Assembly (NCBI GenBank): GCA_951813045.1
Contig: CATOTF010000002.1
Location: 3,968,001 to 4,032,000 of the forward strand
Length of the DNA: 64,000 nucleotides
Direction of reading: 5' to 3'
Source: an uncultured Rhizobiaceae bacterium
GTDB taxonomy: Bacteria; Pseudomonadota; Alphaproteobacteria; Rhizobiales; Rhizobiaceae
Of the stretch, positions 1 to 64,000 are shown in pieces. How positions within the stretch are numbered: the stretch's first letter is position 1; every line of letters begins with the position of its first letter. Under the pieces are notes generated by a model. It was not told the origin of the DNA. It saw only the letters and a list, made by a program, of their open reading frames with translations, and ran no database searches. Position numbers and translations under genes: made by a program.

Positions 1-40
1 GGCAAAAGTGCGGTTAGTGTAAATACACTCTCCACCCGCC

Positions 41-129
41 ATCCTTGGGCTTGTCCCAAGGATCAACTGAAAGAGCGTAAATCTTCATTCCGTTGAAGTT
101 GGGTGGATCCTACCCACAAGGGGTAGGAT
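41..129. repeat. Two intergenic palindromes
   Basis: Two perfect inverted repeats lie close together. The first has 9-base arms ATCCTTGGG / CCCAAGGAT at 41-49 and 55-63 with a 5-base loop. The second has arms ATCCTACCC / GGGTAGGAT at 107-115 and 121-129, also with a 5-base loop. Both begin with ATCC and end with GGAT. That form resembles the short dispersed palindromes found between genes in many alphaproteobacteria. No gene is seen in 1-188; part of it may be the 3' end of a gene outside the window. Confidence 0.6.
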
Positions 130-188
130 GACGTGTGTGAGAGAGGTCAGATGACGAACGAAGAATTAATACGGCATCGCAGCGCACT

Positions 189-875
189 TCATCCTTTCTG
201 GCCAAACAGGATTTTACGTTCATTCTCCGTCGGTGGTTTTTGGCGTCGGTCTTCTTTGCCCAGAGCGACACCCCGTTGAACGGCGGGCCTTTCTTTTACG
301 ACACCTCGCCACCGGACGAGGTGCGGGAAATCGTCCAGTGGTAACTGCATGGCTTTTGCAATCAATACCCATGGAAAATTGATCATGTCAGCGATTGAAT
401 AATTGTTACCCACTATCCAGTCCCGGCCGTTGAGACGTTTATCCAACACCGATAAACACCTCATTGACTCGGATTCGTAACGTTTTCGACCATACCCCTG
501 TTTTTCCTCATCCGGCGCATAGTTGAAGAAATGACTGTGTTGGCCCATCATTGGCCCTTGATTACCGGTCTGCCAGAACAACCATTCCATGGCTTCTTTC
601 TTTTCAATGGGGTTATCCGGGAGAAACCTACCGTATTTCTCAGCCAGATAGAGCATGATGGCCCCGGATTCAAAAACAGAAACCGGGTCACCGTCTACAT
701 TATGGTCGACGATCGCGGGCATGCGGTTGTTCGGACTGATTGCGAGGAATTCCGGTTTGAACTGGTCGCCTTTGCCGATATTCACACTGCGAACCTCATA
801 GGGAATGCCCAATTCTTCGAGAAGAATGGAAACTTTCCAACCGTTCGGTGTGGGCCAGTAATGAAAATCAATCAT
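189..875 (-). CDS. yfcG: Nu-class glutathione S-transferase (YfcG-like disulfide reductase)
   Basis: A 228-residue cytosolic glutathione transferase with a thioredoxin-like N-terminal domain (about 1-85) and an all-helical C-terminal domain (about 90-205). The start MIDFHYWPTPNG aligns position for position with E. coli YfcG, keeping Thr9 and Asn11. In that family these residues replace the usual Tyr/Ser/Cys and support glutathione-dependent disulfide-bond reductase activity. Further conserved blocks are SPNNRMPAIVD, SVFESGAIMLYLAEK and WLFWQ. It starts 11 bases after the stop of the CoA transferase on the same strand, so the two are probably cotranscribed. The substrate is unknown. Confidence 0.9.
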   Translation of the reverse strand: MIDFHYWPTPNGWKVSILLEELGIPYEVRSVNIGKGDQFKPEFLAISPNNRMPAIVDHNVDGDPVSVFESGAIMLYLAEKYGRFLPDNPIEKKEAMEWLFWQTGNQGPMMGQHSHFFNYAPDEEKQGYGRKRYESESMRCLSVLDKRLNGRDWIVGNNYSIADMINFPWVLIAKAMQLPLDDFPHLVRWRGVVKERPAVQRGVALGKEDRRQKPPTENERKILFGQKG

Positions 876-886
876 GGTGTTTTCCG

Positions 887-2113
887 TTAGTCTTTGGTGC
901 CGAGGCTAGTAATTCCGTCTTCGGCGAGTTGTTCTATCTCTTCATCGCTCAAGCCGATGAGACCTAGCACCTGATGGCTGTCCGCCCCCAATGCCGGTGC
1001 CGGTGACCGGAACGCTGTTGGGGTTTTGGAAAAACGGGGTGCCGGTTGTGCCTGACGTAAACGGCCCGCGGTTGGGTGGTCCCATTCCGTGACCGTTCCA
1101 TTGGCGATTGTTTGCGGGTGGTTGATCACTTCACTGCGCGTCAGGACCGGGGCGCAGGGCACGTCATGGGCTTCCAGCCGTTGCAGCCAGTTTTCTGCCG
1201 TATCCGTGAGCAGAACATCCTGCGTCAATTGTAGACGCTCGTCGATGTTTTTACCCCTCAACGCTGCATTTTCAAAGCGCGGGTCGGTGAACCATTCTGG
1301 CTTATTGAGTGCCTGACATAGACCTTTCCACTCCTTGTTCGACTGAACGGCAACGGAGATATACCCGGCCTTGGTTTCATAAATCAGATCAATAAAGCTT
1401 TGTGCGGTTTCTTTGGGTAGCTCATCGCCCACAAATGTGTGGGCACCCATGTCCGATCCCCAAAGGAATGAAACGACCGTATCAAACATGGAGAGTTTGA
1501 TGAGCTGGCCTTCGCCCTTTTCACGCCCGCCGGTGCGTTCTCGGTGAAAGAGTGCCGCCGTTACTGCCTGGCTCGCCGCGTAACCCGTCAGCTTATCCGG
1601 AACGATTGTTCGCACGAGGCGTGGCCGGTTTTCATCCGAACCCCCTTGCACAGTGGTCAGGCCCGACAAAGCTTGAACCAATGGGTCATAAACCGGCTTT
1701 TGTGCATAAGGCCCGGTGTCGCCAAAGCCGGAAATTGAAACATAGATCACAGATGGATTGACCTGCTTGATGGCGTCATATCCAACGCCTATTCGGTCAG
1801 CCACTCCAGGCCTGAAATTTTGAACGATAATGTCCGTGTCTTTTGCCAGCCGTTTGAAAATCTCGACGGCTTTAGGGTTTTTCAGGTTCAACGCAAGCGA
1901 TCGTTTGTTGCGATTATTATTGACGAATGAGGCCGACATGCCGTTGCGTTTTGTTGATACCGCCCGCGTGTGGTCGCCCCCATTGGGGTTTTCCACTTTG
2001 ATCACATCTGCCCCTTGATCGGCCAACATCAGTGTTGTTGTTGGCCCGGATATCATCGATGTCAGATCGAGAACCCGGATGCCGTGTAACGGACCTTTTA
2101 AACTGGATGTCAT
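887..2113 (-). CDS. CaiB/BaiF-type family III CoA transferase
   Basis: A 408-residue class III CoA transferase, which moves CoA between two carboxylic acids. The N-terminal block GIRVLDLTSMISGPTTTLMLADQGADVIKVE is characteristic, followed by NKRSLALNLKNP and the YDPLVQALSG region that lies near the nucleophilic aspartate in this family. The chosen ATG at 2113 gives the usual N-terminus and has a GAGA about nine bases upstream; a GTG at 2140 would add nine residues. The acid cannot be read from sequence. It is divergent from the TRAP operon, with starts about 115 bases apart, so it may handle an acid imported by that transporter. Confidence 0.88.
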   Translation of the reverse strand: MTSSLKGPLHGIRVLDLTSMISGPTTTLMLADQGADVIKVENPNGGDHTRAVSTKRNGMSASFVNNNRNKRSLALNLKNPKAVEIFKRLAKDTDIIVQNFRPGVADRIGVGYDAIKQVNPSVIYVSISGFGDTGPYAQKPVYDPLVQALSGLTTVQGGSDENRPRLVRTIVPDKLTGYAASQAVTAALFHRERTGGREKGEGQLIKLSMFDTVVSFLWGSDMGAHTFVGDELPKETAQSFIDLIYETKAGYISVAVQSNKEWKGLCQALNKPEWFTDPRFENAALRGKNIDERLQLTQDVLLTDTAENWLQRLEAHDVPCAPVLTRSEVINHPQTIANGTVTEWDHPTAGRLRQAQPAPRFSKTPTAFRSPAPALGADSHQVLGLIGLSDEEIEQLAEDGITSLGTKD

Positions 2114-2227
2114 GGTAAATATTCTCGAATTTTGTATCACTCTTTAGGTCGATATTTGACAGGTGTGCCAAATTAAACAAGTTTCTGGCAAAATTAGGCG
2201 GGCAAATGCCTGTGAGGAGTGGACGTA

Positions 2228-2824
2228 ATGGACAGGCTTTTAACAGCCATTTTGGGCATCCTGATGCCGATTAATTCTTTCATCTTGCGGGTGGGCCGGA
2301 CGATTGCCTGGGTCGCACTGGCGCTCATGGTGTTCGTGATTCTGCTGCAGGTGTTTTTCCGCTATGTGTTGAACAGCGCTTTACCCTGGCCGGATGAAGC
2401 GGCACGATTTTTGATGTTATGGATGACCGGACTGATCGCGCCATCCGCCTATCGCTGGAGCGGGTTTGTCGCTATTGACATGGTGCCCGCAGCCATGCCC
2501 AAACGCAGTGGTGCCTTGCTCATGATGGTGTTGATGGTCCTGTCAACTCTGGTTCTGGTCATGGCAATCAGTTTCGGCTGGAGCCATACGATGGGTTTTG
2601 GCGGTAATTTTGAATCTTCATCCCTTCGCGTTCCGCTCGACTGGGTTGGAGGTGAAACGTTCAAAGTGAAATTACGATATATGTATGGTTCACTGCTCCT
2701 CGGCATGATCCTGCTTTTGGTGATCAATGTTGAGCTAATCCTTCGTTCCTGCCTGACACTCATCAACCCGGAAGCAGCACTGCCGGACGATGGTTCGGCC
2801 AATATGATGGCGAGGGCAGACTGA
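2228..2824 (+). CDS. dctQ: TRAP transporter small permease (DctQ family)
   Basis: A 198-residue inner-membrane protein with four predicted hydrophobic segments, the small membrane subunit of a tripartite ATP-independent periplasmic (TRAP) transporter. The motif FFRYVLNSALPWPDEAARFLMLW is typical of DctQ. The ATG at 2228 is preferred because GAGGAG at 2214-2219 lies eight bases upstream; a GTG at 2219 overlaps that ribosome site. It overlaps the large permease start (TGATG). It should act with the large permease and the binding protein at 5400. Confidence 0.9.
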   Translation: MDRLLTAILGILMPINSFILRVGRTIAWVALALMVFVILLQVFFRYVLNSALPWPDEAARFLMLWMTGLIAPSAYRWSGFVAIDMVPAAMPKRSGALLMMVLMVLSTLVLVMAISFGWSHTMGFGGNFESSSLRVPLDWVGGETFKVKLRYMYGSLLLGMILLLVINVELILRSCLTLINPEAALPDDGSANMMARAD

Positions 2825-4323
2825 TGCTTGTATGGTTCCTTCCTGTATTTCTCATTCTCCTGATGCTTGGCCTGCCGGTCTTTTTCGGCCTGTTATTTGC
2901 ACCGGGTTTTTTGCTTTGGCTCAACGGCCAAGAGCGCGATATCGCACTGCTCTACCGTAACGTTTACAATGGTATGGATTCATTCCCATTGATGGCCCTG
3001 CCGTTTTTCATGCTGGCTGGCGAATTGATGAACCGGGGGGGTATCACGACCCGGCTGGTAGAGTTTTCGCAAGCTTTGATGGGCCACCTTCGCGGCGGGT
3101 TGGCACATGTGAATATTCTCTCATCCATCCTGTTTGCCGGGCTTTCCGGTTCTGCCGTTGCTGATACGTCGGCGCTTGGGTCTACGCTTATTCCGGCCAT
3201 GGAAAAGAACGGTTATACCCGTAAATTTGCCGCTGCGATTACGGCGGCAAGTTCCGTCATCGGGCCGATCATCCCGCCGTCGGGCATTATGATCATTTAC
3301 GCCTATGTGATGGGGGAAAGTGTCGCCGCGCTTTTTCTGGCGGGCATCGTTCCGGGCATTCTGGTCGGTGTTGGCCTCATGGTCATGGTGCGCCTGTTGG
3401 CTGATAAATATGATCTCCCAAAAGCCGAGCGGATCGTTACCAAAGGGCAAAGCCTGACGCCACTGGAGCATTGGGTTTCGCTCATCCTGCTCCGAATAAA
3501 TATTGCAGGCCTTTTAATGGCACTTTATTTCGGGGTGATAGCTTTGCTGGGTCTTGCAGGTGTAGCAAAACCCGGCATCAACGGATGGTTGCTTTTTGTT
3601 TTTATGCTGCCCATCGCGCACCTGATTGCTTGGAAAGCGCGCGCTCTTGTGAGTGATGATTTCCGCGTGGTTTGCAAAAAGGCCGTCGCTCCGCTGCAAA
3701 CACCGATCATCATTTTGGGCGGCATTCTGGTTGGCGTGTTTACACCCACGGAAGCGTCCGCCATTGCAGTGGCTTACGCACTCGTGATCTCGTTTTTTGT
3801 CTTGCGTTCGATGAAGCTGGCGGACCTGCCATCAATTTTGATGAAATCGGCACTGGGTTCCTCCACGGTTCTCTTGCTGGTTGGCGCGGCGGTTGCCTTT
3901 AAAACCGTAGTTTCCTTATCCCACGCGCCGGAACAATTGGCTGCCGGAATATTGGGCCTCAGTGACGACCCTCTTATCCTGCTGTTCCTGATAAATGTGC
4001 TGTTGTTCGTCGTCGGCATGTTTTTGGATGCCGGACCCGCTATCATCATTCTCGGCCCGATCCTTGGGCCCATCTTTGTCGACCTCGGTGTTCACCCGGT
4101 GCATTTTGCGATTATCATGTCCGTCAACCTGACAGTGGGGCTGGCAACGCCACCCATGGGTCTGGTGTTATTCGTCGCATCCTCGGTCAGCGGCGAGAAG
4201 GTGGAAACCATATCCAAAGCGATTCTCCCATTCCTCGCGGTCGAAGTTGTGGTGATTTTCCTGATCACGTACATCCCCGCCATCAGCATGACGATCCCCC
4301 GCCTGACGGGATTTGTTCAATAA
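2824..4323 (+). CDS. dctM: TRAP transporter large permease (DctM family)
   Basis: The 499-residue large permease couples solute import to an ion gradient. Many hydrophobic segments span the protein, and family blocks are visible: MALPFFMLAGELMNRGG, AGLSGSAVADTSALGSTLIPAM, SSVIGPIIPPSG, GVFTPTEASAIA and GLATPPMG. It is about 70 residues longer than the usual DctM of about 425. The extra length sits in the middle (about residues 195-270) and carries additional hydrophobic segments. Its start overlaps the stop of dctQ, which indicates translational coupling. Confidence 0.92.
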   Translation: MLVWFLPVFLILLMLGLPVFFGLLFAPGFLLWLNGQERDIALLYRNVYNGMDSFPLMALPFFMLAGELMNRGGITTRLVEFSQALMGHLRGGLAHVNILSSILFAGLSGSAVADTSALGSTLIPAMEKNGYTRKFAAAITAASSVIGPIIPPSGIMIIYAYVMGESVAALFLAGIVPGILVGVGLMVMVRLLADKYDLPKAERIVTKGQSLTPLEHWVSLILLRINIAGLLMALYFGVIALLGLAGVAKPGINGWLLFVFMLPIAHLIAWKARALVSDDFRVVCKKAVAPLQTPIIILGGILVGVFTPTEASAIAVAYALVISFFVLRSMKLADLPSILMKSALGSSTVLLLVGAAVAFKTVVSLSHAPEQLAAGILGLSDDPLILLFLINVLLFVVGMFLDAGPAIIILGPILGPIFVDLGVHPVHFAIIMSVNLTVGLATPPMGLVLFVASSVSGEKVETISKAILPFLAVEVVVIFLITYIPAISMTIPRLTGFVQ

Positions 4324-4388
4324 AGACAAAAAAGTAATGTTCGTCTTCGTCGAGATTTGGCGCTGAATTCCAATATAGTTTGTTCGAT

Positions 4389-4416
4389 ATGTTCGTTTCA
4401 CCTTGCAAACGAACAT
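4389..4416. promoter_or_regulatory. GlpR-like operator palindrome
   Basis: A perfect inverted repeat with 10-base arms ATGTTCGTTT (4389-4398) and AAACGAACAT (4407-4416), separated by 8 bases. The half-site TGTTCG is the core of operators bound by E. coli GlpR, the closest well-known relative of the regulator that begins 22 bases downstream. A further TTGTTCGAT element lies just upstream (4380-4388). Inference: the regulator binds here and represses itself and perhaps the downstream binding-protein gene. Confidence 0.6.
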
Positions 4417-4437
4417 GAACTTTGGTGCAATGCCTGC

Positions 4438-5202
4438 GTGTCAGATAAACTCAACCCACGGCAGGAAACTATTCTCAATCAGGTTCGCACTCAGGGGCGA
4501 GTACTGGTGGATCATCTGGCGCTGGAATTCTCAACCACGCCACAGACCATTCGCCGCGACCTGCAGGTACTTGCCGACACCGGAGAGGTGATGCGGTTTC
4601 ACGGGGGCGCGTCCCTGTTGGCCGGTGTGGAGTATACAGGCTTTGAGGCGCGCAAAAATATCGCGGCTGAACAAAAAGAACTGATTGGCCGGGCGGTTGC
4701 CAGTCGAATTCCCAATGATGCTGTGGTTATGCTTAATGTGGGCACCACAACCGCAGCAGTTGCACGGGCACTGAAAAACCATGCGGGCCTTAAGGTGATC
4801 TGCGATAATGTTAATGTTGCTAATGAGTTAAGGACATATTCTGGCGTGGAAGCCATCGTTCCCGGCGGTATTGTGCGCCGTTCTGACGGCGCGATCCTTG
4901 GGGAAGCTGCTGTGGAATTCATCAATCAGTTTCGAGCCGATATTGCCGTCATTGGCGCATCAGCGATTGACCCGGAAGGGTGTCTGCTCGACTTTGATTT
5001 GAGGGAGGCGCATGTGGCACGCACGATTATTCGCCATTCAAAACATGTAATGGTTGCAGCCGATAGTCAGAAGTTTTCAAACTCCGCCCCCGTACAGATC
5101 GGGCATCTGGAAGATGTGCATACGCTCATCACAGACCAAAAGAGACCTGACGTGGTGAAAACCGTTTGTGAACGGTTTGATGTGGAATGGATTCCGGCGT
5201 AA
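4438..5202 (+). CDS. DeoR/GlpR-family transcriptional repressor
   Basis: A 254-residue regulator with an N-terminal DeoR helix-turn-helix (LNPRQETILNQVRTQGRV ... TTPQTIRRDLQVLADTGEVMRFHGGA) and a C-terminal sensor domain of the phosphosugar-binding fold (LNVGTTTAAVARAL, DNVNVANEL, GGIVRRSDGAILGEAA, ADSQKFS). Length and motifs match E. coli GlpR (252 residues) closely. The GTG start at 4438 is chosen because it gives the normal N-terminus; reading back to 4357 would put the operator palindrome inside the gene. No strong ribosome site is visible. It sits between the TRAP permeases and the TRAP binding protein, so it probably controls that system in response to a phosphorylated intermediate. The effector is unknown. 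Confidence 0.88.
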   Translation: MSDKLNPRQETILNQVRTQGRVLVDHLALEFSTTPQTIRRDLQVLADTGEVMRFHGGASLLAGVEYTGFEARKNIAAEQKELIGRAVASRIPNDAVVMLNVGTTTAAVARALKNHAGLKVICDNVNVANELRTYSGVEAIVPGGIVRRSDGAILGEAAVEFINQFRADIAVIGASAIDPEGCLLDFDLREAHVARTIIRHSKHVMVAADSQKFSNSAPVQIGHLEDVHTLITDQKRPDVVKTVCERFDVEWIPA

Positions 5203-5254
5203 CCTGAAGGGCTGCTTTGCGCCAAGCCCGATTGATCATTTTTGAAACAAATGC

Positions 5255-5291
5255 TTGACTTGGATTTTCGTTTCATAAACAATTCGAAAAT
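5255..5291 (+). promoter_or_regulatory. Candidate promoter and operator before the TRAP binding protein
   Basis: A TTGACT (5255-5260) with AACAAT 17 bases later is a weak sigma-70-type promoter. It overlaps a second inverted repeat, ATTTTCG (5264-5270) and CGAAAAT (5285-5291), with a 14-base spacer. The TTCG half-site resembles the operator upstream of the GlpR-like gene. Inference: the binding protein has its own promoter, blocked by that repressor. Confidence 0.4.
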
Positions 5292-5399
5292 TCTGCGCCA
5301 TCCAAACGAAATTCACTTCGGTGGGGCAGCGGGTTTTCCTGGCAGGCTCGGTTTCGAGATAGCCAGTTTGAATGAATAGGTCTTTTGGGAGGAAATCGA

Positions 5400-6458
5400 A
5401 TGATCAAGAATTTTCTGAAATCAGTTACGCTTGCAGCCATGCTGGCAAGCACATCTGCTGTCGCTCTGGCCGCAGATTTTACAATTCGTGCAACAGCGAA
5501 CTCCAACGAAAATGACGAAGACTATGATGGCCTGGTCGTTTTCAAGAATTATGTTGAAGCCGCTTCAAATGGTGCGGTTGCTGTTGAACTGTTTATCGGC
5601 ACGCAGCTTTGCTCAAAAGGCGCTGAATGCCTGCAGGGTGTCGCCGACGGCTCCATCGACGTTTATATCTCCACGTCAGGCGGTGCATCAGGCATCTTCC
5701 CTTATGTTCAGGTTCTTGACCTGCCATATCTGATGGCTGACGACCGGGTTGCCGAGCATGTGCTCTCCGGTGACTTCACCCGCACAATGCGCTCCATGGC
5801 GTTGAAAGATTCTGGCGACAAGATTCGCCTGATGACAGTTGGTAACACCGGTGGATGGCGCAATTTTGCCAATACGAAACGCCGTGTCGCTGCGCCAAAG
5901 GATATGGAAGGGTTGAAAATCCGCACCGTGGTTGCCGATCTTCCCCAGGAACTGGTAAAGGCACTTGGTGCTTCGCCTACTCCGATTCCATGGCCTGAGC
6001 TTTTCACCTCATTCCAGACGGGTGTTGTTGAAGGTTCCAAAAATGGCATCACTGACATCATGGGCATGAAATTCCCCGATGCCGGCCTTAAATATGTAAC
6101 CCTTGATGGCCACGCCTATATGGGTGCCCTGTGGTGGATGAACAACGACAAGTTCAAGTCCATGTCTCCGGAGCTTCGTCGTGTCGTTGTTGACGGTTTC
6201 GCCGCACTCCAGCAAGCGACTTTCGCTTCACCGAAGCGTAAATCTATTCAGGCATATGCTGATTTTGTCGCCGGTGGTGGTGATCTTTATGTACCAACTC
6301 CTGAGCAAAAAGCTGCGTTTAAAGCGTCAGCCGCTCCGGTTTATGACTGGTTCAAGGCGAACGTTAAAGGTGGGCCAGAAGTGTTCGATGCACTGACTTC
6401 CGCTGTTGCTACCGCAGAATCAGACATTAATGCCGGTGCTGCAAAAGATATCGAGTAA
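5400..6458 (+). CDS. dctP: TRAP transporter substrate-binding protein (DctP family)
   Basis: A 352-residue periplasmic binding protein with a signal peptide (lysines, a hydrophobic stretch, then ALAADF as the likely cleavage site). The DctP hallmark GLKIRTVVADL contains the arginine that in this family usually grips a ligand carboxylate, so the imported solute is probably an organic or sugar acid. Other family blocks are SGGASGIFPYVQVLDLPYL and PWPELFTSFQTGVVEG. The ATG at 5400 follows GGGAGGA by a good distance. It is separated from its permeases by the regulator gene, an unusual order, and is followed by a strong terminator. Confidence 0.92.
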   Translation: MIKNFLKSVTLAAMLASTSAVALAADFTIRATANSNENDEDYDGLVVFKNYVEAASNGAVAVELFIGTQLCSKGAECLQGVADGSIDVYISTSGGASGIFPYVQVLDLPYLMADDRVAEHVLSGDFTRTMRSMALKDSGDKIRLMTVGNTGGWRNFANTKRRVAAPKDMEGLKIRTVVADLPQELVKALGASPTPIPWPELFTSFQTGVVEGSKNGITDIMGMKFPDAGLKYVTLDGHAYMGALWWMNNDKFKSMSPELRRVVVDGFAALQQATFASPKRKSIQAYADFVAGGGDLYVPTPEQKAAFKASAAPVYDWFKANVKGGPEVFDALTSAVATAESDINAGAAKDIE

Positions 6459-6467
6459 ACGACTTTT

Positions 6468-6502
6468 TACGGGCCGTCAGATCATTTGCCGGCCCGTATT
6501 TT
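6468..6502 (+). terminator. Rho-independent terminator after dctP
   Basis: Arms TACGGGCCG (6468-6476) and CGGCCCGTA (6490-6498) form a GC-rich hairpin with a 13-base loop, followed by TTTT. It ends the TRAP operon. Confidence 0.8.
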
Positions 6503-6544
6503 CATGAATCCCTGCTCCGGACGAATCGTCCGTTCATCCGTGAC

Positions 6545-7024
6545 CTACCGAAACGGATAGAGCCAGGATTTATAGTCGTCGATCAATATATGGGCTTTTT
6601 CGATTTGTTCCGGCGTCATTTTTTTCACAACTTCTTCCTGCGAAATCGCGGCATCCGGGTCACCACCAATGGCCGACAGGACATACCAGGTATAAGCGCG
6701 GATAAGATCGGGTTCCAGCATACCGCGCCCCACTTCATAATACCAGCCAATGCCGGATTGCGCGCCGGGATGACCTTTCAACGATGCCCGCAAATACCAG
6801 TCAAACGCGCGAATATCGTCGCGCTTAACACCAAGGCCAAGGGCGTACATGACGCCGATCAACTCCTCAGCCTCGGCATTGCCGGAACGGGCGGCGGGCA
6901 ACAATTCCTGCATCGCCAGTTTGAATTTATTCGCCTCCATAAGGTCGCGGGCTTTTTCAAGTTCGGCAAAGGCGGGGGTGAGGTTTGCCAAGATAAACGG
7001 AACGGTCAAAAGAAGTTTGCGCAT
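6545..7024 (-). CDS. Secreted Sel1-repeat protein
   Basis: A 159-residue protein with a clear signal peptide (MRKLLLTVPFILANLTPAFA) followed by Sel1/TPR-type helical repeats: AARSGNAEAEELIGVMYALG, DWYLRASLKGHPGAQSGIGWYYEVG and AYTWYVLSAIGGDPDAA. Such repeats usually mediate protein-protein contacts in the periplasm. No enzyme motif is visible and the partner is unknown. It is divergent from the di-haem peroxidase gene, and its start codon lies exactly where that gene's N-terminus should begin, leaving no room for separate promoters. Confidence 0.82.
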   Translation of the reverse strand: MRKLLLTVPFILANLTPAFAELEKARDLMEANKFKLAMQELLPAARSGNAEAEELIGVMYALGLGVKRDDIRAFDWYLRASLKGHPGAQSGIGWYYEVGRGMLEPDLIRAYTWYVLSAIGGDPDAAISQEEVVKKMTPEQIEKAHILIDDYKSWLYPFR

Positions 7025-7030
7025 GGCTGG

Positions 7031-8356
7031 ATAAGAATTCCGGTTATTGGTGCTGTTCTCTTATTGTCCAGTGCTGGCGCACAATTGCAAGCGGCAAACC
7101 TGCCCGATCCCCTCGGGCCATCAGATTTTCGCCCGATTGATGAAGGTAAGGCCAAACTCGGCCAATTGCTGTTTTACGACCCCATCCTTTCTGGAAACCG
7201 CAACATCTCCTGCGGCACCTGCCACCACCATTCCCACGGGAGTGCCGATGGTATTTCCCTTGGTATTGGCGAAGGGGGCAAGGGTGTCGGTCCCAAGCGG
7301 ATTGCTCTTGATGGGGAAGACCGCATACGAAAACGGGTGCCACGCAATGCACCGGCCCTGTGGAACCTTGGGGCGAAAGAAATAACCCTGCTGTTTCACG
7401 ATGGCCGGTTGAGCGTCTCGAATATTTATCAAAACGGCTTCAACTCACCGGCGCAGGAATGGTTGCCGAAAGGGTTGGATTCCATCCTGTCTGCACAAGC
7501 CCTGTTTCCCGTGACCGCGCAATTTGAAATGGCGGGTAATCCAAAAGAAAATGAAGTGGCAGGCGCGGTGCACGACCGGATTGATGCGGCTTGGCCAATC
7601 ATTGCCAAAAGAGTGCGTGGTATCCCCCAGTATGGGAAGTTGTTTGTCGATGCATTTGAAGACTTATCTGATCCGGCCGATGTGACAATCGTACATATCG
7701 GCAATGCGCTTGGCGCTTTTATGGGTTCGGAATGGCGCTCATACGACAGCCCGTATGACATCCATATTGCGGGTGATGACACCGCGTTGGATGATCAACA
7801 AAAACGTGGATTGGACCTGTTTTTCGGTAAAGGCAATTGTTCCGCCTGTCATTCCGGAAAACTGTTTACCGACCAGAAATTCCATGCGCTCGCATTACCT
7901 CATTTCGGACCGGGCAGAACGCGGATGTTTGACCCATATGCGCGGGATGTCGGGCGCATGGGGGAAAGCGATGATCTCGCAGACGCCTATCGGTTTAGAA
8001 CACCGTCCCTGCGCAATGTTTCGCTGACTGCGCCTTATGGGCACAATGGCGCTTATCCGACGCTTGACGGTATCATCCGTCACCACCTCGAGCCTTTAAC
8101 CAGTTTTGACGCTTGGAATAAGGACTTGGCAGCACTCCCTAAAGTACCATGGTTGCAGGCTGTGGATTTCATCAGTTTTTCCGACAGGCGCGAAAGGGCC
8201 CGGCTTCGCTCGAAAGTTGATATCGAACCGATGGATCTATCGCAGGAAGACGTCTCGGCGCTGGTTGCGTTCGTTAACTCACTCACCGGTACAAAATCGA
8301 AAAGTGGTCGATTGGGCAGACCTTCGGTGGTCCCGAGCGGCCTTCCCGTTGATTAG
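7031..8356 (+). CDS. Di-haem cytochrome c peroxidase / MauG family protein
   Basis: A periplasmic protein of about 440 residues with two c-type haem sites, CGTCH (early, within CGTCHHHSHG) and CSACH, and the conserved PSLRNVSLTAPYGHNGAYPTLDGII near the C-terminus. This is the bacterial cytochrome c peroxidase / MauG superfamily, which reduces peroxide or oxidises proteins. Members need the Ccm system, which is encoded at 55070-57990. The start is uncertain. The frame has no ATG, GTG or TTG giving a full signal peptide. Starting at ATA 7031 would give the leader RIPVIGAVLLLSSAGAQLQA, and an ATG at 7023 is one base out of frame with it. The open frame extends back to 6590, but that part is antisense to the Sel1 gene. 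Confidence 0.82.
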   Translation: MRIPVIGAVLLLSSAGAQLQAANLPDPLGPSDFRPIDEGKAKLGQLLFYDPILSGNRNISCGTCHHHSHGSADGISLGIGEGGKGVGPKRIALDGEDRIRKRVPRNAPALWNLGAKEITLLFHDGRLSVSNIYQNGFNSPAQEWLPKGLDSILSAQALFPVTAQFEMAGNPKENEVAGAVHDRIDAAWPIIAKRVRGIPQYGKLFVDAFEDLSDPADVTIVHIGNALGAFMGSEWRSYDSPYDIHIAGDDTALDDQQKRGLDLFFGKGNCSACHSGKLFTDQKFHALALPHFGPGRTRMFDPYARDVGRMGESDDLADAYRFRTPSLRNVSLTAPYGHNGAYPTLDGIIRHHLEPLTSFDAWNKDLAALPKVPWLQAVDFISFSDRRERARLRSKVDIEPMDLSQEDVSALVAFVNSLTGTKSKSGRLGRPSVVPSGLPVD

Positions 8357-8382
8357 CCCCAAAAACAAGAAAGAATACTATT

Positions 8383-9426
8383 ATGAATGAGACAGGCACG
8401 CGCTCACTGACGCCGGGAAAACTGTGGGGCATGCGGCGTATGGCCGATAAAAACGGTATTTTTAAAATGACCGCCGTCGACCAGCGTCCACCCATCAAAA
8501 ATCCGATTGCGCAACACCTTGGTGTTGATGATGCCCCATGGGAACAAGTGGCCCGTTTCAAGCGCCTGTTGGTGGAAACTCTTCAAGAGCAATCAACGGC
8601 GATGTTGCTTGATCCTCATTATGCGGTTCCAAATGCTGTTGACGTTTTTTCGCCGACCAAAGGCTTGATCGTTACGTTGGAAGATTCCTTGTTTGAAGAA
8701 ACAGATGGTGGCCGTCTTTCGTCAGATATTGATGACTGGTCGGTAGAAAAGATCAAACGCATGGGGGGTGATGCAGTTAAGGTTTTAGCCTGGTACCGCC
8801 CTGATGCGGATGAGAAAACCTGTCATGCGCAGCAGGATTACACAAAGCGTATCGGTGAAGAATGTGCTCGCTATGATATTCCGTTTCTGTTTGAACTACT
8901 TGTCTATCCATTGGCGGGGGACGCTCACCAAACAACCGATTATGTGGAACAGAAAGGCAAAAAAGCTGACCATGTTCTTCAATCCGTCGAAGAGTTTGCC
9001 AAAGCTGACTACGGGGTCGACGTGTTTAAACTGGAAAGCCCGGTTAACGCGTCGGACGCGGACGGTTCCGCTGAGACCCAGGCACTATTTGATGAAATGG
9101 GCCGCCTTTCAGGCCGCCCATGGGTGATGCTATCGGCGGGTGCTGGTAAGGCGGATTTCCGTAATGTTCTCGATCACGCTTTCAGGGCCGGAGCGTCCGG
9201 GTTTCTTGCTGGCCGTGCGATCTGGCTTGATGCATTTAACGAATATCCTGACTGGAACAAGATTGAGGCGGGCCTTCGGGGGGAATCGGCGTCCTATATG
9301 GCGGATATCAGTGCGCTGGCCGATGCATCGGCCCATAATTGGATGGCGCATCCCTGTTATGGTGAAACCGGTGCAGGGTTTCAGCCCGTCGCCGCCGATT
9401 TCCGTCACGTTTACGAAGGTATGTAA
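8383..9426 (+). CDS. LacD-like class I aldolase
   Basis: A 347-residue TIM-barrel aldolase of the LacD (tagatose-1,6-bisphosphate aldolase) / DeoC-FbaB superfamily. The segment DVFKLESPVN carries Lys216, which matches the Schiff-base lysine of LacD. Other family blocks are FKMTAVDQRPP at the N-terminus, AVKVLAWYRPDAD, and WVMLSAGAGKADF with GASGFLAGRAIW for the phosphate site. It likely cleaves a ketose or ketose phosphate into two three-carbon units. It is followed five bases later by the isomerase gene. No kinase to make a bisphosphate substrate is nearby, so the substrate may differ from that of LacD; sulfofructose-phosphate aldolases (YihT) belong to the same superfamily. Confidence 0.8.
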   Translation: MNETGTRSLTPGKLWGMRRMADKNGIFKMTAVDQRPPIKNPIAQHLGVDDAPWEQVARFKRLLVETLQEQSTAMLLDPHYAVPNAVDVFSPTKGLIVTLEDSLFEETDGGRLSSDIDDWSVEKIKRMGGDAVKVLAWYRPDADEKTCHAQQDYTKRIGEECARYDIPFLFELLVYPLAGDAHQTTDYVEQKGKKADHVLQSVEEFAKADYGVDVFKLESPVNASDADGSAETQALFDEMGRLSGRPWVMLSAGAGKADFRNVLDHAFRAGASGFLAGRAIWLDAFNEYPDWNKIEAGLRGESASYMADISALADASAHNWMAHPCYGETGAGFQPVAADFRHVYEGM

Positions 9427-9431
9427 CCTCC

Positions 9432-10808
9432 ATGAAGATCGGTATTCTCCCTCTTGGCCGCCCCACTTTTGATGTTCTCTTCGCCGAGGAGAAACTCGAA
9501 GCGATGCTGGAAGCGCTTGACGGAAGCGGCCTCGACATTTGCGGACCCCGGGAACTGTTGTTTGATGGTGACGCAACACTGGGCGCAATTCATGCGTTGA
9601 AAGGCGAGAATATTGATCAACTCCTGCTGCTACAGGTGACATTTACCGACGCTTCCATGTCGGTAAAAGCGGCCGGTGCATTTGATGTACCCCTGTCAAT
9701 ATGGGCTGTGCCGGAACCACGCCTTGGCGGTCGTCTCAGGCTTAATGCATTTTGTGGTTTAAACCTTGCAAGCCATGCACTTGGTTTGAACAACAGGCAG
9801 TTTTCATGGGCCTATGGGGATGCATTGGACGTCAATCTCGATGATCTTTTTTCCGGAAAACTGAGTGTTCAACCGCTGGCGGCGCAACCGATTGATGTTG
9901 AGCCGGGAGGCGAAGGGGAGCGTATTGCCCGAACCGTGCGCGGCAAGCGTGTCGCGCGTTTGGGGGAAAGACCGGAAGGTTTTGATACATGCGATTATAA
10001 TGGTGACCGTCTAAGCGATCTGGCGGGGATCACCGTTGATGAATTTAAACTCGACCGGTTATTCGATGAAGCAAAAGACGCGCCTGCCGACAGGGTTGCC
10101 GATGTACATCGGCTGGCGGAACGATCTTTATCAGGCCTTGATGATGTCAATGGTGAGGAACTTGACCGTTCATTGCGCCTGAAAGTAGCGCTCGATGATA
10201 TCAAACAGAGCGGAGATTACGATGCTTTCGCTATCCGCTGTTGGCCCGAAACATTCACCGAATATGGTGGCGCGGTTTGCGGCCCCGTTTCACTACTTGG
10301 AGAAGCGCGGGTGCCCTGCGCCTGTGAGGCCGATGTTTACGGCGCGGTGACGCAGCTTATTTTGCAGGAAGTGGCACAGGCCCCGGTGTTTTTAGCTGAT
10401 CTGGTGGATATGGACCTGGCGGATGGAACCGGGGTTGTCTGGCATTGCGGGCAGGCGCCGATTTCGATGCGTGATGATAGTGTGGAGGCAACGGCCACCA
10501 TTCACACAAACCGTAAAATGCCGCTGCTTTATGAATTCCCGCTCAAGCCGGGTCGGGTGACATTCTTGCGTCTCTCGCAAGCGCAGGGCACGCCCAAATT
10601 CATTATCTCAACTGGGGAGATAGTGAAACGCCCTATGGCGTTCACCGGTACGTCAGGCGTAGTGAAGTTCGATAATCCAGCTGGCGAAGTTCTCGATAAC
10701 GTCATGAACAGCGGGTTGGAACATCATATGGCGCTCGCCTATGGCGACCACCGTGAAGCTCTGCTGTCGGTAGCAGCGGCCATGGACCTGCCGGTTCTGG
10801 AGCTTTAA
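9432..10808 (+). CDS. L-fucose/L-arabinose isomerase-like protein
   Basis: A 458-residue protein resembling the FucI/AraA isomerase superfamily: an N-terminal alpha/beta region (IGILPLGRPTFD ... LLLLQVTFTDASM), a middle domain (AIRCWPETFTEYGGAVCGPVSLL), and a C-terminal part with VPCACEADVYGAVTQLILQEV and WHCGQAP. Enzymes of this group interconvert aldoses and ketoses using a divalent metal; the acidic residues in WPETF and CEADVYG are plausible metal ligands. It lies between a class I aldolase and a dehydrogenase in a very tight operon (gaps of five and one base). The sugar is not identifiable from sequence. Confidence 0.75.
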   Translation: MKIGILPLGRPTFDVLFAEEKLEAMLEALDGSGLDICGPRELLFDGDATLGAIHALKGENIDQLLLLQVTFTDASMSVKAAGAFDVPLSIWAVPEPRLGGRLRLNAFCGLNLASHALGLNNRQFSWAYGDALDVNLDDLFSGKLSVQPLAAQPIDVEPGGEGERIARTVRGKRVARLGERPEGFDTCDYNGDRLSDLAGITVDEFKLDRLFDEAKDAPADRVADVHRLAERSLSGLDDVNGEELDRSLRLKVALDDIKQSGDYDAFAIRCWPETFTEYGGAVCGPVSLLGEARVPCACEADVYGAVTQLILQEVAQAPVFLADLVDMDLADGTGVVWHCGQAPISMRDDSVEATATIHTNRKMPLLYEFPLKPGRVTFLRLSQAQGTPKFIISTGEIVKRPMAFTGTSGVVKFDNPAGEVLDNVMNSGLEHHMALAYGDHREALLSVAAAMDLPVLEL

Positions 10809-10809
10809 G

Positions 10810-11898
10810 ATGACGGTCCGTTACGGATTAATCGGTTCCGGCATGATGGGTCAGGAGCATATCCGCAATATTCAACTGCTCGACGGGACCAGCGTAACGG
10901 CGGTGATGGATCCTGACCCGGATATGCGAGCCCTGTCCGTCAAAATGTCGAATGATTCAGCGTGGGGTTTTGAAACACTCGATGAATTATTGGCGGCGGA
11001 CATCTGCGATGCCTATGTCATCGTTGCACCGAACGACACGCATCACGCTATTCTTCTGGATGTGTTGAAAACGGACAAGCCGGTCCTTTGTGAAAAACCG
11101 TTGTGCACCACTGTTGGTCATTGCCGTGATGTGGTTGAGCTCGCTAACAACCGGATTGCACCTATTTGGGTGGCGATGGAATATCGCTATATGCCACCGG
11201 TTCAACGGCTTCTTGAAGAAGTAACAAGCGGGACGGGTGGTGATATCAAAATGATGTCCATTCGCGAACACCGGTTTCCGTTTTTGGAAAAAGTTGGTGA
11301 CTGGAACAGGTTTAACCGTCGGACCGGCGGCACATTAGTTGAAAAATGTTGCCATTTTTGGGATCTGATGCGGCTTGTTCTGCAAAGTGACCCGACCCGG
11401 GTTTATGCTTCCGGGGCAGCCGATGTGAATCATCAGGACGAGCAATATGACGGTGCGGTGCCGGATATTATTGATAATGCCTATGTGGTGGTCGACTTTG
11501 AAAATGGATCGCGGGGCATGCTTGATCTTTGCATGTTTGCCGAAGGGTCTTATTGGCAGGAAGTGATTTCCGTGACCGGATCAAAGGCGCGGGTCGATGC
11601 CTGTATACCAGGGCCTGCACGGTTTTCACCCGACGGCCAGGAAAGACAATCGCAGGTGGTTATCTCCGACCGTTCGACAAAAGAAGAACAGATCATTCCC
11701 ATTGACGTTGATCATGAAGTCCTCTCCGCAGGTGATCACCATGGATCGACCTTCTATCAACACCAGAAATTTCTGGATTTGGTACGTAATGGACAAGGTC
11801 AACCCGAGGTGACGCTGGAAGACGGATTATGGTCGGTGCGTATTGGCGAGGCGGCGGAGCGTTCAGCCCGAACGGGGCAGGCGGTAAACCTTACATAA
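10810..11898 (+). CDS. Gfo/Idh/MocA-family oxidoreductase
   Basis: A 362-residue NAD(P)-dependent sugar dehydrogenase. The Rossmann motif GLIGSGMMGQEHIRNI is at the N-terminus, followed by YVIVAPNDTHHAIL and CEKPLCTTV, whose EKP lysine is the family's catalytic residue. GGTLVEKCCHFWDLMRLV carries the conserved aspartate/histidine region. It begins one base after the isomerase stop, so it is translationally linked to it. A role oxidising a sugar, a sugar acid or an inositol in the same pathway is likely. Its end overlaps the convergent hexosaminidase gene by eight bases. Confidence 0.88.
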   Translation: MTVRYGLIGSGMMGQEHIRNIQLLDGTSVTAVMDPDPDMRALSVKMSNDSAWGFETLDELLAADICDAYVIVAPNDTHHAILLDVLKTDKPVLCEKPLCTTVGHCRDVVELANNRIAPIWVAMEYRYMPPVQRLLEEVTSGTGGDIKMMSIREHRFPFLEKVGDWNRFNRRTGGTLVEKCCHFWDLMRLVLQSDPTRVYASGAADVNHQDEQYDGAVPDIIDNAYVVVDFENGSRGMLDLCMFAEGSYWQEVISVTGSKARVDACIPGPARFSPDGQERQSQVVISDRSTKEEQIIPIDVDHEVLSAGDHHGSTFYQHQKFLDLVRNGQGQPEVTLEDGLWSVRIGEAAERSARTGQAVNLT

Positions 11899-12988
11899 CC
11901 TCAACGGTATTTGCTTCATAAACCCCGTTGATGGCGGCGTGACTTTCAAATGTGCTCAAGGGCAATTCCGCCACATCATGCATCATCGTTCGCGAAAGCA
12001 TGGCGTCCACCCGCGCCGATGACGGTTGATGGATTGTTTCGAGAAACTTCCGGTCATTAAGCGCCTCGTTCATGCCGGTGGCGAGTTCAACGACACGTTC
12101 GGTATCCGTGAAATGCGCGCAAACCATCAACATGTCATTACCCGCTTCCAAAAATTGTCTCGCGGCTTCCGGCTTTTTAAAATAGGCGTCCATCGCATGC
12201 ATGCCGATATCGTCAGATACCACGACGCCTTTATAACCCAGCCGTTCCCGCAGAATTCCGGTAGTGATTTTGTGCGATAATGTGGCGGGTAGATCCGGGT
12301 CAATTTTGGGGAACAGAATATGACCCGTCATGATAAGCTCAATGCCTTCTTCAATCGCCGCCTGAAAAGGAATAAGCTCGCGCTTAGCAATCTCTTCTTC
12401 GGTGAGATTGAGGACCGGCAGGTCATAATGGGAATCGACATCAGTGTCCCCATGACCGGGAAAATGTTTGGCGCAGGCTTTTACCCCGGTTCCGGCGATG
12501 CCTTTCATAAAGGCCGTGCCGTATTGCGCGACTGTCTGTGGGCTGGTGCCGAACGCCCTGTCACCAATCACGGGATTTGCCGGATTGGTGTGAACGTCCA
12601 TCACCGGTGCAAAATTCATATTGAGACCAAGAGACGCTAGTTCTGTGCCCATGGCACGGGCGATGTCCTTTGTATGATCGGACCATTGGGCGGCACTTTT
12701 GAACCGGGTGACCGGATGAGGGGTGCGGCAAACGCGGGCACCTTCATGATCAGTTGCGATCAGGATTTTATCCCGCCCGATAGTCTCGCGAACGTCTGCG
12801 ATCAATCTACGCTGATTATCAAGCCAGGCGTCGTAATCGCTGTCATGCATGAAGTTGCTTTTGAACAGAATAACGCCAGCGGGCTTTAAGGTGCTGAGCA
12901 GATATTTATCTTTATCGTGCAGATAGGTCGTGGGTTGCAGGCCCAAAAAGAAGTGATTTCCAACACTTGATAGATCACTGTCGCTCAT
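11891..12988 (-). CDS. nagZ: NagZ-like beta-N-acetylhexosaminidase (GH3)
   Basis: A 365-residue single-domain glycoside hydrolase family 3 protein without a signal peptide. The motif AKHFPGHGDTDVDSHYDLP around residue 172 carries the Asp-His dyad of NagZ, and VVSDDIGMHAM around residue 257 holds the nucleophilic aspartate. NagZ removes N-acetylglucosamine from muropeptides in the cytoplasm. Here the gene is convergent with the sugar operon rather than with cell-wall genes, so it may act on an imported glycoside instead. ATG 12988 is chosen over 13015 because GGAAG precedes it. Confidence 0.8.
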   Translation of the reverse strand: MSDSDLSSVGNHFFLGLQPTTYLHDKDKYLLSTLKPAGVILFKSNFMHDSDYDAWLDNQRRLIADVRETIGRDKILIATDHEGARVCRTPHPVTRFKSAAQWSDHTKDIARAMGTELASLGLNMNFAPVMDVHTNPANPVIGDRAFGTSPQTVAQYGTAFMKGIAGTGVKACAKHFPGHGDTDVDSHYDLPVLNLTEEEIAKRELIPFQAAIEEGIELIMTGHILFPKIDPDLPATLSHKITTGILRERLGYKGVVVSDDIGMHAMDAYFKKPEAARQFLEAGNDMLMVCAHFTDTERVVELATGMNEALNDRKFLETIHQPSSARVDAMLSRTMMHDVAELPLSTFESHAAINGVYEANTVEVM

Positions 12989-13015
12989 GTTTGCTTCCAA
13001 TTGTTTCGGTCCCAC

Positions 13016-13196
13016 TGCAAAAAATTCGAGTCAACACGGTTGAAAATATTTGCGCAATTGTCGCAACATATTGAACCGGGCGGTGTCAAAAATATGATGA
13101 ACTTTGCTGCGCGCGTTTTTCTAATGTGCCACACTCCAAAACTACGGTATGAATTCCTATTATATGGTTAATGGAATATGAATCAGGGCCGGCTTT
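13016..13196. other. Gap between GH3 and dehalogenase genes
   Basis: Divergent intergenic stretch of 181 bases. It should hold the promoters of both neighbours. A small inverted repeat ATTCC (13153-13157) / GGAAT (13173-13177) lies just before the dehalogenase start. No other signal is recognised. Confidence 0.3.
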
Positions 13197-16100
13197 ATGA
13201 CACTACGCTTTTTCTCCGATAAAAACAGGCCGCCCCATATGGGGCCGTATCCGCTTGAGAAATTAGCACGGCATCAGGGTGCTCCCGATTTCAAAAACTG
13301 CCCTACGTATCGTCAACTCAGTTTCAGACTGCCGGAAGCGCCCACGTCGATTATCAATGGGATGGCAGAACATCAGGCAATGCTTGATGCTATTCGTGGC
13401 GGGTTGGTCAACAAGGCACGGGCAGAGTGCTCCGCTGACCCCGACGAGCGGGCGCATCATTTAAAATCATTTGGATATTTTTGCGATGCAGCCATGATCG
13501 GCACCTGCAAGCTACCAGATGAAGCATTGCTGGATGTGCCAATCGTAAATCCGGATATTGATAAGCTTGCCGAAGACTTGCGAACGCGGCAAACAAAAAC
13601 GCTGGCGGCAGGTATCGACCTGATCATGGCCGATCTTCGGGATTCCATGAACGCCCCACCCACAACAATTGACAGCCACACTCATGCAATTGTGTTCCTG
13701 TACGAATACCCGCGCGACCCGGAAGCCGATGAATCAGGGTCCGGTTGGATCATGGATGCGCAAGCCCATCGTGCCTGTCTGCTGGCGTCAGAAACATCGA
13801 CGGTTATCGCTAATTATATCCGCCTTTTGGGATATGATGCGCGGGCTCATACGGGGACAACAAGCGATGTGGATTTAAATCGGCTAGTCGTCGCTGCCGG
13901 TCTTGCCACCGTTGAAGACGGCAAATTGGTAAATCCATATATCGGAGGCCGGTTTGGCGTGGGTGTGGTGACCACTGAGTTTGAGTTTTCAGCCGACCAG
14001 CCCCTGGTGCCTTTGGCCCAACAGGACCGTTCCAAGACCCATGGAACGGCCTGGAAGTTCGGAAAAGGCTTTGCAAAAAACGCCTATAATTATGTACCTT
14101 ATGCCAAACGGCGATTTGTCGATGGCAACCAACCGTTTGAAAAACTAAAACGTGTGGATGTGCCAACCACCTATATGGATGAAGCGCGTATTGCGCGGGT
14201 TCCCAAACGAACGGATATGTTTGCCCGGGCGCAATTTGGGGACATGGGTAAACCCCTTCAAGATGGCGCCAAAGGCGGGCATTATGTGCGCAAAGCCGCA
14301 CCGTCTACCGCACAAAGAAGGGCGCTTGGTGCATTTGTATTGTTGCAGGACGGACAGGCGGCAGAAGAAAAAGTCAGATTTGATCCGCAAAAAGCGGCAG
14401 AACTTGTCAAGGCAACAGGCTATTTTCTGGGTGCCGATGCCATGGGTATTTCGCGATGCCCAGAATGGGCGTGGTATTCCCATGATGCGGCCGGAGAAGT
14501 GATCGACCCGCCCCATGATCAGGCAATCTCTATGATTATCGATCAGGGTTACAGCACGATGGACGGGTCATCGGGGGATGACTGGATTGCCGTTGCGCAA
14601 TCCATGCGTGCTTACCTTCGATTTTCCCTTCTTGGGGGTGTGATCGCTAAACAGATCAGAAACCTGGGATATAAGGCCAAGGCACATTCGGTGATGGATG
14701 GTGAAGTGCTGCAACCACCGCTTTTGCTTTTGTCAGGCCTTGGAGAAGTGTCGCGGATTGGCGAAGTAATCCTCAATCCCTATCTTGGGCCGCGGCTAAA
14801 ATCCGGCGCGGTCACCACCGATCTGCCGATGGCCCATGACAAGCCGATTGATTTCGGCCTCCAGAAATTTTGCGAGAGCTGCAATAAATGCGCCCGTGAA
14901 TGCCCATCCGGGGCAATTACTGCTGGCCCGAAACTGATGTTCAACGGTTATGAAATCTGGAAGTCCGACAGTCAGAAATGCGCGACCTACAGAATCACAA
15001 CCGAAGGTGGCGCCATGTGCGGTCGGTGTATGAAAACCTGCCCGTGGAACCTTGAAGGTTTGTTTTCAGAAAAGCCGTTCCGCTGGGCCGCGATGAATGT
15101 TCCCGCAGCCGCGCCCGTTCTGGCAATACTGGATGATGCGGTTGAAAATGGCGCTTTGAACCCGGTAAAGAAATGGTGGTGGGATCTGGAAATCAGCGAG
15201 GATGGTGGTTACCGGCCAACGGATAAACCGGTCAACAAACGGTCGCTGCAAAAAGACCTTGATCTTAAATATGAAGATCAAACCTTGGCCGTTTATCCGG
15301 CAAACCTTGCTCCACACCCTTATCCCTATCCGTTTCATATGGATCGGGAGGCAGGTATCGAAGCCTATCAGGCGATGATTACCGCTAAAGAATATAAGGC
15401 CCGTCTGGAGCGTAATGAAACCGATGGTCTGGACCATATTTACACTGCTGATGGGGAAAGCCCCGTTATTCAGGTGGAGATCACAAAGGCCGAAAAAATG
15501 ACGCCGGATGTGACCCTTTATGAGCTGCAATCCGTATCGGGCGAGAACCTACCGGAATGGCAGGCGGGGGCGCATCTTGATATTGTCGTTGCGCCGGAAT
15601 TTCTGCGGCAATATTCCATGAGTGGTAACCCGGCAGACCGGTCAAAGTATCAAATTGCCGTGCTGCGCGAAGACAAAGGGCGGGGCGGGTCGATTCTGAT
15701 GCACCGTATTTTTACCGAAGGGCGCAAGATTTTTACATCACGCCCCATTAATCATTTTCCTTTGATGGAAAATGCACCCCGGTCTTTCCTGATGGGGGGC
15801 GGTATCGGCATCACGCCGATGATCGCCATGGCCCACGAACTTCATAAAAAGGGTGATGATTTTATCCTTCATTATTCAAGCCGCTCGCGGGAGCAGGCTG
15901 GATTTTTGGAAGATTTATCGGGTTTTCCATGGGCCGACAAAATTATCTATCACTTTAGTGATGACGGCAGTCGCGCCGTGATGGATGATATTTTCCAAAC
16001 CTATGAAGAAGGATGGCAGGTTTATACCTGTGGCGCCGACCGTTATATGAATTCCGTTCTGGAAGCGGCGGAAAAGGCTGGTTTTCCCGAGGATAATAGA

Positions 16101-16412
16101 CATTTGGAATATTTCTCGGTTCCCGAAGTGCCGGACTGGGTCAACCATGATTTTACGTTGAAGCTCGCTCAATCCGGTAAGGAGTTTATCATTCCTGCAG
16201 GAAAAGCGGCGACCGATGTTCTGGTGGAAAACGGATTTAAAATTGACGTGAAATGTTCTGATGGAATTTGCGGTGTTTGCAAATGCGGCCTGGTTTCCGG
16301 CGAAGTGGAGCACCGTGACTTTGTTCTTTCAAATAAACAAAGGCAAAATGAAATCATCCTTTGCCAGTCGCGGGCCGCTGAAGAAAACGGGGTCGTCGAA
16401 GTCGATATGTGA
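13197..16412 (+). CDS. rdhA: Self-sufficient reductive dehalogenase fused to flavin/ferredoxin reductase
   Basis: A 1071-residue fusion. Residues 1 to about 690 are a reductive dehalogenase (RdhA): a cobalamin-binding region ending in NPYLGPRLKSGAVTTDLP, then two [4Fe-4S] sites, CESCNKCARECP at 559 and Cys595 with CGRCMKTCP from 608. From about 730 there is a phthalate-dioxygenase-reductase-like module: RQYSMSG (flavin site, 804), MGGGIGITPM (nicotinamide site), and a plant-type [2Fe-2S] ferredoxin with CSDGICGVC at 1020 and a later ILC. This matches the catabolic, oxygen-tolerant RdhA type known from Nitratireductor (NpRdhA) and Comamonas (BhbA), where NADPH electrons reach cobalamin within one chain. 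There is no Tat signal and no rdhB anchor, so it is cytoplasmic. Substrate unknown; brominated or chlorinated phenols are typical. It needs imported or made cobalamin. Confidence 0.92.
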   Translation: MTLRFFSDKNRPPHMGPYPLEKLARHQGAPDFKNCPTYRQLSFRLPEAPTSIINGMAEHQAMLDAIRGGLVNKARAECSADPDERAHHLKSFGYFCDAAMIGTCKLPDEALLDVPIVNPDIDKLAEDLRTRQTKTLAAGIDLIMADLRDSMNAPPTTIDSHTHAIVFLYEYPRDPEADESGSGWIMDAQAHRACLLASETSTVIANYIRLLGYDARAHTGTTSDVDLNRLVVAAGLATVEDGKLVNPYIGGRFGVGVVTTEFEFSADQPLVPLAQQDRSKTHGTAWKFGKGFAKNAYNYVPYAKRRFVDGNQPFEKLKRVDVPTTYMDEARIARVPKRTDMFARAQFGDMGKPLQDGAKGGHYVRKAAPSTAQRRALGAFVLLQDGQAAEEKVRFDPQKAAELVKATGYFLGADAMGISRCPEWAWYSHDAAGEVIDPPHDQAISMIIDQGYSTMDGSSGDDWIAVAQSMRAYLRFSLLGGVIAKQIRNLGYKAKAHSVMDGEVLQPPLLLLSGLGEVSRIGEVILNPYLGPRLKSGAVTTDLPMAHDKPIDFGLQKFCESCNKCARECPSGAITAGPKLMFNGYEIWKSDSQKCATYRITTEGGAMCGRCMKTCPWNLEGLFSEKPFRWAAMNVPAAAPVLAILDDAVENGALNPVKKWWWDLEISEDGGYRPTDKPVNKRSLQKDLDLKYEDQTLAVYPANLAPHPYPYPFHMDREAGIEAYQAMITAKEYKARLERNETDGLDHIYTADGESPVIQVEITKAEKMTPDVTLYELQSVSGENLPEWQAGAHLDIVVAPEFLRQYSMSGNPADRSKYQIAVLREDKGRGGSILMHRIFTEGRKIFTSRPINHFPLMENAPRSFLMGGGIGITPMIAMAHELHKKGDDFILHYSSRSREQAGFLEDLSGFPWADKIIYHFSDDGSRAVMDDIFQTYEEGWQVYTCGADRYMNSVLEAAEKAGFPEDNRHLEYFSVPEVPDWVNHDFTLKLAQSGKEFIIPAGKAATDVLVENGFKIDVKCSDGICGVCKCGLVSGEVEHRDFVLSNKQRQNEIILCQSRAAEENGVVEVDM

Positions 16413-16580
16413 TAACAATTCGAGATGAGATATTCCTGAGGTGATTGTTGTCGAATTCGAATAGGTAGGGGAATTATTTTTATTTGTACTATGGGTCGGA
16501 CTCGCTAGTTTAGCACGATCAAAGGGCAGTAAATTAGAGTAGCCCGGTTAAATTTAACGCCGATCTGACGGGTTGAAATT
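16413..16580. other. Gap after the dehalogenase
   Basis: A stretch of 168 bases between two genes on the same strand, with no clear terminator or promoter. The next gene starts with GTG and only a weak upstream ribosome site. Whether transcription reads through from the dehalogenase cannot be decided from the sequence. Confidence 0.3.
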
Positions 16581-17687
16581 GTGCCTAAAGACCCATTTGG
16601 AAATCGCGAGAAGTCCAGGCGCAAACTGCCGCGTATGATGTTTGATTTCATTGATGGTGGTACGGGCTTTGATATAGCACAGGATGAAAACCACAAATCT
16701 TTTCAAAGTATTGCGCTTAAATCCCGTATTCTGCGCAATGTTGAAAACATCTCTACCGAAACATCATTTCTAAGCCACGAGTACGGAGTTCCATACGGCA
16801 TTGCGCCGATGGGGATGTGCAATCTTATTTCTCCCAAAGCTGATGAATTCATTTCAATCGAAGCCTGCAAACGGAATTTGCCGCATTGCGTTTCAACGGC
16901 TGCATCAACCACATTGGAACAAACCTTCAAAGATGCAAATGGTAATGCGTGGTTTCAGCTTTATGCAGGGTCTGATGACAGTGTTACATTTGAATTACTC
17001 GACCGAGCGCGGGAAGCTGGGTTTCAACATTTGGTTTTTACAGTAGATACCCCAAGACACTCCCGCCGCACACGGGATTTAACAAATGGATTTTCGGTGC
17101 CATTAAAAATAGGTCCAAGACAGTTTTTTGATTTTGCCCGCCATCCTGTATGGACAATACGCATGTTGATGGCCGGTGCGCCAACACCGATGAACTACAA
17201 AACCTCTTCAAACGGAGCAAAGTTTATACGCAGCGACAGCCGCGGCGCCTCCGACTGGGATTTTCTCGACCGACTCCGAAAAAGGTGGAACGGACATTTG
17301 CTGGTCAAGGGGGTTAATTGCGTTGATGACGCGGTGAAGTTGAAGAATGCAGGTGTGGACGGAATTTACGTTTCCAACCATGGGGGCCGTCAACTTGACA
17401 GTGCACGACCGGCCATCGATGTACTACCGGATATTCGGGAGGCGATTGGAGAAACGTTTCCAATTGTGTTTGATAGTGGCATCCGGTCGGCCGATGATGT
17501 TATTCGCGCGCTGGCAAAGGGTGCAGATTTTGTTCTGATAGGACGGCCCATACTTTATGCGCTCGGGGCGGGTGGGAAAAATGGGCTGACAGTGTTTTTG
17601 AACCGGCTTGATGAAGATTTAAAGTCGGTCATGGCACAAATTGGTGTCACCAACATTGGTGCAGTGAATCGGCAAAATATTTCATGA
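16581..17687 (+). CDS. FMN-dependent alpha-hydroxyacid oxidase/dehydrogenase
   Basis: A 368-residue TIM-barrel flavoprotein of the lactate/glycolate/mandelate oxidase family, which oxidises a 2-hydroxyacid to a 2-oxoacid. Conserved blocks are RRKLPRMMFDFIDGG at the N-terminus, YGIAPMG, FQLYAGSD, FTVDTPR, LLVKGV with the flavin-contacting lysine, the active-site VSNHGGRQLD (His267 and the following arginine), and DSGIRSADDV / LIGRPILYALGAGG for FMN phosphate. It is the first gene of a tight operon with a thiamine-diphosphate enzyme, which could decarboxylate or condense its oxoacid product, as in the mandelate pathway. The GTG start gives the usual N-terminus. Confidence 0.9.
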   Translation: MPKDPFGNREKSRRKLPRMMFDFIDGGTGFDIAQDENHKSFQSIALKSRILRNVENISTETSFLSHEYGVPYGIAPMGMCNLISPKADEFISIEACKRNLPHCVSTAASTTLEQTFKDANGNAWFQLYAGSDDSVTFELLDRAREAGFQHLVFTVDTPRHSRRTRDLTNGFSVPLKIGPRQFFDFARHPVWTIRMLMAGAPTPMNYKTSSNGAKFIRSDSRGASDWDFLDRLRKRWNGHLLVKGVNCVDDAVKLKNAGVDGIYVSNHGGRQLDSARPAIDVLPDIREAIGETFPIVFDSGIRSADDVIRALAKGADFVLIGRPILYALGAGGKNGLTVFLNRLDEDLKSVMAQIGVTNIGAVNRQNIS

Positions 17688-17702
17688 AATGGAAGTTATA
17701 AG

Positions 17703-19427
17703 ATGAGTGAGACTCCCAAGATCAGAGGCGGCAGCCTATTGGCTCGCGCGTTGGTGGACAAAGGTGTCGACCATGTTTTCACCCTTGCTGGTGGATTTTG
17801 TAATCCGGCACTTGAAGGGTTCATGGAATGCCAAATGCCAGTGATCAACTGTCCTCATGAACAGGTGGCTGGCCACCTCGCTGACGGGCATACCCGCATT
17901 ACCCGAAAACCGTCGGTCTGCCTTGTTGGCCCCGAAGGGTTCGCGAACGCGGTACCAGCAATGCTTGAAGCTATGGGTGAACGTACACCGGTGGTATTCG
18001 TTACCGGCTCATCAACTCTGAAGCGTCAGGGGGCCGGCGGGTTTAAAGAAATTGATGATGTGGCGATCGCCGCGCCGCTTTGTAAGTACTCCGCACAGAT
18101 TACGGATGGGGAAAGGATTGGTGAATTTGTCGACCGGGCGTGGACCGCTGCGACTACAGGCTATCCTGGGCCAGTTCATTTGAGCCTGCCTGTTGATATC
18201 ATGTTCTCTTCGTTCGATGAGGATGCTGGCCTGGAGGAAAGACCGTTCCACTTTCGCCCAAGATCGATTCCACGCGCCTGGCCAGACCCCACCGCATTAA
18301 CGGCAGTTATCGACAAATTGAAAAAGGCCGAACGCCCGGTCATTATCGGCGGCCATGGTATATGGTGGTCGGGTGCGGAAGCAATTTTGGCAGACGCGGG
18401 ACGAGAAAGACGCATCCCCATATTCAACGTACCCTATCATACCAAATTATTGGGAGAAGAGGTTGAAGCTTATATGGGGCTTGCTGATTTCCATCAATAT
18501 CACCCGTCAAAACCCGCCATCCATGAAGCTGACCTGGTGTTAATGATCGGCGGGCGGCTGGACAATCAGATGAACTTTGGTAACCCGCCATTCTTTAAAA
18601 AAGAAACGACGCTTGTGTGTATCAACGGCTCTCACGAAGAGCTGGAGTATAATAGGGCGGCGGATATTCTTTTGCTGAGTGACCCGGGCGCGTTTCTGGA
18701 AGCGGTTTGTGACGTGGAGAAATCTTGGCCGGACTGGTTCCGTGTGAACAAAAAACGTCGTGGGGCATGGGTAGATGAATGGGAAGCCCATATTGCCGAT
18801 GAAACAGCGAAGGATGCAGGTGGAAAAATGCATCCATTACAATTGGCACTTGATGTAAATAGCGCACTGGGTGGTGAAGACTGGTTGATTTTCGACGGTG
18901 GTAACACGCACTTCTGGTCAGAAATTGCCGTTAACATGGCCGGTTGGCGCGGTCAGAAACTTGGCGGCATCATGCATCCGGGAAACTATAGTCTTTTGGG
19001 TGTTGGTGTTTCCTTTGCCCTTTCCGCCAAAGCAACCCACCCGGATAGGAACGTGGTTCTGATATCCGGTGACGGCGCGTTTTTATCCGGTGGCTTGTCC
19101 GTTGAAACGGCATTTCAGGAGAATCTGCCAATCACAGTCGTCATCGATAACAATGGTGGATTAGACTGTATCAGCCAGCAACAGGAGCGGCTATTTTCAT
19201 CTGGCAAACATTTCGCCACTGACTTCCGAGACATCCCCTTTCACACGCTAGTTGAAGGCCTTGGGGGACACGGAGAACTCGTAGAAACACGCGATCAACT
19301 TCAGCCGGCTCTGGAAAGGGCAATGGCGTCGGGTAAAACGGCGTGTGTTAATGTAAAATGTCGTGGTGTTATCAGCCCGATAGTCGCCGCGACATCTGAT
19401 AAGCGCGATAAAGCATCCATAGAGTAG
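17703..19427 (+). CDS. Thiamine-diphosphate-dependent lyase (acetolactate synthase-like)
   Basis: A 574-residue three-domain enzyme of the acetolactate synthase / benzoylformate decarboxylase family. Glu53 in CPHEQVAGHLADG is the glutamate that activates the cofactor. The cofactor site is ISGDGAFLSGGLSVETAFQENLPITVVIDNNGG (GDG at 456-458, closing NN). The N-terminal domain also has TGYPGPVHLSLPVDI. It starts 15 bases after the hydroxyacid oxidase and lacks a small regulatory subunit partner, so it is probably catabolic rather than a branched-chain amino acid enzyme. Candidate activities are 2-oxoacid decarboxylase or 2-hydroxyacyl-CoA lyase; the substrate is unassigned. Confidence 0.85.
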   Translation: MSETPKIRGGSLLARALVDKGVDHVFTLAGGFCNPALEGFMECQMPVINCPHEQVAGHLADGHTRITRKPSVCLVGPEGFANAVPAMLEAMGERTPVVFVTGSSTLKRQGAGGFKEIDDVAIAAPLCKYSAQITDGERIGEFVDRAWTAATTGYPGPVHLSLPVDIMFSSFDEDAGLEERPFHFRPRSIPRAWPDPTALTAVIDKLKKAERPVIIGGHGIWWSGAEAILADAGRERRIPIFNVPYHTKLLGEEVEAYMGLADFHQYHPSKPAIHEADLVLMIGGRLDNQMNFGNPPFFKKETTLVCINGSHEELEYNRAADILLLSDPGAFLEAVCDVEKSWPDWFRVNKKRRGAWVDEWEAHIADETAKDAGGKMHPLQLALDVNSALGGEDWLIFDGGNTHFWSEIAVNMAGWRGQKLGGIMHPGNYSLLGVGVSFALSAKATHPDRNVVLISGDGAFLSGGLSVETAFQENLPITVVIDNNGGLDCISQQQERLFSSGKHFATDFRDIPFHTLVEGLGGHGELVETRDQLQPALERAMASGKTACVNVKCRGVISPIVAATSDKRDKASIE

Positions 19428-19439
19428 GGCTACAATCTA

Positions 19440-19781
19440 ATGGCAATCATCACATCTCATACGCTCAACGGGGTAGATGGCTCCCATGGCGGCGGGATAG
19501 GGGTTACTTTAATGCGGATGGGTAGTGACGATGCACTTGTCATTTCACAATCTGACGAGGGTGGCCGCCTGTCAATTGAGGTTGTTCCAGAATTAATCGA
19601 CACACAAGCGCAATATGAACTGGTATTCCAAACACAGAATTATTGGCGAGAACGCGGCATTACATCTGAGAATATTATCGCTGAGATTATATTACGGTTT
19701 AGAATACCGGATACTGACGGGCGATATCATATGCCTATAATTATCTCACCCTATTCCTATTCAACCTGGAAGTCAGAATAG
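19440..19781 (+). CDS. Divergent transthyretin / 5-hydroxyisourate hydrolase-like protein
   Basis: A 113-residue protein with the layout of the transthyretin-related HIU hydrolases: SHTLNG near the start (matching THVLD), GGRLSIEV in the middle, YELVFQTQNYW, and RYHMPIIISPYSYST at the end. True hydrolases finish with Tyr-Arg-Gly-Ser, of which the arginine and serine matter for catalysis. Here the end is Trp-Lys-Ser-Glu, so the chemistry may differ. No other urate-pathway gene is in the window. It is packed between a thiamine-diphosphate enzyme (12 bases before) and a DmdA-like gene (4 bases after), which suggests hydrolysis of a pathway intermediate rather than purine breakdown. Confidence 0.75.
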   Translation: MAIITSHTLNGVDGSHGGGIGVTLMRMGSDDALVISQSDEGGRLSIEVVPELIDTQAQYELVFQTQNYWRERGITSENIIAEIILRFRIPDTDGRYHMPIIISPYSYSTWKSE

Positions 19782-19785
19782 CCCA

Positions 19786-20898
19786 ATGTCATCTGGCCTG
19801 TTAATGACGCGTCGGATTCGGCGCACACCCTATACCGCAAAAGTTGAGGCAGCGGGCGTTCGGGGGTTTACCGTTGTCAACCACATGTTGTTGCCAAAAG
19901 CATTCCAGCCAAGTCTTGAAGACGACTATTGGCATTTGCGAGAGCATGTCCAACTTTGGGATGTTTCCACACAACGGCAGGTCGAAATTAAAGGGGCGGA
20001 TGCCGCTAAACTTTGCCAGTGGATGACGCCACGTAATCTCTCGAATGCAAAACCCGGTGATTGTCTTTATGTACCATTGATCGATGAGAACGCCGGGATG
20101 GTCAACGACCCGGTCCTTTTGAAACTGGCCAATGATCATTTTTGGCTCTCAATTGCAGATTCTGACGTTCTGTTATGGACTAAAGGGTTGGCATTAGGGA
20201 AGGGATTTGAAGTATCCATAGGAGAACCGGATGTTTCGCCTCTCGCCGTTCAAGGACCGAAGGCAGAAAATTTGTTGGCCACCCTGTTTGGGGAGAACAT
20301 TCGAAAACTGCGATTTTTCAAGTTTGGCTGGTTTGAGTTTGAGGGGACAAAACAATTAATTGCCCGTTCCGGCTACTCAAAACAGGGCGGATTTGAAATC
20401 TATCTGAACGGTTCGCATTTAGGAGAAAAACTCTGGGATACAGTTTGGGATGCCGGGTTGGAATTCAACATAAGGCCCGGTTGCCCAAACCTCATCGAGC
20501 GTATTGAAGCTGGCCTTTATTCCTATGGCAACGAATTTACCTTCGATAATAATCCGCTGGAATGCGGGTTGGGCACCTATTGTGAACTTGATGGTGATTT
20601 TGACTTCATCGGGAAGTCGGCGTTGAAGAAAATTGCAGACCAAGGCCCTGCGCGCCAAATGCGGGGGGTGGTGTACGGCGCAGAAAAACTACCCGGGGTG
20701 GCGATACCACTTTCTGTATTGGTGGAGGCGAAAACGGTCGGGCAAATTACGTCCGGTGCCTGGTCTCCGCGCCTGAAACGCAATATCGGCACGTCAATGA
20801 TTGACGCAGGATATTGGAATGTTGGTCAACCGGTTATCGTTGTCGACGCTGCAGGACAAAAACATGATGGCGAAGTTATCAAGTTACCGGTGAGTTAG
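19786..20898 (+). CDS. dmdA: DmdA-like tetrahydrofolate-dependent demethylase (GcvT family)
   Basis: A 370-residue aminomethyltransferase-fold protein that resembles dimethylsulfoniopropionate demethylase DmdA more than glycine-cleavage T protein. Shared features, from recollection of the Ruegeria protein, include RRIRRTPYTAKVEAAGV, NHMLLP, AGMVNDPV, SPLAVQGP, SGYSKQGGFEIY, GCPNLIERIEAGL and NPLECGLG; the length also matches (about 369). DmdA moves a methyl group from the substrate to tetrahydrofolate. None of DmdB, DmdC or DmdD is nearby. The last gene of its operon, it may act on a different methylated compound. Its stop lies nine bases from the convergent TRAP permease. Confidence 0.75.
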   Translation: MSSGLLMTRRIRRTPYTAKVEAAGVRGFTVVNHMLLPKAFQPSLEDDYWHLREHVQLWDVSTQRQVEIKGADAAKLCQWMTPRNLSNAKPGDCLYVPLIDENAGMVNDPVLLKLANDHFWLSIADSDVLLWTKGLALGKGFEVSIGEPDVSPLAVQGPKAENLLATLFGENIRKLRFFKFGWFEFEGTKQLIARSGYSKQGGFEIYLNGSHLGEKLWDTVWDAGLEFNIRPGCPNLIERIEAGLYSYGNEFTFDNNPLECGLGTYCELDGDFDFIGKSALKKIADQGPARQMRGVVYGAEKLPGVAIPLSVLVEAKTVGQITSGAWSPRLKRNIGTSMIDAGYWNVGQPVIVVDAAGQKHDGEVIKLPVS

Positions 20899-20907
20899 TT
20901 TAGCATT

Positions 20908-22176
20908 CTATTGCAGCACCGATGGCAGCCAGGTTGCGGCTTTTGGCAAAAAGATCATCAGCACGCCGTAGGCAACTCCGACCATAACAAACAAGGGTAC
21001 TTCTTTAAACGCCTTGTCTGCGCTTTCCTTGATGACACCAGCGGACGTATATATTCCCACACAGACCGGCGGTGTGATCATGCCGATACCAGCGAAGGCG
21101 ACGAATACAACATAGAGGTGGAGAATATCGAGCTTCAAAGAAAAGACGATCGCTGCGAAGATCGGAACCGTCAGATAGAACACAGGGACAATTTCGATAA
21201 AGGTGCCGAGTATCAGGCAAATGACTGCGAGCGTAAACCAGAACATCAATGGTGAATCGCCAAAGATAGTGAAGTAAGAAATAATAGCCTGAGGCACCTG
21301 ACTGTAGGTCAGCACGACCGACAGGAACGTGGCCATTGCGATGATCGAGAAAATTACCGCTGTGATTGCAGCTGTTTGGCGTAGTGACTCGATTACCCCC
21401 GAGACGGTCAATTCCCGATGCACCAGAAACCCAATGAGGATAGCCCAGATACCCGCAACCGCTGCTGTTTCAGAAGGTGTCATCAGACCAGCGTAAATTC
21501 CGCCCAAAATAATGATCGGCGTGACGAGGCTGGGGATCGCTTGCCAGAACGCCACAAGCTTTTCCCTGCCTGTAGCTCTTTTTGAGCTGCGCAGGTCGCG
21601 ACATTTCCAAACCACGAGAATGACGAGAAAGAAAAGTAATATCAGACCGGGGATGGCGCCCGCAGCAAATGTTTTTGACACTGGAACATTCGTCAATGCG
21701 CTGAACAGGATTGCAGCATTAGAGGGAGGAATGAGCGACTCCAAAAGGCCAGCGGAGGCGGCTAGAACGATAACAAACGGCTTTGGATACCCTTCCTCGA
21801 TCATTCTCGGCATCATAATGGTACCAACTGCGGTAATCGCGGCAAGGATTGAACCGCAAAATGCCGCGAAAAAACCCATGGCCAGAACCATCCCGATGCC
21901 CAACCCTCCAGGCCAATGACCAACTAATGCCACTGCAAAATTGACCAGCCGCCCGGCCATGCCACCGCGCAGCATGACCATGCCGGCAAATATGAATAGC
22001 GGAACGGCGACGAGGACATGTTTGGTCATTGAGCCGAACGAGACCTGGATCAATGTTGACCAGGGCAGGTTAAGCGCAAGGATGGCGGACATGGCGCCGC
22101 CAATACCAAAGACGAGAAAAATGGGTATACCGAGCGCAAGGAGGACAAGGCCAACGAGTGAAGCAACAAGGTTCAC
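20908..22176 (-). CDS. dctM: TRAP transporter large permease (DctM family)
   Basis: A 422-residue multi-pass membrane protein of normal DctM length. Visible family blocks are PLFIFAGMVMLRGGMAGRLVNF, GMGFFAAFCGSILAAITAVGTIMMP, SLIPPSNAAI, GLMTPSETAAVAG and GMITPPVCVGIY. It overlaps the small permease by four bases. Together with 22173-22703 and 22783-23817 it forms a second complete TRAP system, convergent with the DmdA-like operon. Confidence 0.93.
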   Translation of the reverse strand: MNLVASLVGLVLLALGIPIFLVFGIGGAMSAILALNLPWSTLIQVSFGSMTKHVLVAVPLFIFAGMVMLRGGMAGRLVNFAVALVGHWPGGLGIGMVLAMGFFAAFCGSILAAITAVGTIMMPRMIEEGYPKPFVIVLAASAGLLESLIPPSNAAILFSALTNVPVSKTFAAGAIPGLILLFFLVILVVWKCRDLRSSKRATGREKLVAFWQAIPSLVTPIIILGGIYAGLMTPSETAAVAGIWAILIGFLVHRELTVSGVIESLRQTAAITAVIFSIIAMATFLSVVLTYSQVPQAIISYFTIFGDSPLMFWFTLAVICLILGTFIEIVPVFYLTVPIFAAIVFSLKLDILHLYVVFVAFAGIGMITPPVCVGIYTSAGVIKESADKAFKEVPLFVMVGVAYGVLMIFLPKAATWLPSVLQ

Positions 22177-22703
22177 GCCATCACCTCCTCTTTTTGCGCC
22201 CCTTCATCCGGCATGCTCAACAGTTCTGCCAAAAACAACTCCAAAGCAAATAGGGCAAGAATGGTAAAGCCCACCGGAAAGGCGGCGTATAAATACCAAA
22301 TGGGAAATTCTACTTCGAGCTCTACAACCTGTCCGAGTTGGCGGAACAATTGTACTGCGTCCAAACTCGCGACAACGAAAACACAGGCGGCAAAAAAAGT
22401 AGTTACAAATGTAAACAAGCGAAGGCGTTTTCTTCCAACCTCACCTACGTAGGCTTGTGCTACATCAACGCTGATATGAGAACCGGATTTCAGGAGTGGG
22501 CCCAATTGGGGAAAGACAAGCCATGGGACCAACATAGGCGGCAGTTCGATCAACCAGTCATACCCGATGCCGGTGAGATATCGCGTTGCTGCGCTGGCAG
22601 TCAGGGCGCAAACGATAACGGCGACAAGAAATATTCCCAATACAGATGACAGGGTGCTGATCAGTCTGTTGACTGTTCGCAGCCAGATCAGAATAAATAC
22701 CAT
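22173..22703 (-). CDS. dctQ: TRAP transporter small permease (DctQ family)
   Basis: A 176-residue membrane protein with four hydrophobic segments and the region YLTGIGYDWLIELPPMLVPWLVFPQLGPLLKSGSHISVDV, where DctQ proteins carry their conserved mid-protein segment. It ends in an acidic cytoplasmic tail. The four-base overlap with the large permease points to translational coupling, and the binding-protein gene lies 79 bases upstream on the same strand. Confidence 0.88.
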   Translation of the reverse strand: MVFILIWLRTVNRLISTLSSVLGIFLVAVIVCALTASAATRYLTGIGYDWLIELPPMLVPWLVFPQLGPLLKSGSHISVDVAQAYVGEVGRKRLRLFTFVTTFFAACVFVVASLDAVQLFRQLGQVVELEVEFPIWYLYAAFPVGFTILALFALELFLAELLSMPDEGAQKEEVMA

Positions 22704-22782
22704 GGAATATTCTCAAAAATGGGGCAGAAGGATTACCTCTGGACAAACAACGCGTTGTGGTCTGCCCAGAGGAACAATGGCG

Positions 22783-23817
22783 TTATTTTACGAAGTTGCG
22801 TGCTGCCTCCAACACGCTTTCGTCAAACAGGTCTTTCATTTCAGGCACAACTTTATCTGCCATCATGGTGTCGAACTCTGCCTTCGCGTCGCCCGCTAAT
22901 GTGATAACGGTGCCGCCACGTTTCTTAAATGCCGCGATAGTCTTGTCGCCGGTTTCTAGAATTGTTGCGGTTGACAGGTTACCCATTTCCTTGCCGACAT
23001 CTTTGAGTATTTTTTGCAGCTCTGGGTCAAGCGAATTGAACCAGGTGGAATTTGCCATCACATAAGCATCAGAAAAGAACTGATAGGGAAGTTGTGCGTG
23101 GTTGAGATATTCCCACCAGCTGTATGCTTCAACACTTCCTGGAGGCGTGTTGAGCGTGTCAATCAGGCCAGTTTGCAATGAGGTATACACTTCACGTGTA
23201 GGAAGGGAGACCGCATTCGCACCCATTGCGGACCAACGGGGGCGCTCACTCTTAAGCAATGCCCGGGCTTTGAGCCCTTTCATTGCAGCAAGACTGTCGA
23301 GTGGTTTGCCCGAGAACGTCATAACCGGGCCAACCGGATCGTACATCAAAAGTGTCGTATTGGTTTTCTTTGTAATATCGTCCCAGAGCTTTTTGCCGAC
23401 CGGGTCTGTATTAAAAAAGTTTCTCTGCTGCTCATAACTCTGAAAGAGCTGAGGAAAGGCGGCAACATTGTAGTTCTTGTTGATCGGTGGAAATGACACA
23501 ATTGGCACAATCCCGCCCATTTGAACCGCACCCGATGTTACGCCACCCAGGATTTCGCGAATACCGAACAGTTGACCCGATGGAAAAACTTCGATTTTCA
23601 GTTTACCGGCAGCACGTTTGTTGACTTCTTCAGCAAATAGTATGGCATGTTTTGCACTGTGGTGTTTCGGGTTCCAGTGGAACGCCAGTTTAGCAACGAT
23701 TTCTTCAGCCTGTACCTGAGTCGATTGCAAGCCGATGGAAACGAATGTTCCTGCAGCCAGAGCAACGGCCAATGATAATTTGGTAAAGGTGCGGCGGTTG
23801 TTTTTAGTGTGTTTCAT
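22783..23817 (-). CDS. dctP: TRAP transporter substrate-binding protein (DctP family)
   Basis: A 344-residue periplasmic solute receptor with a signal peptide (KHTKNNRRTFTK, hydrophobic core, then VQAEE). Family features are KLAFHWNPKHHSAKHAILFAEEV, PSGQLFGIREILGGVTSGAVQMG, GLKARALLKS with an arginine at the carboxylate-binding position, and REVYTSLQTGLIDTLNTPPGS. ATG 23817 is preceded by GGGAGG; the open frame extends 50 codons further but without features. First gene of the second TRAP operon. The ligand is unknown but probably an acid linked to the neighbouring oxidase/lyase/demethylase operon. Confidence 0.92.
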   Translation of the reverse strand: MKHTKNNRRTFTKLSLAVALAAGTFVSIGLQSTQVQAEEIVAKLAFHWNPKHHSAKHAILFAEEVNKRAAGKLKIEVFPSGQLFGIREILGGVTSGAVQMGGIVPIVSFPPINKNYNVAAFPQLFQSYEQQRNFFNTDPVGKKLWDDITKKTNTTLLMYDPVGPVMTFSGKPLDSLAAMKGLKARALLKSERPRWSAMGANAVSLPTREVYTSLQTGLIDTLNTPPGSVEAYSWWEYLNHAQLPYQFFSDAYVMANSTWFNSLDPELQKILKDVGKEMGNLSTATILETGDKTIAAFKKRGGTVITLAGDAKAEFDTMMADKVVPEMKDLFDESVLEAARNFVK

Positions 23818-24063
23818 GTCTAGTCCTCCCATTAAATTGCGAGCCATCATTGGCGGCTCGGTGTCTGGTGTAGGTTGGCGCCTATTCGTCTTGTTGAATA
23901 AACAATACGGAACCACACAGAACCAGAGCTCAAATATGTTTCGATGATATCTAACAACCGAACTCATTTGAACGAGCGCCGTCTATTCGCGAATACCCCA
24001 AAAGTCTAAGAAAAATTCATTCATTCAACAAATAAAGAATATTGGGCGAGTGATGCAATTTCC

Positions 24064-24978
24064 CTATGGATTAGTCGTCGATGCCTTCTGGTTCTCCAGA
24101 CGTTCGGCGAGAATCTCAAGCAGTTCCTTCGCTTCCATTGAAAGCGTGTTGCGCCCCTTTGTAATAATCGAAACATGATAGGAGAGTGGTTGCCTAATTG
24201 GGCGCGCCTTTACTCCCCCGATAGCAATCGCCAGCCTGGCAGAAAAAGGGTCCACTATGGAAATCGCGCCGCTTTCGCGCGTTAGTGCAGCGGCTGCCGG
24301 CATATTGGTGGCGCTGATGCGAGAATTGTCACGAAGACGGCTGGATAGCTCGCCGTCCATTCCAGACATTTCGTCAGGAAATGCGCCGCCAAACGTTATA
24401 AAACTCTCATTTTGTGCCAATTCATCGAGATCGACCGCACCCTCATTTTGAGCATGATCATGGTCATCACGAAAAAGACAAACATAGGGGAAACGGGATT
24501 CGAACAGAATCTCAACCCCTTCATAGGGTGGTTCTCTGCCAACAATGCCAAGATCAAATTGTTGTAAGCGCACGGCGTCCACGATCGCTGGAGTGTTGCG
24601 CGTCGAAAGCATGAAGCGAATATCTCTTCGAGCCTTGTACAATTGCGCAACAGATTCCGGTAAGACCGACTGGGAAAATGTCGGGATTACGCCAATAGAG
24701 ACAACACCACCCGCGGTTGTCTGGATAACTTTTGCCAACTCGCTTAATCGATCGATACCCATAAATACAGAATCGACAGCTTGATAAAAACGCCGGGCTT
24801 CTACCGTTGCAACAAGCCCTCGCCCCTGGCGCAAAAACAGAGCAAATCCGACCGAACGCTCCAAATCCGCGACCAACCTGCTAACACTTGGTTGAGAGAC
24901 GTGAAGTGCCTGAGAGGCCGCAGTAATGGAGCCTGTTTCTATTGTCGCCCGAAACGCTTCAAGTTGCCGAAGATTCAT
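24064..24978 (-). CDS. LysR-family transcriptional regulator
   Basis: A 304-residue LysR-type activator/repressor. The winged helix-turn-helix fills the N-terminus (NLRQLEAFRATIETGSITAASQALHVSQPSVSRLVADLE), followed by a periplasmic-binding-protein-like sensor domain (VVSIGVIPTFSQSVLP ... LGIVGREP). It reads in the same direction as the TRAP operon with 246 bases between, and is the obvious candidate regulator of that transporter and of the convergent catabolic operon. Confidence 0.92.
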   Translation of the reverse strand: MNLRQLEAFRATIETGSITAASQALHVSQPSVSRLVADLERSVGFALFLRQGRGLVATVEARRFYQAVDSVFMGIDRLSELAKVIQTTAGGVVSIGVIPTFSQSVLPESVAQLYKARRDIRFMLSTRNTPAIVDAVRLQQFDLGIVGREPPYEGVEILFESRFPYVCLFRDDHDHAQNEGAVDLDELAQNESFITFGGAFPDEMSGMDGELSSRLRDNSRISATNMPAAAALTRESGAISIVDPFSARLAIAIGGVKARPIRQPLSYHVSIITKGRNTLSMEAKELLEILAERLENQKASTTNP

Positions 24979-25436
24979 ATCAAATACAAATATACATAGA
25001 TTACATATTTAGTATATGTATGAAATTGAAATTTGACAACAACACGCTACCCATCAAAAAATTGGAAGTCTGGAGTCGGCTTCTCTAGTTTTTACAGAGT
25101 TTTAAGTGCAGACGAGGCACTTCGAACGCCCGAACCGTGTCAGCTGGTTCTTTTAACAACCCCATGGTTCATGCCACAAGGTTTTCGTACATTTTCATGG
25201 ATTACGCTGAATACGATGTTAATAGTTGGGCAATGCATAAATGACCTAAATCAAATCACGAAATATCCAAACAACACCCCATCAGGATCAAGCCCATAGA
25301 GAGATGATCCAACTCCTTAGATCAAAAAGTCAGGTGTGTGCGGTCTGAATTCATATTGTTGCATTGACAAATTACTCATCCAATAAAAAAGGGCGCCCGC
25401 TAGGACGCCCTTAATCAAATCACGCTTTGGAAGCGC
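24979..25436. other. Gap with LysR operator and possible gene remnant
   Basis: A 458-base stretch without an intact gene. Next to the lysR start is an A/T-rich inverted repeat ATACATA (24992-24998) / TATGTAT (25015-25021), with 16 bases between, suited to LysR autoregulation. On the minus strand 25251-25316 reads GVGSSLYGLDPDGVLFGYFVI then a stop, which looks like the last strand of a VOC (glyoxalase-like) protein; a stop codon interrupts the frame just upstream, so it may be a decayed gene end. The terminator of the next gene lies at 25384-25412. Confidence 0.35.
25384..25412 (-). terminator. Rho-independent terminator of the Bax-inhibitor gene
   Basis: On the minus strand AAGGGCG pairs with CGCCCTT around a short loop and is followed by a run of Ts (TTTTTTATT). 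It lies directly after the membrane-protein stop at 25437. Confidence 0.85.
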
Positions 25437-26168
25437 CTATTCGCGGTTACCCATGAACTGAAGCAGGAACATGAACATGTTCACGAAGTTCAGGTAAAGG
25501 CTCAGCGCGCCCATGATAGACGATTTAGCAATCATCTCAGCATTACCGGCCACAGCATCATATGTATTTTTGAGACGTTGAGTATCGTAAGCCGTCAAGC
25601 CAGCAAAAATCAGAACACCAATCACATTGATGGCGAATGCCAATGCACCCGATTGCATGAAGATATTGACAATGGATGCAATGATCAGGCCGAACAGACC
25701 CATCATCAGGAATGTACCCATGCCTGAAAGGCTGCGTTTTGTTGTATAACCATAAAGGCTCAGAGCACCAAAGGCTGTTGCTGTTACAAAAAACGTTTGA
25801 ACGATGGACGGGATGTTAAAGACCAGGAATATCCATGACATGGATACGCCCATCACGGCAGCAAAAGCATAAAAAATGCCGGTCATTGCCGATTTCGATA
25901 ATTTGTTCATGCCAAAAGAAATCACCAGAACAAATGCCAGTGGAGCCAGCATGATGACCCATTTTAGCGGGCTGTTATAAAGCGCATTGGCGACAGCAGG
26001 ATTGTTGGACGCCCATGTAGCCGTGCCAAATGCCGCGACTGCAGTCAGCCCAATCGCAGATGCCATATAGTTGTAAATGCCCAGCATATAGCTGCGCAGG
26101 CCCTCGTCGATATCGGTGCTGGCACCAGCACCGGCACGCGTTTGAATTTGATCACGATAGTCTGCCAT
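25437..26168 (-). CDS. Bax inhibitor-1 / YccA family membrane protein
   Basis: A 243-residue inner-membrane protein with seven hydrophobic segments, of the BI-1/YccA (TMBIM) family. Family signs are the N-terminal YRDQIQTRAGAGASTDIDEGLRSYMLGIYNYMASAIGLTAVAAF and the late IFAGLTAYDTQRLKN, which contains the paired aspartate region associated with proton/calcium sensing. E. coli YccA modulates the FtsH protease. A single-gene transcription unit closed by a strong terminator. Confidence 0.93.
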   Translation of the reverse strand: MADYRDQIQTRAGAGASTDIDEGLRSYMLGIYNYMASAIGLTAVAAFGTATWASNNPAVANALYNSPLKWVIMLAPLAFVLVISFGMNKLSKSAMTGIFYAFAAVMGVSMSWIFLVFNIPSIVQTFFVTATAFGALSLYGYTTKRSLSGMGTFLMMGLFGLIIASIVNIFMQSGALAFAINVIGVLIFAGLTAYDTQRLKNTYDAVAGNAEMIAKSSIMGALSLYLNFVNMFMFLLQFMGNRE

Positions 26169-26363
26169 TTTGACCCCTCTGTGAGTTCAGACCACACATA
26201 CAATGAATGCGGTCAGGCGGTTAACAGTTTGGCCCAGCATGCACTATTGCACCTGGATTTGCCTCAATATGAGGTCAATGCGTGTTTTTTTCAAGGCTTT
26301 ATAGCCCGTTCACACCCATGTCATAGACCAATAGACCGAATCTTCGGTTAATTTTTGGTTAGC

Positions 26364-28928
26364 TTACAGTTCGCGCAGCACTGGTGCAGCTTTTTGGCCC
26401 AATACCCGCCACGTTCCAATCAAGCCAAACCCTACGGTAAACACCAGCGCAGCTAATACGGTGAAAAACGCAACCTCCGGTAAAAACGTGAATGTAAAGT
26501 TCATTATCCCGTCGATGACAAACCAGGAAGCCAATCCACCGGCCAAGAGCGCAAACAGGGCGGTTGCCGCTCCCAGCAGTGCATATTCTGTCACAAATGC
26601 GCTTATTAAAACACGCCGGGTCGCTCCAAGAGTCTTGAGAACAACCGCATCGTGAACCCGCGCCCGGTTGCCTGCCGCAAGCGCGCCCCCGAGAACGAGG
26701 ATTGAAGCCGCTAATGCCAATAGGGCAGCAGCGCGTATGGCTGTCGCCAATTGTGCTATCAGATCGTTGACCGCATTGAGCGCATCACGCACCCGAACCG
26801 TGGTAACTGTTGGAAATTGGGTGGTAACGGCTTTTAAAATCTCGCCGTCCCGTTGCACCTGCTGCGCCGATTCGTCTTCATCAAGCGAGGTTGTTTCGCC
26901 CACCCGCAGGGTTGCAAGATGGGCGTGAGGCGCACCGGCAAATGTGTTTGGTGAGAAGACCATGACGAAATTCATCGACATGGACTGCCATTCGACATTG
27001 CGCAGGTTGGCTACCTTAGCGCTGATATTTCGGCCCAGGACATTGATCGTCAATTTATCCCCCACATTGACACCAACTTCTCCGGCCTCTTCTGCGGAAA
27101 AAGAAACAAGGTTTTCAGCATTGTGGTCTTCATCCCACCATTTCCCGTCGGCGAGCGACGCATTGGGAGGTTTTGTTGGAGAATATGTTATCCCGCGATC
27201 ACCGCGCAGGACCCATTCTCCACCCTCTTTCGCCTTAATCTTAGAAGCCGGAACATCATTTATCGAGATAATGCGCCCCCGCAACATGGGGGTCGTTTGC
27301 ACTTCGCCTTTTGGTGCTATTTCAGCAAGTGATGTCTTGAAACTTTTAAACTCGGCCGATTGAATATCGACAAAAAAGAAATCGGGCGCCTTTTCAGGGA
27401 TATTCGAGGAAATCTGATTGCGCAAATTCCCGTCAATCAAGGCCAAAGCCACCAGCAGGGCCAGTCCAAGGCCGAGCGATAATACAACGGATGGTGTGAG
27501 CGCTCCAGGGCGGTGAATGTTGCCAATTGCAAGGCGTAAAGGGGCAGACTTCACTTGTGGCATGCTACGTGCAATCGCTTGAATGCCGATTGATACACCA
27601 CGCAAAAGCACAAAGGAAAAGGCGATACCGCCGACAAACGTAAGCGCCACACGCTGATCACCCGCTTGATAAATGGCAAGACCAGCGAGTAATAAAACGA
27701 CAAACGCCGTGGCAATCTGGTAGACCGCCCGTGGCCAGGGCGCTGTTTCCCGGCCGGCATTACGAAACAATGCAGTCGCCGGAACATCACGCGCCTGTCC
27801 CAAAGGCCAAAGGGCAAAGGCAAGGGCAGTCAGCAACCCGTAAGCCACCGCGATAAGCAGGGCATCGGGGTAAAACGCGGATGCGGAGCCAACCGGTAAT
27901 ATACCCGCCAGCGCAGATTTCGCCACAATGGGCAGGAGCGCACCGATAACCAAACCGATTGCAATGCCAATCACGGCCAGAGTCAAAATTTGTATGAGAT
28001 AGACGGAAAAGACAAACCGAGCTGGTGCCCCAAGGCTCTTGAAGGACGCGATTACATTATTTTTGGTATCGAGAAAGGCGCGCACCGCATTAGCGACACC
28101 AACCCCGCCAACGATCAAAGCTGTCAGACCAACCAACGTCAAAAATTGTGAAAATCGTTCCACATTTCGGGTCAGGGCCGGTGCTGCATTGGCACGAGAG
28201 CGAATACGCCAACCGGATTCCGGGAACTTGTCTTTCGCCTCCGCTATCACAGCCGTGAGGTTTTCTTCGCTTGCGTCATCAAGGTTTAACCGTGTCGTCC
28301 AACTGACCAGAGACCCCGGCTGAATAAGTTTTGTTGCATCAAGCGAACTGCGGCTCATGATCACTTTAGGGCCAATAGCTATACCTTCGGACACCCGGTC
28401 CGGCTCATCAACAATCGTTGCGCCAATTGTCAGTTCTGCGGACCCGATTTTCAACGTGTCGCCAATTTTCAAACCAAGTCTGCTGAGCAATACCGCGTCG
28501 ACAACAAGTGAATCATCAAGTGCAGTATTCGCTGGTTCGGTTATCAGCTTGCCATCCAGAGGCCAGTTTTCTCCAACTGCTTTCAACTCGATCAGGGATT
28601 GGTCGGAACCGTCGGGTAGGCGAGCCATGGCCCGCATGGTGGCCGCTTGAGAAATTCTACCTTTTCCCTCAAGCCATTCGCGCTCTTTATCGCTCACAGT
28701 ACGTTGGGTCGTCTTGAAAGCCGCATCGCCCCCCAGCAAGGTTTTACCTTCCTGAGTAATGCCGGATGTTATGGACAGGGCCACGGCGTTAACGCCTGAA
28801 ATGGCAGCAACTCCCAGCGCGATACAGGCTAAAAATACATAAAACCCGGAAAGACCACCACGCAGCTCCCGCAGGGCAAATTTGATCGCCAGCGAAAAAT
28901 CAGCCGGGCTTGATGAGGTGACGCTCAT
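26364..28928 (-). CDS. ybbP: ABC exporter permease (FtsX/MacB type, YbbP-like)
   Basis: An 854-residue permease with an N-terminal transmembrane helix, a large periplasmic domain, two FtsX-type four-helix regions and a second periplasmic domain, as in YbbP. FtsX signatures include FSQFLTLVGLTALIVGGVGVANAV and VVLKTLGATRRVLISAFVTEYALLG. It overlaps the ATPase gene by four bases. The ybbA-ybbP pair divergent from a tesA-type esterase is a conserved arrangement in proteobacteria; a role in export or membrane-lipid handling is assumed, and the substrate is not established. Confidence 0.9.
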   Translation of the reverse strand: MSVTSSSPADFSLAIKFALRELRGGLSGFYVFLACIALGVAAISGVNAVALSITSGITQEGKTLLGGDAAFKTTQRTVSDKEREWLEGKGRISQAATMRAMARLPDGSDQSLIELKAVGENWPLDGKLITEPANTALDDSLVVDAVLLSRLGLKIGDTLKIGSAELTIGATIVDEPDRVSEGIAIGPKVIMSRSSLDATKLIQPGSLVSWTTRLNLDDASEENLTAVIAEAKDKFPESGWRIRSRANAAPALTRNVERFSQFLTLVGLTALIVGGVGVANAVRAFLDTKNNVIASFKSLGAPARFVFSVYLIQILTLAVIGIAIGLVIGALLPIVAKSALAGILPVGSASAFYPDALLIAVAYGLLTALAFALWPLGQARDVPATALFRNAGRETAPWPRAVYQIATAFVVLLLAGLAIYQAGDQRVALTFVGGIAFSFVLLRGVSIGIQAIARSMPQVKSAPLRLAIGNIHRPGALTPSVVLSLGLGLALLVALALIDGNLRNQISSNIPEKAPDFFFVDIQSAEFKSFKTSLAEIAPKGEVQTTPMLRGRIISINDVPASKIKAKEGGEWVLRGDRGITYSPTKPPNASLADGKWWDEDHNAENLVSFSAEEAGEVGVNVGDKLTINVLGRNISAKVANLRNVEWQSMSMNFVMVFSPNTFAGAPHAHLATLRVGETTSLDEDESAQQVQRDGEILKAVTTQFPTVTTVRVRDALNAVNDLIAQLATAIRAAALLALAASILVLGGALAAGNRARVHDAVVLKTLGATRRVLISAFVTEYALLGAATALFALLAGGLASWFVIDGIMNFTFTFLPEVAFFTVLAALVFTVGFGLIGTWRVLGQKAAPVLREL

Positions 28929-29656
28929 GCTGCAGTTTTCTTGGATGTTTTAGTCGGTAGCTGTTGTTCTTCAATTTCCCCGGCTCGCACCCGAAGCGTC
29001 ACATCGCATTGCGCTGCCAATGACGGGTCGTGAGTGACAAGTACCAAAGTTGTGCCCCGCTCCCGCTGTTTTGCAAAAAGCAACTCGGCAATTTGTGCGC
29101 CGGTATCTTCATCCAAGTTTCCAGTCGGTTCATCCGCAACCAGAATCTTGGGGTCGGGCGCCAGCGCTCGCGCCATAGCGACACGTTGCTGTTCTCCACC
29201 CGACATCTGTGAGGGGTAATGGCTTAACCGTTCCCCAAGTCCAACTGCCTCAAGTTCCCGTTTCGCTTTTGAAAATGCGTCCCGGTCACCGGCCAATTCC
29301 AGTGGAACTGCAACATTTTCCAGCGCCGTCATATTCGGGATCAGATGAAACGACTGGAACACGATGCCGATGTTACGACCCCGAAATGCCGCCAACCCGT
29401 CTTCATCCAGTTTGGAAAAATCTTCACCCGCCAATACAACCTTACCGGAATCGACTCGTTCCAAGCCGGCCATCACCATCAATAATGTCGATTTACCGGA
29501 ACCGGAAGGACCAACAACACCGACACTTTTACCCGAAGGTACATCGAGAGAGATGCCGCGTAAAACGTGAACCTTGGATGCCCCTTCCCCCAATGTCAGG
29601 TGAATATCGTCGAGCGAGATGACGGGCTTTGACGATTGTGTTTCAGATTCTGGCAT
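28925..29656 (-). CDS. ybbA: ABC transporter ATP-binding protein (YbbA-like)
   Basis: A 243-residue ATPase of the LolD/MacB group. Walker A is GPSGSGKST, the signature is MSGGEQQRVAMARAL, and Walker B is ILVADEPTGNLDE, followed by the switch histidine in LVLVTHDPSLA. It drives the YbbP-like permease encoded immediately downstream. Divergent from the esterase gene across 118 bases. Confidence 0.93.
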   Translation of the reverse strand: MPESETQSSKPVISLDDIHLTLGEGASKVHVLRGISLDVPSGKSVGVVGPSGSGKSTLLMVMAGLERVDSGKVVLAGEDFSKLDEDGLAAFRGRNIGIVFQSFHLIPNMTALENVAVPLELAGDRDAFSKAKRELEAVGLGERLSHYPSQMSGGEQQRVAMARALAPDPKILVADEPTGNLDEDTGAQIAELLFAKQRERGTTLVLVTHDPSLAAQCDVTLRVRAGEIEEQQLPTKTSKKTAA

Positions 29657-29774
29657 GGTGCTCCCGCAATTCCTATTTGTCAGACCCGTTCCGACTCACA
29701 TAGATTAACATACGAATATGTAATTTTGGTTCAGGCGTTCCGCCTGATATGGATTCTGAGAGAGGAATGTCAAA

Positions 29775-30476
29775 GTGTTGAACATTAAATTTCAGACAGA
29801 CTCGGTATTTTACGCATCATTTTCCCGAATTCGAGCATGTTTTCTCATTATTTTGCTCATTTTTCTGGCAAATTTAACCTCAGCTTCCGCGCAACAGGAA
29901 GAAACTATTGCCGGTCCCAATATCGTGGTCCTGGGTGACAGTCTCGTCGCCGGTTACCAATTACCGCAAGGCCAAGGCTATCCCGACAAATTACAACAGG
30001 CGCTTGATAAAGAGGAGATCCCTGCAAAAATTATTGGGGCGGGTGTGTCCGGAGATACCTCAAGCGGCGGCCTGTCACGCCTCGCATGGTCGGTGCCCGA
30101 TGGGACAGATGCCGTCATTCTAGAACTGGGCGCTAACGATGCATTGCGCGGCCTACCGCCCGAAAAAACCGAAGAAAATCTGGACACAATAATTCGTCAA
30201 CTTCTTGAGCGGGATATCCGGGTCCTGTTAATTGGCATGCTGGCGCCCCCCAATATGGGGGAAGATTATGCTGCAGCGTTTAATCCAATCTACAAACGGC
30301 TGTCGGATAAATACGAACTGCCCCTCTACCCGTTCTTCCTTGACGGCGTTTTAACACAACCGGGCATGACGCTACCCGACGGCATCCATCCCACCGAGCA
30401 AGGTGTCGATGTCATGGTAAAATGCACTCTGCAACTGGTCAAAGCACTGATCGACGATATGCGTCCAACGCCTTAA
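29775..30476 (+). CDS. tesA: SGNH-family esterase/lysophospholipase (TesA-like)
   Basis: A 233-residue periplasmic hydrolase with a signal peptide ending near ASAQQEE. All SGNH blocks are present: GDSLVAGY with nucleophile Ser56, a glycine in ISGDTSSGG-like sequence (GVSGDTSSGG), GANDALRG with the asparagine, and DGIHPTEQG with the Asp-His pair. Related enzymes (TesA, arylesterases) hydrolyse fatty acyl thioesters, lysophospholipids and aryl esters. Start GTG or TTG-type codons were considered; the N-terminal extension before the hydrophobic stretch is longer than usual, so the start could be a little downstream. Confidence 0.9.
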   Translation: MLNIKFQTDSVFYASFSRIRACFLIILLIFLANLTSASAQQEETIAGPNIVVLGDSLVAGYQLPQGQGYPDKLQQALDKEEIPAKIIGAGVSGDTSSGGLSRLAWSVPDGTDAVILELGANDALRGLPPEKTEENLDTIIRQLLERDIRVLLIGMLAPPNMGEDYAAAFNPIYKRLSDKYELPLYPFFLDGVLTQPGMTLPDGIHPTEQGVDVMVKCTLQLVKALIDDMRPTP

Positions 30477-30497
30477 TATAAGGCGTTGTTACTTTTG
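30467..30497 (+). terminator. Terminator overlapping the tesA stop
   Basis: AACGCCTT (30467-30474) and AAGGCGTT (30480-30487) form an 8-base-pair hairpin that includes the stop codon, followed by a T-rich stretch ending in TTTT. Confidence 0.65.
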
Positions 30498-30602
30498 CGC
30501 TCACAGCAATTTGGTTTTACCAAATACTTGCGCGGGCACGACGCAATAGCGCTGGACTGCTCTTCGCAGCCACCGTTTCCACCTAATTATGAAACGGCAT
30601 GA

Positions 30603-33600
30603 TTAACTTTCCAACCGCACCAAGAGGTCTTTCGCGTCAATCTGGTCACCCCGTTTAATCAGCACTTCAGCGATTTTACCATCCCGTTCTGCATGGAGCG
30701 CAGTTTCCATTTTCATGGCTTCGATGGAGCAAATCACGTCACCTGCGGCAACATCCTGCCCGGCTTCCACCATGATGGTCGAAATCACCCCCGGCATCGG
30801 CGCGCCGATGTGAGAGACATTGCCTTCTTCCGCTTTGGAGCGGGTAACAATGGCATCTCCGCCGTGCAAACGATCAGGCACCCGCGCCCGCCTTGGCTGG
30901 CCGTTCAACTCGAAGAACACGGTAACCATGCCCTGATCATCCATATCACCAAATGCAAGACAGCGGATGAGCAGCAGTTTTCCCTGTTCAATCTCAACGC
31001 GAATTTCATCGCCCGCTTTCATGCCGTAGAAATAATTCGGCGTCGGCAGGGAACTGGTGGGCCCATAGGCCGTCTGCATAAGCGCGTAATCGGCAAAGAC
31101 CTTTGGGTACATCAAATAGGACGCAAATTCCTGATCATTCACGCTGCGACCAACCGCTTTTTCCGCAGCTTTACGTTCTTTTTTCAAATTGGCCGGTTTC
31201 AGGAGTGCACCGATGCGTTTCTTCAAAGGTTTTTCGCCCTTGAGCACTTTCTTTTGGATTTTCTTCGGAAAACCATCCGCCGGACGTGAAAGATCACCCC
31301 GCATCAGCGACACCACAGAATCCGGAAATGCGATATCTTTTTTCGGGTCTTCCACATCGGCAATTGTGAGATCCTGGCTGACCATCATCAGTGCCATATC
31401 GCCCACAACTTTGGACGAAGGCGTAACCTTAACGATGTCCCCGAACATCTCGTTGACCTGCGAATAGGTCTTGGCAACTTTCGTCCATTTGGTTTCAAGG
31501 CCGAGCGACCGAGCCTGTTCTTTCAAATTGGTATATTGGCCGCCGGGCATTTCGTGCTGATAAACTTCCGATGCCGGTGCTTTTACGTCACTTTCAAAGG
31601 CTGCGTATTGAGCACGCACCTGTTCCCAATAAAGTGAAATTTCGCGGATGGCGTCCGTATCCAGTTTCGGATCGCGTTTATTTCCTTTCAGCGCTTCGGC
31701 AATAGACCCGACACAGGGTTGCGACGTGCCACCTGAAAATGCATCCATGGCCGCATCAACGGCGTCTACACCAGCGTCTACCGCAGCAAGCACAGTTGCT
31801 GCTGAAATACCCGACGTATCATGGGTGTGGAAATGAATCGGCAGGTCGGTTTCCTGACGAAGCGTCTTGAACAGTTTGGTCGCTGCGGCAGGCTTCATCA
31901 ACCCGGCCATATCCTTGATACAAATGATATGGCACCCGGCCTTGTCCAGCTCCCGGGTGAGATTGAGGTAATAGTCAAGATTATATTTCGGACGATTCTG
32001 ATCGAGCAGGTCACCTGAATAACAGATCGCCCCTTCGCAGAGTTTTCCGGTCTCAAGAATGGCGTCAATTGATACGCGCATGTTCTCAACCCAGTTCAGG
32101 CAGTCGAACACGCGGAACAGATCAACTCCACCTTTAGCGGCTTCCTGAATGAATTCGCGCACAACGTTATCGGGATAACCCGTGTAACCAACACCGTTTG
32201 AGCCACGCACCAACGCTTGCAGCAACAGGTTCGGTGCCCTGTCGCGCACCAGTGCCAGGCGCTCCCAAGGGTCTTCCGTTAAAAAGCGCATGGCAACATC
32301 AAATGTTGCGCCACCCCAGCATTCCAGTGACAGGAGTTCGGGCAGCGCTTTAGCATAAGCTCCGGCGACATTAGCAATATCGTGGGTCCTCACGCGGGTG
32401 GCCAACAGCGATTGATGGCCGTCTCGCATGGTCGTATCGGTAATCAGAACCTTCTTCTGCTTACGCATCCATTTGGAAAATGCTTCCGGGCCGTCCTTCT
32501 CCAGTCGTTGGCGGGTACCCGCTTTAACATCACCCTCAAACCAAGGCGCGATGGGAGTCGGCGCATCGGCTTTCGGCATGGCCCGGTCGCGCGCTTCAGG
32601 ATGGCCATTGACCGATACATCCGCCACATAATTGAGCAGACGCGTCGCCCGGTCGCGACGTTTAACTTCGTGAAACAGCTCCGGCGTGGTATCGATAAAC
32701 TTTGTTGTGTACGTATTATTGCGGAACTTTTTATGGGTGATGATGTTCTCAAGGAACGTCAGGTTGGTTGCGACCCCCCGAATTCTGAATTCGCGCAACG
32801 CCCGGTCCATCCGGGAAATAGTTTCCTCCGGTGTTGGCGCCCATGCGGTTACTTTTTCAAGGAGGGGGTCATAAAAACGCGTGATAACGGCCCCCGAATA
32901 AGCGGTACCGCCATCCAACCGGATACCAAATCCGGTCGCTCCACGATAGGCCGTAATACGCCCATAATCAGGAATGAAATTTTGCTCCGGGTCTTCGGTT
33001 GTAATACGACATTGTAGCGCGTGGCCGTTGAGCTTGATGTCTTCCTGTTTTGGAACACCGGATGCTTTGGTACCGATCTTGTGGCCGTCCACCAGATGGA
33101 TTTGTGCCTTGATAATATCGATACCGGTGACTTCTTCGGTGACCGTATGTTCCACCTGAACTCGGGGGTTCACCTCGATAAAATAAAAAGCGCCCGAATC
33201 AATATCCATCAGGAATTCGACTGTACCGGCTCCCAGATAATTCGTCTTATTGGCTATCTTCAGTGCGTAACCACAAAGTTCCTCGCGCTGTTCTTCGCTC
33301 AGATAAGGGGCTGGCGCCCGTTCCACAACTTTCTGGTTACGACGCTGGACGGAACAATCACGCTCGAACAGATGAACAGCATTTCCCTGCCCGTCACCCA
33401 GAATTTGAGCTTCCACATGGCGAGCATTCTCCACCAGTTTTTCGAGATAAATTTCATCCTTACCGAAAGCGGCGGCGGCTTCACGTCGCGCCTCCAGCGC
33501 CTCATTTTCAAGATCTTCGGCAGAGCGGATAACCCGCATACCCCGTCCGCCACCGCCCCATGAAGCTTTCAACATAATCGGATAACCAATTTCATCAGCC

Positions 33601-34064
33601 ATCTTCGTGATTTTCTTCAAATCAAGCGGTAGAGGTTTCGTTGCCGGCACGACGGGAACGTCAGCAGACACGGCCAGGTTTCGCGCGGCAACCTTATTAC
33701 CGAGCGACCGCATGGTTTCGGCTTTTGGGCCGATAAAAGTAATGCCTGCTTCTTCACAAGCGTCCACAAATTCCGGGCTTTCCGACAGCAAGCCGTAGCC
33801 CGGATGAATAGCATCAGCGCCCGATAATTTCGCAACGCGGATGACTTCTTCAATTGAAAGGTAACTCTCAATTGGTCCCATGGGTTTATCAAGATGGGGT
33901 CCCGTACCAATTTGATAGGCCTCATCCGCCTTGAACCGGTGAAGGGCAAGCTTGTCTTCTTCCGCCCAGATGGCGACGGTTTTTAAGCCCAGTTCATTAG
34001 CAGCACGAAAGACACGGATAGCGATTTCGGAGCGGTTAGCGACGAGTATTTTTTTGATAGCCAT
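30603..34064 (-). CDS. pyc: Pyruvate carboxylase
   Basis: A 1153-residue biotin enzyme that carboxylates pyruvate to oxaloacetate. Domains in order: biotin carboxylase (KILVANRSEIAIRVFRAANELG, AAGRG-type ATP loop SWGGGGRGMRVI, EVNPRVQVEHTVTEEVTG), carboxyltransferase (ITDTTMRDGHQSLLATRVR, metal-binding HFHTHDTSG), a linking tetramerisation region, and the biotin carrier domain with EAMKMET (Lys1118 carries biotin). All four are present in a single chain of standard length. ATG 34064 matches the usual start; the frame continues 21 codons upstream without support. Monocistronic and divergent from the solute-binding protein gene. Confidence 0.97.
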   Translation of the reverse strand: MAIKKILVANRSEIAIRVFRAANELGLKTVAIWAEEDKLALHRFKADEAYQIGTGPHLDKPMGPIESYLSIEEVIRVAKLSGADAIHPGYGLLSESPEFVDACEEAGITFIGPKAETMRSLGNKVAARNLAVSADVPVVPATKPLPLDLKKITKMADEIGYPIMLKASWGGGGRGMRVIRSAEDLENEALEARREAAAAFGKDEIYLEKLVENARHVEAQILGDGQGNAVHLFERDCSVQRRNQKVVERAPAPYLSEEQREELCGYALKIANKTNYLGAGTVEFLMDIDSGAFYFIEVNPRVQVEHTVTEEVTGIDIIKAQIHLVDGHKIGTKASGVPKQEDIKLNGHALQCRITTEDPEQNFIPDYGRITAYRGATGFGIRLDGGTAYSGAVITRFYDPLLEKVTAWAPTPEETISRMDRALREFRIRGVATNLTFLENIITHKKFRNNTYTTKFIDTTPELFHEVKRRDRATRLLNYVADVSVNGHPEARDRAMPKADAPTPIAPWFEGDVKAGTRQRLEKDGPEAFSKWMRKQKKVLITDTTMRDGHQSLLATRVRTHDIANVAGAYAKALPELLSLECWGGATFDVAMRFLTEDPWERLALVRDRAPNLLLQALVRGSNGVGYTGYPDNVVREFIQEAAKGGVDLFRVFDCLNWVENMRVSIDAILETGKLCEGAICYSGDLLDQNRPKYNLDYYLNLTRELDKAGCHIICIKDMAGLMKPAAATKLFKTLRQETDLPIHFHTHDTSGISAATVLAAVDAGVDAVDAAMDAFSGGTSQPCVGSIAEALKGNKRDPKLDTDAIREISLYWEQVRAQYAAFESDVKAPASEVYQHEMPGGQYTNLKEQARSLGLETKWTKVAKTYSQVNEMFGDIVKVTPSSKVVGDMALMMVSQDLTIADVEDPKKDIAFPDSVVSLMRGDLSRPADGFPKKIQKKVLKGEKPLKKRIGALLKPANLKKERKAAEKAVGRSVNDQEFASYLMYPKVFADYALMQTAYGPTSSLPTPNYFYGMKAGDEIRVEIEQGKLLLIRCLAFGDMDDQGMVTVFFELNGQPRRARVPDRLHGGDAIVTRSKAEEGNVSHIGAPMPGVISTIMVEAGQDVAAGDVICSIEAMKMETALHAERDGKIAEVLIKRGDQIDAKDLLVRLES

Positions 34065-34229
34065 GGATTGGGAGGTGGTTCCAGTTTGCAGGAGCACCTG
34101 CTTTATAGGGACAAGTACCTCGAACATAAAGTAGGGGTTGCGGTATTAACTGGAACGAACAAGGGAAAGTTGATCAACTGTTGAAAAACAGCAATGACAA
34201 GGGTACAAAATTAATTCCCTGGATAAGCC

Positions 34230-34952
34230 ATGATTGAGCAAGTAAGGGCTGAACTCGCATCTACAGGCGTTTTGCGAGTCGGTGTAAATCTCAGCAACAT
34301 TCTTCTGGTTACTAACAGATTGGATGACGGAACCCCGGTCGGCATTTCCCCCGATATGGGTGCAGCCATAGCGGAACAGCTCGGCGTTCCCGTGGAATAC
34401 CATTGCTTTGAGCAAGTTGGGCTTACCGCCGACGCCATCACAAATGCAAACGTGGATATAGGCCTAATCGCACAGGAAGCAGAACGGGCAAAAACAATCT
34501 CATTTACAGATGCCTATTGCGAGATAGAGGGGACGTATCTGGTTCGCAGCGAATCAACCATTCAAACTATGGAAGAGGTTGATCAACCCGGCATTCGTAT
34601 CGCAGTTTCCAATCGCTCTGCTTATGATCTATTTCTCAGCCGTACGTTGAAAAACGCGAAGCTTGTTCGCGCACAAGGCTTGCCTGAAACAGCAGCGATG
34701 TTTGCTAAAGAAAATCTTGAGGTTTTGGCAGGATTGCGACCCGCATTGATTGACAATGCTAAAGCCATCGACGGTTCGCGTATTCTCGATGGCCGTTATA
34801 TGAGCGTTAAACAGGCCCTTGGTACACAAAAGAAAAACGAAATCAGCCAGAAATTCCTACAGGCATTTGTCGAAGATGCCCGAGCAACTGGAGTAGTGCA
34901 AGGATTTATCGATCGTCACAAGGTTACGGGTAAACTCACCGTGGCGGTATAA
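34230..34952 (+). CDS. Family 3 solute-binding-like protein without signal peptide
   Basis: A 240-residue protein with the fold of amino-acid ABC transporter receptors (SBP_bac_3): GVLRVGVNLSNILLVTN, GTPVGISPDMGAAIAEQLGVPVEY, VDIGLIAQEAERAKTISFTDAYCEIEGTYLV. It has no signal peptide, and an in-frame TAA at 34224-34226 rules out a longer N-terminus, so it is either cytoplasmic or has lost its leader. No ABC permease or ATPase is next to it. It converges with the MttB gene with nine bases between. It could be a sensor or enzyme built from this fold; the ligand is unknown. Confidence 0.8.
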   Translation: MIEQVRAELASTGVLRVGVNLSNILLVTNRLDDGTPVGISPDMGAAIAEQLGVPVEYHCFEQVGLTADAITNANVDIGLIAQEAERAKTISFTDAYCEIEGTYLVRSESTIQTMEEVDQPGIRIAVSNRSAYDLFLSRTLKNAKLVRAQGLPETAAMFAKENLEVLAGLRPALIDNAKAIDGSRILDGRYMSVKQALGTQKKNEISQKFLQAFVEDARATGVVQGFIDRHKVTGKLTVAV

Positions 34953-34961
34953 TCCTTATTT

Positions 34962-36545
34962 CTATGCAGGGCGCATTTGTTCCCTTGGCAGGTGGATCGC
35001 GAATCGCTCCCGTAACTCCCGGTCGATCACCTCTTCAACGTGATCTGGAAAAAACTCTTCAAGCACTTTGCGTTTGCGCTCAATGGCCAGTTTAATAATG
35101 TCGGGTTTACCCAGTTCAGCCCATTCTTTCGGGCTGAATCGGTTTGCCAGATCGGGATAGAAATAATCCTTCTGCATCAGGTCCAGAGTCTGACCGTGGC
35201 CGAGATAATGGCCGGGACCATCCACACATACATCGCGCATGGCGTCGATTGAGAGTGTCGATTCGTTTACTTCGATACCGCGCACACAGCGCATGGCTTG
35301 TCCAAGCGCGTCATTATCAAGAAACAGGCTTTCCAGACAAAAACCCATTAGCGAACCATGCATACCGGCCGCCTCATAAACCATATTTGTACCAGCCATG
35401 CCCGCAAGAACATAGGCGATACCTTTTTCCCAACCGGCCTGGATATCGGGCATTTTTGCATCGCACATGCCTGCAGCTGACCCGCCCGGCAGGTCATAAT
35501 AATTCGCCATCTGGCCACATGCAGCGGTGAGCAGCGCCTGTTCACCGGAGCCCCCGGACATGGCGCCTGTGCGCAGGTCGGACACAAATGGCCATGTGCC
35601 AAATATCGCCGGATGACCGGGAACCAACGCGTTGACATAAACCAGTCCTGCCAAAACCTCAGCCGTAGCCTGAACCACTGCGCCAGCGATTGCTGCAGGT
35701 GCCGTGGCACCCGCCTGCCCGGCCGAAAGAAGCAAAACCGGCAAGCCGCCTTTCACACATTCTTCCAACACATCGCAGGCGTCCGCAGCAAAACGTAGCG
35801 GCGGCACGACGAAACAATTAGAGTTTGAAACAAATGGGCGAGCCCGGAAGGCCTCTTCGCCACCGGCAACCTTATACATCATCTCCAACGCTTCCGGCAC
35901 ATATTCGGCCAGCGTAAAAGATGTACCAACATGTTTGGTGGTGCCGGAGAGGCAGGCGTATAAAGTGTTCAAATCCATTTCTAGCGGATCGATAACATCC
36001 CGCGCCACCATGGGGCGCTGGAAGAAATGGATATTATCGAGACCCTCAACAATGCGGGCTGCATCATAAACATCGCGCAAATAGCTTTCGCGATATTCAT
36101 TTTTCTCCACGTCGACGACGTGAACAGCAGCACCAGCCGTTCCAAAATGAACCTTATTACCATTGGGATGGAGGTCGTGTTTGGGGTCACGACCATGGAG
36201 GGCAAAATCCCTATTGGCATTTTTAACCGTATCAAGAACAACATTACGGGGGAAACGGAGCCGGCCGTCGTCACTCATAATGGCGCCGACCCGTTCGCAG
36301 GCTTCGATACAAGTTGGGGTCGCCTGCGACAGGCCGATATTCTCCAGAACATCGAGAACAGCTTCATGGATTTTTTCAACATCAATGTCTGAAAGGGGGC
36401 GGTAGGTTCCGCCCTGCATTCCGGCCCTAACGGGACGAACATCTTCTGTTAGGGGAGCTGCCCGCATATCGCGGCGGGCCTGTCTGCCACCTGCGCGGCC
36501 TGATCGTCTGGGTTGAGGTGTTGGTGTTTCTTCCACAATGCTCAT
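34962..36545 (-). CDS. mttB: MttB-family methyltransferase, non-pyrrolysine type
   Basis: A 527-residue member of the trimethylamine methyltransferase (MttB) superfamily with an arginine-rich N-terminus (RRSGRAGGRQARRDMRA) and a TIM-barrel core. Archaeal MttB needs pyrrolysine from an in-frame amber codon; this gene has none. It therefore belongs with MtgB-type proteins, of which one demethylates glycine betaine to dimethylglycine using a corrinoid partner. The second ATG (36545) is chosen since GGGAG precedes it by six bases. It is the last gene of a six-gene operon with two dimethylglycine-dehydrogenase-like proteins, which would process a dimethylglycine product. A corrinoid protein is not encoded nearby. 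Confidence 0.85.
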   Translation of the reverse strand: MSIVEETPTPQPRRSGRAGGRQARRDMRAAPLTEDVRPVRAGMQGGTYRPLSDIDVEKIHEAVLDVLENIGLSQATPTCIEACERVGAIMSDDGRLRFPRNVVLDTVKNANRDFALHGRDPKHDLHPNGNKVHFGTAGAAVHVVDVEKNEYRESYLRDVYDAARIVEGLDNIHFFQRPMVARDVIDPLEMDLNTLYACLSGTTKHVGTSFTLAEYVPEALEMMYKVAGGEEAFRARPFVSNSNCFVVPPLRFAADACDVLEECVKGGLPVLLLSAGQAGATAPAAIAGAVVQATAEVLAGLVYVNALVPGHPAIFGTWPFVSDLRTGAMSGGSGEQALLTAACGQMANYYDLPGGSAAGMCDAKMPDIQAGWEKGIAYVLAGMAGTNMVYEAAGMHGSLMGFCLESLFLDNDALGQAMRCVRGIEVNESTLSIDAMRDVCVDGPGHYLGHGQTLDLMQKDYFYPDLANRFSPKEWAELGKPDIIKLAIERKRKVLEEFFPDHVEEVIDRELRERFAIHLPREQMRPA

Positions 36546-36583
36546 GTTCATCTCCCAGAACGGTTGAGTAATCTATTGTATCG

Positions 36584-37417
36584 TCAGGCCTCGCCGGCCT
36601 TCAGTAATTTATCGGTTTCAGCACCGGACATCGCCCCACCAAGACCTGAAAAATCCCCACTGCTCAAAATGGCGGTACCGATCTCGGCCACCACGCCGTG
36701 GGTGACACGGGCAAGTGATCCACCAATCGAAATACGGGCGGCACCGGTGCGGGCAAAATCGTCGCGGGAATATTTCGTAAACCGCCCTGCGCACAGGGCA
36801 TTCACCGGGGTGGATACAGATGCACAAATACGCGTCATATCTTCAAGGGACGGTGGCATCGGCGCGTAAAGACAGTGAGCTCCGACTTCTTCATAAGCCT
36901 GAAGGCGTCGAATGGCCTCATCAACATCATAGGAACCAACCAGCATACCGTCCGCACGGGCGCAAATCGTGAAATCAAACGGAAGGGCTTCCGCTGCCTC
37001 CACTGCTGCGGCCATACGGGCAACGGCTATGTCAAAATCATAAGATGGTTTTGAAGCATCCATTGTCGTATCTTCCAGCGTACAACCCGCTAGGCCGATT
37101 TCAGCGGCCATTTGGACGGTTTCCGCAACCCCGTCGGGATCATGGGCATATCCATTTTCCAGATCAGCGCTTACCGGCACGCCAACACCGCGCACAATAT
37201 CTTCACAATGGTCCAGCATCTCATCGCGGGTAACATTGCCCATATCAGGTCGACCAACGGTAAAGGCAAATCCGCTGCTTGTTGTCGCTATCGCTTTAGC
37301 ACCGAGCGCCACCAGCATTCGTGCGCTACCAACATCATAGGCGTTGGGTAAAATAAACGGGTCACCGGGGCGGTGCATTTCGCGAAATAGGCTGGCTTTA
37401 TCTTCCTGATCCATCAT
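36584..37417 (-). CDS. Isocitrate lyase / PEP mutase family enzyme
   Basis: A 277-residue TIM-barrel protein of the isocitrate lyase/phosphoenolpyruvate mutase superfamily. Recognised blocks: FILPNAYDVGSARMLVALGAKAIATTSSGFAF, VPVSADLENGYAHDP (metal-binding acidic loop), GLAGCTLEDTT, FTICARADGML and VSTPVNAL. It lacks the KxCGH motif of isocitrate and methylisocitrate lyases, so a C-C bond lyase or oxoacid-related activity remains open. Its place in the methylated-amine operon (30 and 32 bases from its neighbours) suggests it handles a C2-C4 acid released by the pathway, but this is inference. Confidence 0.82.
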   Translation of the reverse strand: MMDQEDKASLFREMHRPGDPFILPNAYDVGSARMLVALGAKAIATTSSGFAFTVGRPDMGNVTRDEMLDHCEDIVRGVGVPVSADLENGYAHDPDGVAETVQMAAEIGLAGCTLEDTTMDASKPSYDFDIAVARMAAAVEAAEALPFDFTICARADGMLVGSYDVDEAIRRLQAYEEVGAHCLYAPMPPSLEDMTRICASVSTPVNALCAGRFTKYSRDDFARTGAARISIGGSLARVTHGVVAEIGTAILSSGDFSGLGGAMSGAETDKLLKAGEA

Positions 37418-37447
37418 TCAATTTCCCTTGACTGTTGCTGATATTGT

Positions 37448-39907
37448 CTAGGCCTTCACCCGTTCGGATTTCGGATCATAGAGTGGGCGAAGACTAGCAT
37501 CCGCCTTCACGCGCGTTCCCGCTATCTCGACTTCATAGGACGAATTAAGAACATCCGCCGCAGTTTCACCTTTACATGGGATATATCCCATGCCGATTGA
37601 GGCACCTAATGTGTGTCCAAAATTTGCCGACGTCACATAGGAGACAATCTCGCCGTCACGAATGATCGGTTCATTGTGATACATCAGGGGCTCCGCATCA
37701 TTCAGTTTCAACTGAACCATGCGCATGGCAAGGCCGTCTTCTTTCTTGCGCAACACAGCATCGCGTCCGATAAAGTCTGATTTCGCTGTTTTGACGGCAA
37801 ACCCAAGTCCGGCCTCCAACACATGATCTTCTTCCGTAATATCATGACCGAAATGGCGAAAACCTTTTTCAATGCGCAGGGAATCCATCATATGCATGCC
37901 ACATAACTTCAGATTGAGCGCCTCACCCGCTTCGTGCACCACCTCAAAAGCGTAAGGTGCCATATCGGCGGAAATATAGAGTTCCCACCCAAGCTCACCA
38001 ACATATGTTACCCGGTGAGCCCGTGCGAGCCCCATGCCAAGTTCAATATCACGGGCCATGCCAAAAGGATGATTATCATTCGACCAATCATGGGATGATA
38101 CTTTTCCCAAAAGCTTGCGGGCATTCGGCCCCATCACCGCCAGAACACCTTCGCCGGATGTCACATCAACTATCACCGCATTGTGGTCGCCCAAGTGACG
38201 GTTCATCCATGACAGTTCCCGCTGAACGGTCGCCGCCGGTGTCACAACGATATATGCCGTCTCCGAAAGGCGCGTGACAGTTACATCCGCCTCAATACCG
38301 CCACGGGAATTCAGAAACTGGGTGTAGACAATTTTGCCCGTTGGAACAGAGACATCATTGCCACAGATATGATTCAAAAAAGCTTCAGCACCACGCCCCT
38401 CGACACGAATTTTGCCGAAGGACGTCATGTCGTACATGCCGACATTATTGCGCACAGCCTCATGTTCGCGTCTGGCATTTTCAAACCAGTTCTGTCGTTT
38501 CCAGGAATAGTCATATTCCGGTTTTTGACCTTCATCAGCAAACCAGTTTGCCCGTTCCCATCCGGCAGTCTCGCCAAATACGGCACCTTGCTCTTTCAGG
38601 TGTTGATGAAAAGGCGTGCGGCGGATACCACGGGCCGTTGCCATCTGGCGGTAAGGGAAATGGTCGGCATAGAGCAGACCAAGTGTTTCTTTCGACCGCT
38701 CAAACAGATAGGTCTTGTTCCCCTGAAAAGGTTGCATACGGCGAATATCAACATCCGAAATATCGAACGGCGGATGACCATGTTCCAACCAGTGGGCCAA
38801 TGCCATGCCCGCTCCGCCGGACGATTGAATGCCGATAGAATTAAACCCGGCGCAAACCCAATAACCGTTCAAATTGGGCGCTTCGCCAAGATGATAGGCG
38901 TCATCCGGCGTAAAGCTCTCCGGCCCGTTGAAGAATGTGTGAATACCGGCATCAGCTAACATTGGCATGCGGTTTATGGCATTTTCCAGAATCGGTTCAA
39001 AATGATCAAAATCTTCCGGCAATTGATCGAAACAGAAGTCATCCGGAATACCATCCATCGCCCAGGGCTTTGAGACCGGTTCGAACGCCCCCAGCAACAT
39101 TTTGCCCGCGTCTTCTTTATAATAAGCGCATTCATCCGGCACCCGTAAAACGGGTAGTTGCGTGAGGCCTTCAACAGCTTCAGTGACAATATAGAAATGC
39201 TCACATGCATGGAGTGGAACCGTGACTCCCGCCATACGACCAAGTTCGTGAGCCCACATGCCTCCGCAATTTACGACATAATCCGCTTCAATATGACCGC
39301 TCTCATCGGAACCATCGCGGGACCATGAAACGCCGGTCACACGACCATCAGCTTTTTCAATTGACGTGACCTTGATGCCTTCAAGAACTTTCGCGCCGTT
39401 CATTCGGGCACCCTTGGCCATCGCCAGTGCAATATTGGCGGGGTCGCCCTGACCATCCAGCGGCAGGTAAACCGCACCGGTTACATCTTCGACATTCAAA
39501 TGCGGATATTTTTCTTTCACCTCAGCGGCGGTGATTTCCTCAACATCAACACCAAAGGCGCGGGCCATGGACGCCTGGCGCAGAATTTCCTCTTTGCGCT
39601 CATCGGTCAGCGCAACCGTGATTGACCCGCATCTACGAAAGCCGGTGGCAACGCCGGTTTCCGCTTCCAACTCGCCGTAGAGTTCCTGACTGTATTTCGC
39701 CAGCCGGGTCATATTCTTTGTGGCGCGCAATTGCGCGATCAAGCCCGCCGCATGCCATGTCGTCCCGCTGGTTAATTGCTTGCGTTCCAGCAACACAACA
39801 TCCTTCCACCCCTGTTTGGCCAGATGATAAGCAACGGAACAACCGGCAACACCGCCGCCAATGACAACGGCACGGGCTTTAGTGGGAATGCTTTTCTTAT
39901 CGCTCAT
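37448..39907 (-). CDS. Dimethylglycine/sarcosine dehydrogenase-like flavoprotein (paralogue 1)
   Basis: An 819-residue two-part enzyme. The N-terminal FAD-binding oxidase domain has VVIGGGVAGCSVAYHLAKQGW and SGTTWHAAG, whose histidine carries covalent FAD in dimethylglycine dehydrogenase. The C-terminal half (from about 430) is a GcvT-like tetrahydrofolate domain (GMYDMTSFGKIRVEGRGAEAFLN ... ELGWELYI ... LRIEKGFRHFGHDI). Such enzymes oxidatively remove N-methyl groups and pass the formaldehyde unit to tetrahydrofolate. Its start overlaps the methyltransferase stop by four bases. It shares its architecture with the gene at 40800 but differs after TWHAAG. Confidence 0.92.
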   Translation of the reverse strand: MSDKKSIPTKARAVVIGGGVAGCSVAYHLAKQGWKDVVLLERKQLTSGTTWHAAGLIAQLRATKNMTRLAKYSQELYGELEAETGVATGFRRCGSITVALTDERKEEILRQASMARAFGVDVEEITAAEVKEKYPHLNVEDVTGAVYLPLDGQGDPANIALAMAKGARMNGAKVLEGIKVTSIEKADGRVTGVSWSRDGSDESGHIEADYVVNCGGMWAHELGRMAGVTVPLHACEHFYIVTEAVEGLTQLPVLRVPDECAYYKEDAGKMLLGAFEPVSKPWAMDGIPDDFCFDQLPEDFDHFEPILENAINRMPMLADAGIHTFFNGPESFTPDDAYHLGEAPNLNGYWVCAGFNSIGIQSSGGAGMALAHWLEHGHPPFDISDVDIRRMQPFQGNKTYLFERSKETLGLLYADHFPYRQMATARGIRRTPFHQHLKEQGAVFGETAGWERANWFADEGQKPEYDYSWKRQNWFENARREHEAVRNNVGMYDMTSFGKIRVEGRGAEAFLNHICGNDVSVPTGKIVYTQFLNSRGGIEADVTVTRLSETAYIVVTPAATVQRELSWMNRHLGDHNAVIVDVTSGEGVLAVMGPNARKLLGKVSSHDWSNDNHPFGMARDIELGMGLARAHRVTYVGELGWELYISADMAPYAFEVVHEAGEALNLKLCGMHMMDSLRIEKGFRHFGHDITEEDHVLEAGLGFAVKTAKSDFIGRDAVLRKKEDGLAMRMVQLKLNDAEPLMYHNEPIIRDGEIVSYVTSANFGHTLGASIGMGYIPCKGETAADVLNSSYEVEIAGTRVKADASLRPLYDPKSERVKA

Positions 39908-40803
39908 GACGGAAGTCCTGAAAGCCTATGCCCGGCATCAGTCAGGCGTTCTGCTAAAACTGAAATATGAGCAGGGCCAACTTCGCAGCACCCGCCAACA
40001 ATCGTTGCGCCGGCGTCAACCCAGCGCATCACATGGTCTGCATATTGTTCGGGAGACAGATCATCTCTGGTCGTTAAAACGTCCACCGTACCACCAAGAT
40101 TAAGATCATCCGCTTTGGTAAAGGCATTAGCAAAACCACCATAGGGTAATCCAACCTGAGCCAGTGACGGCAGGGATTGGGTGACAGCCTCTGGCCAGGA
40201 GCAATTGACCATAACCGCAGATGCGCCTGCTTCCTTTGCGGCCAATGCCCCATCAAGGATGGGTTCTCCTGAACGTAATTTTGTCCCGTCCTGATCCATG
40301 ACACTCATTCCGCACCACACGGGTTTTCCACTTTCAACACCGGCTTGAACGGCGGCACGAACTTCTTTGACGCTAGACAGGGTTTCGCAGATCAGGACAT
40401 CAACTGCGTCTTTTTGCTGCGCCACAATTCGGCGATAAGTTGTCAGACAGATTTCAAATTTAGGAGTATCTTCTGGACTATAGCTCCCGAACAGGGGCGG
40501 CAGGCATCCTCCTAAAATCACGTCCGTCGACCCTATAGCCTCCCTTGCAATTTCGATTGCCTTGGCTTGCAGGGGTTCAAACAACTCCTCCCCCGCATCC
40601 CGGGCGAGCCGTTCAGGGGTTGCGGAATAGGTATTCAGCGTCAGCACTGTAGCCCCAGCCTCAATATAATCACGGTGCACAGCTTCAACGATATGGGGTT
40701 CATCCATCATTACCTGGGCAGACCACAGGGGAGATGGCGGATTGGCAGATCGGTGCACCAGCTCCTGCCCCAAGCCCCCATCTAGAAGAACGATATGTGT
40801 CAT
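39904..40803 (-). CDS. Homocysteine S-methyltransferase family protein
   Basis: A 299-residue protein of the betaine/S-methylmethionine homocysteine methyltransferase family (Pfam S-methyl_trans). The zinc site is present: MVNCSWPEA for the first cysteine and VGGCCEVGP for the cysteine pair. The N-terminal LLDGGLGQELV and GATVLTLNTYSATPERLA are family hallmarks. It could use glycine betaine, S-methylmethionine or another methyl donor to make methionine. Overlaps of four bases on both sides bind it firmly to the two flanking dehydrogenases, supporting a role with betaine-derived methyl groups. Confidence 0.88.
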   Translation of the reverse strand: MTHIVLLDGGLGQELVHRSANPPSPLWSAQVMMDEPHIVEAVHRDYIEAGATVLTLNTYSATPERLARDAGEELFEPLQAKAIEIAREAIGSTDVILGGCLPPLFGSYSPEDTPKFEICLTTYRRIVAQQKDAVDVLICETLSSVKEVRAAVQAGVESGKPVWCGMSVMDQDGTKLRSGEPILDGALAAKEAGASAVMVNCSWPEAVTQSLPSLAQVGLPYGGFANAFTKADDLNLGGTVDVLTTRDDLSPEQYADHVMRWVDAGATIVGGCCEVGPAHISVLAERLTDAGHRLSGLPS

Positions 40804-43265
40804 GCCCGGATTCTTTCATTACCCGGATCCCAAAGCGGTTGGTCTTCCTGAACCATCGCTTTGTAACGCTGACCGTAAATTTCGACTTCAAGTTCCGTAC
40901 CCGGTAACTCCAACCCGGCTTTCACCATGCCAAGGGCGATAGACTTATTAATCCGGTAACCCCACCCACCGGATGTGGTTTCACCAACCACTTGTCCATC
41001 GTGCCAAAGCGTTGACATGTAAGGCGCGTCGCAATCATCTGCATCAACGATTAATGTAACGAACCGTTTTACTGATCCCTGTTGCCGTTCGTTTTCCAAT
41101 GCCACTTTTCCGCGGAACTCCGGCTTGTCCCATTTCACAAAACGGGCCATGCCCCCTTGAAGAACCGTATAATCGGTCGACAGGTCTCCCTTCCACGCGC
41201 GATAGCCTTTTTCGAGGCGCAGGGAATTGAGCGCATACATGCCAAATGGTTTGGCGCCTGCATCCAGCAAAGCATCGTAAATCACCGGCATTTTGTCGTT
41301 GTGGGCGTGAACCTCCCAACCCAGTTCACCGGCAAAAGAAACACGGGCCAGATAGGTGTCCTGTCCTGCAACCTTTGCCGATTGGTGTGTGAGCCAGCCC
41401 AGTGAAAAATCAGCTTCCGCAATTGAAGACATGACTTCGCGAGAGTTCGGTCCAGTCACGATGAAGGTAGAAAAATCTTCCGTGCGGTCTATCAGCGTAA
41501 GTCCATCATCAAGATGTTTTTTCAACCATTCATAATCATGCCATTGCGCAGTGGCCGCGGTAATGAGCGTGAACACATCGTCTTCATGACGAATGATCGA
41601 CATTTCGGTGACAATCCGCCCCTGATCATCTGCAAAATATCCAAGGTTCATACGGCCAACTTTCGGCAACCCGCCCGTGATCTGTCTTCGGAGCCACTCA
41701 GCCGCGCCTGTTCCAGATAAGTTAAAACGGGAGAAACCGGGCAGGTCGAGAACACCGCAACCGTCGCGAACGGCCTCGCATTCTTCTTTAATCCGCTGCT
41801 CCCAAGGGCCTTTACGGCTCCATGTATGGGTGGCTTCTTCCGAAGTATCGTCGCCATCTTTTGCAAACCAATTAGCCCGTTCCCACCCGTTGTAGGCACC
41901 CATCTGCCCTCCAGCAGCAAGTATCTCGTCATGTACCGGTGATAGTTTTTTGTTGCGGGCGGCGGGCCATTCGTGTTGCGGGAAATGCATGGCATATTCA
42001 TTGCCGTAGACTTCCATACCTTTTTGATCGCAATAATCCTGATCACAGAACCCGGTGAAGCGGCGCGGATCGACCGCCCACATATCCTGCTCCGTCGCGC
42101 CCTCGATCACCCATTCGGCCAGCACTTTACCGGCACCGCCCCCCTGGCAGATTCCAAAGGTAAAAACACAGGCTTCAAACGCTTTGGGAACACCAGGCAT
42201 CGGGCCGATCAGCGGGTTACCGTCAGGCGTATAGGGTATCGGGCCGTTGATAACTTTGTTGACTCCAACAGAACCCAGCAAGGGAACCCGCGCCATGGCG
42301 TCCTCGATATGCCATTCAATCCTCTCCAAATCGTCCGGATAAAGTTGGAACGAAAAATCCTGGGGCATGAGGTCATCGGGCGTCATCCAATGGCCTTTGC
42401 AATTATTTTCATACGGACCGAGGTTCAGTCCATATTTTTCCTGACGCAGATAATAGGACGAATCGACATCGCGCAGAAGGGGTAGTTTCGCACCTTGCTC
42501 TTTCGACCAAGTTTGAAGTTCTGGAATCTCATCAGTTAGCAGATATTGGTGGCTCATGGTCATCATCGGCAATGTACGGCCGCCATAGGGCCTGAACCAT
42601 TCCGCCACCCGCTGAGCATAATAACCCGCTGCATTGACGACATATTCACATTTGATCGAACCCTGTTCAGTCTCAATCGTCCATTCCGACCCATCCCAAC
42701 TCGCCCCAGTAGCCGGGCAGAAGCGGACAATTTTCGCCCCCATATCACGGGCACCTTTGGCGAGGGCCTGGGTCAATTGCGCCGGGTCAATATCTCCGTC
42801 TGCCGGATCATAAAGGCCACCTTCCAGATCGTGGGTTTCCAGGAACGGATAACGAGCTTTCAGGTCGTCAATGGAACACATTTCCATTTCCATGCCCTGA
42901 TATTTAGCCATGCCTCTGGCCCGTTCAAACTCCTGCATGCGCTCGTTTGAATGGGCGAGGCGAATGGAGCCTGTCACATGGTAATTCATCGGGTAATCAA
43001 CTTCTTCACCAAGTCTTGTATAAAGATCAGCGGAATAGCGCTGGATATTCATAATTCCCCAGGAGGCTGAAAATGTCGGGATATTGCCCGCAGCATGCCA
43101 TGTCGAACCGGCGGTCAATTCGTTCTTTTCAAGCAAGACGCAATCGGTCCAACCGGCTTTTGCCAGATGGTAAAGACAGGACGTTCCAACAACGCCGCCA
43201 CCGATAATCACGACACGGGCGTGGCAGGTTAGTTTCGTTCTAGGTGCTTCAGGGGTTTCAGTCAT
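40800..43265 (-). CDS. Dimethylglycine/sarcosine dehydrogenase-like flavoprotein (paralogue 2)
   Basis: An 821-residue FAD plus GcvT-type enzyme, the second of two in the operon. It has VVIIGGGVVGTSCLYHLAKAGW at the dinucleotide site, AGSTWHAAGNIP with the putative covalent-FAD histidine, and a GcvT-like C-terminal half (GVLDLPGFSRFNLSGTGAAEWLRRQITG ... ELGWEVHA ... LRLEKGYRAWKGDLSTDYTVLQGG). The family includes dimethylglycine dehydrogenase and sarcosine dehydrogenase. Two such genes side by side suggest two successive demethylations or two substrates. First structural gene after the regulator, 10 bases downstream. Confidence 0.92.
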   Translation of the reverse strand: MTETPEAPRTKLTCHARVVIIGGGVVGTSCLYHLAKAGWTDCVLLEKNELTAGSTWHAAGNIPTFSASWGIMNIQRYSADLYTRLGEEVDYPMNYHVTGSIRLAHSNERMQEFERARGMAKYQGMEMEMCSIDDLKARYPFLETHDLEGGLYDPADGDIDPAQLTQALAKGARDMGAKIVRFCPATGASWDGSEWTIETEQGSIKCEYVVNAAGYYAQRVAEWFRPYGGRTLPMMTMSHQYLLTDEIPELQTWSKEQGAKLPLLRDVDSSYYLRQEKYGLNLGPYENNCKGHWMTPDDLMPQDFSFQLYPDDLERIEWHIEDAMARVPLLGSVGVNKVINGPIPYTPDGNPLIGPMPGVPKAFEACVFTFGICQGGGAGKVLAEWVIEGATEQDMWAVDPRRFTGFCDQDYCDQKGMEVYGNEYAMHFPQHEWPAARNKKLSPVHDEILAAGGQMGAYNGWERANWFAKDGDDTSEEATHTWSRKGPWEQRIKEECEAVRDGCGVLDLPGFSRFNLSGTGAAEWLRRQITGGLPKVGRMNLGYFADDQGRIVTEMSIIRHEDDVFTLITAATAQWHDYEWLKKHLDDGLTLIDRTEDFSTFIVTGPNSREVMSSIAEADFSLGWLTHQSAKVAGQDTYLARVSFAGELGWEVHAHNDKMPVIYDALLDAGAKPFGMYALNSLRLEKGYRAWKGDLSTDYTVLQGGMARFVKWDKPEFRGKVALENERQQGSVKRFVTLIVDADDCDAPYMSTLWHDGQVVGETTSGGWGYRINKSIALGMVKAGLELPGTELEVEIYGQRYKAMVQEDQPLWDPGNERIRA

Positions 43266-43275
43266 GGATTTTCTC

Positions 43276-43875
43276 TTAGTAAACAGGTGGACTTACGGCC
43301 CAGATAACGATTGCGGGCTCTTCGCCCGTGTTTTTCCAACGGTAAGGTTTTTCTTCAAAACGAAAGGAATCCCCTTCGTTGAGTACAAACCAATGTCCGT
43401 CGATACTAACTTCAAATTGCCCGGATACGACATATCCGGCTTCTTCGGTCTTACGCAGAACGTCCGCCTTCATTTCAGCGCCGGGCTGAAAGACGGAGCG
43501 GAATATCTCAAATGACCCGCCAAGATCAGGAGACAGAAGTTCTTCGACGATGCCTGTTTCAGCCGTACCTAAAACACGGCGGGAATCTGCCCGCACGATC
43601 AGGCCCAATTCGTCATCGTTTTGACTTTCATTGGCAAAAAACCAGCTCGTCGGCACATCCAGCGCGGCCGCAATCGCGCGTAAATCATCGATAGAAGGGG
43701 ACGACAGGCCCCGTTCAACCTGACTAATAAAACCAACCGACCGGCCAATTTTCAGTGAAAGTTCATTGAGAGTCAGGCCTCTCGATTTGCGCAAACCGCG
43801 CACATCATTACCCAGCGCCACGGACTGTCCATCAGCATCCAATTCAACGTCAGTATTTTGTTCCGGCTGAGCCAT
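43276..43875 (-). CDS. XRE-type regulator with cupin sensor
   Basis: A 199-residue regulator with an N-terminal helix-turn-helix (VRGLRKSRGLTLNELSLKIGRSVGFISQVERGLSSPSIDDLRAIAAALDV) and a C-terminal cupin barrel (FQPGAEMKADVLRKTEEAGYVVSGQFEVSIDGHWFVLNEGDSFRFEEKPYRWKNTG). This layout is found in PuuR and other regulators of amine catabolism, where the cupin senses a small molecule. It is the first gene of the methylated-amine operon and probably its regulator, with a strong palindrome just upstream. Confidence 0.92.
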   Translation of the reverse strand: MAQPEQNTDVELDADGQSVALGNDVRGLRKSRGLTLNELSLKIGRSVGFISQVERGLSSPSIDDLRAIAAALDVPTSWFFANESQNDDELGLIVRADSRRVLGTAETGIVEELLSPDLGGSFEIFRSVFQPGAEMKADVLRKTEEAGYVVSGQFEVSIDGHWFVLNEGDSFRFEEKPYRWKNTGEEPAIVIWAVSPPVY

Positions 43876-43906
43876 TCAAAATCTCCCGGGGCGTATTGAG
43901 CCTCAA

Positions 43907-43939
43907 TATCGTGAAAAAATCAACAGAAATTTCACGATA
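43907..43939. promoter_or_regulatory. Candidate operator between the regulator and nitroreductase
   Basis: A perfect inverted repeat with 10-base arms TATCGTGAAA (43907-43916) and TTTCACGATA (43930-43939), spacer 13. A second, uninterrupted palindrome GAAACGTTTC lies at 43953-43962. Both sit in the 138-base space between divergent genes, so the cupin regulator may bind here to control its own operon and the nitroreductase. Confidence 0.55.
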
Positions 43940-44013
43940 CGGGAAATTTGACGAAACGTTTCATTTTCGACATCATTCCCTTCAGTAATTTATAAAATTT
44001 TGGAATTAATCCT

Positions 44014-44694
44014 ATGCCAAACTCTAAACTCGTCGACGACGCCATGCTTTCGCGGCGGTCTATTCGAGCATTTCTTCCAACGGCTGTTCCCAGGGACGAA
44101 ATAACCGATATTTTGCGGGCGGCAGCGCGAGCCCCTTCGGGCACGAACATGCAACCCTGGAAAGTCTATGTGGTCACCGGTGACTCTAAAGACAGATTGT
44201 CGTCTGCGGTGCTTGCCGCCCATAACGACCCGGTATTCGAAAGGGATTACGTCTATAATTATTACCCGTCCCCCATGCATGAGCCCTACGTCTCGCGCCG
44301 CCGCACCGTTGGTTGGGGGTTATATTCCCTCCTCGGCATCGAAAAGGGCGATAAGGAAAAGATGCATATCCAACACGGGCGCAACTACACCTTCTTTGAC
44401 GCGCCTATTGGCATGATATTCACCATTGACGCAAAACTGGAGATCGGTTCCTGGCTGGATTACGGCATGTTCTTGCAAAATATCATGACCGCCGCCCGCG
44501 GTCGTGGGCTGGATACGTGCCCACAGGCTGCTTTTGCACCGTTTCACAAAGCGATTCGGGCTGAACTGAATATCTGTGATGATGAAGTGGTGGTCTGCGG
44601 TATGGCATTGGGCCACGCTGATATGGATGCAGTGGAAAACACTCTCATCAGTGAGCGGGAAGAAGTGGAAGCGTTTACGACATTTATGGATTAA
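44014..44694 (+). CDS. Nitroreductase family protein
   Basis: A 226-residue FMN oxidoreductase of the NfsB/FRP fold. RRSIRAF and AARAPSGTNMQPWKVYVVTG are the flavin-binding N-terminal motifs, and FLQNIMTAARGRGLDTCPQ with VVCGMALGHAD closes the site. It probably uses NAD(P)H to reduce quinone-like or nitro compounds, or acts in a catabolic step; the true substrate cannot be told. Divergent from the amine operon regulator and flanked by its palindromes. Confidence 0.9.
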   Translation: MPNSKLVDDAMLSRRSIRAFLPTAVPRDEITDILRAAARAPSGTNMQPWKVYVVTGDSKDRLSSAVLAAHNDPVFERDYVYNYYPSPMHEPYVSRRRTVGWGLYSLLGIEKGDKEKMHIQHGRNYTFFDAPIGMIFTIDAKLEIGSWLDYGMFLQNIMTAARGRGLDTCPQAAFAPFHKAIRAELNICDDEVVVCGMALGHADMDAVENTLISEREEVEAFTTFMD

Positions 44695-44715
44695 ATACCC
44701 ACAGCCCGGAATTCG

Positions 44716-45168
44716 CTAACCGTTTTCAGTATTATTGCTCACTGTATCATCCGGCTGTTGGGCGGAATCAATCAGATCAAAAATCTCCTGAGGTTCCACA
44801 ACACTTTGCCAACGGGCTTTTTCGGTTCCATCTAGGTCAATGAGAATAACCGTCAAACCACGGTCAGCGGGGGTAAATCTTTTTAGCAGTTCCCGCGCCG
44901 CGCCCCGGTTAATCGGCGTATACCCGATTGCCGACCGCGTCTCCTCTCGCGAGGTTGTGCTGAGAACAATGATATTACGCTCGCGCAAATCGGGCCGGTA
45001 GTCGCGGAAAAGGTCAACTTGCCTGTCCAATGCCGCGTCGCTACGGGACTTGGAAAACAATAGAACCGGTCGTTTCTTCGACTGCAGACCCTTTAACGGG
45101 TCAGCCCCATGGGCTGGCCCCGCAAAGGCCATTAATGCAAGGAGGGCGGAAATCAGAATTTCTTTCAT
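44716..45168 (-). CDS. Exported DUF4174 protein
   Basis: A 150-residue protein with a signal peptide (MKEILISALLALMAFAGPAHGADP) followed by a small alpha/beta domain: RPVLLFSKSRSDAALDRQVDLF, ERNIIVLSTTSRE, LTVILIDLDGTEKARWQSVVEPQEIFDLID. The pattern matches the DUF4174 family, which resembles thioredoxin-like folds without the Cys pair. Function unknown. The chosen ATG at 45168 begins the signal peptide; upstream reading overlaps leuB. It ends in a low-complexity tail QQPDDTVSNNTENG. Confidence 0.75.
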   Translation of the reverse strand: MKEILISALLALMAFAGPAHGADPLKGLQSKKRPVLLFSKSRSDAALDRQVDLFRDYRPDLRERNIIVLSTTSREETRSAIGYTPINRGAARELLKRFTPADRGLTVILIDLDGTEKARWQSVVEPQEIFDLIDSAQQPDDTVSNNTENG

Positions 45169-45214
45169 AACCCGAACATAGGGTGAAATCCCGCCCGTTA
45201 CCACCTGTCCCACC

Positions 45215-46327
45215 CTACGCGGCGGACGCACCATAGGTAGCCAATATCGCTTCGCCCATTTCAACGGTACCCACTTGGGTCATACCGTCGCTCATGATGT
45301 CACCTGTACGAAGACCATCATCGAGAACCTGTGCAATTGAGCCTTCAAGGCGATCTGCCTGTTCAATCATTTCAAACGAATAACGCAGACACATGGCAAG
45401 GGACGCGATCATGGCGATCGGGTTGGCAATGCCCTGGCCAGCAATGTCAGGCGCAGACCCGTGCACCGGTTCATACATGGCCTTGCGCTTTTTCGTAATT
45501 GGATCAGGTGAACCAAGGGACGCGGACGGCAACATGCCCAGCGACCCCGTTAACATGGCCGCGATATCGGATAACATATCACCAAACAGGTTATCTGTGA
45601 CGATCACATCAAACTGCTTGGGCTGACGCACCAATTGCATACCACCCGCGTCCGCCAGCATATGGGTCAGTTCAACATCTTCGTAGCCGCGTTTGTGGGT
45701 TTCGGTAACAACTTCATTCCACAACACGCCGGATTTCATGACATTGCGTTTTTCCATCGAACAAACGCGGTTGCTTCTCGTGCGCGCCAGTTCAAATGCC
45801 ATCGCACCGATACGTTCAATTTCATACGTATCGTAGACTTGTGTATCAACCGCGCGTTTTTGACCATTGCCAAGATCTGTGATCGTTTTGGGGTCACCAA
45901 AATAAACACCACCAGTCAGTTCGCGCAGTATAAGAATATCCAATCCGTCCACCAATTCCTGTTTCAAGGAAGATGATGCCGCCAGCGCGGGATAACAGAT
46001 TGCGGGGCGCAGATTTGCGTAAAGTTCCATTTCTTTACGCAGGCGCAAAAGCCCCGCTTCCGGGCGCTGGTCATAGGGCACTGAATCCCATTTCGGGCCA
46101 CCTACTGCACCAAATATGACAGCATCCGCCGCCATCGCCTTTTCCATATCCCCATCAGAAATTGATTCCCCGTGGGCATCATAGGCGGCACCGCCAACCA
46201 AGCCTTCTTCCAGCTCAAAACCGGCACTCTCTTCCGAATTCATATGATCGATGATTTTGCGCATTTCAGCAAAAGCCTCAGGGCCAATGCCATCACCGGG
46301 GAGAAGAAAAAGTTTACGATTTGCCAT
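45215..46327 (-). CDS. leuB: 3-isopropylmalate dehydrogenase
   Basis: A 370-residue NAD-dependent dehydrogenase of the isocitrate/isopropylmalate family, the third step of leucine synthesis. Features: [48 protein letters not shown], and the metal-binding [26 protein letters not shown] with [18 protein letters not shown]. leuC and leuD, often nearby in alphaproteobacteria, are not within the adjacent sequence shown on this side. Confidence 0.97.
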
Positions 46328-46564
46328 AATTTTGTCCTGTACTCGAGACCTGCTGGACCGGATTGGAACGCAGATAATGTTCGCCGCTTGGCTTAAAGGG
46401 GCAGCCCTAGATTATCAAGACAGGTGCCGGTTAATTCGGCTCTTGCTTGCACTGTCGCTGACCAATCACCAGCGGAACTCAAGGCTTGCTGCACCATATA
46501 AAAAGCGCCGGTCGATAATGTCGAAACCGGCGCTTTCAGTAGTTCTGTAATGTAGAGTTAGCGC
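46328..46564. other. Gap between leuB and rplS
   Basis: 237 bases with no gene seen. It contains the rplS terminator at 46497-46536 and presumably the leuB promoter. No leader peptide rich in leucine codons or other attenuator was recognised. Confidence 0.4.
46497..46536 (-). terminator. Rho-independent terminator of rplS
   Basis: On the minus strand AAAGCGCCGGT (from 46536 downward) pairs with ACCGGCGCTTTT around a 13-base loop and is followed by TTTTTAT. It ends 29 bases beyond the rplS stop. Confidence 0.85.
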
Positions 46565-47134
46565 TTATGCGTCTTTATTTTCCTCACCCGCATCCGCTTC
46601 TGCCGATGCGGCGGCTTCAGCGGCGGCCTTTTCAGCTTCGGCTGCTGCAGCGGCCGCGTCTTCGGCGGCTTTTTCTTCAGCCAATGCCTGCGCGGCTGCG
46701 ACTTTTTCTGCTTCCATACGCTCTTTTTCCGCCAGGAACGCGGCCCGTTCCGCATCGTTCAATTTCTTCGAACGAACGCCTGTATTTTCAACAATACGCG
46801 CGGACTTACCGCGACGACCGCGTAGATAATAAAGTTTGGCGCGCCGGACTTTACCACGGCGAACAATTTCAACGCCTTCGACGAGTGGAGAATAAATTGG
46901 GAAGACACGTTCAACGCCTTCACCATAGGAAATTTTACGGACGGTGAAACTCTCGTTCAGACCGGAACCCTTGCGCGCAATACAGACGCCTTCATAGGCC
47001 TGAACGCGGGTTCTGGTACCCTCTGTCACGCGTACAAGAACGCGGACCGTGTCACCTGGAGAAAATGTTGGGAGTTGGCGTTTGGCTTCAATAGCCTGTT
47101 CCTGCTCGGCTTCGAGCTGCTGGATGATGTTCAT
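46565..47134 (-). CDS. rplS: 50S ribosomal protein L19 with long acidic tail
   Basis: A 189-residue protein. The first 120 or so residues are normal L19 ([90 protein letters not shown]). The last 65 or so are a low-complexity tail made mainly of Ala, Glu and Lys, not part of the usual L19 core. Similar tails occur on L19 of many alphaproteobacteria. Start ATG 47134 follows an AAGG site; two extra in-frame ATGs lie upstream. Confidence 0.96.
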
Positions 47135-47489
47135 CGTATCTAACCTTTTCATCACGTAGCCGCCGCCTTGTTTTCAGGCATTTAGCATACGCTGTTTTCA
47201 TTATTTGCAAGCCAGAGCGCCTGATCCGGATACTGTCATGAAACATCTGTTTCACCAGCCACCGGATGACCAAAAGGCCAAGGCGAATTCACCCGTCTCT
47301 TCGGTTTTTCCGAAAATCCAGCGCGTCATAGTCCTAAAGGGGTTGTTTGTCCAGCCTTTAAGAGAAATTGGCGACTGGGGCGACCCTCAATCTCGCTGGT
47401 CTTCACCGTCATGTGTATTTTATGTCGATCGGTCCTTCTTTAATATAGGCAATGCTCCTTTGGCTTGCGACAACATCAGGTTCTTTCGA
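47135..47489. other. Divergent gap between rplS and the glucoamylase-like gene
   Basis: 355 bases. The rplS promoter must be at the left side (a TTGCAA / TATGCT pair occurs on the minus strand around 47194-47216 but with short spacing). The remainder has a small GAAACAtcTGTTTC palindrome at 47238-47251. An open frame on the plus strand continues through it from 47205 but shows no gene-like features. Nothing else recognised. Confidence 0.3.
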
Positions 47490-48857
47490 ATGTTCAGACC
47501 CATGCGGCTTTTTGCTTTTATCCTGACAGTGTGTACCGCGTTAAATGTCGGGTTTGCCTCCGCTGCGGACGACAAGCCGGACCCAAATGAGACTGATAAT
47601 TTTATCCGCACACGCCTCATCGACGCTGTATTGTTGTTCGACAGGCATTTCCGGGTTGCTGAAAGTGGTCAATATCTCGATGCCATTCGCATTGGCGATG
47701 ATGATCAATCCCATATCGCTTCATCAATTGCGGCAACAGGAATAGGGCTCATTTCCCTCGCCATCGGCGATGCTTTAGGCGTTGTTGACAATGCCGAGGA
47801 AAAAGCGGCCAAAACGCTGTCGAACCTGTTGAATCGGGATAAAACGTCCGGCTTTAAAATCACCCGGTCGCCAAGTGGTTGGTATCCCCATTTTATCCAT
47901 CCCAAGATCGGCACCAGACACAAGAAAACGGAACTGAAATTTTCGACGATTGATACGAGCCTTTTGGCCGCGGGTGCCGCAATTGCGGCACGCTACTTCA
48001 ACGCAAAATCCTATACTCGCGGTGAAGGGGAGTCCCGGGTTTTCCAACTGGCAAACGATCTCATTGACGGCGTTAAATGGTCCAGCGCCATAAAAAATGC
48101 GGATCGCGGGTTGATCCATTTAATTTTCATCGGCCAGAGGGAAAAACAGTCCAGAAAAGTATTTGCAACACCTTTTGACGAATATGCGCTCATTGCCTGC
48201 ATTTCCATGCGAGGCGAGCAAAGAGCTCGCAAACGGGGCGTGGCGCATGACCTTTATTTTAAACATTATGAAGATGTACGAACCCTGCCGACAAATGAGT
48301 ATGAAGGCCATTGGGTGATCGGTAAGAGAAATGGTTCAACTATTTCCCACTTTACGCATCTGTTCGTTTTTTATTATTGCAACAGTTTCAACGGCCAACA
48401 GGCCTACCGCTCATCTTTACGCGAATTGGCCGCAGCTGACCGAAAACATTTTGCAAAGAAGAATAGTGGTTCTGCCCCAAAAACCCTGTGGGGACTTGGT
48501 GCAGGCTCGGAAATCAAATTCAAGGAAAATGGGGAGGTTAATTTCAGCGGTTATGGCGTTAACAACCTTAATAAAAACCCGTTTGATACAGCATCACCGG
48601 CGATCATGACGGGGTTGGCTCCCGTGTTTAAGTCGGGTGAAAAAAGCGACCCTTTGAGTGATCTTCAACATCTTTGGCACTCAAATACCTGCCGATACCA
48701 CCACCAAGGGCTTGGCTTCCTGTGGCGGTGTTCGGTGCGGGACACATCCATCAAGGTGAAGCGGGTTGAGGCGGTCGATTTCAGTACTTATTTGCTGGGT
48801 CTGGCAGGTCGCGACCGAAAACTCGGCATGGCTTTCTTCAGAAATTTCAATTTGTAG
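47490..48857 (+). CDS. Exported glucoamylase-like domain protein
   Basis: A protein of about 455 residues beginning with a signal peptide (MRLFAFILTVCTALNVGFASAADD). The middle part has FSTIDTSLLAAGAAIAARYF (near residue 150) and HFTHLFVFYYCNSF (near 287), which match the alpha/alpha-barrel glucoamylase-like family (Pfam Glycoamylase; related to GH144 beta-1,2-glucanases). A periplasmic glucan hydrolase is plausible, for example of beta-1,2-glucans. Start at 47490 or 12 bases later. It lies on the plus strand between rplS and trmD, which are usually adjacent, so it looks like an insertion into a conserved locus. Confidence 0.65.
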   Translation: MFRPMRLFAFILTVCTALNVGFASAADDKPDPNETDNFIRTRLIDAVLLFDRHFRVAESGQYLDAIRIGDDDQSHIASSIAATGIGLISLAIGDALGVVDNAEEKAAKTLSNLLNRDKTSGFKITRSPSGWYPHFIHPKIGTRHKKTELKFSTIDTSLLAAGAAIAARYFNAKSYTRGEGESRVFQLANDLIDGVKWSSAIKNADRGLIHLIFIGQREKQSRKVFATPFDEYALIACISMRGEQRARKRGVAHDLYFKHYEDVRTLPTNEYEGHWVIGKRNGSTISHFTHLFVFYYCNSFNGQQAYRSSLRELAAADRKHFAKKNSGSAPKTLWGLGAGSEIKFKENGEVNFSGYGVNNLNKNPFDTASPAIMTGLAPVFKSGEKSDPLSDLQHLWHSNTCRYHHQGLGFLWRCSVRDTSIKVKRVEAVDFSTYLLGLAGRDRKLGMAFFRNFNL

Positions 48858-48867
48858 AATTTCCCGC

Positions 48868-49551
48868 CTATTTATCCAAAAGGTCGGGCCTTCTGGCTCT
48901 GGTTAATTCCACTGCCTGTTCCCGCCGCCATTCATCGACCTTCTTATGATTGCCGGACTTCAAGACCTCAGGAATTGTTCGCCCGTCCCACTCAGCAGGC
49001 TTTGTATAATGAGGGTGTTCAAGGAGATTATCTTCAAAACTCTCGTAAACGCCCGAAGCATCGTTCCCCATAACTCCCGGCAGCAGGCGAACGATAGCGT
49101 CCAGCAAGGTAATTGCAGCGACTTCTCCACCCGACAGGATATAGTCTCCAATGGATACCTCTTCTAACTGGCGACCGTCGATGACCCGTTGATCGACCCC
49201 TTCAAAACGGCCACAGACAATGACCAGCCCCGGCGCTGCTGAAAACAGGCGTACCTGTTCCTGTGTTAATGGCTTGCCACGGGGGCTCATCAGCAACCGC
49301 GGACGATTATCGACGATCCCGGTCACGTGATCGATCGCCCGACCCAAGACATCGGCCCGAAGCACCATGCCTGCCCCGCCTCCAGCCGGGGTATCATCTA
49401 CATTTTTATGTTTACCGGTCGCAAAATCCCGGATTTGGGTAGCCTCACAAACCCATTTTCCCTGTTCCAACGCGCGTCCGGCCAGCGAATGGCCAAGAGG
49501 GCCGGGAAACATGTCCGGGTAAAGGCTGAGGATGGACGCGCGAAAAGTCAT
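48868..49551 (-). CDS. trmD: tRNA (guanine-37-N1)-methyltransferase
   Basis: A 227-residue SPOUT methyltransferase that makes m1G37 in tRNAs reading CNN codons and prevents frameshifting. Diagnostic stretches: [26 protein letters not shown] at the start, [42 protein letters not shown] and the trefoil-knot [15 protein letters not shown]. Its usual partners rimM and rpsP are not upstream; the neighbour there is a DUF2794 gene. rplS is separated from it by the glucoamylase-like gene. Confidence 0.97.
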
Positions 49552-49642
49552 GGAGCTGTATAGAGTCGTTCACGGGCAATTGGAATTAATGGATCACGAG
49601 AAACTACATCTCTCGACCATGTCCGACAATTATAACTGAGGG

Positions 49643-50068
49643 CTACTCAATAAGTTTAAGCTGTTTTTCAAAAACTTTCAGAACCTGAACCAACTCGTGG
49701 CCACGCCGCAAAACGGCGCCATTTTGCCCCAATACATAATATGAACCCTGTTTACGTGCCAGTCTTGGGTTCTTGATAATCCTGTAGAGCGGTTGTTCGC
49801 TGGCGCGTCTGAAGACTGAAAACACTGCATAATCTGCCAGATGATCAATCGCATAATCGCGCCATTCGCCATCCGCAACCTTGAATCCGTATATTCGAAG
49901 AATGGCCGACAGTTCTTGGCGATTAAATGATATTTGGGAAGGCTTTACCGGGTTTCCAGTTGAAGAAACTATCGTATTGCTGGTGCCGGAACTGGCCAAT
50001 GGCCGTTTTTCCGCCAAAAGAATAACATTTTCCCGACGACTACCCCGTGAACCGTTAGTAAGGCTCAT
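49643..50068 (-). CDS. DUF2794 family protein
   Basis: A 141-residue protein ending with the DUF2794 domain: ISFNRQELSAILRIYG, GEWRDYAIDHLADYAVFSVFRRASEQPLYRI and GHELVQVLKVFEKQLKLIE. The family is essentially confined to Alphaproteobacteria and has no known function. The first 60 residues are Ser/Arg/Thr-rich and variable. ATG 50068 has AGGAG nine bases upstream, and the longer frame to 50206 lacks conservation. Confidence 0.85.
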   Translation of the reverse strand: MSLTNGSRGSRRENVILLAEKRPLASSGTSNTIVSSTGNPVKPSQISFNRQELSAILRIYGFKVADGEWRDYAIDHLADYAVFSVFRRASEQPLYRIIKNPRLARKQGSYYVLGQNGAVLRRGHELVQVLKVFEKQLKLIE

Positions 50069-50389
50069 ATGCGCTCCTAAAAGCAATTCGTTGGTTATAA
50101 GTGTGTGACGGATTCTACGCAGTTGCAAGGGGTTACAAAATTTTAGACCGAGTATCCATCGACAGCCATCAGCCTCACTTCCGCAATTTAGGTAATACGA
50201 AATCAAACCTGAAATTTAAGATATTCCACGTAAATATGGGCAATTTCTTCCGATTTTTATCAATTTTTTACTGAAAAGCACAATTTCGTGATCGGTTGCA
50301 ACAAATTGATACACGGATTGATCACACTAGAACAACCGGTTACACTCCGACTAGCCAAGCCCCATTATTTTGCCATAATTGGCACCACA
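50069..50389. other. Gap before the 6S RNA
   Basis: 321 bases with no gene. A promoter-like pair TTGATC (50318-50323) / TACACT (50341-50346) with 17-base spacing lies on the plus strand and could drive the 6S RNA. CATAAT at 50374-50379 is an alternative -10 element closer to the RNA. Confidence 0.35.
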
Positions 50390-50556
50390 ATTGCTTTTGT
50401 TGCCCCGGATTTGGTTTCCAATACCCGTCTTGTTCACAGCCCCCAGCCCCCTGAGGCGCGTGTTTGAAACTTATATACCCTACCGGGCCCATTGTACGAA
50501 GCTTTCGCTTCGCTCGCGATGCGGGACCTGCTCTTCCCCCGGGCAAGGTGCACAAT
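50390..50556 (+). ncRNA. ssrS: 6S RNA
   Basis: A likely 6S RNA, the RNA that binds RNA polymerase by mimicking an open promoter. The stretch CAGCCCCCTGAGG at 50444-50456, followed by GTTTGAAAC, matches the conserved 5' region of E. coli 6S RNA (CAGTCCCCTGAG...). GTTGCCCCGG (50399-50408) can pair with CCCGGGCAA (50538-50546) to close a long hairpin of about 150 bases, as expected. A strong terminator follows. The 5' end is not exact. 6S RNA is common in alphaproteobacteria; its location near acnA is not diagnostic. Confidence 0.7.
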
Positions 50557-50557
50557 G

Positions 50558-50600
50558 AAAGGCCGGCTGTTCTTCAAGAGCAAGCCGGTCTTTCTATTTT
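50558..50600 (+). terminator. Terminator after the 6S RNA
   Basis: AAAGGCCGGCT and AAGCCGGTCTTT form an 11-pair stem with one G-T wobble around a 14-base loop, followed by a T-rich tail (TCTATTTT). Its orientation fits a plus-strand RNA. Confidence 0.7.
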
Positions 50601-50624
50601 GACCATCACTCGCTCACCATCAGT

Positions 50625-51389
50625 TTACAGATCGCCGATTACGGTGGCGCCCAGGATAGCGCCTGGAGTTCCAAAAGCTGTTGTCTGCTGAAGAACAACG
50701 GCACACGCATCATATCCCTTACGCCGCATTTCTTCTATCGGTAGCGTAATATCAAGTTTGCCTTCTTTCATCATTCCCATCATCGAAACGTCACCCACAA
50801 CATTATGATAGGTGATCGTACGACCACGGTTTTCACCACGCTTAATCGCAACGCGCTTTTTCTTATCATAATAGACAACCCAAAGCGTTGCATTACCGGC
50901 GGGTTCACTGGTGGAAATACGAACTTTCTCATCATCACGGCTGGTGTTGAGAGCAACAGTCAGTCCTTGACCACGGTCTATATACTGGTTGATCAGGCCT
51001 TCAATCTGGCCTTTACGCGAACCAACTGCATGGTTACGCCCGTTGACCACCGCCTGAGGTGTATAAATACCACGACGCTGGAAAGAGGCTGCATAACGTT
51101 GCTGCCGTTCTGTAAATTCTGCTTTTGAGAATGTGTCTTTCCAACCTAGATAATTCCAATAATCGACATGGAAAGACAGGGCCAGGACATCGCCTTCCTC
51201 TGCGTATCGGGAAAGAATTTTGTCGGCAGCCGGGCAAGAAGAGCAGCCCTGCGATGTGAATAACTCCACGACTGCGCGCGGCTGATCAGCAGCCATTGCG
51301 CCCGTTGTTGCGGACAGGCCAAGCGGAGCACCGAGCAGCGAAAGTGCTACTCCAAGTTTACCAATAATTTTGAATGCGGATGGGGACAT
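50625..51389 (-). CDS. Secreted DUF1223 thioredoxin-like protein
   Basis: A 254-residue exported protein with a signal peptide (KIIGKLGVALSLLGAPLGLSATTGAMAADQ). The mature part starts AVVELFTSQGCSSCPAAD, with a CxxC pair in a thioredoxin-like fold, followed by LALSFHVDYWNYLGWKD and RGIYTPQAVVNGRNHAVG; this is the DUF1223 family. It probably handles disulfides or a metal in the periplasm; the role is unproven. Position just after acnA on the same strand is typical of Hyphomicrobiales-like genomes. Confidence 0.85.
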   Translation of the reverse strand: MSPSAFKIIGKLGVALSLLGAPLGLSATTGAMAADQPRAVVELFTSQGCSSCPAADKILSRYAEEGDVLALSFHVDYWNYLGWKDTFSKAEFTERQQRYAASFQRRGIYTPQAVVNGRNHAVGSRKGQIEGLINQYIDRGQGLTVALNTSRDDEKVRISTSEPAGNATLWVVYYDKKKRVAIKRGENRGRTITYHNVVGDVSMMGMMKEGKLDITLPIEEMRRKGYDACAVVLQQTTAFGTPGAILGATVIGDL

Positions 51390-51472
51390 GATTTTACGCC
51401 AGTAACGATTTCAATGTTAAAATGGCCAAGACGCCCGTCACTTGCAACTCACAAGTGCGAGATTAATGCGAT

Positions 51473-51509
51473 AAAGCCCCGAACCAGATATTTCTGTTCC
51501 GGAGCTTTT
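51473..51509 (-). terminator. Terminator of acnA
   Basis: Minus-strand AAAAGCTCCGGAAC pairs with GTTCGGGGCTTT (10 pairs with one bulged G) around AGAAATATCTG, followed by a short T-rich stretch. It lies just beyond the acnA stop. Confidence 0.7.
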
Positions 51510-51537
51510 GTGACGTGAATTTAAACTACGGTGCGTA

Positions 51538-54228
51538 TTACGCAGCCTGTTTATTCAAATTTCGCAACACGTAGTGAAGAATGCCGCCGTTGCGGAAATA
51601 ATCGAGTTCATCTTCGGTATCGATGCGGGAAAGAAGTTTGATCGTTTTCGTCGAACCGTCCGCTATTTCGATAGTAGCGTCCATCTCTTGGCGTGGTGAC
51701 AAATCATCAAGGCCGGTGATCGTGACTTTTTCATCACCCTGAAGACCAAGCCCATCCCATGACTGACCATCGGTAAATACCAGCGGAAGCACACCCATGC
51801 CCACGAGGTTGGAACGGTGGATGCGTTCAAAGCTTTCCGCGATCACCGCACGAACGCCCAATAGGCGTGTACCTTTAGCCGCCCAGTCACGGGAAGAGCC
51901 GGAACCATATTCCTTACCGGCAAAAATCACCAATGGCACACCTTCATCACGATAGCGCATGGCGACATCGTACATCGCGCCTTGTTCACCCGATGGATAA
52001 TGTTTGGAGTAACCCCCTTCCACATTATCAAGCATCTGGTTCTTGATGCGGATATTGGCGAATGTACCGCGCATCATAACATCGTGATTGCCCCGGCGTG
52101 ACCCGTAGGAATTGAACTCAACGGGGCGCACCTGATGACCACGAAGGTAATCACCGGCCGGGCTGTCGCCCTTGATACCACCGGCAGGGGAAATATGGTC
52201 GGTGGTGATGGAATCTTTAAACAGGGAAAGAACCCGCGCGCCTTTAATGTCACCCACAGTTTCGGGGTTCATGGTCATGCCTTCAAAATACGGCGGGTTC
52301 TGCACATAGGTGGAAGCGGAATCCCAACCATAGGTTTCCCCTTTACCAGCGTTAATACCCTGCCATGCTGTATCGCCCTTAAACACATCGCCGTAGCGCG
52401 TGCGGAACATATCCTCATTGATCGTATCGCGCATAATCGACGAAATTTCTTCGGAGGTCGGCCAAATGTCCGCGAGATAAACGTCATTGCCGTCCTGATC
52501 TTTACCCAGCGAATCCTTGGCCACATCGACGTAAAGCGAGCCGGCAATCGCATAAGCTACCACCAGCGGCGGAGAGGCCAGATAATTGGCGCGGACATCA
52601 GGAGAAATCCGGCCTTCAAAATTGCGGTTACCGGAAAGCACCGAACAGGCCACGAGGTCATTTGCGTGAATAACCTCCGAAATTTCTTCCGCAAGAGGAC
52701 CGGAGTTACCAATACATGTCGTGCAGCCATAACCCACAAGGTTAAAGCCCATGGCGTCCAGCTCTTTGGAAAGATCAGCCTTGTTCAGATAATCCGTAAC
52801 AACCTGCGAACCGGGAGCCAATGAGGTTTTTACCCATGGCTTGACGGTCAGGCCTTTGGCTCGGGCATTACGTGCAACCAAACCAGCGGCAATCAGGACG
52901 GATGGATTGGATGTATTAGTGCAGGACGTAATCGCCGCCACCACCACATCACCGCTTCCAAGATCATAATTTTGACCTTCAACGGCAAACCGCGATCCAC
53001 GCTCTGATTTATTAAATTCCTTGGCCATTGTTTCAGCAAAAGCCTTATCTGCTCCTTCAAGAACCACACGATCCTGCGGACGTTTGGGGCCAGAAATGGA
53101 AGGAACAACATCGGCAAGATCGAGCGATAATGTGTCGGTAAACACCGGATCGGCGGCATCAGCATCACGCCACATGCCTTGCGCTTTCGCATAAGCTTCA
53201 ACCAGCGCGATTCGGTCATCATCACGACCGGTCGCACCAAGGTAATTGATCGTATCCTTGTCAATCGGGAAGAAACCGCAGGTGGCGCCATATTCAGGGG
53301 CCATATTGGCAATGGTTGCCTGATCTTCCAGCGTCAGATTGTTCAGGCCGGGGCCATAGAATTCAACAAATTTGCCGACTACGCCGCGCTCACGCAACAT
53401 TTGCACTATAACGAGAACCAGATCGGTTGCGGTAATGCCTTCTGGCATTTTACCGTCTAGACGGAAACCGACAACTTCCGGGATCAACATGGTAACCGGT
53501 TGGCCGAGCATCGCAGCTTCTGCTTCGATACCACCAACACCCCAACCAAGGACGGAAAGTCCATTGACCATCGTCGTGTGGGAATCCGTACCCACAAGCG
53601 TATCGGGGTAGGCAATCGTTTCCCCGTCGACCTCTTTGGTCCACACGGTTTGCGCCAGATATTCGAGATTAACCTGGTGACAGATGCCCGTTCCCGGAGG
53701 CACAACCCGGAAATTTTCAAACGCCTGCTGACCCCATTTCAGGAACGTATAGCGTTCGCCGTTGCGCTCATATTCACGCTCCACATTGCGGGTAAAAGAA
53801 TTCGCACCACCAAAATGATCAACCATAACCGAGTGGTCAATTACAAGATCGACAGGGACTTGCGGGTTAATTGTTGCCGTATCACCACCAAGTTTTGCGG
53901 TCGCATCGCGCATGGCCGCAAGGTCAACAACTGCTGGAACTCCGGTAAAGTCCTGCATCAGAACACGGGCGGGACGATATGCAATTTCTTTTCCAGCAGA
54001 GCCTTTGTTGTTGATCCACTCAGCGATCGCTTTGATGTCCTCTGCGGTCACAGACCTGCCATCTTCAAACCGCAATAGATTTTCCAGAAGAACTTTCAGC
54101 GAAAACGGAAGGTTGGAAACACCGTCCAATCCATTCTTCTCCGCCTCAACGAGGCTAAAATATGTGTATTCCTTACCGCCTGCGGTGAGGGTCTTTTTGC
54201 AGGAGAAACTGTCTAGCGATGCGGTCAT
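51538..54228 (-). CDS. acnA: Aconitate hydratase A
   Basis: An 896-residue aconitase that isomerises citrate to isocitrate. Cluster-binding cysteines are in [12 protein letters not shown] and [11 protein letters not shown]. The N-terminal [19 protein letters not shown] and the substrate-loop [13 protein letters not shown] are typical of the AcnA/IRP type. The start at 54228 matches family length, with GGAG upstream; a longer frame to 54363 is not conserved. In the alphaproteobacterial order it sits next to ccmABCDG, but here the septation gene intervenes between acnA and ccmG on the opposite strand. Confidence 0.97.
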
Positions 54229-54437
54229 TCGGGAGGGCTCCGGATAATTAAGTAAAATACAGTCACAATCCCGACTTGGGCGTGCAACTTTCGGCCTGTA
54301 TAAGCCCAAGCGGTGGCATACGTCCAGACAGGTGGGCTTCAACCTTGGATGGATGAGGTGCACGTTTCTTCACGATTTATTTGAAATAGCCGATAAGACT
54401 GCTAAACGGTCTTCAATTGAAGTGGGGCGAGATTGCC

Positions 54438-55073
54438 ATGTCTACTGAAACGAACAACAAGACTAATTCCCCGGAAAATATAAATCCGGCGCTCAAGATG
54501 GCGCTGGAGATGGGGCCGGTCATCCTGTTCGTTCTGGCCTATAATTTCGGCGACAGGTTGATCAGTGCTTTTGATCTGCAACCACCGTTCGACAAGCCCA
54601 TATTCCTGGCCACCGCCGTCATTATGGTCGCGACCCTGGTCGCCATTGCCGCATCATGGGTGATCACCCGGACTCTGCCTGCAATGCCAATCGTAACGGC
54701 TGTTGTTGTGTCAATCTTCGGTGGCCTGACGCTTTATTTACAGGACGATACATTCATCAAACTCAAACCAACAATCATCAATACGCTGTTTGGCGCAACA
54801 TTGATCGGCGGCATGCTGTTTGAAAAAAGCTTCCTGCGAACCGTCATGGGCAGCGCTTTTCAACTTGACGAGGACGGTTGGAAGAAGCTCACCAGGCGCT
54901 GGGGTTTCTTTTTTCTATTTCTTGCGGTGGTCAATGAAATTGTCTGGCGCAATTTTTCAGAAGGGTTCTGGGTCGGCTTCAAGTTTTGGGGAATGACAGG
55001 GCTAACATTCGCATTTGTCGCCTCGCAAATGCCCTTGATGATGAACCACTCTTTGGAAGAAAAACAGGACTAA
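54438..55073 (+). CDS. yciB: Septation protein A (YciB/IspZ family)
   Basis: A 211-residue inner-membrane protein with five hydrophobic segments. Family markers are LEMGPVILFVLAYNF at the start, KPTIINTLFGATLIGGMLFEKSFLRTVM and GWKKLTRRWGFFFLFLAVVNEIVWRNFS. YciB affects cell length and envelope organisation with other division proteins. The start is 24 bases inside the open frame, at MSTETNNK. It converges with ccmG, overlapping its stop by four bases. Confidence 0.92.
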   Translation: MSTETNNKTNSPENINPALKMALEMGPVILFVLAYNFGDRLISAFDLQPPFDKPIFLATAVIMVATLVAIAASWVITRTLPAMPIVTAVVVSIFGGLTLYLQDDTFIKLKPTIINTLFGATLIGGMLFEKSFLRTVMGSAFQLDEDGWKKLTRRWGFFFLFLAVVNEIVWRNFSEGFWVGFKFWGMTGLTFAFVASQMPLMMNHSLEEKQD

Positions 55074-55663
55074 AGCAATTCCTGAAGTTTAGCCTTTAAC
55101 TCCTGAAATTTTACCTCATCAATGGGGCCAACGACCTTGTGGTGCACAATACCATCCGGCCCAACAAGAAGTGTTTCAGGAATTCCATAAAAACCCCATT
55201 CAATGGCGGTCCTGCCACGGCGGTCAACGCCGACCCGTTTATAAGGGTTGCCAAGTGTGCCTAAGAAGCGCAGCGCATTTTTATTTTGATCCTTATAATT
55301 GATCCCGACTATTGTCAGACCTTTGCTCTTTGCCAGAGACAATAAAACCGGATGCTCCGCCCGGCAGGGCGCGCACCAGGACGCAAATATATTGACCAGC
55401 GTAATTTTACCTTTCAGATCCGCGTTTTTAACGCCAGGTATCTGGGTATTGTCAGCCCTGAGCCCTTCCAATGGTGGGAGATCAAATTGCGGTGCCTGTT
55501 TCCCAATAAAGGCTGATGGCAGTTCGGATGTGTCTTTTCCCGACGTTAGCTGGAAAAAGAAGACCGCAGCCATCGCACCGAAAATGACCAAAGGGGACGC
55601 CAATGCGACAATACGTCCTAGGGTAGGTTTGTTCTGTTCTGCCGGTTTATCTGTATCACCCAT
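55070..55663 (-). CDS. ccmG: Cytochrome c maturation thioredoxin CcmG (DsbE)
   Basis: A 197-residue membrane-anchored thioredoxin that reduces apocytochrome c for haem attachment. A transmembrane anchor (IVALASPLVIFGAMAAVFFFQL) is followed by APQFDLPPLEGL, the active site FASWCAPCRAEHP, and YGIPETLLVGPDG. The ATG at 55663 overlaps ccmD by eight bases, a normal arrangement. The haem proteins that depend on it include the di-haem peroxidase at 7031. Confidence 0.94.
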   Translation of the reverse strand: MGDTDKPAEQNKPTLGRIVALASPLVIFGAMAAVFFFQLTSGKDTSELPSAFIGKQAPQFDLPPLEGLRADNTQIPGVKNADLKGKITLVNIFASWCAPCRAEHPVLLSLAKSKGLTIVGINYKDQNKNALRFLGTLGNPYKRVGVDRRGRTAIEWGFYGIPETLLVGPDGIVHHKVVGPIDEVKFQELKAKLQELL

Positions 55664-55832
55664 CGACCTGTGACCCCCGTTTAAGGCCAGCCTGTTCGAG
55701 TTTGGCCAGGTCTCGCTTGCGCGCTGCATAGGTCAAATGCACCCATGCAAGAAGCGCCAGAATAACAAACGTCACAACCCCATAAGCCGAGACGATAAAG
55801 CCGAAATATTCTGTTCCAAATAGAGCTGTCAT
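55656..55832 (-). CDS. ccmD: Heme exporter subunit CcmD
   Basis: A 58-residue protein found by reading between ccmC and ccmG. It begins MTALFGTEYFGFIVSAYGVV, has one hydrophobic span and ends in a charged region LTYAARKRDLAKLEQAGLKRG. This is the pattern of CcmD, which stabilises CcmE release from the CcmABC complex. It overlaps ccmC by four bases (ATGA) and ccmG by eight, so translation is coupled. Confidence 0.9.
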   Translation of the reverse strand: MTALFGTEYFGFIVSAYGVVTFVILALLAWVHLTYAARKRDLAKLEQAGLKRGSQVDG

Positions 55833-56614
55833 TGAGCTATCTCCGCACGACTGGCCCCGGTTCGATTTGATTGAGCTGCTTTTCTTTGCAAGGTACGAAT
55901 TTGCCGGCGCATGATTTCATTGCGCATGGCCATCAGGTGAAGGGCGAGGAATATGAACAAAAAAGCAAGACCCATTATCAACAGCGGATGAAGAAACTCC
56001 GGAGCCATGGATGGTCCACCGGCGCGCACAACACTCGGCCCCTGATGCAGGGTCGTAAACCATTCGACTGAGAAGCGGATTATCGGGATGTTCAGCGCCC
56101 CGATAAGAATGGCAATCGCGGCCATGCGGGATGATTTTGCAGGTTCTTCAATTGAATTCCATAGAGCGATAAGCCCCAGATAGATGATCAGGAGAACAAG
56201 AAAGCTCGTCAGCCGCGCATCCCAAACCCACCAGGTTCCCCACATAGGCCGACCCCAGATGGAACCGGTTGCCAGCCCAAGAAACGTAAACGCCGCACCA
56301 ATTGGTGCCGCAGCCCGCGCTGCAACATCGGCAAGTGGATGCCGCCAGACCAGCACCCCCAGTGCACCGGACACCATCGTCATATAGGCCCCCATGGCCA
56401 TCCACACGGAAGGTACATGGATGAACATAATGCGCACCGTGCGCCCCTGTTGATAATCATCAGGAACAGAAAAACCCATCCAAAGGCCAACGGCCAAAAG
56501 AACTAGAGCGATGGCGGTAAAAATAGGCAGCAACACCCGCACTAGCGCCAGAAAACGTGTCGGGTTGGCAAGCGCGGTTAATCCGCTGGGTCGTTTTATG
56601 GTTTCAACAGTCAT
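55829..56614 (-). CDS. ccmC: Heme exporter protein CcmC
   Basis: A 261-residue membrane protein with six hydrophobic segments that loads haem onto CcmE. The WWD-type motif appears as WGTWWVWDARLTSFLVL, and conserved periplasmic histidines are in FIHVPSVWMAMGAYM and EWFTTLHQGPSV. Length is normal. It overlaps ccmD and is preceded by ccmB with 90 bases between. Confidence 0.95.
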   Translation of the reverse strand: MTVETIKRPSGLTALANPTRFLALVRVLLPIFTAIALVLLAVGLWMGFSVPDDYQQGRTVRIMFIHVPSVWMAMGAYMTMVSGALGVLVWRHPLADVAARAAAPIGAAFTFLGLATGSIWGRPMWGTWWVWDARLTSFLVLLIIYLGLIALWNSIEEPAKSSRMAAIAILIGALNIPIIRFSVEWFTTLHQGPSVVRAGGPSMAPEFLHPLLIMGLAFLFIFLALHLMAMRNEIMRRQIRTLQRKAAQSNRTGASRAEIAQ

Positions 56615-56704
56615 AATAATCTAATAGGCAGCTATTCCACCCTAATCAATTGGGTGTAATTTTCGCTGCTTCAATTTCTCTCACGCATACGTCAATAATT
56701 CTCA

Positions 56705-57364
56705 TCAGTCATTTCCCTGACGCAAGGCCAAAGCGGCGCCAAATGGCCCGATCACCGCAAAAAACAGGGATAGGGATATTACCAGTAAAAATGGCGGTAA
56801 AAAGGGATCAGGATCGGTGACTGCAGCGCGCACCGCACCAACACCGAATATCAAAACTGGGATGCACAAGGGCAGCACCAGAACACTGAGCAACAATCCA
56901 CCCCGCTGGAGAGATACGGTCACAGCCGCGCCCACCGCACCGATAAACGAGATTGCCGGAGTCCCAACAAGAAGCGTGGCCATACTCGCTTGGATGGCGA
57001 CACCTTCCATCCCCAGAAACAGACCGAAAACAGGTACGCTCAAGGTAAGTGGCAGGCCGGTCACCAGCCAATGGGCGACACATTTTGCAAAAACCTGCGC
57101 CGGTAGTGGCCCGCCCATCAACATCATCTGATCAAGCGTGCCGTCTTCATAATCCCCCTGGAACAAGCGCTCGAGTCCAAGCAAGCCGGCGAGCAATGCG
57201 CCAATCCACAATGTTGCGCCGCCAATTGTTGCCAGCAGTTGAGTATTCGGGCCGATGGCAAAGGGCATGGCCACAACGACGGCTAGATAAAACAGGAGTG
57301 CGGTTACCGCACCGCCACCGGACCGTAATGCAAGTGACAGATCCCGTTTCAACAATGCAATCAT
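56705..57364 (-). CDS. ccmB: Heme exporter protein CcmB
   Basis: A 219-residue membrane subunit of the CcmAB ABC exporter, with six hydrophobic segments. MIALLKRDLSLALRSGGGAVTALLFYLAVVVAMPFAIGP at the start and DYEDGTLDQMMLMGGPLPAQVFAKCVAHWLVTGLPL are family traits. It overlaps ccmA by four bases. Confidence 0.93.
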   Translation of the reverse strand: MIALLKRDLSLALRSGGGAVTALLFYLAVVVAMPFAIGPNTQLLATIGGATLWIGALLAGLLGLERLFQGDYEDGTLDQMMLMGGPLPAQVFAKCVAHWLVTGLPLTLSVPVFGLFLGMEGVAIQASMATLLVGTPAISFIGAVGAAVTVSLQRGGLLLSVLVLPLCIPVLIFGVGAVRAAVTDPDPFLPPFLLVISLSLFFAVIGPFGAALALRQGND

Positions 57365-57990
57365 GGTGCAGTTTCTCTGACAAACCCGTCAAAGATCAGC
57401 TCTTTAAAGGTCCCGATATCCAGTGGGATATGGGTTGCGGCGATGATCAACCCCCCATCTTCAAGATGAACCTTCATCAGCGCTTCAAACTGTGACTGCG
57501 ACGGGGTGTCGAGGCCGGATGTTGGTTCATCCAACAGCCACACCGGACGATAACTCACCAAAAGACGTGCAATACCAATGCGCCGACGCTGCCCTGTAGA
57601 CAGGTGTGCGTAGGGCACGGAGTCTAGGCCCGAAAGACCCACCATTTCCAGCGCTTCTTCAATATCCAGATGTGGTTGGCCTGCAAATTTTTGCCAAAAA
57701 ACAAGGTTCTCACCAACACTCATGGCCGGTTTCATCGCATTGTCATGGCCGAGGTAATGGCAAAGTTGCGGGAATTCTGTTTCCCCAAATTCTTTGTCCG
57801 GGTCTTCAACGGTCAATTCACCGGACAGTAAAGGCAACAGGTTGGCAATCGCCCGTAAAAGGGTCGATTTTCCCGCCCCATTGGGTCCACGAATAATGAG
57901 CGCTTCTCCGGAAGACACATTGAAGGAAAGATCTGAAAATATCAGATCTTCACCCCGTTCCACGCTTAATTTTTGACCAATCAATTTCAT
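57361..57990 (-). CDS. ccmA: Cytochrome c biogenesis ATPase CcmA
   Basis: A 209-residue ABC ATPase that releases holo-CcmE from CcmC. Walker A is GPNGAGKST, the signature LSTGQRRRIGIARLL, and Walker B WLLDEPTSGLD. The start at 57990 is chosen because it gives MKLIGQKLSVERGEDLIF; the frame runs to 58077, into the 3' end of the creatinase gene. Confidence 0.94.
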   Translation of the reverse strand: MKLIGQKLSVERGEDLIFSDLSFNVSSGEALIIRGPNGAGKSTLLRAIANLLPLLSGELTVEDPDKEFGETEFPQLCHYLGHDNAMKPAMSVGENLVFWQKFAGQPHLDIEEALEMVGLSGLDSVPYAHLSTGQRRRIGIARLLVSYRPVWLLDEPTSGLDTPSQSQFEALMKVHLEDGGLIIAATHIPLDIGTFKELIFDGFVRETAP

Positions 57991-58042
57991 GAAACGGGGT
58001 GTAGCGGTTGCACGGGCGTTGGGAAAGCCTGTGCATTTCGAT

Positions 58043-59278
58043 TTAGCCAATAATATTATGGTCCGGCCCAAAACCAAAACCGGTTATATTTTCAGCACCA
58101 TCTTCGCCGACGACCAGTATATCATGCTCACGATAGCCACCGGCACCAGGTAGACCTTCGGGAATGAGCAGCATGGGTTCCATGGAAATCACCATGCCCG
58201 GTTCCAGAACCGTGTCGATGTCTTCACGCAGTTCAAGCCCTGCTTCCCGCCCGTAATAATGGGAAAGAACACCGAATGAATGGCCGTAACCGAACGACCG
58301 GTATTGAAGAAGGTCAAATTCAGCAAACAGGGCATTTAGCTCCGCAACAATCTCGCTACACATTGCTCCCGGCCTGATAAGCTCCAAACCGCGCCTGTGA
58401 ACCGCAACATTGGCTTCCCAAATTTCTAATGAGCTTGCATCCGGCTCTCCCAGAAACAATGTTCGTTCAAGGGCCGTATAATAACCATTGATCATCGGAA
58501 ATGCATTGAGGGATAGAATATCACCCCGTTGAAGCTGGCGGGTCGTCACCGGATTGTGCGCGCCATCCGTGTTGAGGCCCGACTGAAACCAGACCCAGGT
58601 GTCACGAATCTCACTATCTGGGAACGCTTTGGAAATTTCTTTTTCCATCGCATCGCGACCGGCCTGCGCAACTTCCAACTCACCAATACCTTCACGGATG
58701 GCGGCGTGAATGGCAGCACCACCAATATCAGCAATACGTGCGCCTTCTTTTATTAGGGCTATTTCCGCCGGGGATTTGATCATCCGTTGGGCCATGGACG
58801 TAGCTGCGATATCCACCAGCTCAGATCCAAGTGTCGATTGTAGCTTACGATACATATCTAACGTGATATGGTCAGCTTCAACGCCAACTTTTTCGTTTGA
58901 TGCGCCGATGACGGATATAATCGCCCGCAGATAATTATCCCGCTGCCAGTCCGTATAAATAACGTTATCGCCATAACACCGACGCCAGGGCTGGCCCGCA
59001 TCAATATTGGCCGAAATTGTTGTGCTCGTGGTCGGCGTCACAACCAGCCCATAAGGCCGCCCGAAAGAGCAATAAAGAAAGCCGCTATAATACGCGATGG
59101 CGTGCATGGACGTTAAAACGCATGCTTCGATGCCTTTATGAGCCATCGCATTACGCAAACCACGCAGGCGATTTTCATATTCAACATCTGAAAACGGCAA
59201 TGAAGCTTTTTCACCATTGTGCAGGGTGAAAAAATCGGGTCTTTCGCTTGTTTTTAGGGAAGGGTTTTGAAGTGTCAT
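58043..59278 (-). CDS. Creatinase (creatine amidinohydrolase)
   Basis: A 411-residue enzyme of the pita-bread (M24) fold, very close in recollection to Pseudomonas creatinase. Matching blocks are YYSGFLYCSFGRPYGLVVT, SANIDAGQPWRRCYGDN, VIYTDWQRDNYLRAI, FQSGLNTDGAHNPVTTRQLQRGDILSLN with the catalytic histidine, YRSFGYGHSFGVLSHYYGREAGLELREDIDTVLEPGMVISMEPM and GLPGAGGYREHDILVV. It hydrolyses creatine to sarcosine and urea. The similar ectoine hydrolase and Xaa-Pro dipeptidases lack several of these stretches. ATG 59278 has GGAG eight bases upstream. Its product sarcosine could feed the dehydrogenases at 37448 and 40800. It sits oddly between ccmA and ftsY. Confidence 0.9.
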   Translation of the reverse strand: MTLQNPSLKTSERPDFFTLHNGEKASLPFSDVEYENRLRGLRNAMAHKGIEACVLTSMHAIAYYSGFLYCSFGRPYGLVVTPTTSTTISANIDAGQPWRRCYGDNVIYTDWQRDNYLRAIISVIGASNEKVGVEADHITLDMYRKLQSTLGSELVDIAATSMAQRMIKSPAEIALIKEGARIADIGGAAIHAAIREGIGELEVAQAGRDAMEKEISKAFPDSEIRDTWVWFQSGLNTDGAHNPVTTRQLQRGDILSLNAFPMINGYYTALERTLFLGEPDASSLEIWEANVAVHRRGLELIRPGAMCSEIVAELNALFAEFDLLQYRSFGYGHSFGVLSHYYGREAGLELREDIDTVLEPGMVISMEPMLLIPEGLPGAGGYREHDILVVGEDGAENITGFGFGPDHNIIG

Positions 59279-59295
59279 GATTGATCTCCGCTTCT

Positions 59296-59320
59296 CTCCG
59301 GGCGGAAATCTGGCCCGGAG
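59296..59320. repeat. Hairpin in the creatinase leader
   Basis: Perfect 8-base arms CTCCGGGC (59296-59303) and GCCCGGAG (59313-59320) with a 9-base loop, only about 18 bases upstream of the creatinase start and next to its ribosome site. No T-run follows on either strand, so it is not an obvious terminator. Confidence 0.5.
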
Positions 59321-59508
59321 TTTCAAAAGAAATCCGGGCGTTCAGGACGACAGCAGCGAACTCGCTGCACACAATGACATTGAAGATAATGCCCAAAACG
59401 ACGCCATCGTTTTGCAGTGCACGTGCATGATAGACGGCAATTCTAAGGGGTGCTTCTCAATTTACGCCTTATGTGATGTCGGAATTGCGCAAATTACTCG
59501 ACCAGGAC

Positions 59509-61434
<1,926 letters not shown>

Positions 61435-61444
61435 GAATTCCCCT

Positions 61445-62752
61445 TCATGCGACGCGTTGGTGAGCCACCACTTTGCCGGTTAACACGCGACCATCATGCC
61501 CTGTCACCAGTAGCGATAATTGTTCGCTGGCCTGATGACCACCCACATGCGCTTTTGTGAACTGTTCAGTGCGACCTTTTCCCCCGGTCTCCATCAACAC
61601 CTCGACACTGGTACCCAGTTTACCATCCAGAAACTTTGACAGTGTCTGATCACCCTTTTTGCGAAGCTCTGCCGCCCGCTCCTTGATGATCGCCCCATCA
61701 ACCGGTGGCATTTTTGCAGCGGGCGTGCCTTTGCGCGCGCTAAAGGGGAATACGTGAAGGTGGGTCAGTCCGGCTTCATCAATAATCGCCATGGATTGCT
61801 CAAACATGGCATCCGTTTCCGTTGGGAAACCAGCAATGATATCCGCACCAAACACGATGTCAGGTCTAACGGCACGGACATCATTGCAGAACCGAATCGT
61901 ATCGTCGCGCAAGTGGCGACGTTTCATACGTTTTAGAATCATATTGGCGCCGGATTGCAGCGAGAGATGCAGATGGGGCATCAATCGCCTGTCCGTCGCG
62001 ATGGCATCCATCAAAGGTTCATCAACCTCAATTGAATCGATAGAGGACAAGCGCAGACGCACCAGACCCCTTACTTTCTTCAATATGGATTGAACCAACC
62101 GCCCAAGACTTGGTGCGCCGGGCAGGTCCGCACCCCATGAGGTGAGGTCTACACCGGTGAGCACGATTTCCTTGTAATCATTGTCCACCAGTCTTTGAAT
62201 CTGGTCGACAATTTCACCAGCGGGGACGGAGCGGGAATTTCCCCTGCCATATGGAATTATGCAAAAGGTACACCGGTGGTCGCAGCCGTTTTGCACCTGA
62301 ACAAATGCTCGGGTCCGCCCCTCAATGGCATCAACCATATGGGATGCCGTCTCCTTCACCGCCATAATGTCATTGACCCGGACCTTCTCGAACTGGTTCA
62401 CCCCGAAATCTGGTAGTTGCCGATATGAATGGGCGTGAAGTTTTTCTTCATTGCCCAGCACAAGATCAACTTCATCCATATCGGCAAAGGTTTCTGGTTC
62501 GGTTTGCGCGGCGCAACCTGATACGATAATCCGGGCGTCGGGCCGCTCACGGCGCACCTTTCGAATAGCCTGTTTTGCATCCTTCACCGCTTTTGCCGTA
62601 ACGGCGCAGGTATTGACGACAATCGCACCATCGCGAAGTTCACCAAGACCGGCTTTCTCCCCTTCACGGCGCAGGACTTCGGATTCATAGGTATTGAGAC
62701 GGCAACCAAATGTGAGAACATCAAGGCCCGATGATAGATTTTTCTCACCCAT
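61445..62752 (-). CDS. mtaB: tRNA t6A37 methylthiotransferase MtaB
   Basis: A 435-residue radical-SAM methylthiotransferase that converts t6A to ms2t6A at position 37 of tRNAs reading ANN codons. The N-terminal cluster cysteines are in LTFGCRLNTYES, VVNTCAVTAKAV and VSGCAAQTEP. The radical-SAM cluster is NGCDHRCTFCIIPYGRG. The C-terminal TRAM domain ends in VTGHDGRVLTGKVVAHQRVA. Subtype e-MtaB is likely. The start at 62752 overlaps the dapF stop; it is followed by ftsY ten bases later. Confidence 0.94.
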   Translation of the reverse strand: MGEKNLSSGLDVLTFGCRLNTYESEVLRREGEKAGLGELRDGAIVVNTCAVTAKAVKDAKQAIRKVRRERPDARIIVSGCAAQTEPETFADMDEVDLVLGNEEKLHAHSYRQLPDFGVNQFEKVRVNDIMAVKETASHMVDAIEGRTRAFVQVQNGCDHRCTFCIIPYGRGNSRSVPAGEIVDQIQRLVDNDYKEIVLTGVDLTSWGADLPGAPSLGRLVQSILKKVRGLVRLRLSSIDSIEVDEPLMDAIATDRRLMPHLHLSLQSGANMILKRMKRRHLRDDTIRFCNDVRAVRPDIVFGADIIAGFPTETDAMFEQSMAIIDEAGLTHLHVFPFSARKGTPAAKMPPVDGAIIKERAAELRKKGDQTLSKFLDGKLGTSVEVLMETGGKGRTEQFTKAHVGGHQASEQLSLLVTGHDGRVLTGKVVAHQRVA

Positions 62753-63618
62753 CAGATCCGTTCCCAAGCACCAGTTGCCGGATCAAACACCCCGTCAAAC
62801 TCATGTTCTGTCGCACCGGTCATGATAATGAAATTATCGTTGCGCCATTCAAGCTCCAGCGACCCACCCGGTTGATTGACCTTGACCTGTCGCCCGGTTT
62901 TTTCCAGCCGCGCTGCGGCAACTGCAGCTGCGCATCCAGCCGAACCACAGGCGAGTGTCAGGCCGGCACCACGCTCCCATGTTCTCATGGTCAATTCTGT
63001 AGGGCTGATAATCTGCGCAACCGAAATGTTGGCTCGTTCCGGAAACAACATATGATATTCCAGCATCGGACCGAATTTATCGAGGGCATATGAATTCACG
63101 TCATTGTCCACCCAAAAAATCACATGGGGGTTTCCCATATTCACGACAGATGGGGTGTGCAGGATAGGGTCATCGATCGGGCCGACCTGCAGTTCAATTC
63201 CACGGGTATCAGCAAATTCTTCCGACAGGGGAATCTGATCCCATTCAAAGCGCGGCACCCCCATGTTGACGCTCACCCGGCCATCATCCAGCAATTTGGC
63301 CTCAAGCTTATTTCCATCAACCTCAAACGAGAAAACTTCCTGTTCAACCTGCCTACTTAACCAGTCAACGACACACCGTGTTCCATTACCACAGGCTTCT
63401 GCACGTGACCCGTCAGAATTGAAAATCTCGATCCGGGCGTTTTTACCAACTGGACCTGGTTTATGAACCGCCATCAATTGATCAAAATGAGTATCCTCAT
63501 GACCCGCCAGCGCAATTGCAGCCTCAGATGTAACACTGTCCGCACGGGCGCGCATATCGGCAACAATGATCTTATTGCCGATGCCATTCATTTTAACGAA
63601 GGGTACTGTGTTTTCCAT
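62752..63618 (-). CDS. dapF: Diaminopimelate epimerase
   Basis: A 288-residue epimerase that interconverts LL- and meso-diaminopimelate for lysine and peptidoglycan. The two catalytic cysteines are in EACGNGTRC and LACGSAGCAAA. VKMNGIGNKI near the start is the family signature (normally MxGxGND). Here GIGNKI replaces the aspartate of the usual GLGND(F). The dapF-mtaB-ftsY order is characteristic of alphaproteobacteria. Confidence 0.96.
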   Translation of the reverse strand: MENTVPFVKMNGIGNKIIVADMRARADSVTSEAAIALAGHEDTHFDQLMAVHKPGPVGKNARIEIFNSDGSRAEACGNGTRCVVDWLSRQVEQEVFSFEVDGNKLEAKLLDDGRVSVNMGVPRFEWDQIPLSEEFADTRGIELQVGPIDDPILHTPSVVNMGNPHVIFWVDNDVNSYALDKFGPMLEYHMLFPERANISVAQIISPTELTMRTWERGAGLTLACGSAGCAAAVAAARLEKTGRQVKVNQPGGSLELEWRNDNFIIMTGATEHEFDGVFDPATGAWERI

Positions 63619-63672
63619 GGCCGCCTATATGGCGCTTGTCTGCCCATTCGGCAAGCGCCGCGAATACCGCCT

Positions 63673-64000
63673 TTACTTCGCCAATGGCACGTGGCGACCG
63701 GCATCTTTTCTGATCGTGCCATCCAGTCGCGGGTCGGGGTATTCCTCATCCTGTTCGTAGTAGACCACAAAGCCGCGCTTGCGATAATTTTCCAACGCTG
63801 ACGAATGATCCAATGTACAGGTATCAAGGATAAGCGGGAGCTTGCGCTGGCCCGCATAAATTATCGCTTCCGTGAGCATATAGGATCCCAGCCCCCCGCC
63901 GATAAATCCGGGCAAAAGGGCGAAATAATTAATCTTGCTTTCTTGCGCACTCGTGAAATTCATTTCGAAAAACCCGGCGGGCGTTCCCCGGTCGTATAGA
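63673..64000 (-). CDS. GNAT acetyltransferase, partial
   Basis: The 3' end of an acetyltransferase, cut by the window end. The part visible reads YDRGTPAGFFEMNFTS and INYFALLPGFIGGGLGSYMLTEAI, which contains the acetyl-CoA-binding loop (Q/RxxGxG/A form GFIGGGLG). It ends with HSSALENYRKRGFVVYYEQDEEYPDP, typical of GNAT domains. The substrate and the N-terminus are not visible. It is upstream of dapF on the same strand, 54 bases away. Confidence 0.8.
   Translation of the reverse strand, partial: LYDRGTPAGFFEMNFTSAQESKINYFALLPGFIGGGLGSYMLTEAIIYAGQRKLPLILDTCTLDHSSALENYRKRGFVVYYEQDEEYPDPRLDGTIRKDAGRHVPLAK

Follow-up and report, generated by a model that had tools for sequence, protein, structure and literature searches.

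A recurring operon that joins a ThDP enzyme to a HIUase-fold protein and a DmdA paralogue, apparently a catabolic pathway not described before and probably one for a DMSP relative

Introduction

The dimethylsulfoniopropionate (DMSP) demethylase DmdA, known from the DmdABCD systems of Ruegeria and Pelagibacter, converts DMSP and tetrahydrofolate (THF) to MMPA and 5-methyl-THF. Algae and bacteria form DMSP from the precursor 4-dimethylsulfonio-2-hydroxybutyrate (DMSHB). According to an excerpt of one paper, DMSHB is possibly prominent in the sea, and its decarboxylating enzymes have not yet been identified in L. aggregata and similar bacteria (PMC11306096). The same excerpt describes DsyD, the DMSHB decarboxylase domain of DsyGD, which has a PF04115 fold, is fused to a methyltransferase and serves DMSP synthesis. 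In a passage of another paper, the abundance of dmdA in the sea is used as a gauge of DMSP demethylation (PMC13360808).

Here, we describe an operon in which a DmdA-family protein is combined with relatives of three other known groups: the (S)-2-hydroxyacid oxidases and mandelate dehydrogenase (PF01070), the 2-hydroxyacyl-CoA lyase, oxalyl-CoA decarboxylase and benzaldehyde lyase group, and 5-hydroxyisourate hydrolase (HIUase; TIGR02962, PDB 2g2n). Searching open-licence PMC papers, we found no description of the four-gene operon or of a pairing of a ThDP enzyme with a HIUase-fold protein, in agreement with a sequence-only reading of this DNA that had called the operon undescribed.

Results

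The window, that is, the whole 64-kb stretch of DNA analysed here, carries the following genes.

16581..17687, + strand: HAO, FMN-dependent 2-hydroxyacid oxidase/dehydrogenase family (368 aa, GTG start; PF01070, 381.9 bits against a cut-off of 24.9)
17703..19427, + strand: THDP, ThDP-dependent C-C lyase/decarboxylase (574 aa; TPP_enzyme_N/M/C, 105.2/90.4/97.8 bits)
19440..19781, + strand: HIU, divergent HIUase/transthyretin-fold protein (113 aa; PF00576, 64.7 bits)
19786..20898, + strand: DMDA, paralogous DmdA-clade folate-dependent methyltransferase (370 aa; GCV_T PF01571, 138.2 bits; NF009133 "dimethylsulfoniopropionate demethylase", 548.8 bits against a cut-off of 410)
20908..22176, - strand: DctM, TRAP large permease (TIGR00786, 289.7 bits against a cut-off of 268.45)
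22173..22703, - strand: DctQ, TRAP small permease (PF04290, 61.5 against 28.3 bits)
22783..23967, - strand: DctP, TRAP solute receptor (PF03480, 149.2 bits; NF037995, 128.3 bits against a cut-off of 50)
24064..24978, - strand: LysR-type regulator (PF00126/PF03466)

The four + strand genes span 16581-20898 with gaps of 15, 12 and 4 bases; the ORF list and profile searches bore out the families, span and gaps first read from the sequence. Each TRAP subunit exceeds one family cut-off (TIGR00786, PF04290 or NF037995), while DctP stays under that of TIGR00787 (117.7 against 175.05). Judging from its signal-peptide-like sequence, DctP probably starts at the internal ATG of MKHTKNNRR near 23817.

We checked whether the gene set recurs. 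Nine of 198 genomes drawn from one family carry the THDP gene, and within 1.5 kb of it stood HIU in 9/9, DMDA in 9/9 and HAO in 8/9. Using the THDP protein as query, we collected 90 loci. All four genes lay in the same order in 50 of the 75 loci with enough flank; HIU was beside THDP in 82/89, DMDA in 64/82 and HAO in 62/82, the latter two each being absent from 18 to 20 of 82 loci. The pairwise identities of the four proteins were correlated (r 0.61-0.79, 57 loci). Because HIU, DMDA and HAO stand beside THDP in nearly all THDP genomes of the draw, the set is an operon of recurring composition and not a chance assembly; the homologues are found together rather than scattered, both among the 90 loci and in the 198-genome draw. 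THDP and HIU form its firm core, with THDP lacking a detected HIU in 6/90 loci (L073, L079 and L088-L091, some of them close to a contig end). Complete HAO-THDP-HIU-TRAP sets occur without DmdA in L081, L092 and L096, whose genomes have no DmdA over the cut-off, and a GlcD-like FAD oxidase takes the place of HAO beside THDP in four loci. Comparing the neighbourhoods of the 90 loci, we rejected an upstream reductive dehalogenase as an operon member.

In HAO, residues Y128, D156, R165, K243, H267 and R270, which we take to be the 2-hydroxyacid catalytic set, were present in all 63 aligned operon proteins (62 plus that of the window). The catalytic His, Arg, Asp, Lys and Tyr are thus common to operon HAO and the PF01070 oxidases and mandelate dehydrogenase. 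Glycolate oxidase differs at its substrate-binding Tyr24, to which F23 of HAO presumably corresponds, Phe standing there in 56 of the 57 rows with a letter at that position. HAO exceeded no cut-off in an NCBIfam profile search.

THDP is the most conserved of the four proteins; nine orthologues are 71-76% identical, with E53 (CPHEQ) and GDG...NN invariant. Among the matches listed, its closest solved relatives are 2-hydroxyacyl-CoA lyase/synthase, benzaldehyde lyase and oxalyl-CoA decarboxylase. The likeness extends over nearly the full length with the catalytic Glu kept, although the partner genes of THDP act on free 2-hydroxy acids. THDP fell below the cut-off of every NCBIfam profile among the 25 matches listed, and scored 232.8 bits against the 600 required for 2-hydroxyacyl-CoA lyase (NF058623).

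HIU shares with HIUase the fold family and residues H7, R43 and H97, presumably the catalytic His-Arg-His, which are kept in 86, 86 and 85 of 86 rows. In contrast, HIU lacks the C-terminal YRGS that we take to be typical of HIUases (an end of ...YSTYR was seen in the comparison data) and has instead an invariant H16 and a W-x-S end (W110 and S112 in 85/86 rows). It scored 65.1 bits with TIGR02962, under the cut-off of 87.45; scores under this cut-off, including those of the operon copies, lie at 40-76 bits. A genuine HIUase is encoded elsewhere in 15/16 genomes, that of the host genome (G000:C2:762752, 122.5 bits) lying away from the operon. By these residues and scores, the operon HIU is a divergent extra copy of HIUase. 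The ring or amide hydrolysis that had been read into this gene would be a guess from the fold, while the HIUase fold itself stood.

The closest solved relative of DMDA is P. ubique DmdA (3tfh). Operon DmdAs share with DMSP demethylase the GcvT fold and the folate and catalytic residues (Y95, D108, S122 and E204 in 66/66 rows, Y206 in 65/66). A tree of 74 rows, 38 of them operon rows (35 of these drawn at random from 65), placed the operon DmdAs as one clade (support 100/99) inside the DmdA family. This clade forks with 3tfh and with SAR11 and Rhodobacterales DmdAs over the cut-off, in an inner order that the tree does not resolve. The operon label takes two changes on the tree, since L109, whose DMDA lies apart from HIU, is inside the clade. 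Thus, what had been read as a DmdA-like demethylase belongs to the DmdA family, as a separate clade within it. Two positions set this clade apart: Y32V and D250E (P. ubique numbering) are present in 66/66 operon rows, whereas Y and D are found in 21/21 chosen typical DmdA rows and 4/4 outgroup rows. Trp171 is given as a DMSP-specific DmdA residue in an excerpt of PMC7487153, whose numbering differs from that used here, where residue 171 of 3tfh is Lys.

The operon DmdA is usually a second copy. In the 198-genome draw, 7/9 operon genomes encoded another DmdA that passed the cut-off (499-691 bits; 600 or more in four of the seven), compared to 1/75 other DmdA-positive genomes; in the host genome, the operon DMDA is the sole one. 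Several typical DmdAs adjoin an acuI-like gene (judged by eye) instead of HAO-THDP-HIU. Since the operon DmdA is nested in the DmdA family and keeps its residues, folate-linked demethylation of a DMSP-like compound would be the most economical chemistry for it. The additional copy and the two changed, otherwise invariant positions argue for a substrate other than DMSP. At least two operon enzymes, HIU and DMDA, are therefore re-purposed extra copies of known enzymes.

Examining the neighbours, we found orthologues of DctM (70-76% identity) and of DctP (57-65%) in 13/90 loci each, and of both in 10 of the 55 loci flanked by 5 kb or more in each direction. By association, the TRAP is probably the importer for the operon. 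The TRAP genes do adjoin it as noticed earlier; importers of at least three types were found next to the core, namely TRAP, oligopeptide-type ABC and Tct. The LysR gene, also noticed earlier, has orthologues (identity of 40% or more) in 36 of the 59 loci that extend 4 kb or more to either side; by association it is probably the regulator. An SBP56 protein, of the methanethiol oxidase superfamily, occurs in 7/90 loci, 51-845 bases from a set gene in four and 2.2-2.4 kb from a LysR gene in three; it reaches 688.3 bits with PF05694 and 155.9 bits with MtoX NF052453, far under the cut-off of 650. A DMSP_lyase-family cupin directly adjoins the operon DmdA in 2/22 genomes searched, and the putative cupin DMSP lyase neighbouring the operon in L034 scores 52.7 bits with PF16867, over the cut-off of 27; a profile search of the host genome found no PF16867 protein. 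In variant clusters, we also found TauD or PhyH oxygenases, MttB-like methyltransferases (13 of the 90 loci), Peptidase_S51 proteins (17) and oligopeptide-type ABC importers (16-21), besides ketopantoate-reductase-like (8) and FAH-like (7) genes. No aldehyde dehydrogenase or CoA ligase was recognised in the neighbour clusters of at least 4 loci, judged partly by eye, and the neighbouring acyl-CoA dehydrogenase and hydratase had no DmdC- or DmdD-named relative among the solved structures listed. A DsyB-like gene was present in 1/20 operon genomes.

Discussion

We tentatively read the operon as a dedicated catabolic pathway for a dimethylsulfonium acid that resembles DMSP and bears a 2-hydroxy (or 2-oxo) group; the best single guess for this acid is DMSHB. 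The substrate would be imported by the TRAP here and by other importers elsewhere. The DmdA paralogue would pass one S-methyl group to THF, yielding a methylthio 2-hydroxy acid and 5-methyl-THF; HAO would oxidise this hydroxy acid to its 2-oxo counterpart, whose C1-C2 bond the ThDP enzyme would split. HIU may be a hydrolase acting on the THDP product or on a cyclised by-product, and the C3 methylthio product would enter general metabolism. Alternatively, the DmdA reaction could follow the ThDP step. The recurrent linkage, the nesting and extra copy of DmdA, the sulfur-related neighbours (SBP56 and cupin), the HAO catalytic set with the GlcD-like oxidase in its place at four loci, and what PMC11306096 says of DMSHB in the sea and of its decarboxylation favour this reading. 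According to the excerpt of PMC11306096, DsyD attacks DMSHB at its C1-C2 bond, as proposed here for the operon, but its fold, methyltransferase fusion and role in DMSP synthesis are not those of the operon. Since HAO-THDP-HIU-TRAP sets exist without DmdA, the imported acid need not undergo DmdA demethylation. Several observations count against DMSHB: the scheme has no clear task for HIU and leaves the TauD/PhyH, MttB-like, Peptidase_S51 and oligopeptide-importer variants unexplained; some THDP loci lack HIU; SBP56 is below the MtoX cut-off, DsyB-like genes are rare and the host has no PF16867 protein; and neither aldehyde dehydrogenase, CoA ligase nor DmdC/DmdD-named relatives were recognised among the neighbours.

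The DmdA copy might instead be a redundant DMSP demethylase sharing its transcript by historical accident with three genes for an unrelated 2-hydroxy acid. The NF009133 score, the single DmdA of the host and the sets without DmdA suit ordinary DMSP demethylation; yet the second DmdA in most operon genomes, the clade-specific Y32V and D250E, and the linkage of DMDA to THDP-HIU, kept across records named as alpha- and gammaproteobacterial groups, make it unlikely. We also give a small chance to an N-methyl (betaine-like) substrate, perhaps arriving as a peptide-like conjugate, with DmdA shifted from sulfonium to ammonium chemistry. MttB-like, Peptidase_S51, oligopeptide-type ABC, ketopantoate-reductase-like and FAH-like genes cluster beside the operon, and an MttB/dimethylglycine-dehydrogenase-like set lies at 34962-43265 of the same window. 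However, most of the 90 loci lack this MttB set, which may belong to a pathway of its own; the DmdA paralogue is nested among sulfonium demethylases, and the known N-methyl-accepting members of the GcvT fold operate together with an oxidase domain.

According to PMC7221440, dimethylsulfonioacetate (DMSA) yields methanethiol in R. pomeroyi by an unknown route and is not recognised by DmdA. That leaves room for a C2 route, improbable in our judgement, in which the DmdA paralogue would demethylate DMSA or a similar betaine, the C2 acid would be oxidised to glyoxylate, and THDP would join or cleave glyoxylate like glyoxylate carboligase. HAO, GlcD-like, TauD or PhyH genes can each adjoin THDP-HIU, and a small 2-oxo acid could arise through any of them. 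But glyoxylate carboligase ranks lowest among the best 60 of 140 solved THDP relatives (98 bits against 217 for 2-hydroxyacyl-CoA lyase/synthase) and lacks the catalytic Glu that THDP retains as Glu53; hydroxypyruvate isomerase and tartronate semialdehyde reductase were not recognised among the annotated neighbour clusters. Very improbable is a ureide or purine-side pathway in which HIU still opens the 5-hydroxyisourate-like ring of a methylated purine. HIU retains the H-R-H set, and DsyD, in the excerpt of PMC11306096 the sole known DMSHB decarboxylase domain, has a purine-pathway fold (ureidoglycolate lyase). Against it stand the genuine HIUases elsewhere and the sub-cut-off scores of the operon copies. 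The YRGS tail is lost as well, and to our knowledge the established routes of purine catabolism involve neither a ThDP lyase nor a DmdA.

On DMSHB, we can go further only as an unlikely extension: the operon would be a widespread means of uptake and breakdown of DMSHB (perhaps MTHB), HAO, THDP and HIU jointly carrying out oxidative decarboxylation and the DmdA paralogue being specialised for the hydroxy compound. If true, algal sulfonium sulfur would have a further fate beside DMSP demethylation and cleavage, and HAO/THDP/HIU would be a 2-hydroxy acid oxidative decarboxylation whose enzymes lack identification in most bacteria.

The operon unites a ThDP enzyme with a HIUase-fold protein, and its DmdA clade, passing the curated dmdA cut-off, would be counted as dmdA though it is usually a second copy in another operon. 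The set apparently is a conserved breakdown pathway, undescribed so far and probably for a DMSP relative; of the methylated, carboxylated marine compound proposed earlier, a methylated carboxylate remains the preferred class of substrate. By the names in database records, the 80 best relatives are Proteobacteria plus one Sulfurimonas bin, many of them from groups that we take to be marine. They include Rhodobacterales, SAR116, Planktomarina, Granulosicoccaceae and Oceanospirillaceae, in which the operon hints at the use of an unrecognised methylated compound.

The operon and its surroundings in the window

The sequence-only reading had outlined a four-gene operon, and we recovered its open reading frames exactly as it described them. 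Performing HMM searches, we find that HAO belongs to the FMN hydroxyacid dehydrogenase family, THDP is a ThDP enzyme, HIU belongs to the HIUase/transthyretin family, and DMDA is a GcvT-fold protein scoring above the curated DMSP-demethylase cut-off (NF009133, 410 bits). The TRAP importer and LysR regulator that the same reading had placed next to the operon were also borne out, with all three TRAP subunits present on the opposite strand.

13197-16412, + strand: reductive dehalogenase fused to a ferredoxin-reductase (flavin/2Fe-2S reductase) domain, 1071 aa; TIGR02486, 205.2 against a cut-off of 160.35
16581-17687, + strand: HAO
17703-19427, + strand: THDP
19440-19781, + strand: HIU
19786-20898, + strand: DMDA
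20908-23967, - strand: TRAP importer (DctM, DctQ, DctP)
24064-24978, - strand: LysR regulator

The dehalogenase fusion, whose best solved relatives are 6zxu and 4ras, lies upstream of the operon on the same strand. Only 168 bases separate the two, so read-through into the operon is possible in the host strain. We rejected the dehalogenase as a member of the pathway, since it had a match in just one of 90 loci collected from other genomes through the THDP protein (L095, 28% identity). Promoter and terminator scans stayed near chance (12 found versus 9.9 expected, and 11 versus 10.5, respectively).

The four genes co-occur in other genomes

Conserved co-occurrence of the four genes, which the earlier reading had proposed to look for, was found. 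In tblastn counts over the 90 loci, restricted to those with enough contig flank, HIU followed THDP on the same strand in 82/89 loci and DMDA did likewise in 64/82, HAO preceded THDP in 62/82, and all four genes stood in the window's order in 50/75. Orthologues of LysR were present at 36/59 loci and those of DctP and DctM at 10/55. These neighbourhood counts retain one contig that appears twice (L029 = L082) and near-copies (L026, L027). A sample drawn independently of similarity, 198 genomes of the family of genome G804, agreed: nine carried THDP, with HIU (9/9), DMDA (9/9) and HAO (8/9) within 1.5 kb. The pairwise identities of the four proteins correlated over 57 loci (r 0.61-0.79; L026 and L029 excluded), as would be expected of a set travelling together, with shared species history contributing too.

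THDP is rare and sharply bounded

THDP, the best conserved of the four, served as the bait. At E 1e-100, it was detected in 5/150 genomes of the order, 6/385 of the class and 2/398 of the phylum, the host being counted in each, and was absent from the 16 listed genomes of the host's own family. Every match in the order, class, phylum and family samples reached at least 864 bits although the threshold admits much weaker ones; thus, the THDP group stands clear of the remaining ThDP enzymes. Such a rare, patchy and sharply bounded set would be expected if it moves between lineages. Plasmids gave no match at E 1e-150, and none of 27 pattern matches in viral contigs was confirmed.

A scan of GTDB species genomes yielded 513 related stretches. 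The best 80 of the 513, which lean to close relatives whereas the order, class, phylum and family samples were not chosen by similarity, included, by their record titles, Rhodobacterales, Planktomarina, SAR116, Hoeflea, Labrenzia, Kiloniella, Pelagibius, Granulosicoccaceae, Oceanospirillaceae and others. Window positions 19404-19424 encode the C-terminus of THDP, and its final seven residues, RDKASIE, were invariant in 10/10 aligned ThDP proteins; this end may act as a lid on the active site or as a docking point for a partner.

THDP and HIU form the core of variant operons

Several loci lacked DMDA. Four (L056, L081, L092, L096) carried HAO-THDP-HIU with the TRAP importer; the genomes of the last three had no DmdA above the cut-off anywhere, and those of L056 and L067 had one elsewhere. 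In L041 and L067 the order was TctA-THDP-HIU-GlcD-like-TauD, and the TctA importer gene and GlcD-like FAD oxidase also accompanied THDP-HIU in L106. These three loci represent a second, DmdA-less form, which L067 carries alongside the HAO form. L069 showed PhyH-PhyH-THDP-HIU followed by a small NTF2-like gene and a molybdopterin oxidoreductase of the formate-dehydrogenase type, with neither HAO nor DmdA. L071 resembles it in gene length and place, the HMM check covering L069; both are SAR116 single-cell genomes. At six loci THDP stood without a detected HIU. In summary, THDP and HIU are a firm core found with varied oxidising enzymes, and DMDA joins them often, though not always. The variants without DMDA weigh against schemes in which demethylation is an obligatory first step.

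HIU and DMDA are extra copies with altered residues

A true HIUase above the TIGR02962 cut-off was also encoded in 15/16 operon genomes. The sub-cut-off matches scored 40-76 bits, among them the window's operon HIU (64.1 bits). Operon HIUs retain H7, R43 and H97 and have an extra invariant His16; their tail reads W-x-S in place of the YRGS of HIUases.

DmdA above the cut-off occurred in 84 of the 198 family genomes. Eight of these had two copies, and seven of the eight were operon genomes; a second DmdA was thus found in 7/9 operon genomes versus 1/75 others (Fisher p 6e-8, uncorrected for relatedness). The second copies in the seven scored 499 to 691 bits, at least 600 in four, and the three below 600 may belong to further DmdA clades. 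Two or three DmdAs above the cut-off were present in Leisingera (L109), Planktotalea (L037), Silicimonas (L100), Defluviimonas (L036) and two Nioella (L084, L085), and one in Kiloniella (L080). The host has a further DmdA-like paralogue under the cut-off (G000:C2:1844730-1845770; 362.5 versus 410 bits), and the class sample has many comparable copies (336-395 bits).

In a maximum-likelihood tree of 74 rows, the operon DmdAs formed one clade (100/99) within the DmdA family, its relation to the SAR11 DmdA (3tfh) and the Rhodobacterales DmdAs being an open fork; the tree program flags long branches among distant GcvT rows. The sole row of this clade without an adjoining HIU was L109, whose HAO and DMDA lie apart on the other strand. 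We aligned 66 operon DmdAs (65 of 73 ORFs, kept for a length of 330-420 aa and with L066 excluded, plus the window). Y95, D108, S122 and E204 were conserved in 66/66 and Y206 in 65 of these. All 66 operon rows had V at position 32 and E at position 250, versus Y and D in 21/21 typical and 4/4 outgroup rows; the typical set excludes L140, L144 and L148, while L125 and L133 count as operon types. As judged from sequence, HIU and DMDA are two re-purposed extra copies.

The catalytic set of HAO was intact in 63/63 rows (62 of 68 ORFs, those longer than 330 aa, plus the window); Phe occupies the position of glycolate oxidase Tyr24.

Genes near the operon

Clustering the neighbours over the 90 loci, with one representative each checked by HMM and DppC named by eye, we found oligopeptide-type ABC components (16-21 loci), Peptidase_S51 (17), MttB-like (13), TRAP (13), Ldh2-like (10), TctA (9), acyl-CoA dehydrogenase (8), ketopantoate-reductase-like (8), FAH-like (7), enoyl-CoA hydratase (7), SBP56 (7) and GlcD-like FAD oxidase (4) clusters. 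We found no support for equating the acyl-CoA dehydrogenase with DmdC and the enoyl-CoA hydratase with DmdD. The window itself holds a second methylated-compound gene set at 34962-43265 (- strand), comprising MttB-like, PEP mutase-like and homocysteine S-methyltransferase genes and two FAD-GcvT dimethylglycine-dehydrogenase-like proteins.

Proposed chemistry and substrate

The type of chemistry is fairly well delimited. The pathway would oxidise a 2-hydroxy acid, break its C1-C2 bond through the ThDP enzyme, and pass a methyl group to folate from a DMSP-like compound. That the extra DmdA differs at otherwise invariant residues points away from DMSP, the algal sulfonium compound, as the substrate. 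We propose this class-level reading of the pathway tentatively, as the likeliest one though less probable than not; 4-dimethylsulfonio-2-hydroxybutyrate (DMSHB) itself as the substrate is less probable still.

DMSHB, a DMSP precursor, fits because its structure is that of DMSP extended by one carbon and bearing a 2-hydroxy group, and because it is produced by algae and bacteria according to two papers (PMC5395565, PMC13360808). It fits also because a third calls it possibly prominent in the sea and the DMSHB-decarboxylating enzymes of bacteria such as L. aggregata unidentified; the same paper reports R. pomeroyi to be without DMSHB decarboxylase activity (PMC11306096). Weighing against DMSHB are the DmdA-less operons, the neighbouring oxygenase, MttB and peptide-type genes, and the fact that HIU has no task in such a scheme. 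Searches of open-licence PMC papers turned up no description of the operon, which is not proof of absence; in one such paper, dmdA and hydroxyisourate in Ruegeria belong to two separate pathways (PMC13313319).

Sulfur-related genes in operon genomes

SBP56 belongs to the superfamily of methanethiol oxidase, but the neighbour SBP56 scored far under the MtoX cut-off. It lay 51 bases from HAO (L048), 90 from LysR (L081), 135 from DctP (L064), 845 from DMDA (L075), and 2.2-2.4 kb from a LysR gene in L037, L041 and L100. A DMSP_lyase-family cupin (PF16867; 52.7 versus 27 bits in L034) directly adjoined the operon DmdA in 2/22 genomes searched. PF16867 occurred anywhere in 13/22, and the host genome had no such protein.

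L034 13166-13765, - strand: PF16867 cupin by HMM, 199 aa, beside operon DmdA
L035 8794-9393, - strand: near-identical cupin, 199 aa, beside operon DmdA
L037 13166-13765, - strand: near-identical cupin, 199 aa, beside operon DmdA
L157 1372-2481, - strand: DsyB-like protein of Labrenzia sp. DG1229, 385 bits to 7wdq

DMSP synthesis as a general role of the operon was not supported: searching via PF00891 only, we found a DsyB-like protein in 1/20 genomes, and the host genome had no PF00891 methyltransferase. This protein scored 385 bits to the solved structures 7wdq ('SAM-dependent MTHB methyltransferase', MTHB being a methylthio 2-hydroxy acid) and 7wdw ('DSYB'), and the Labrenzia sp. DG1229 genome that encodes it has both THDP-HIU forms.
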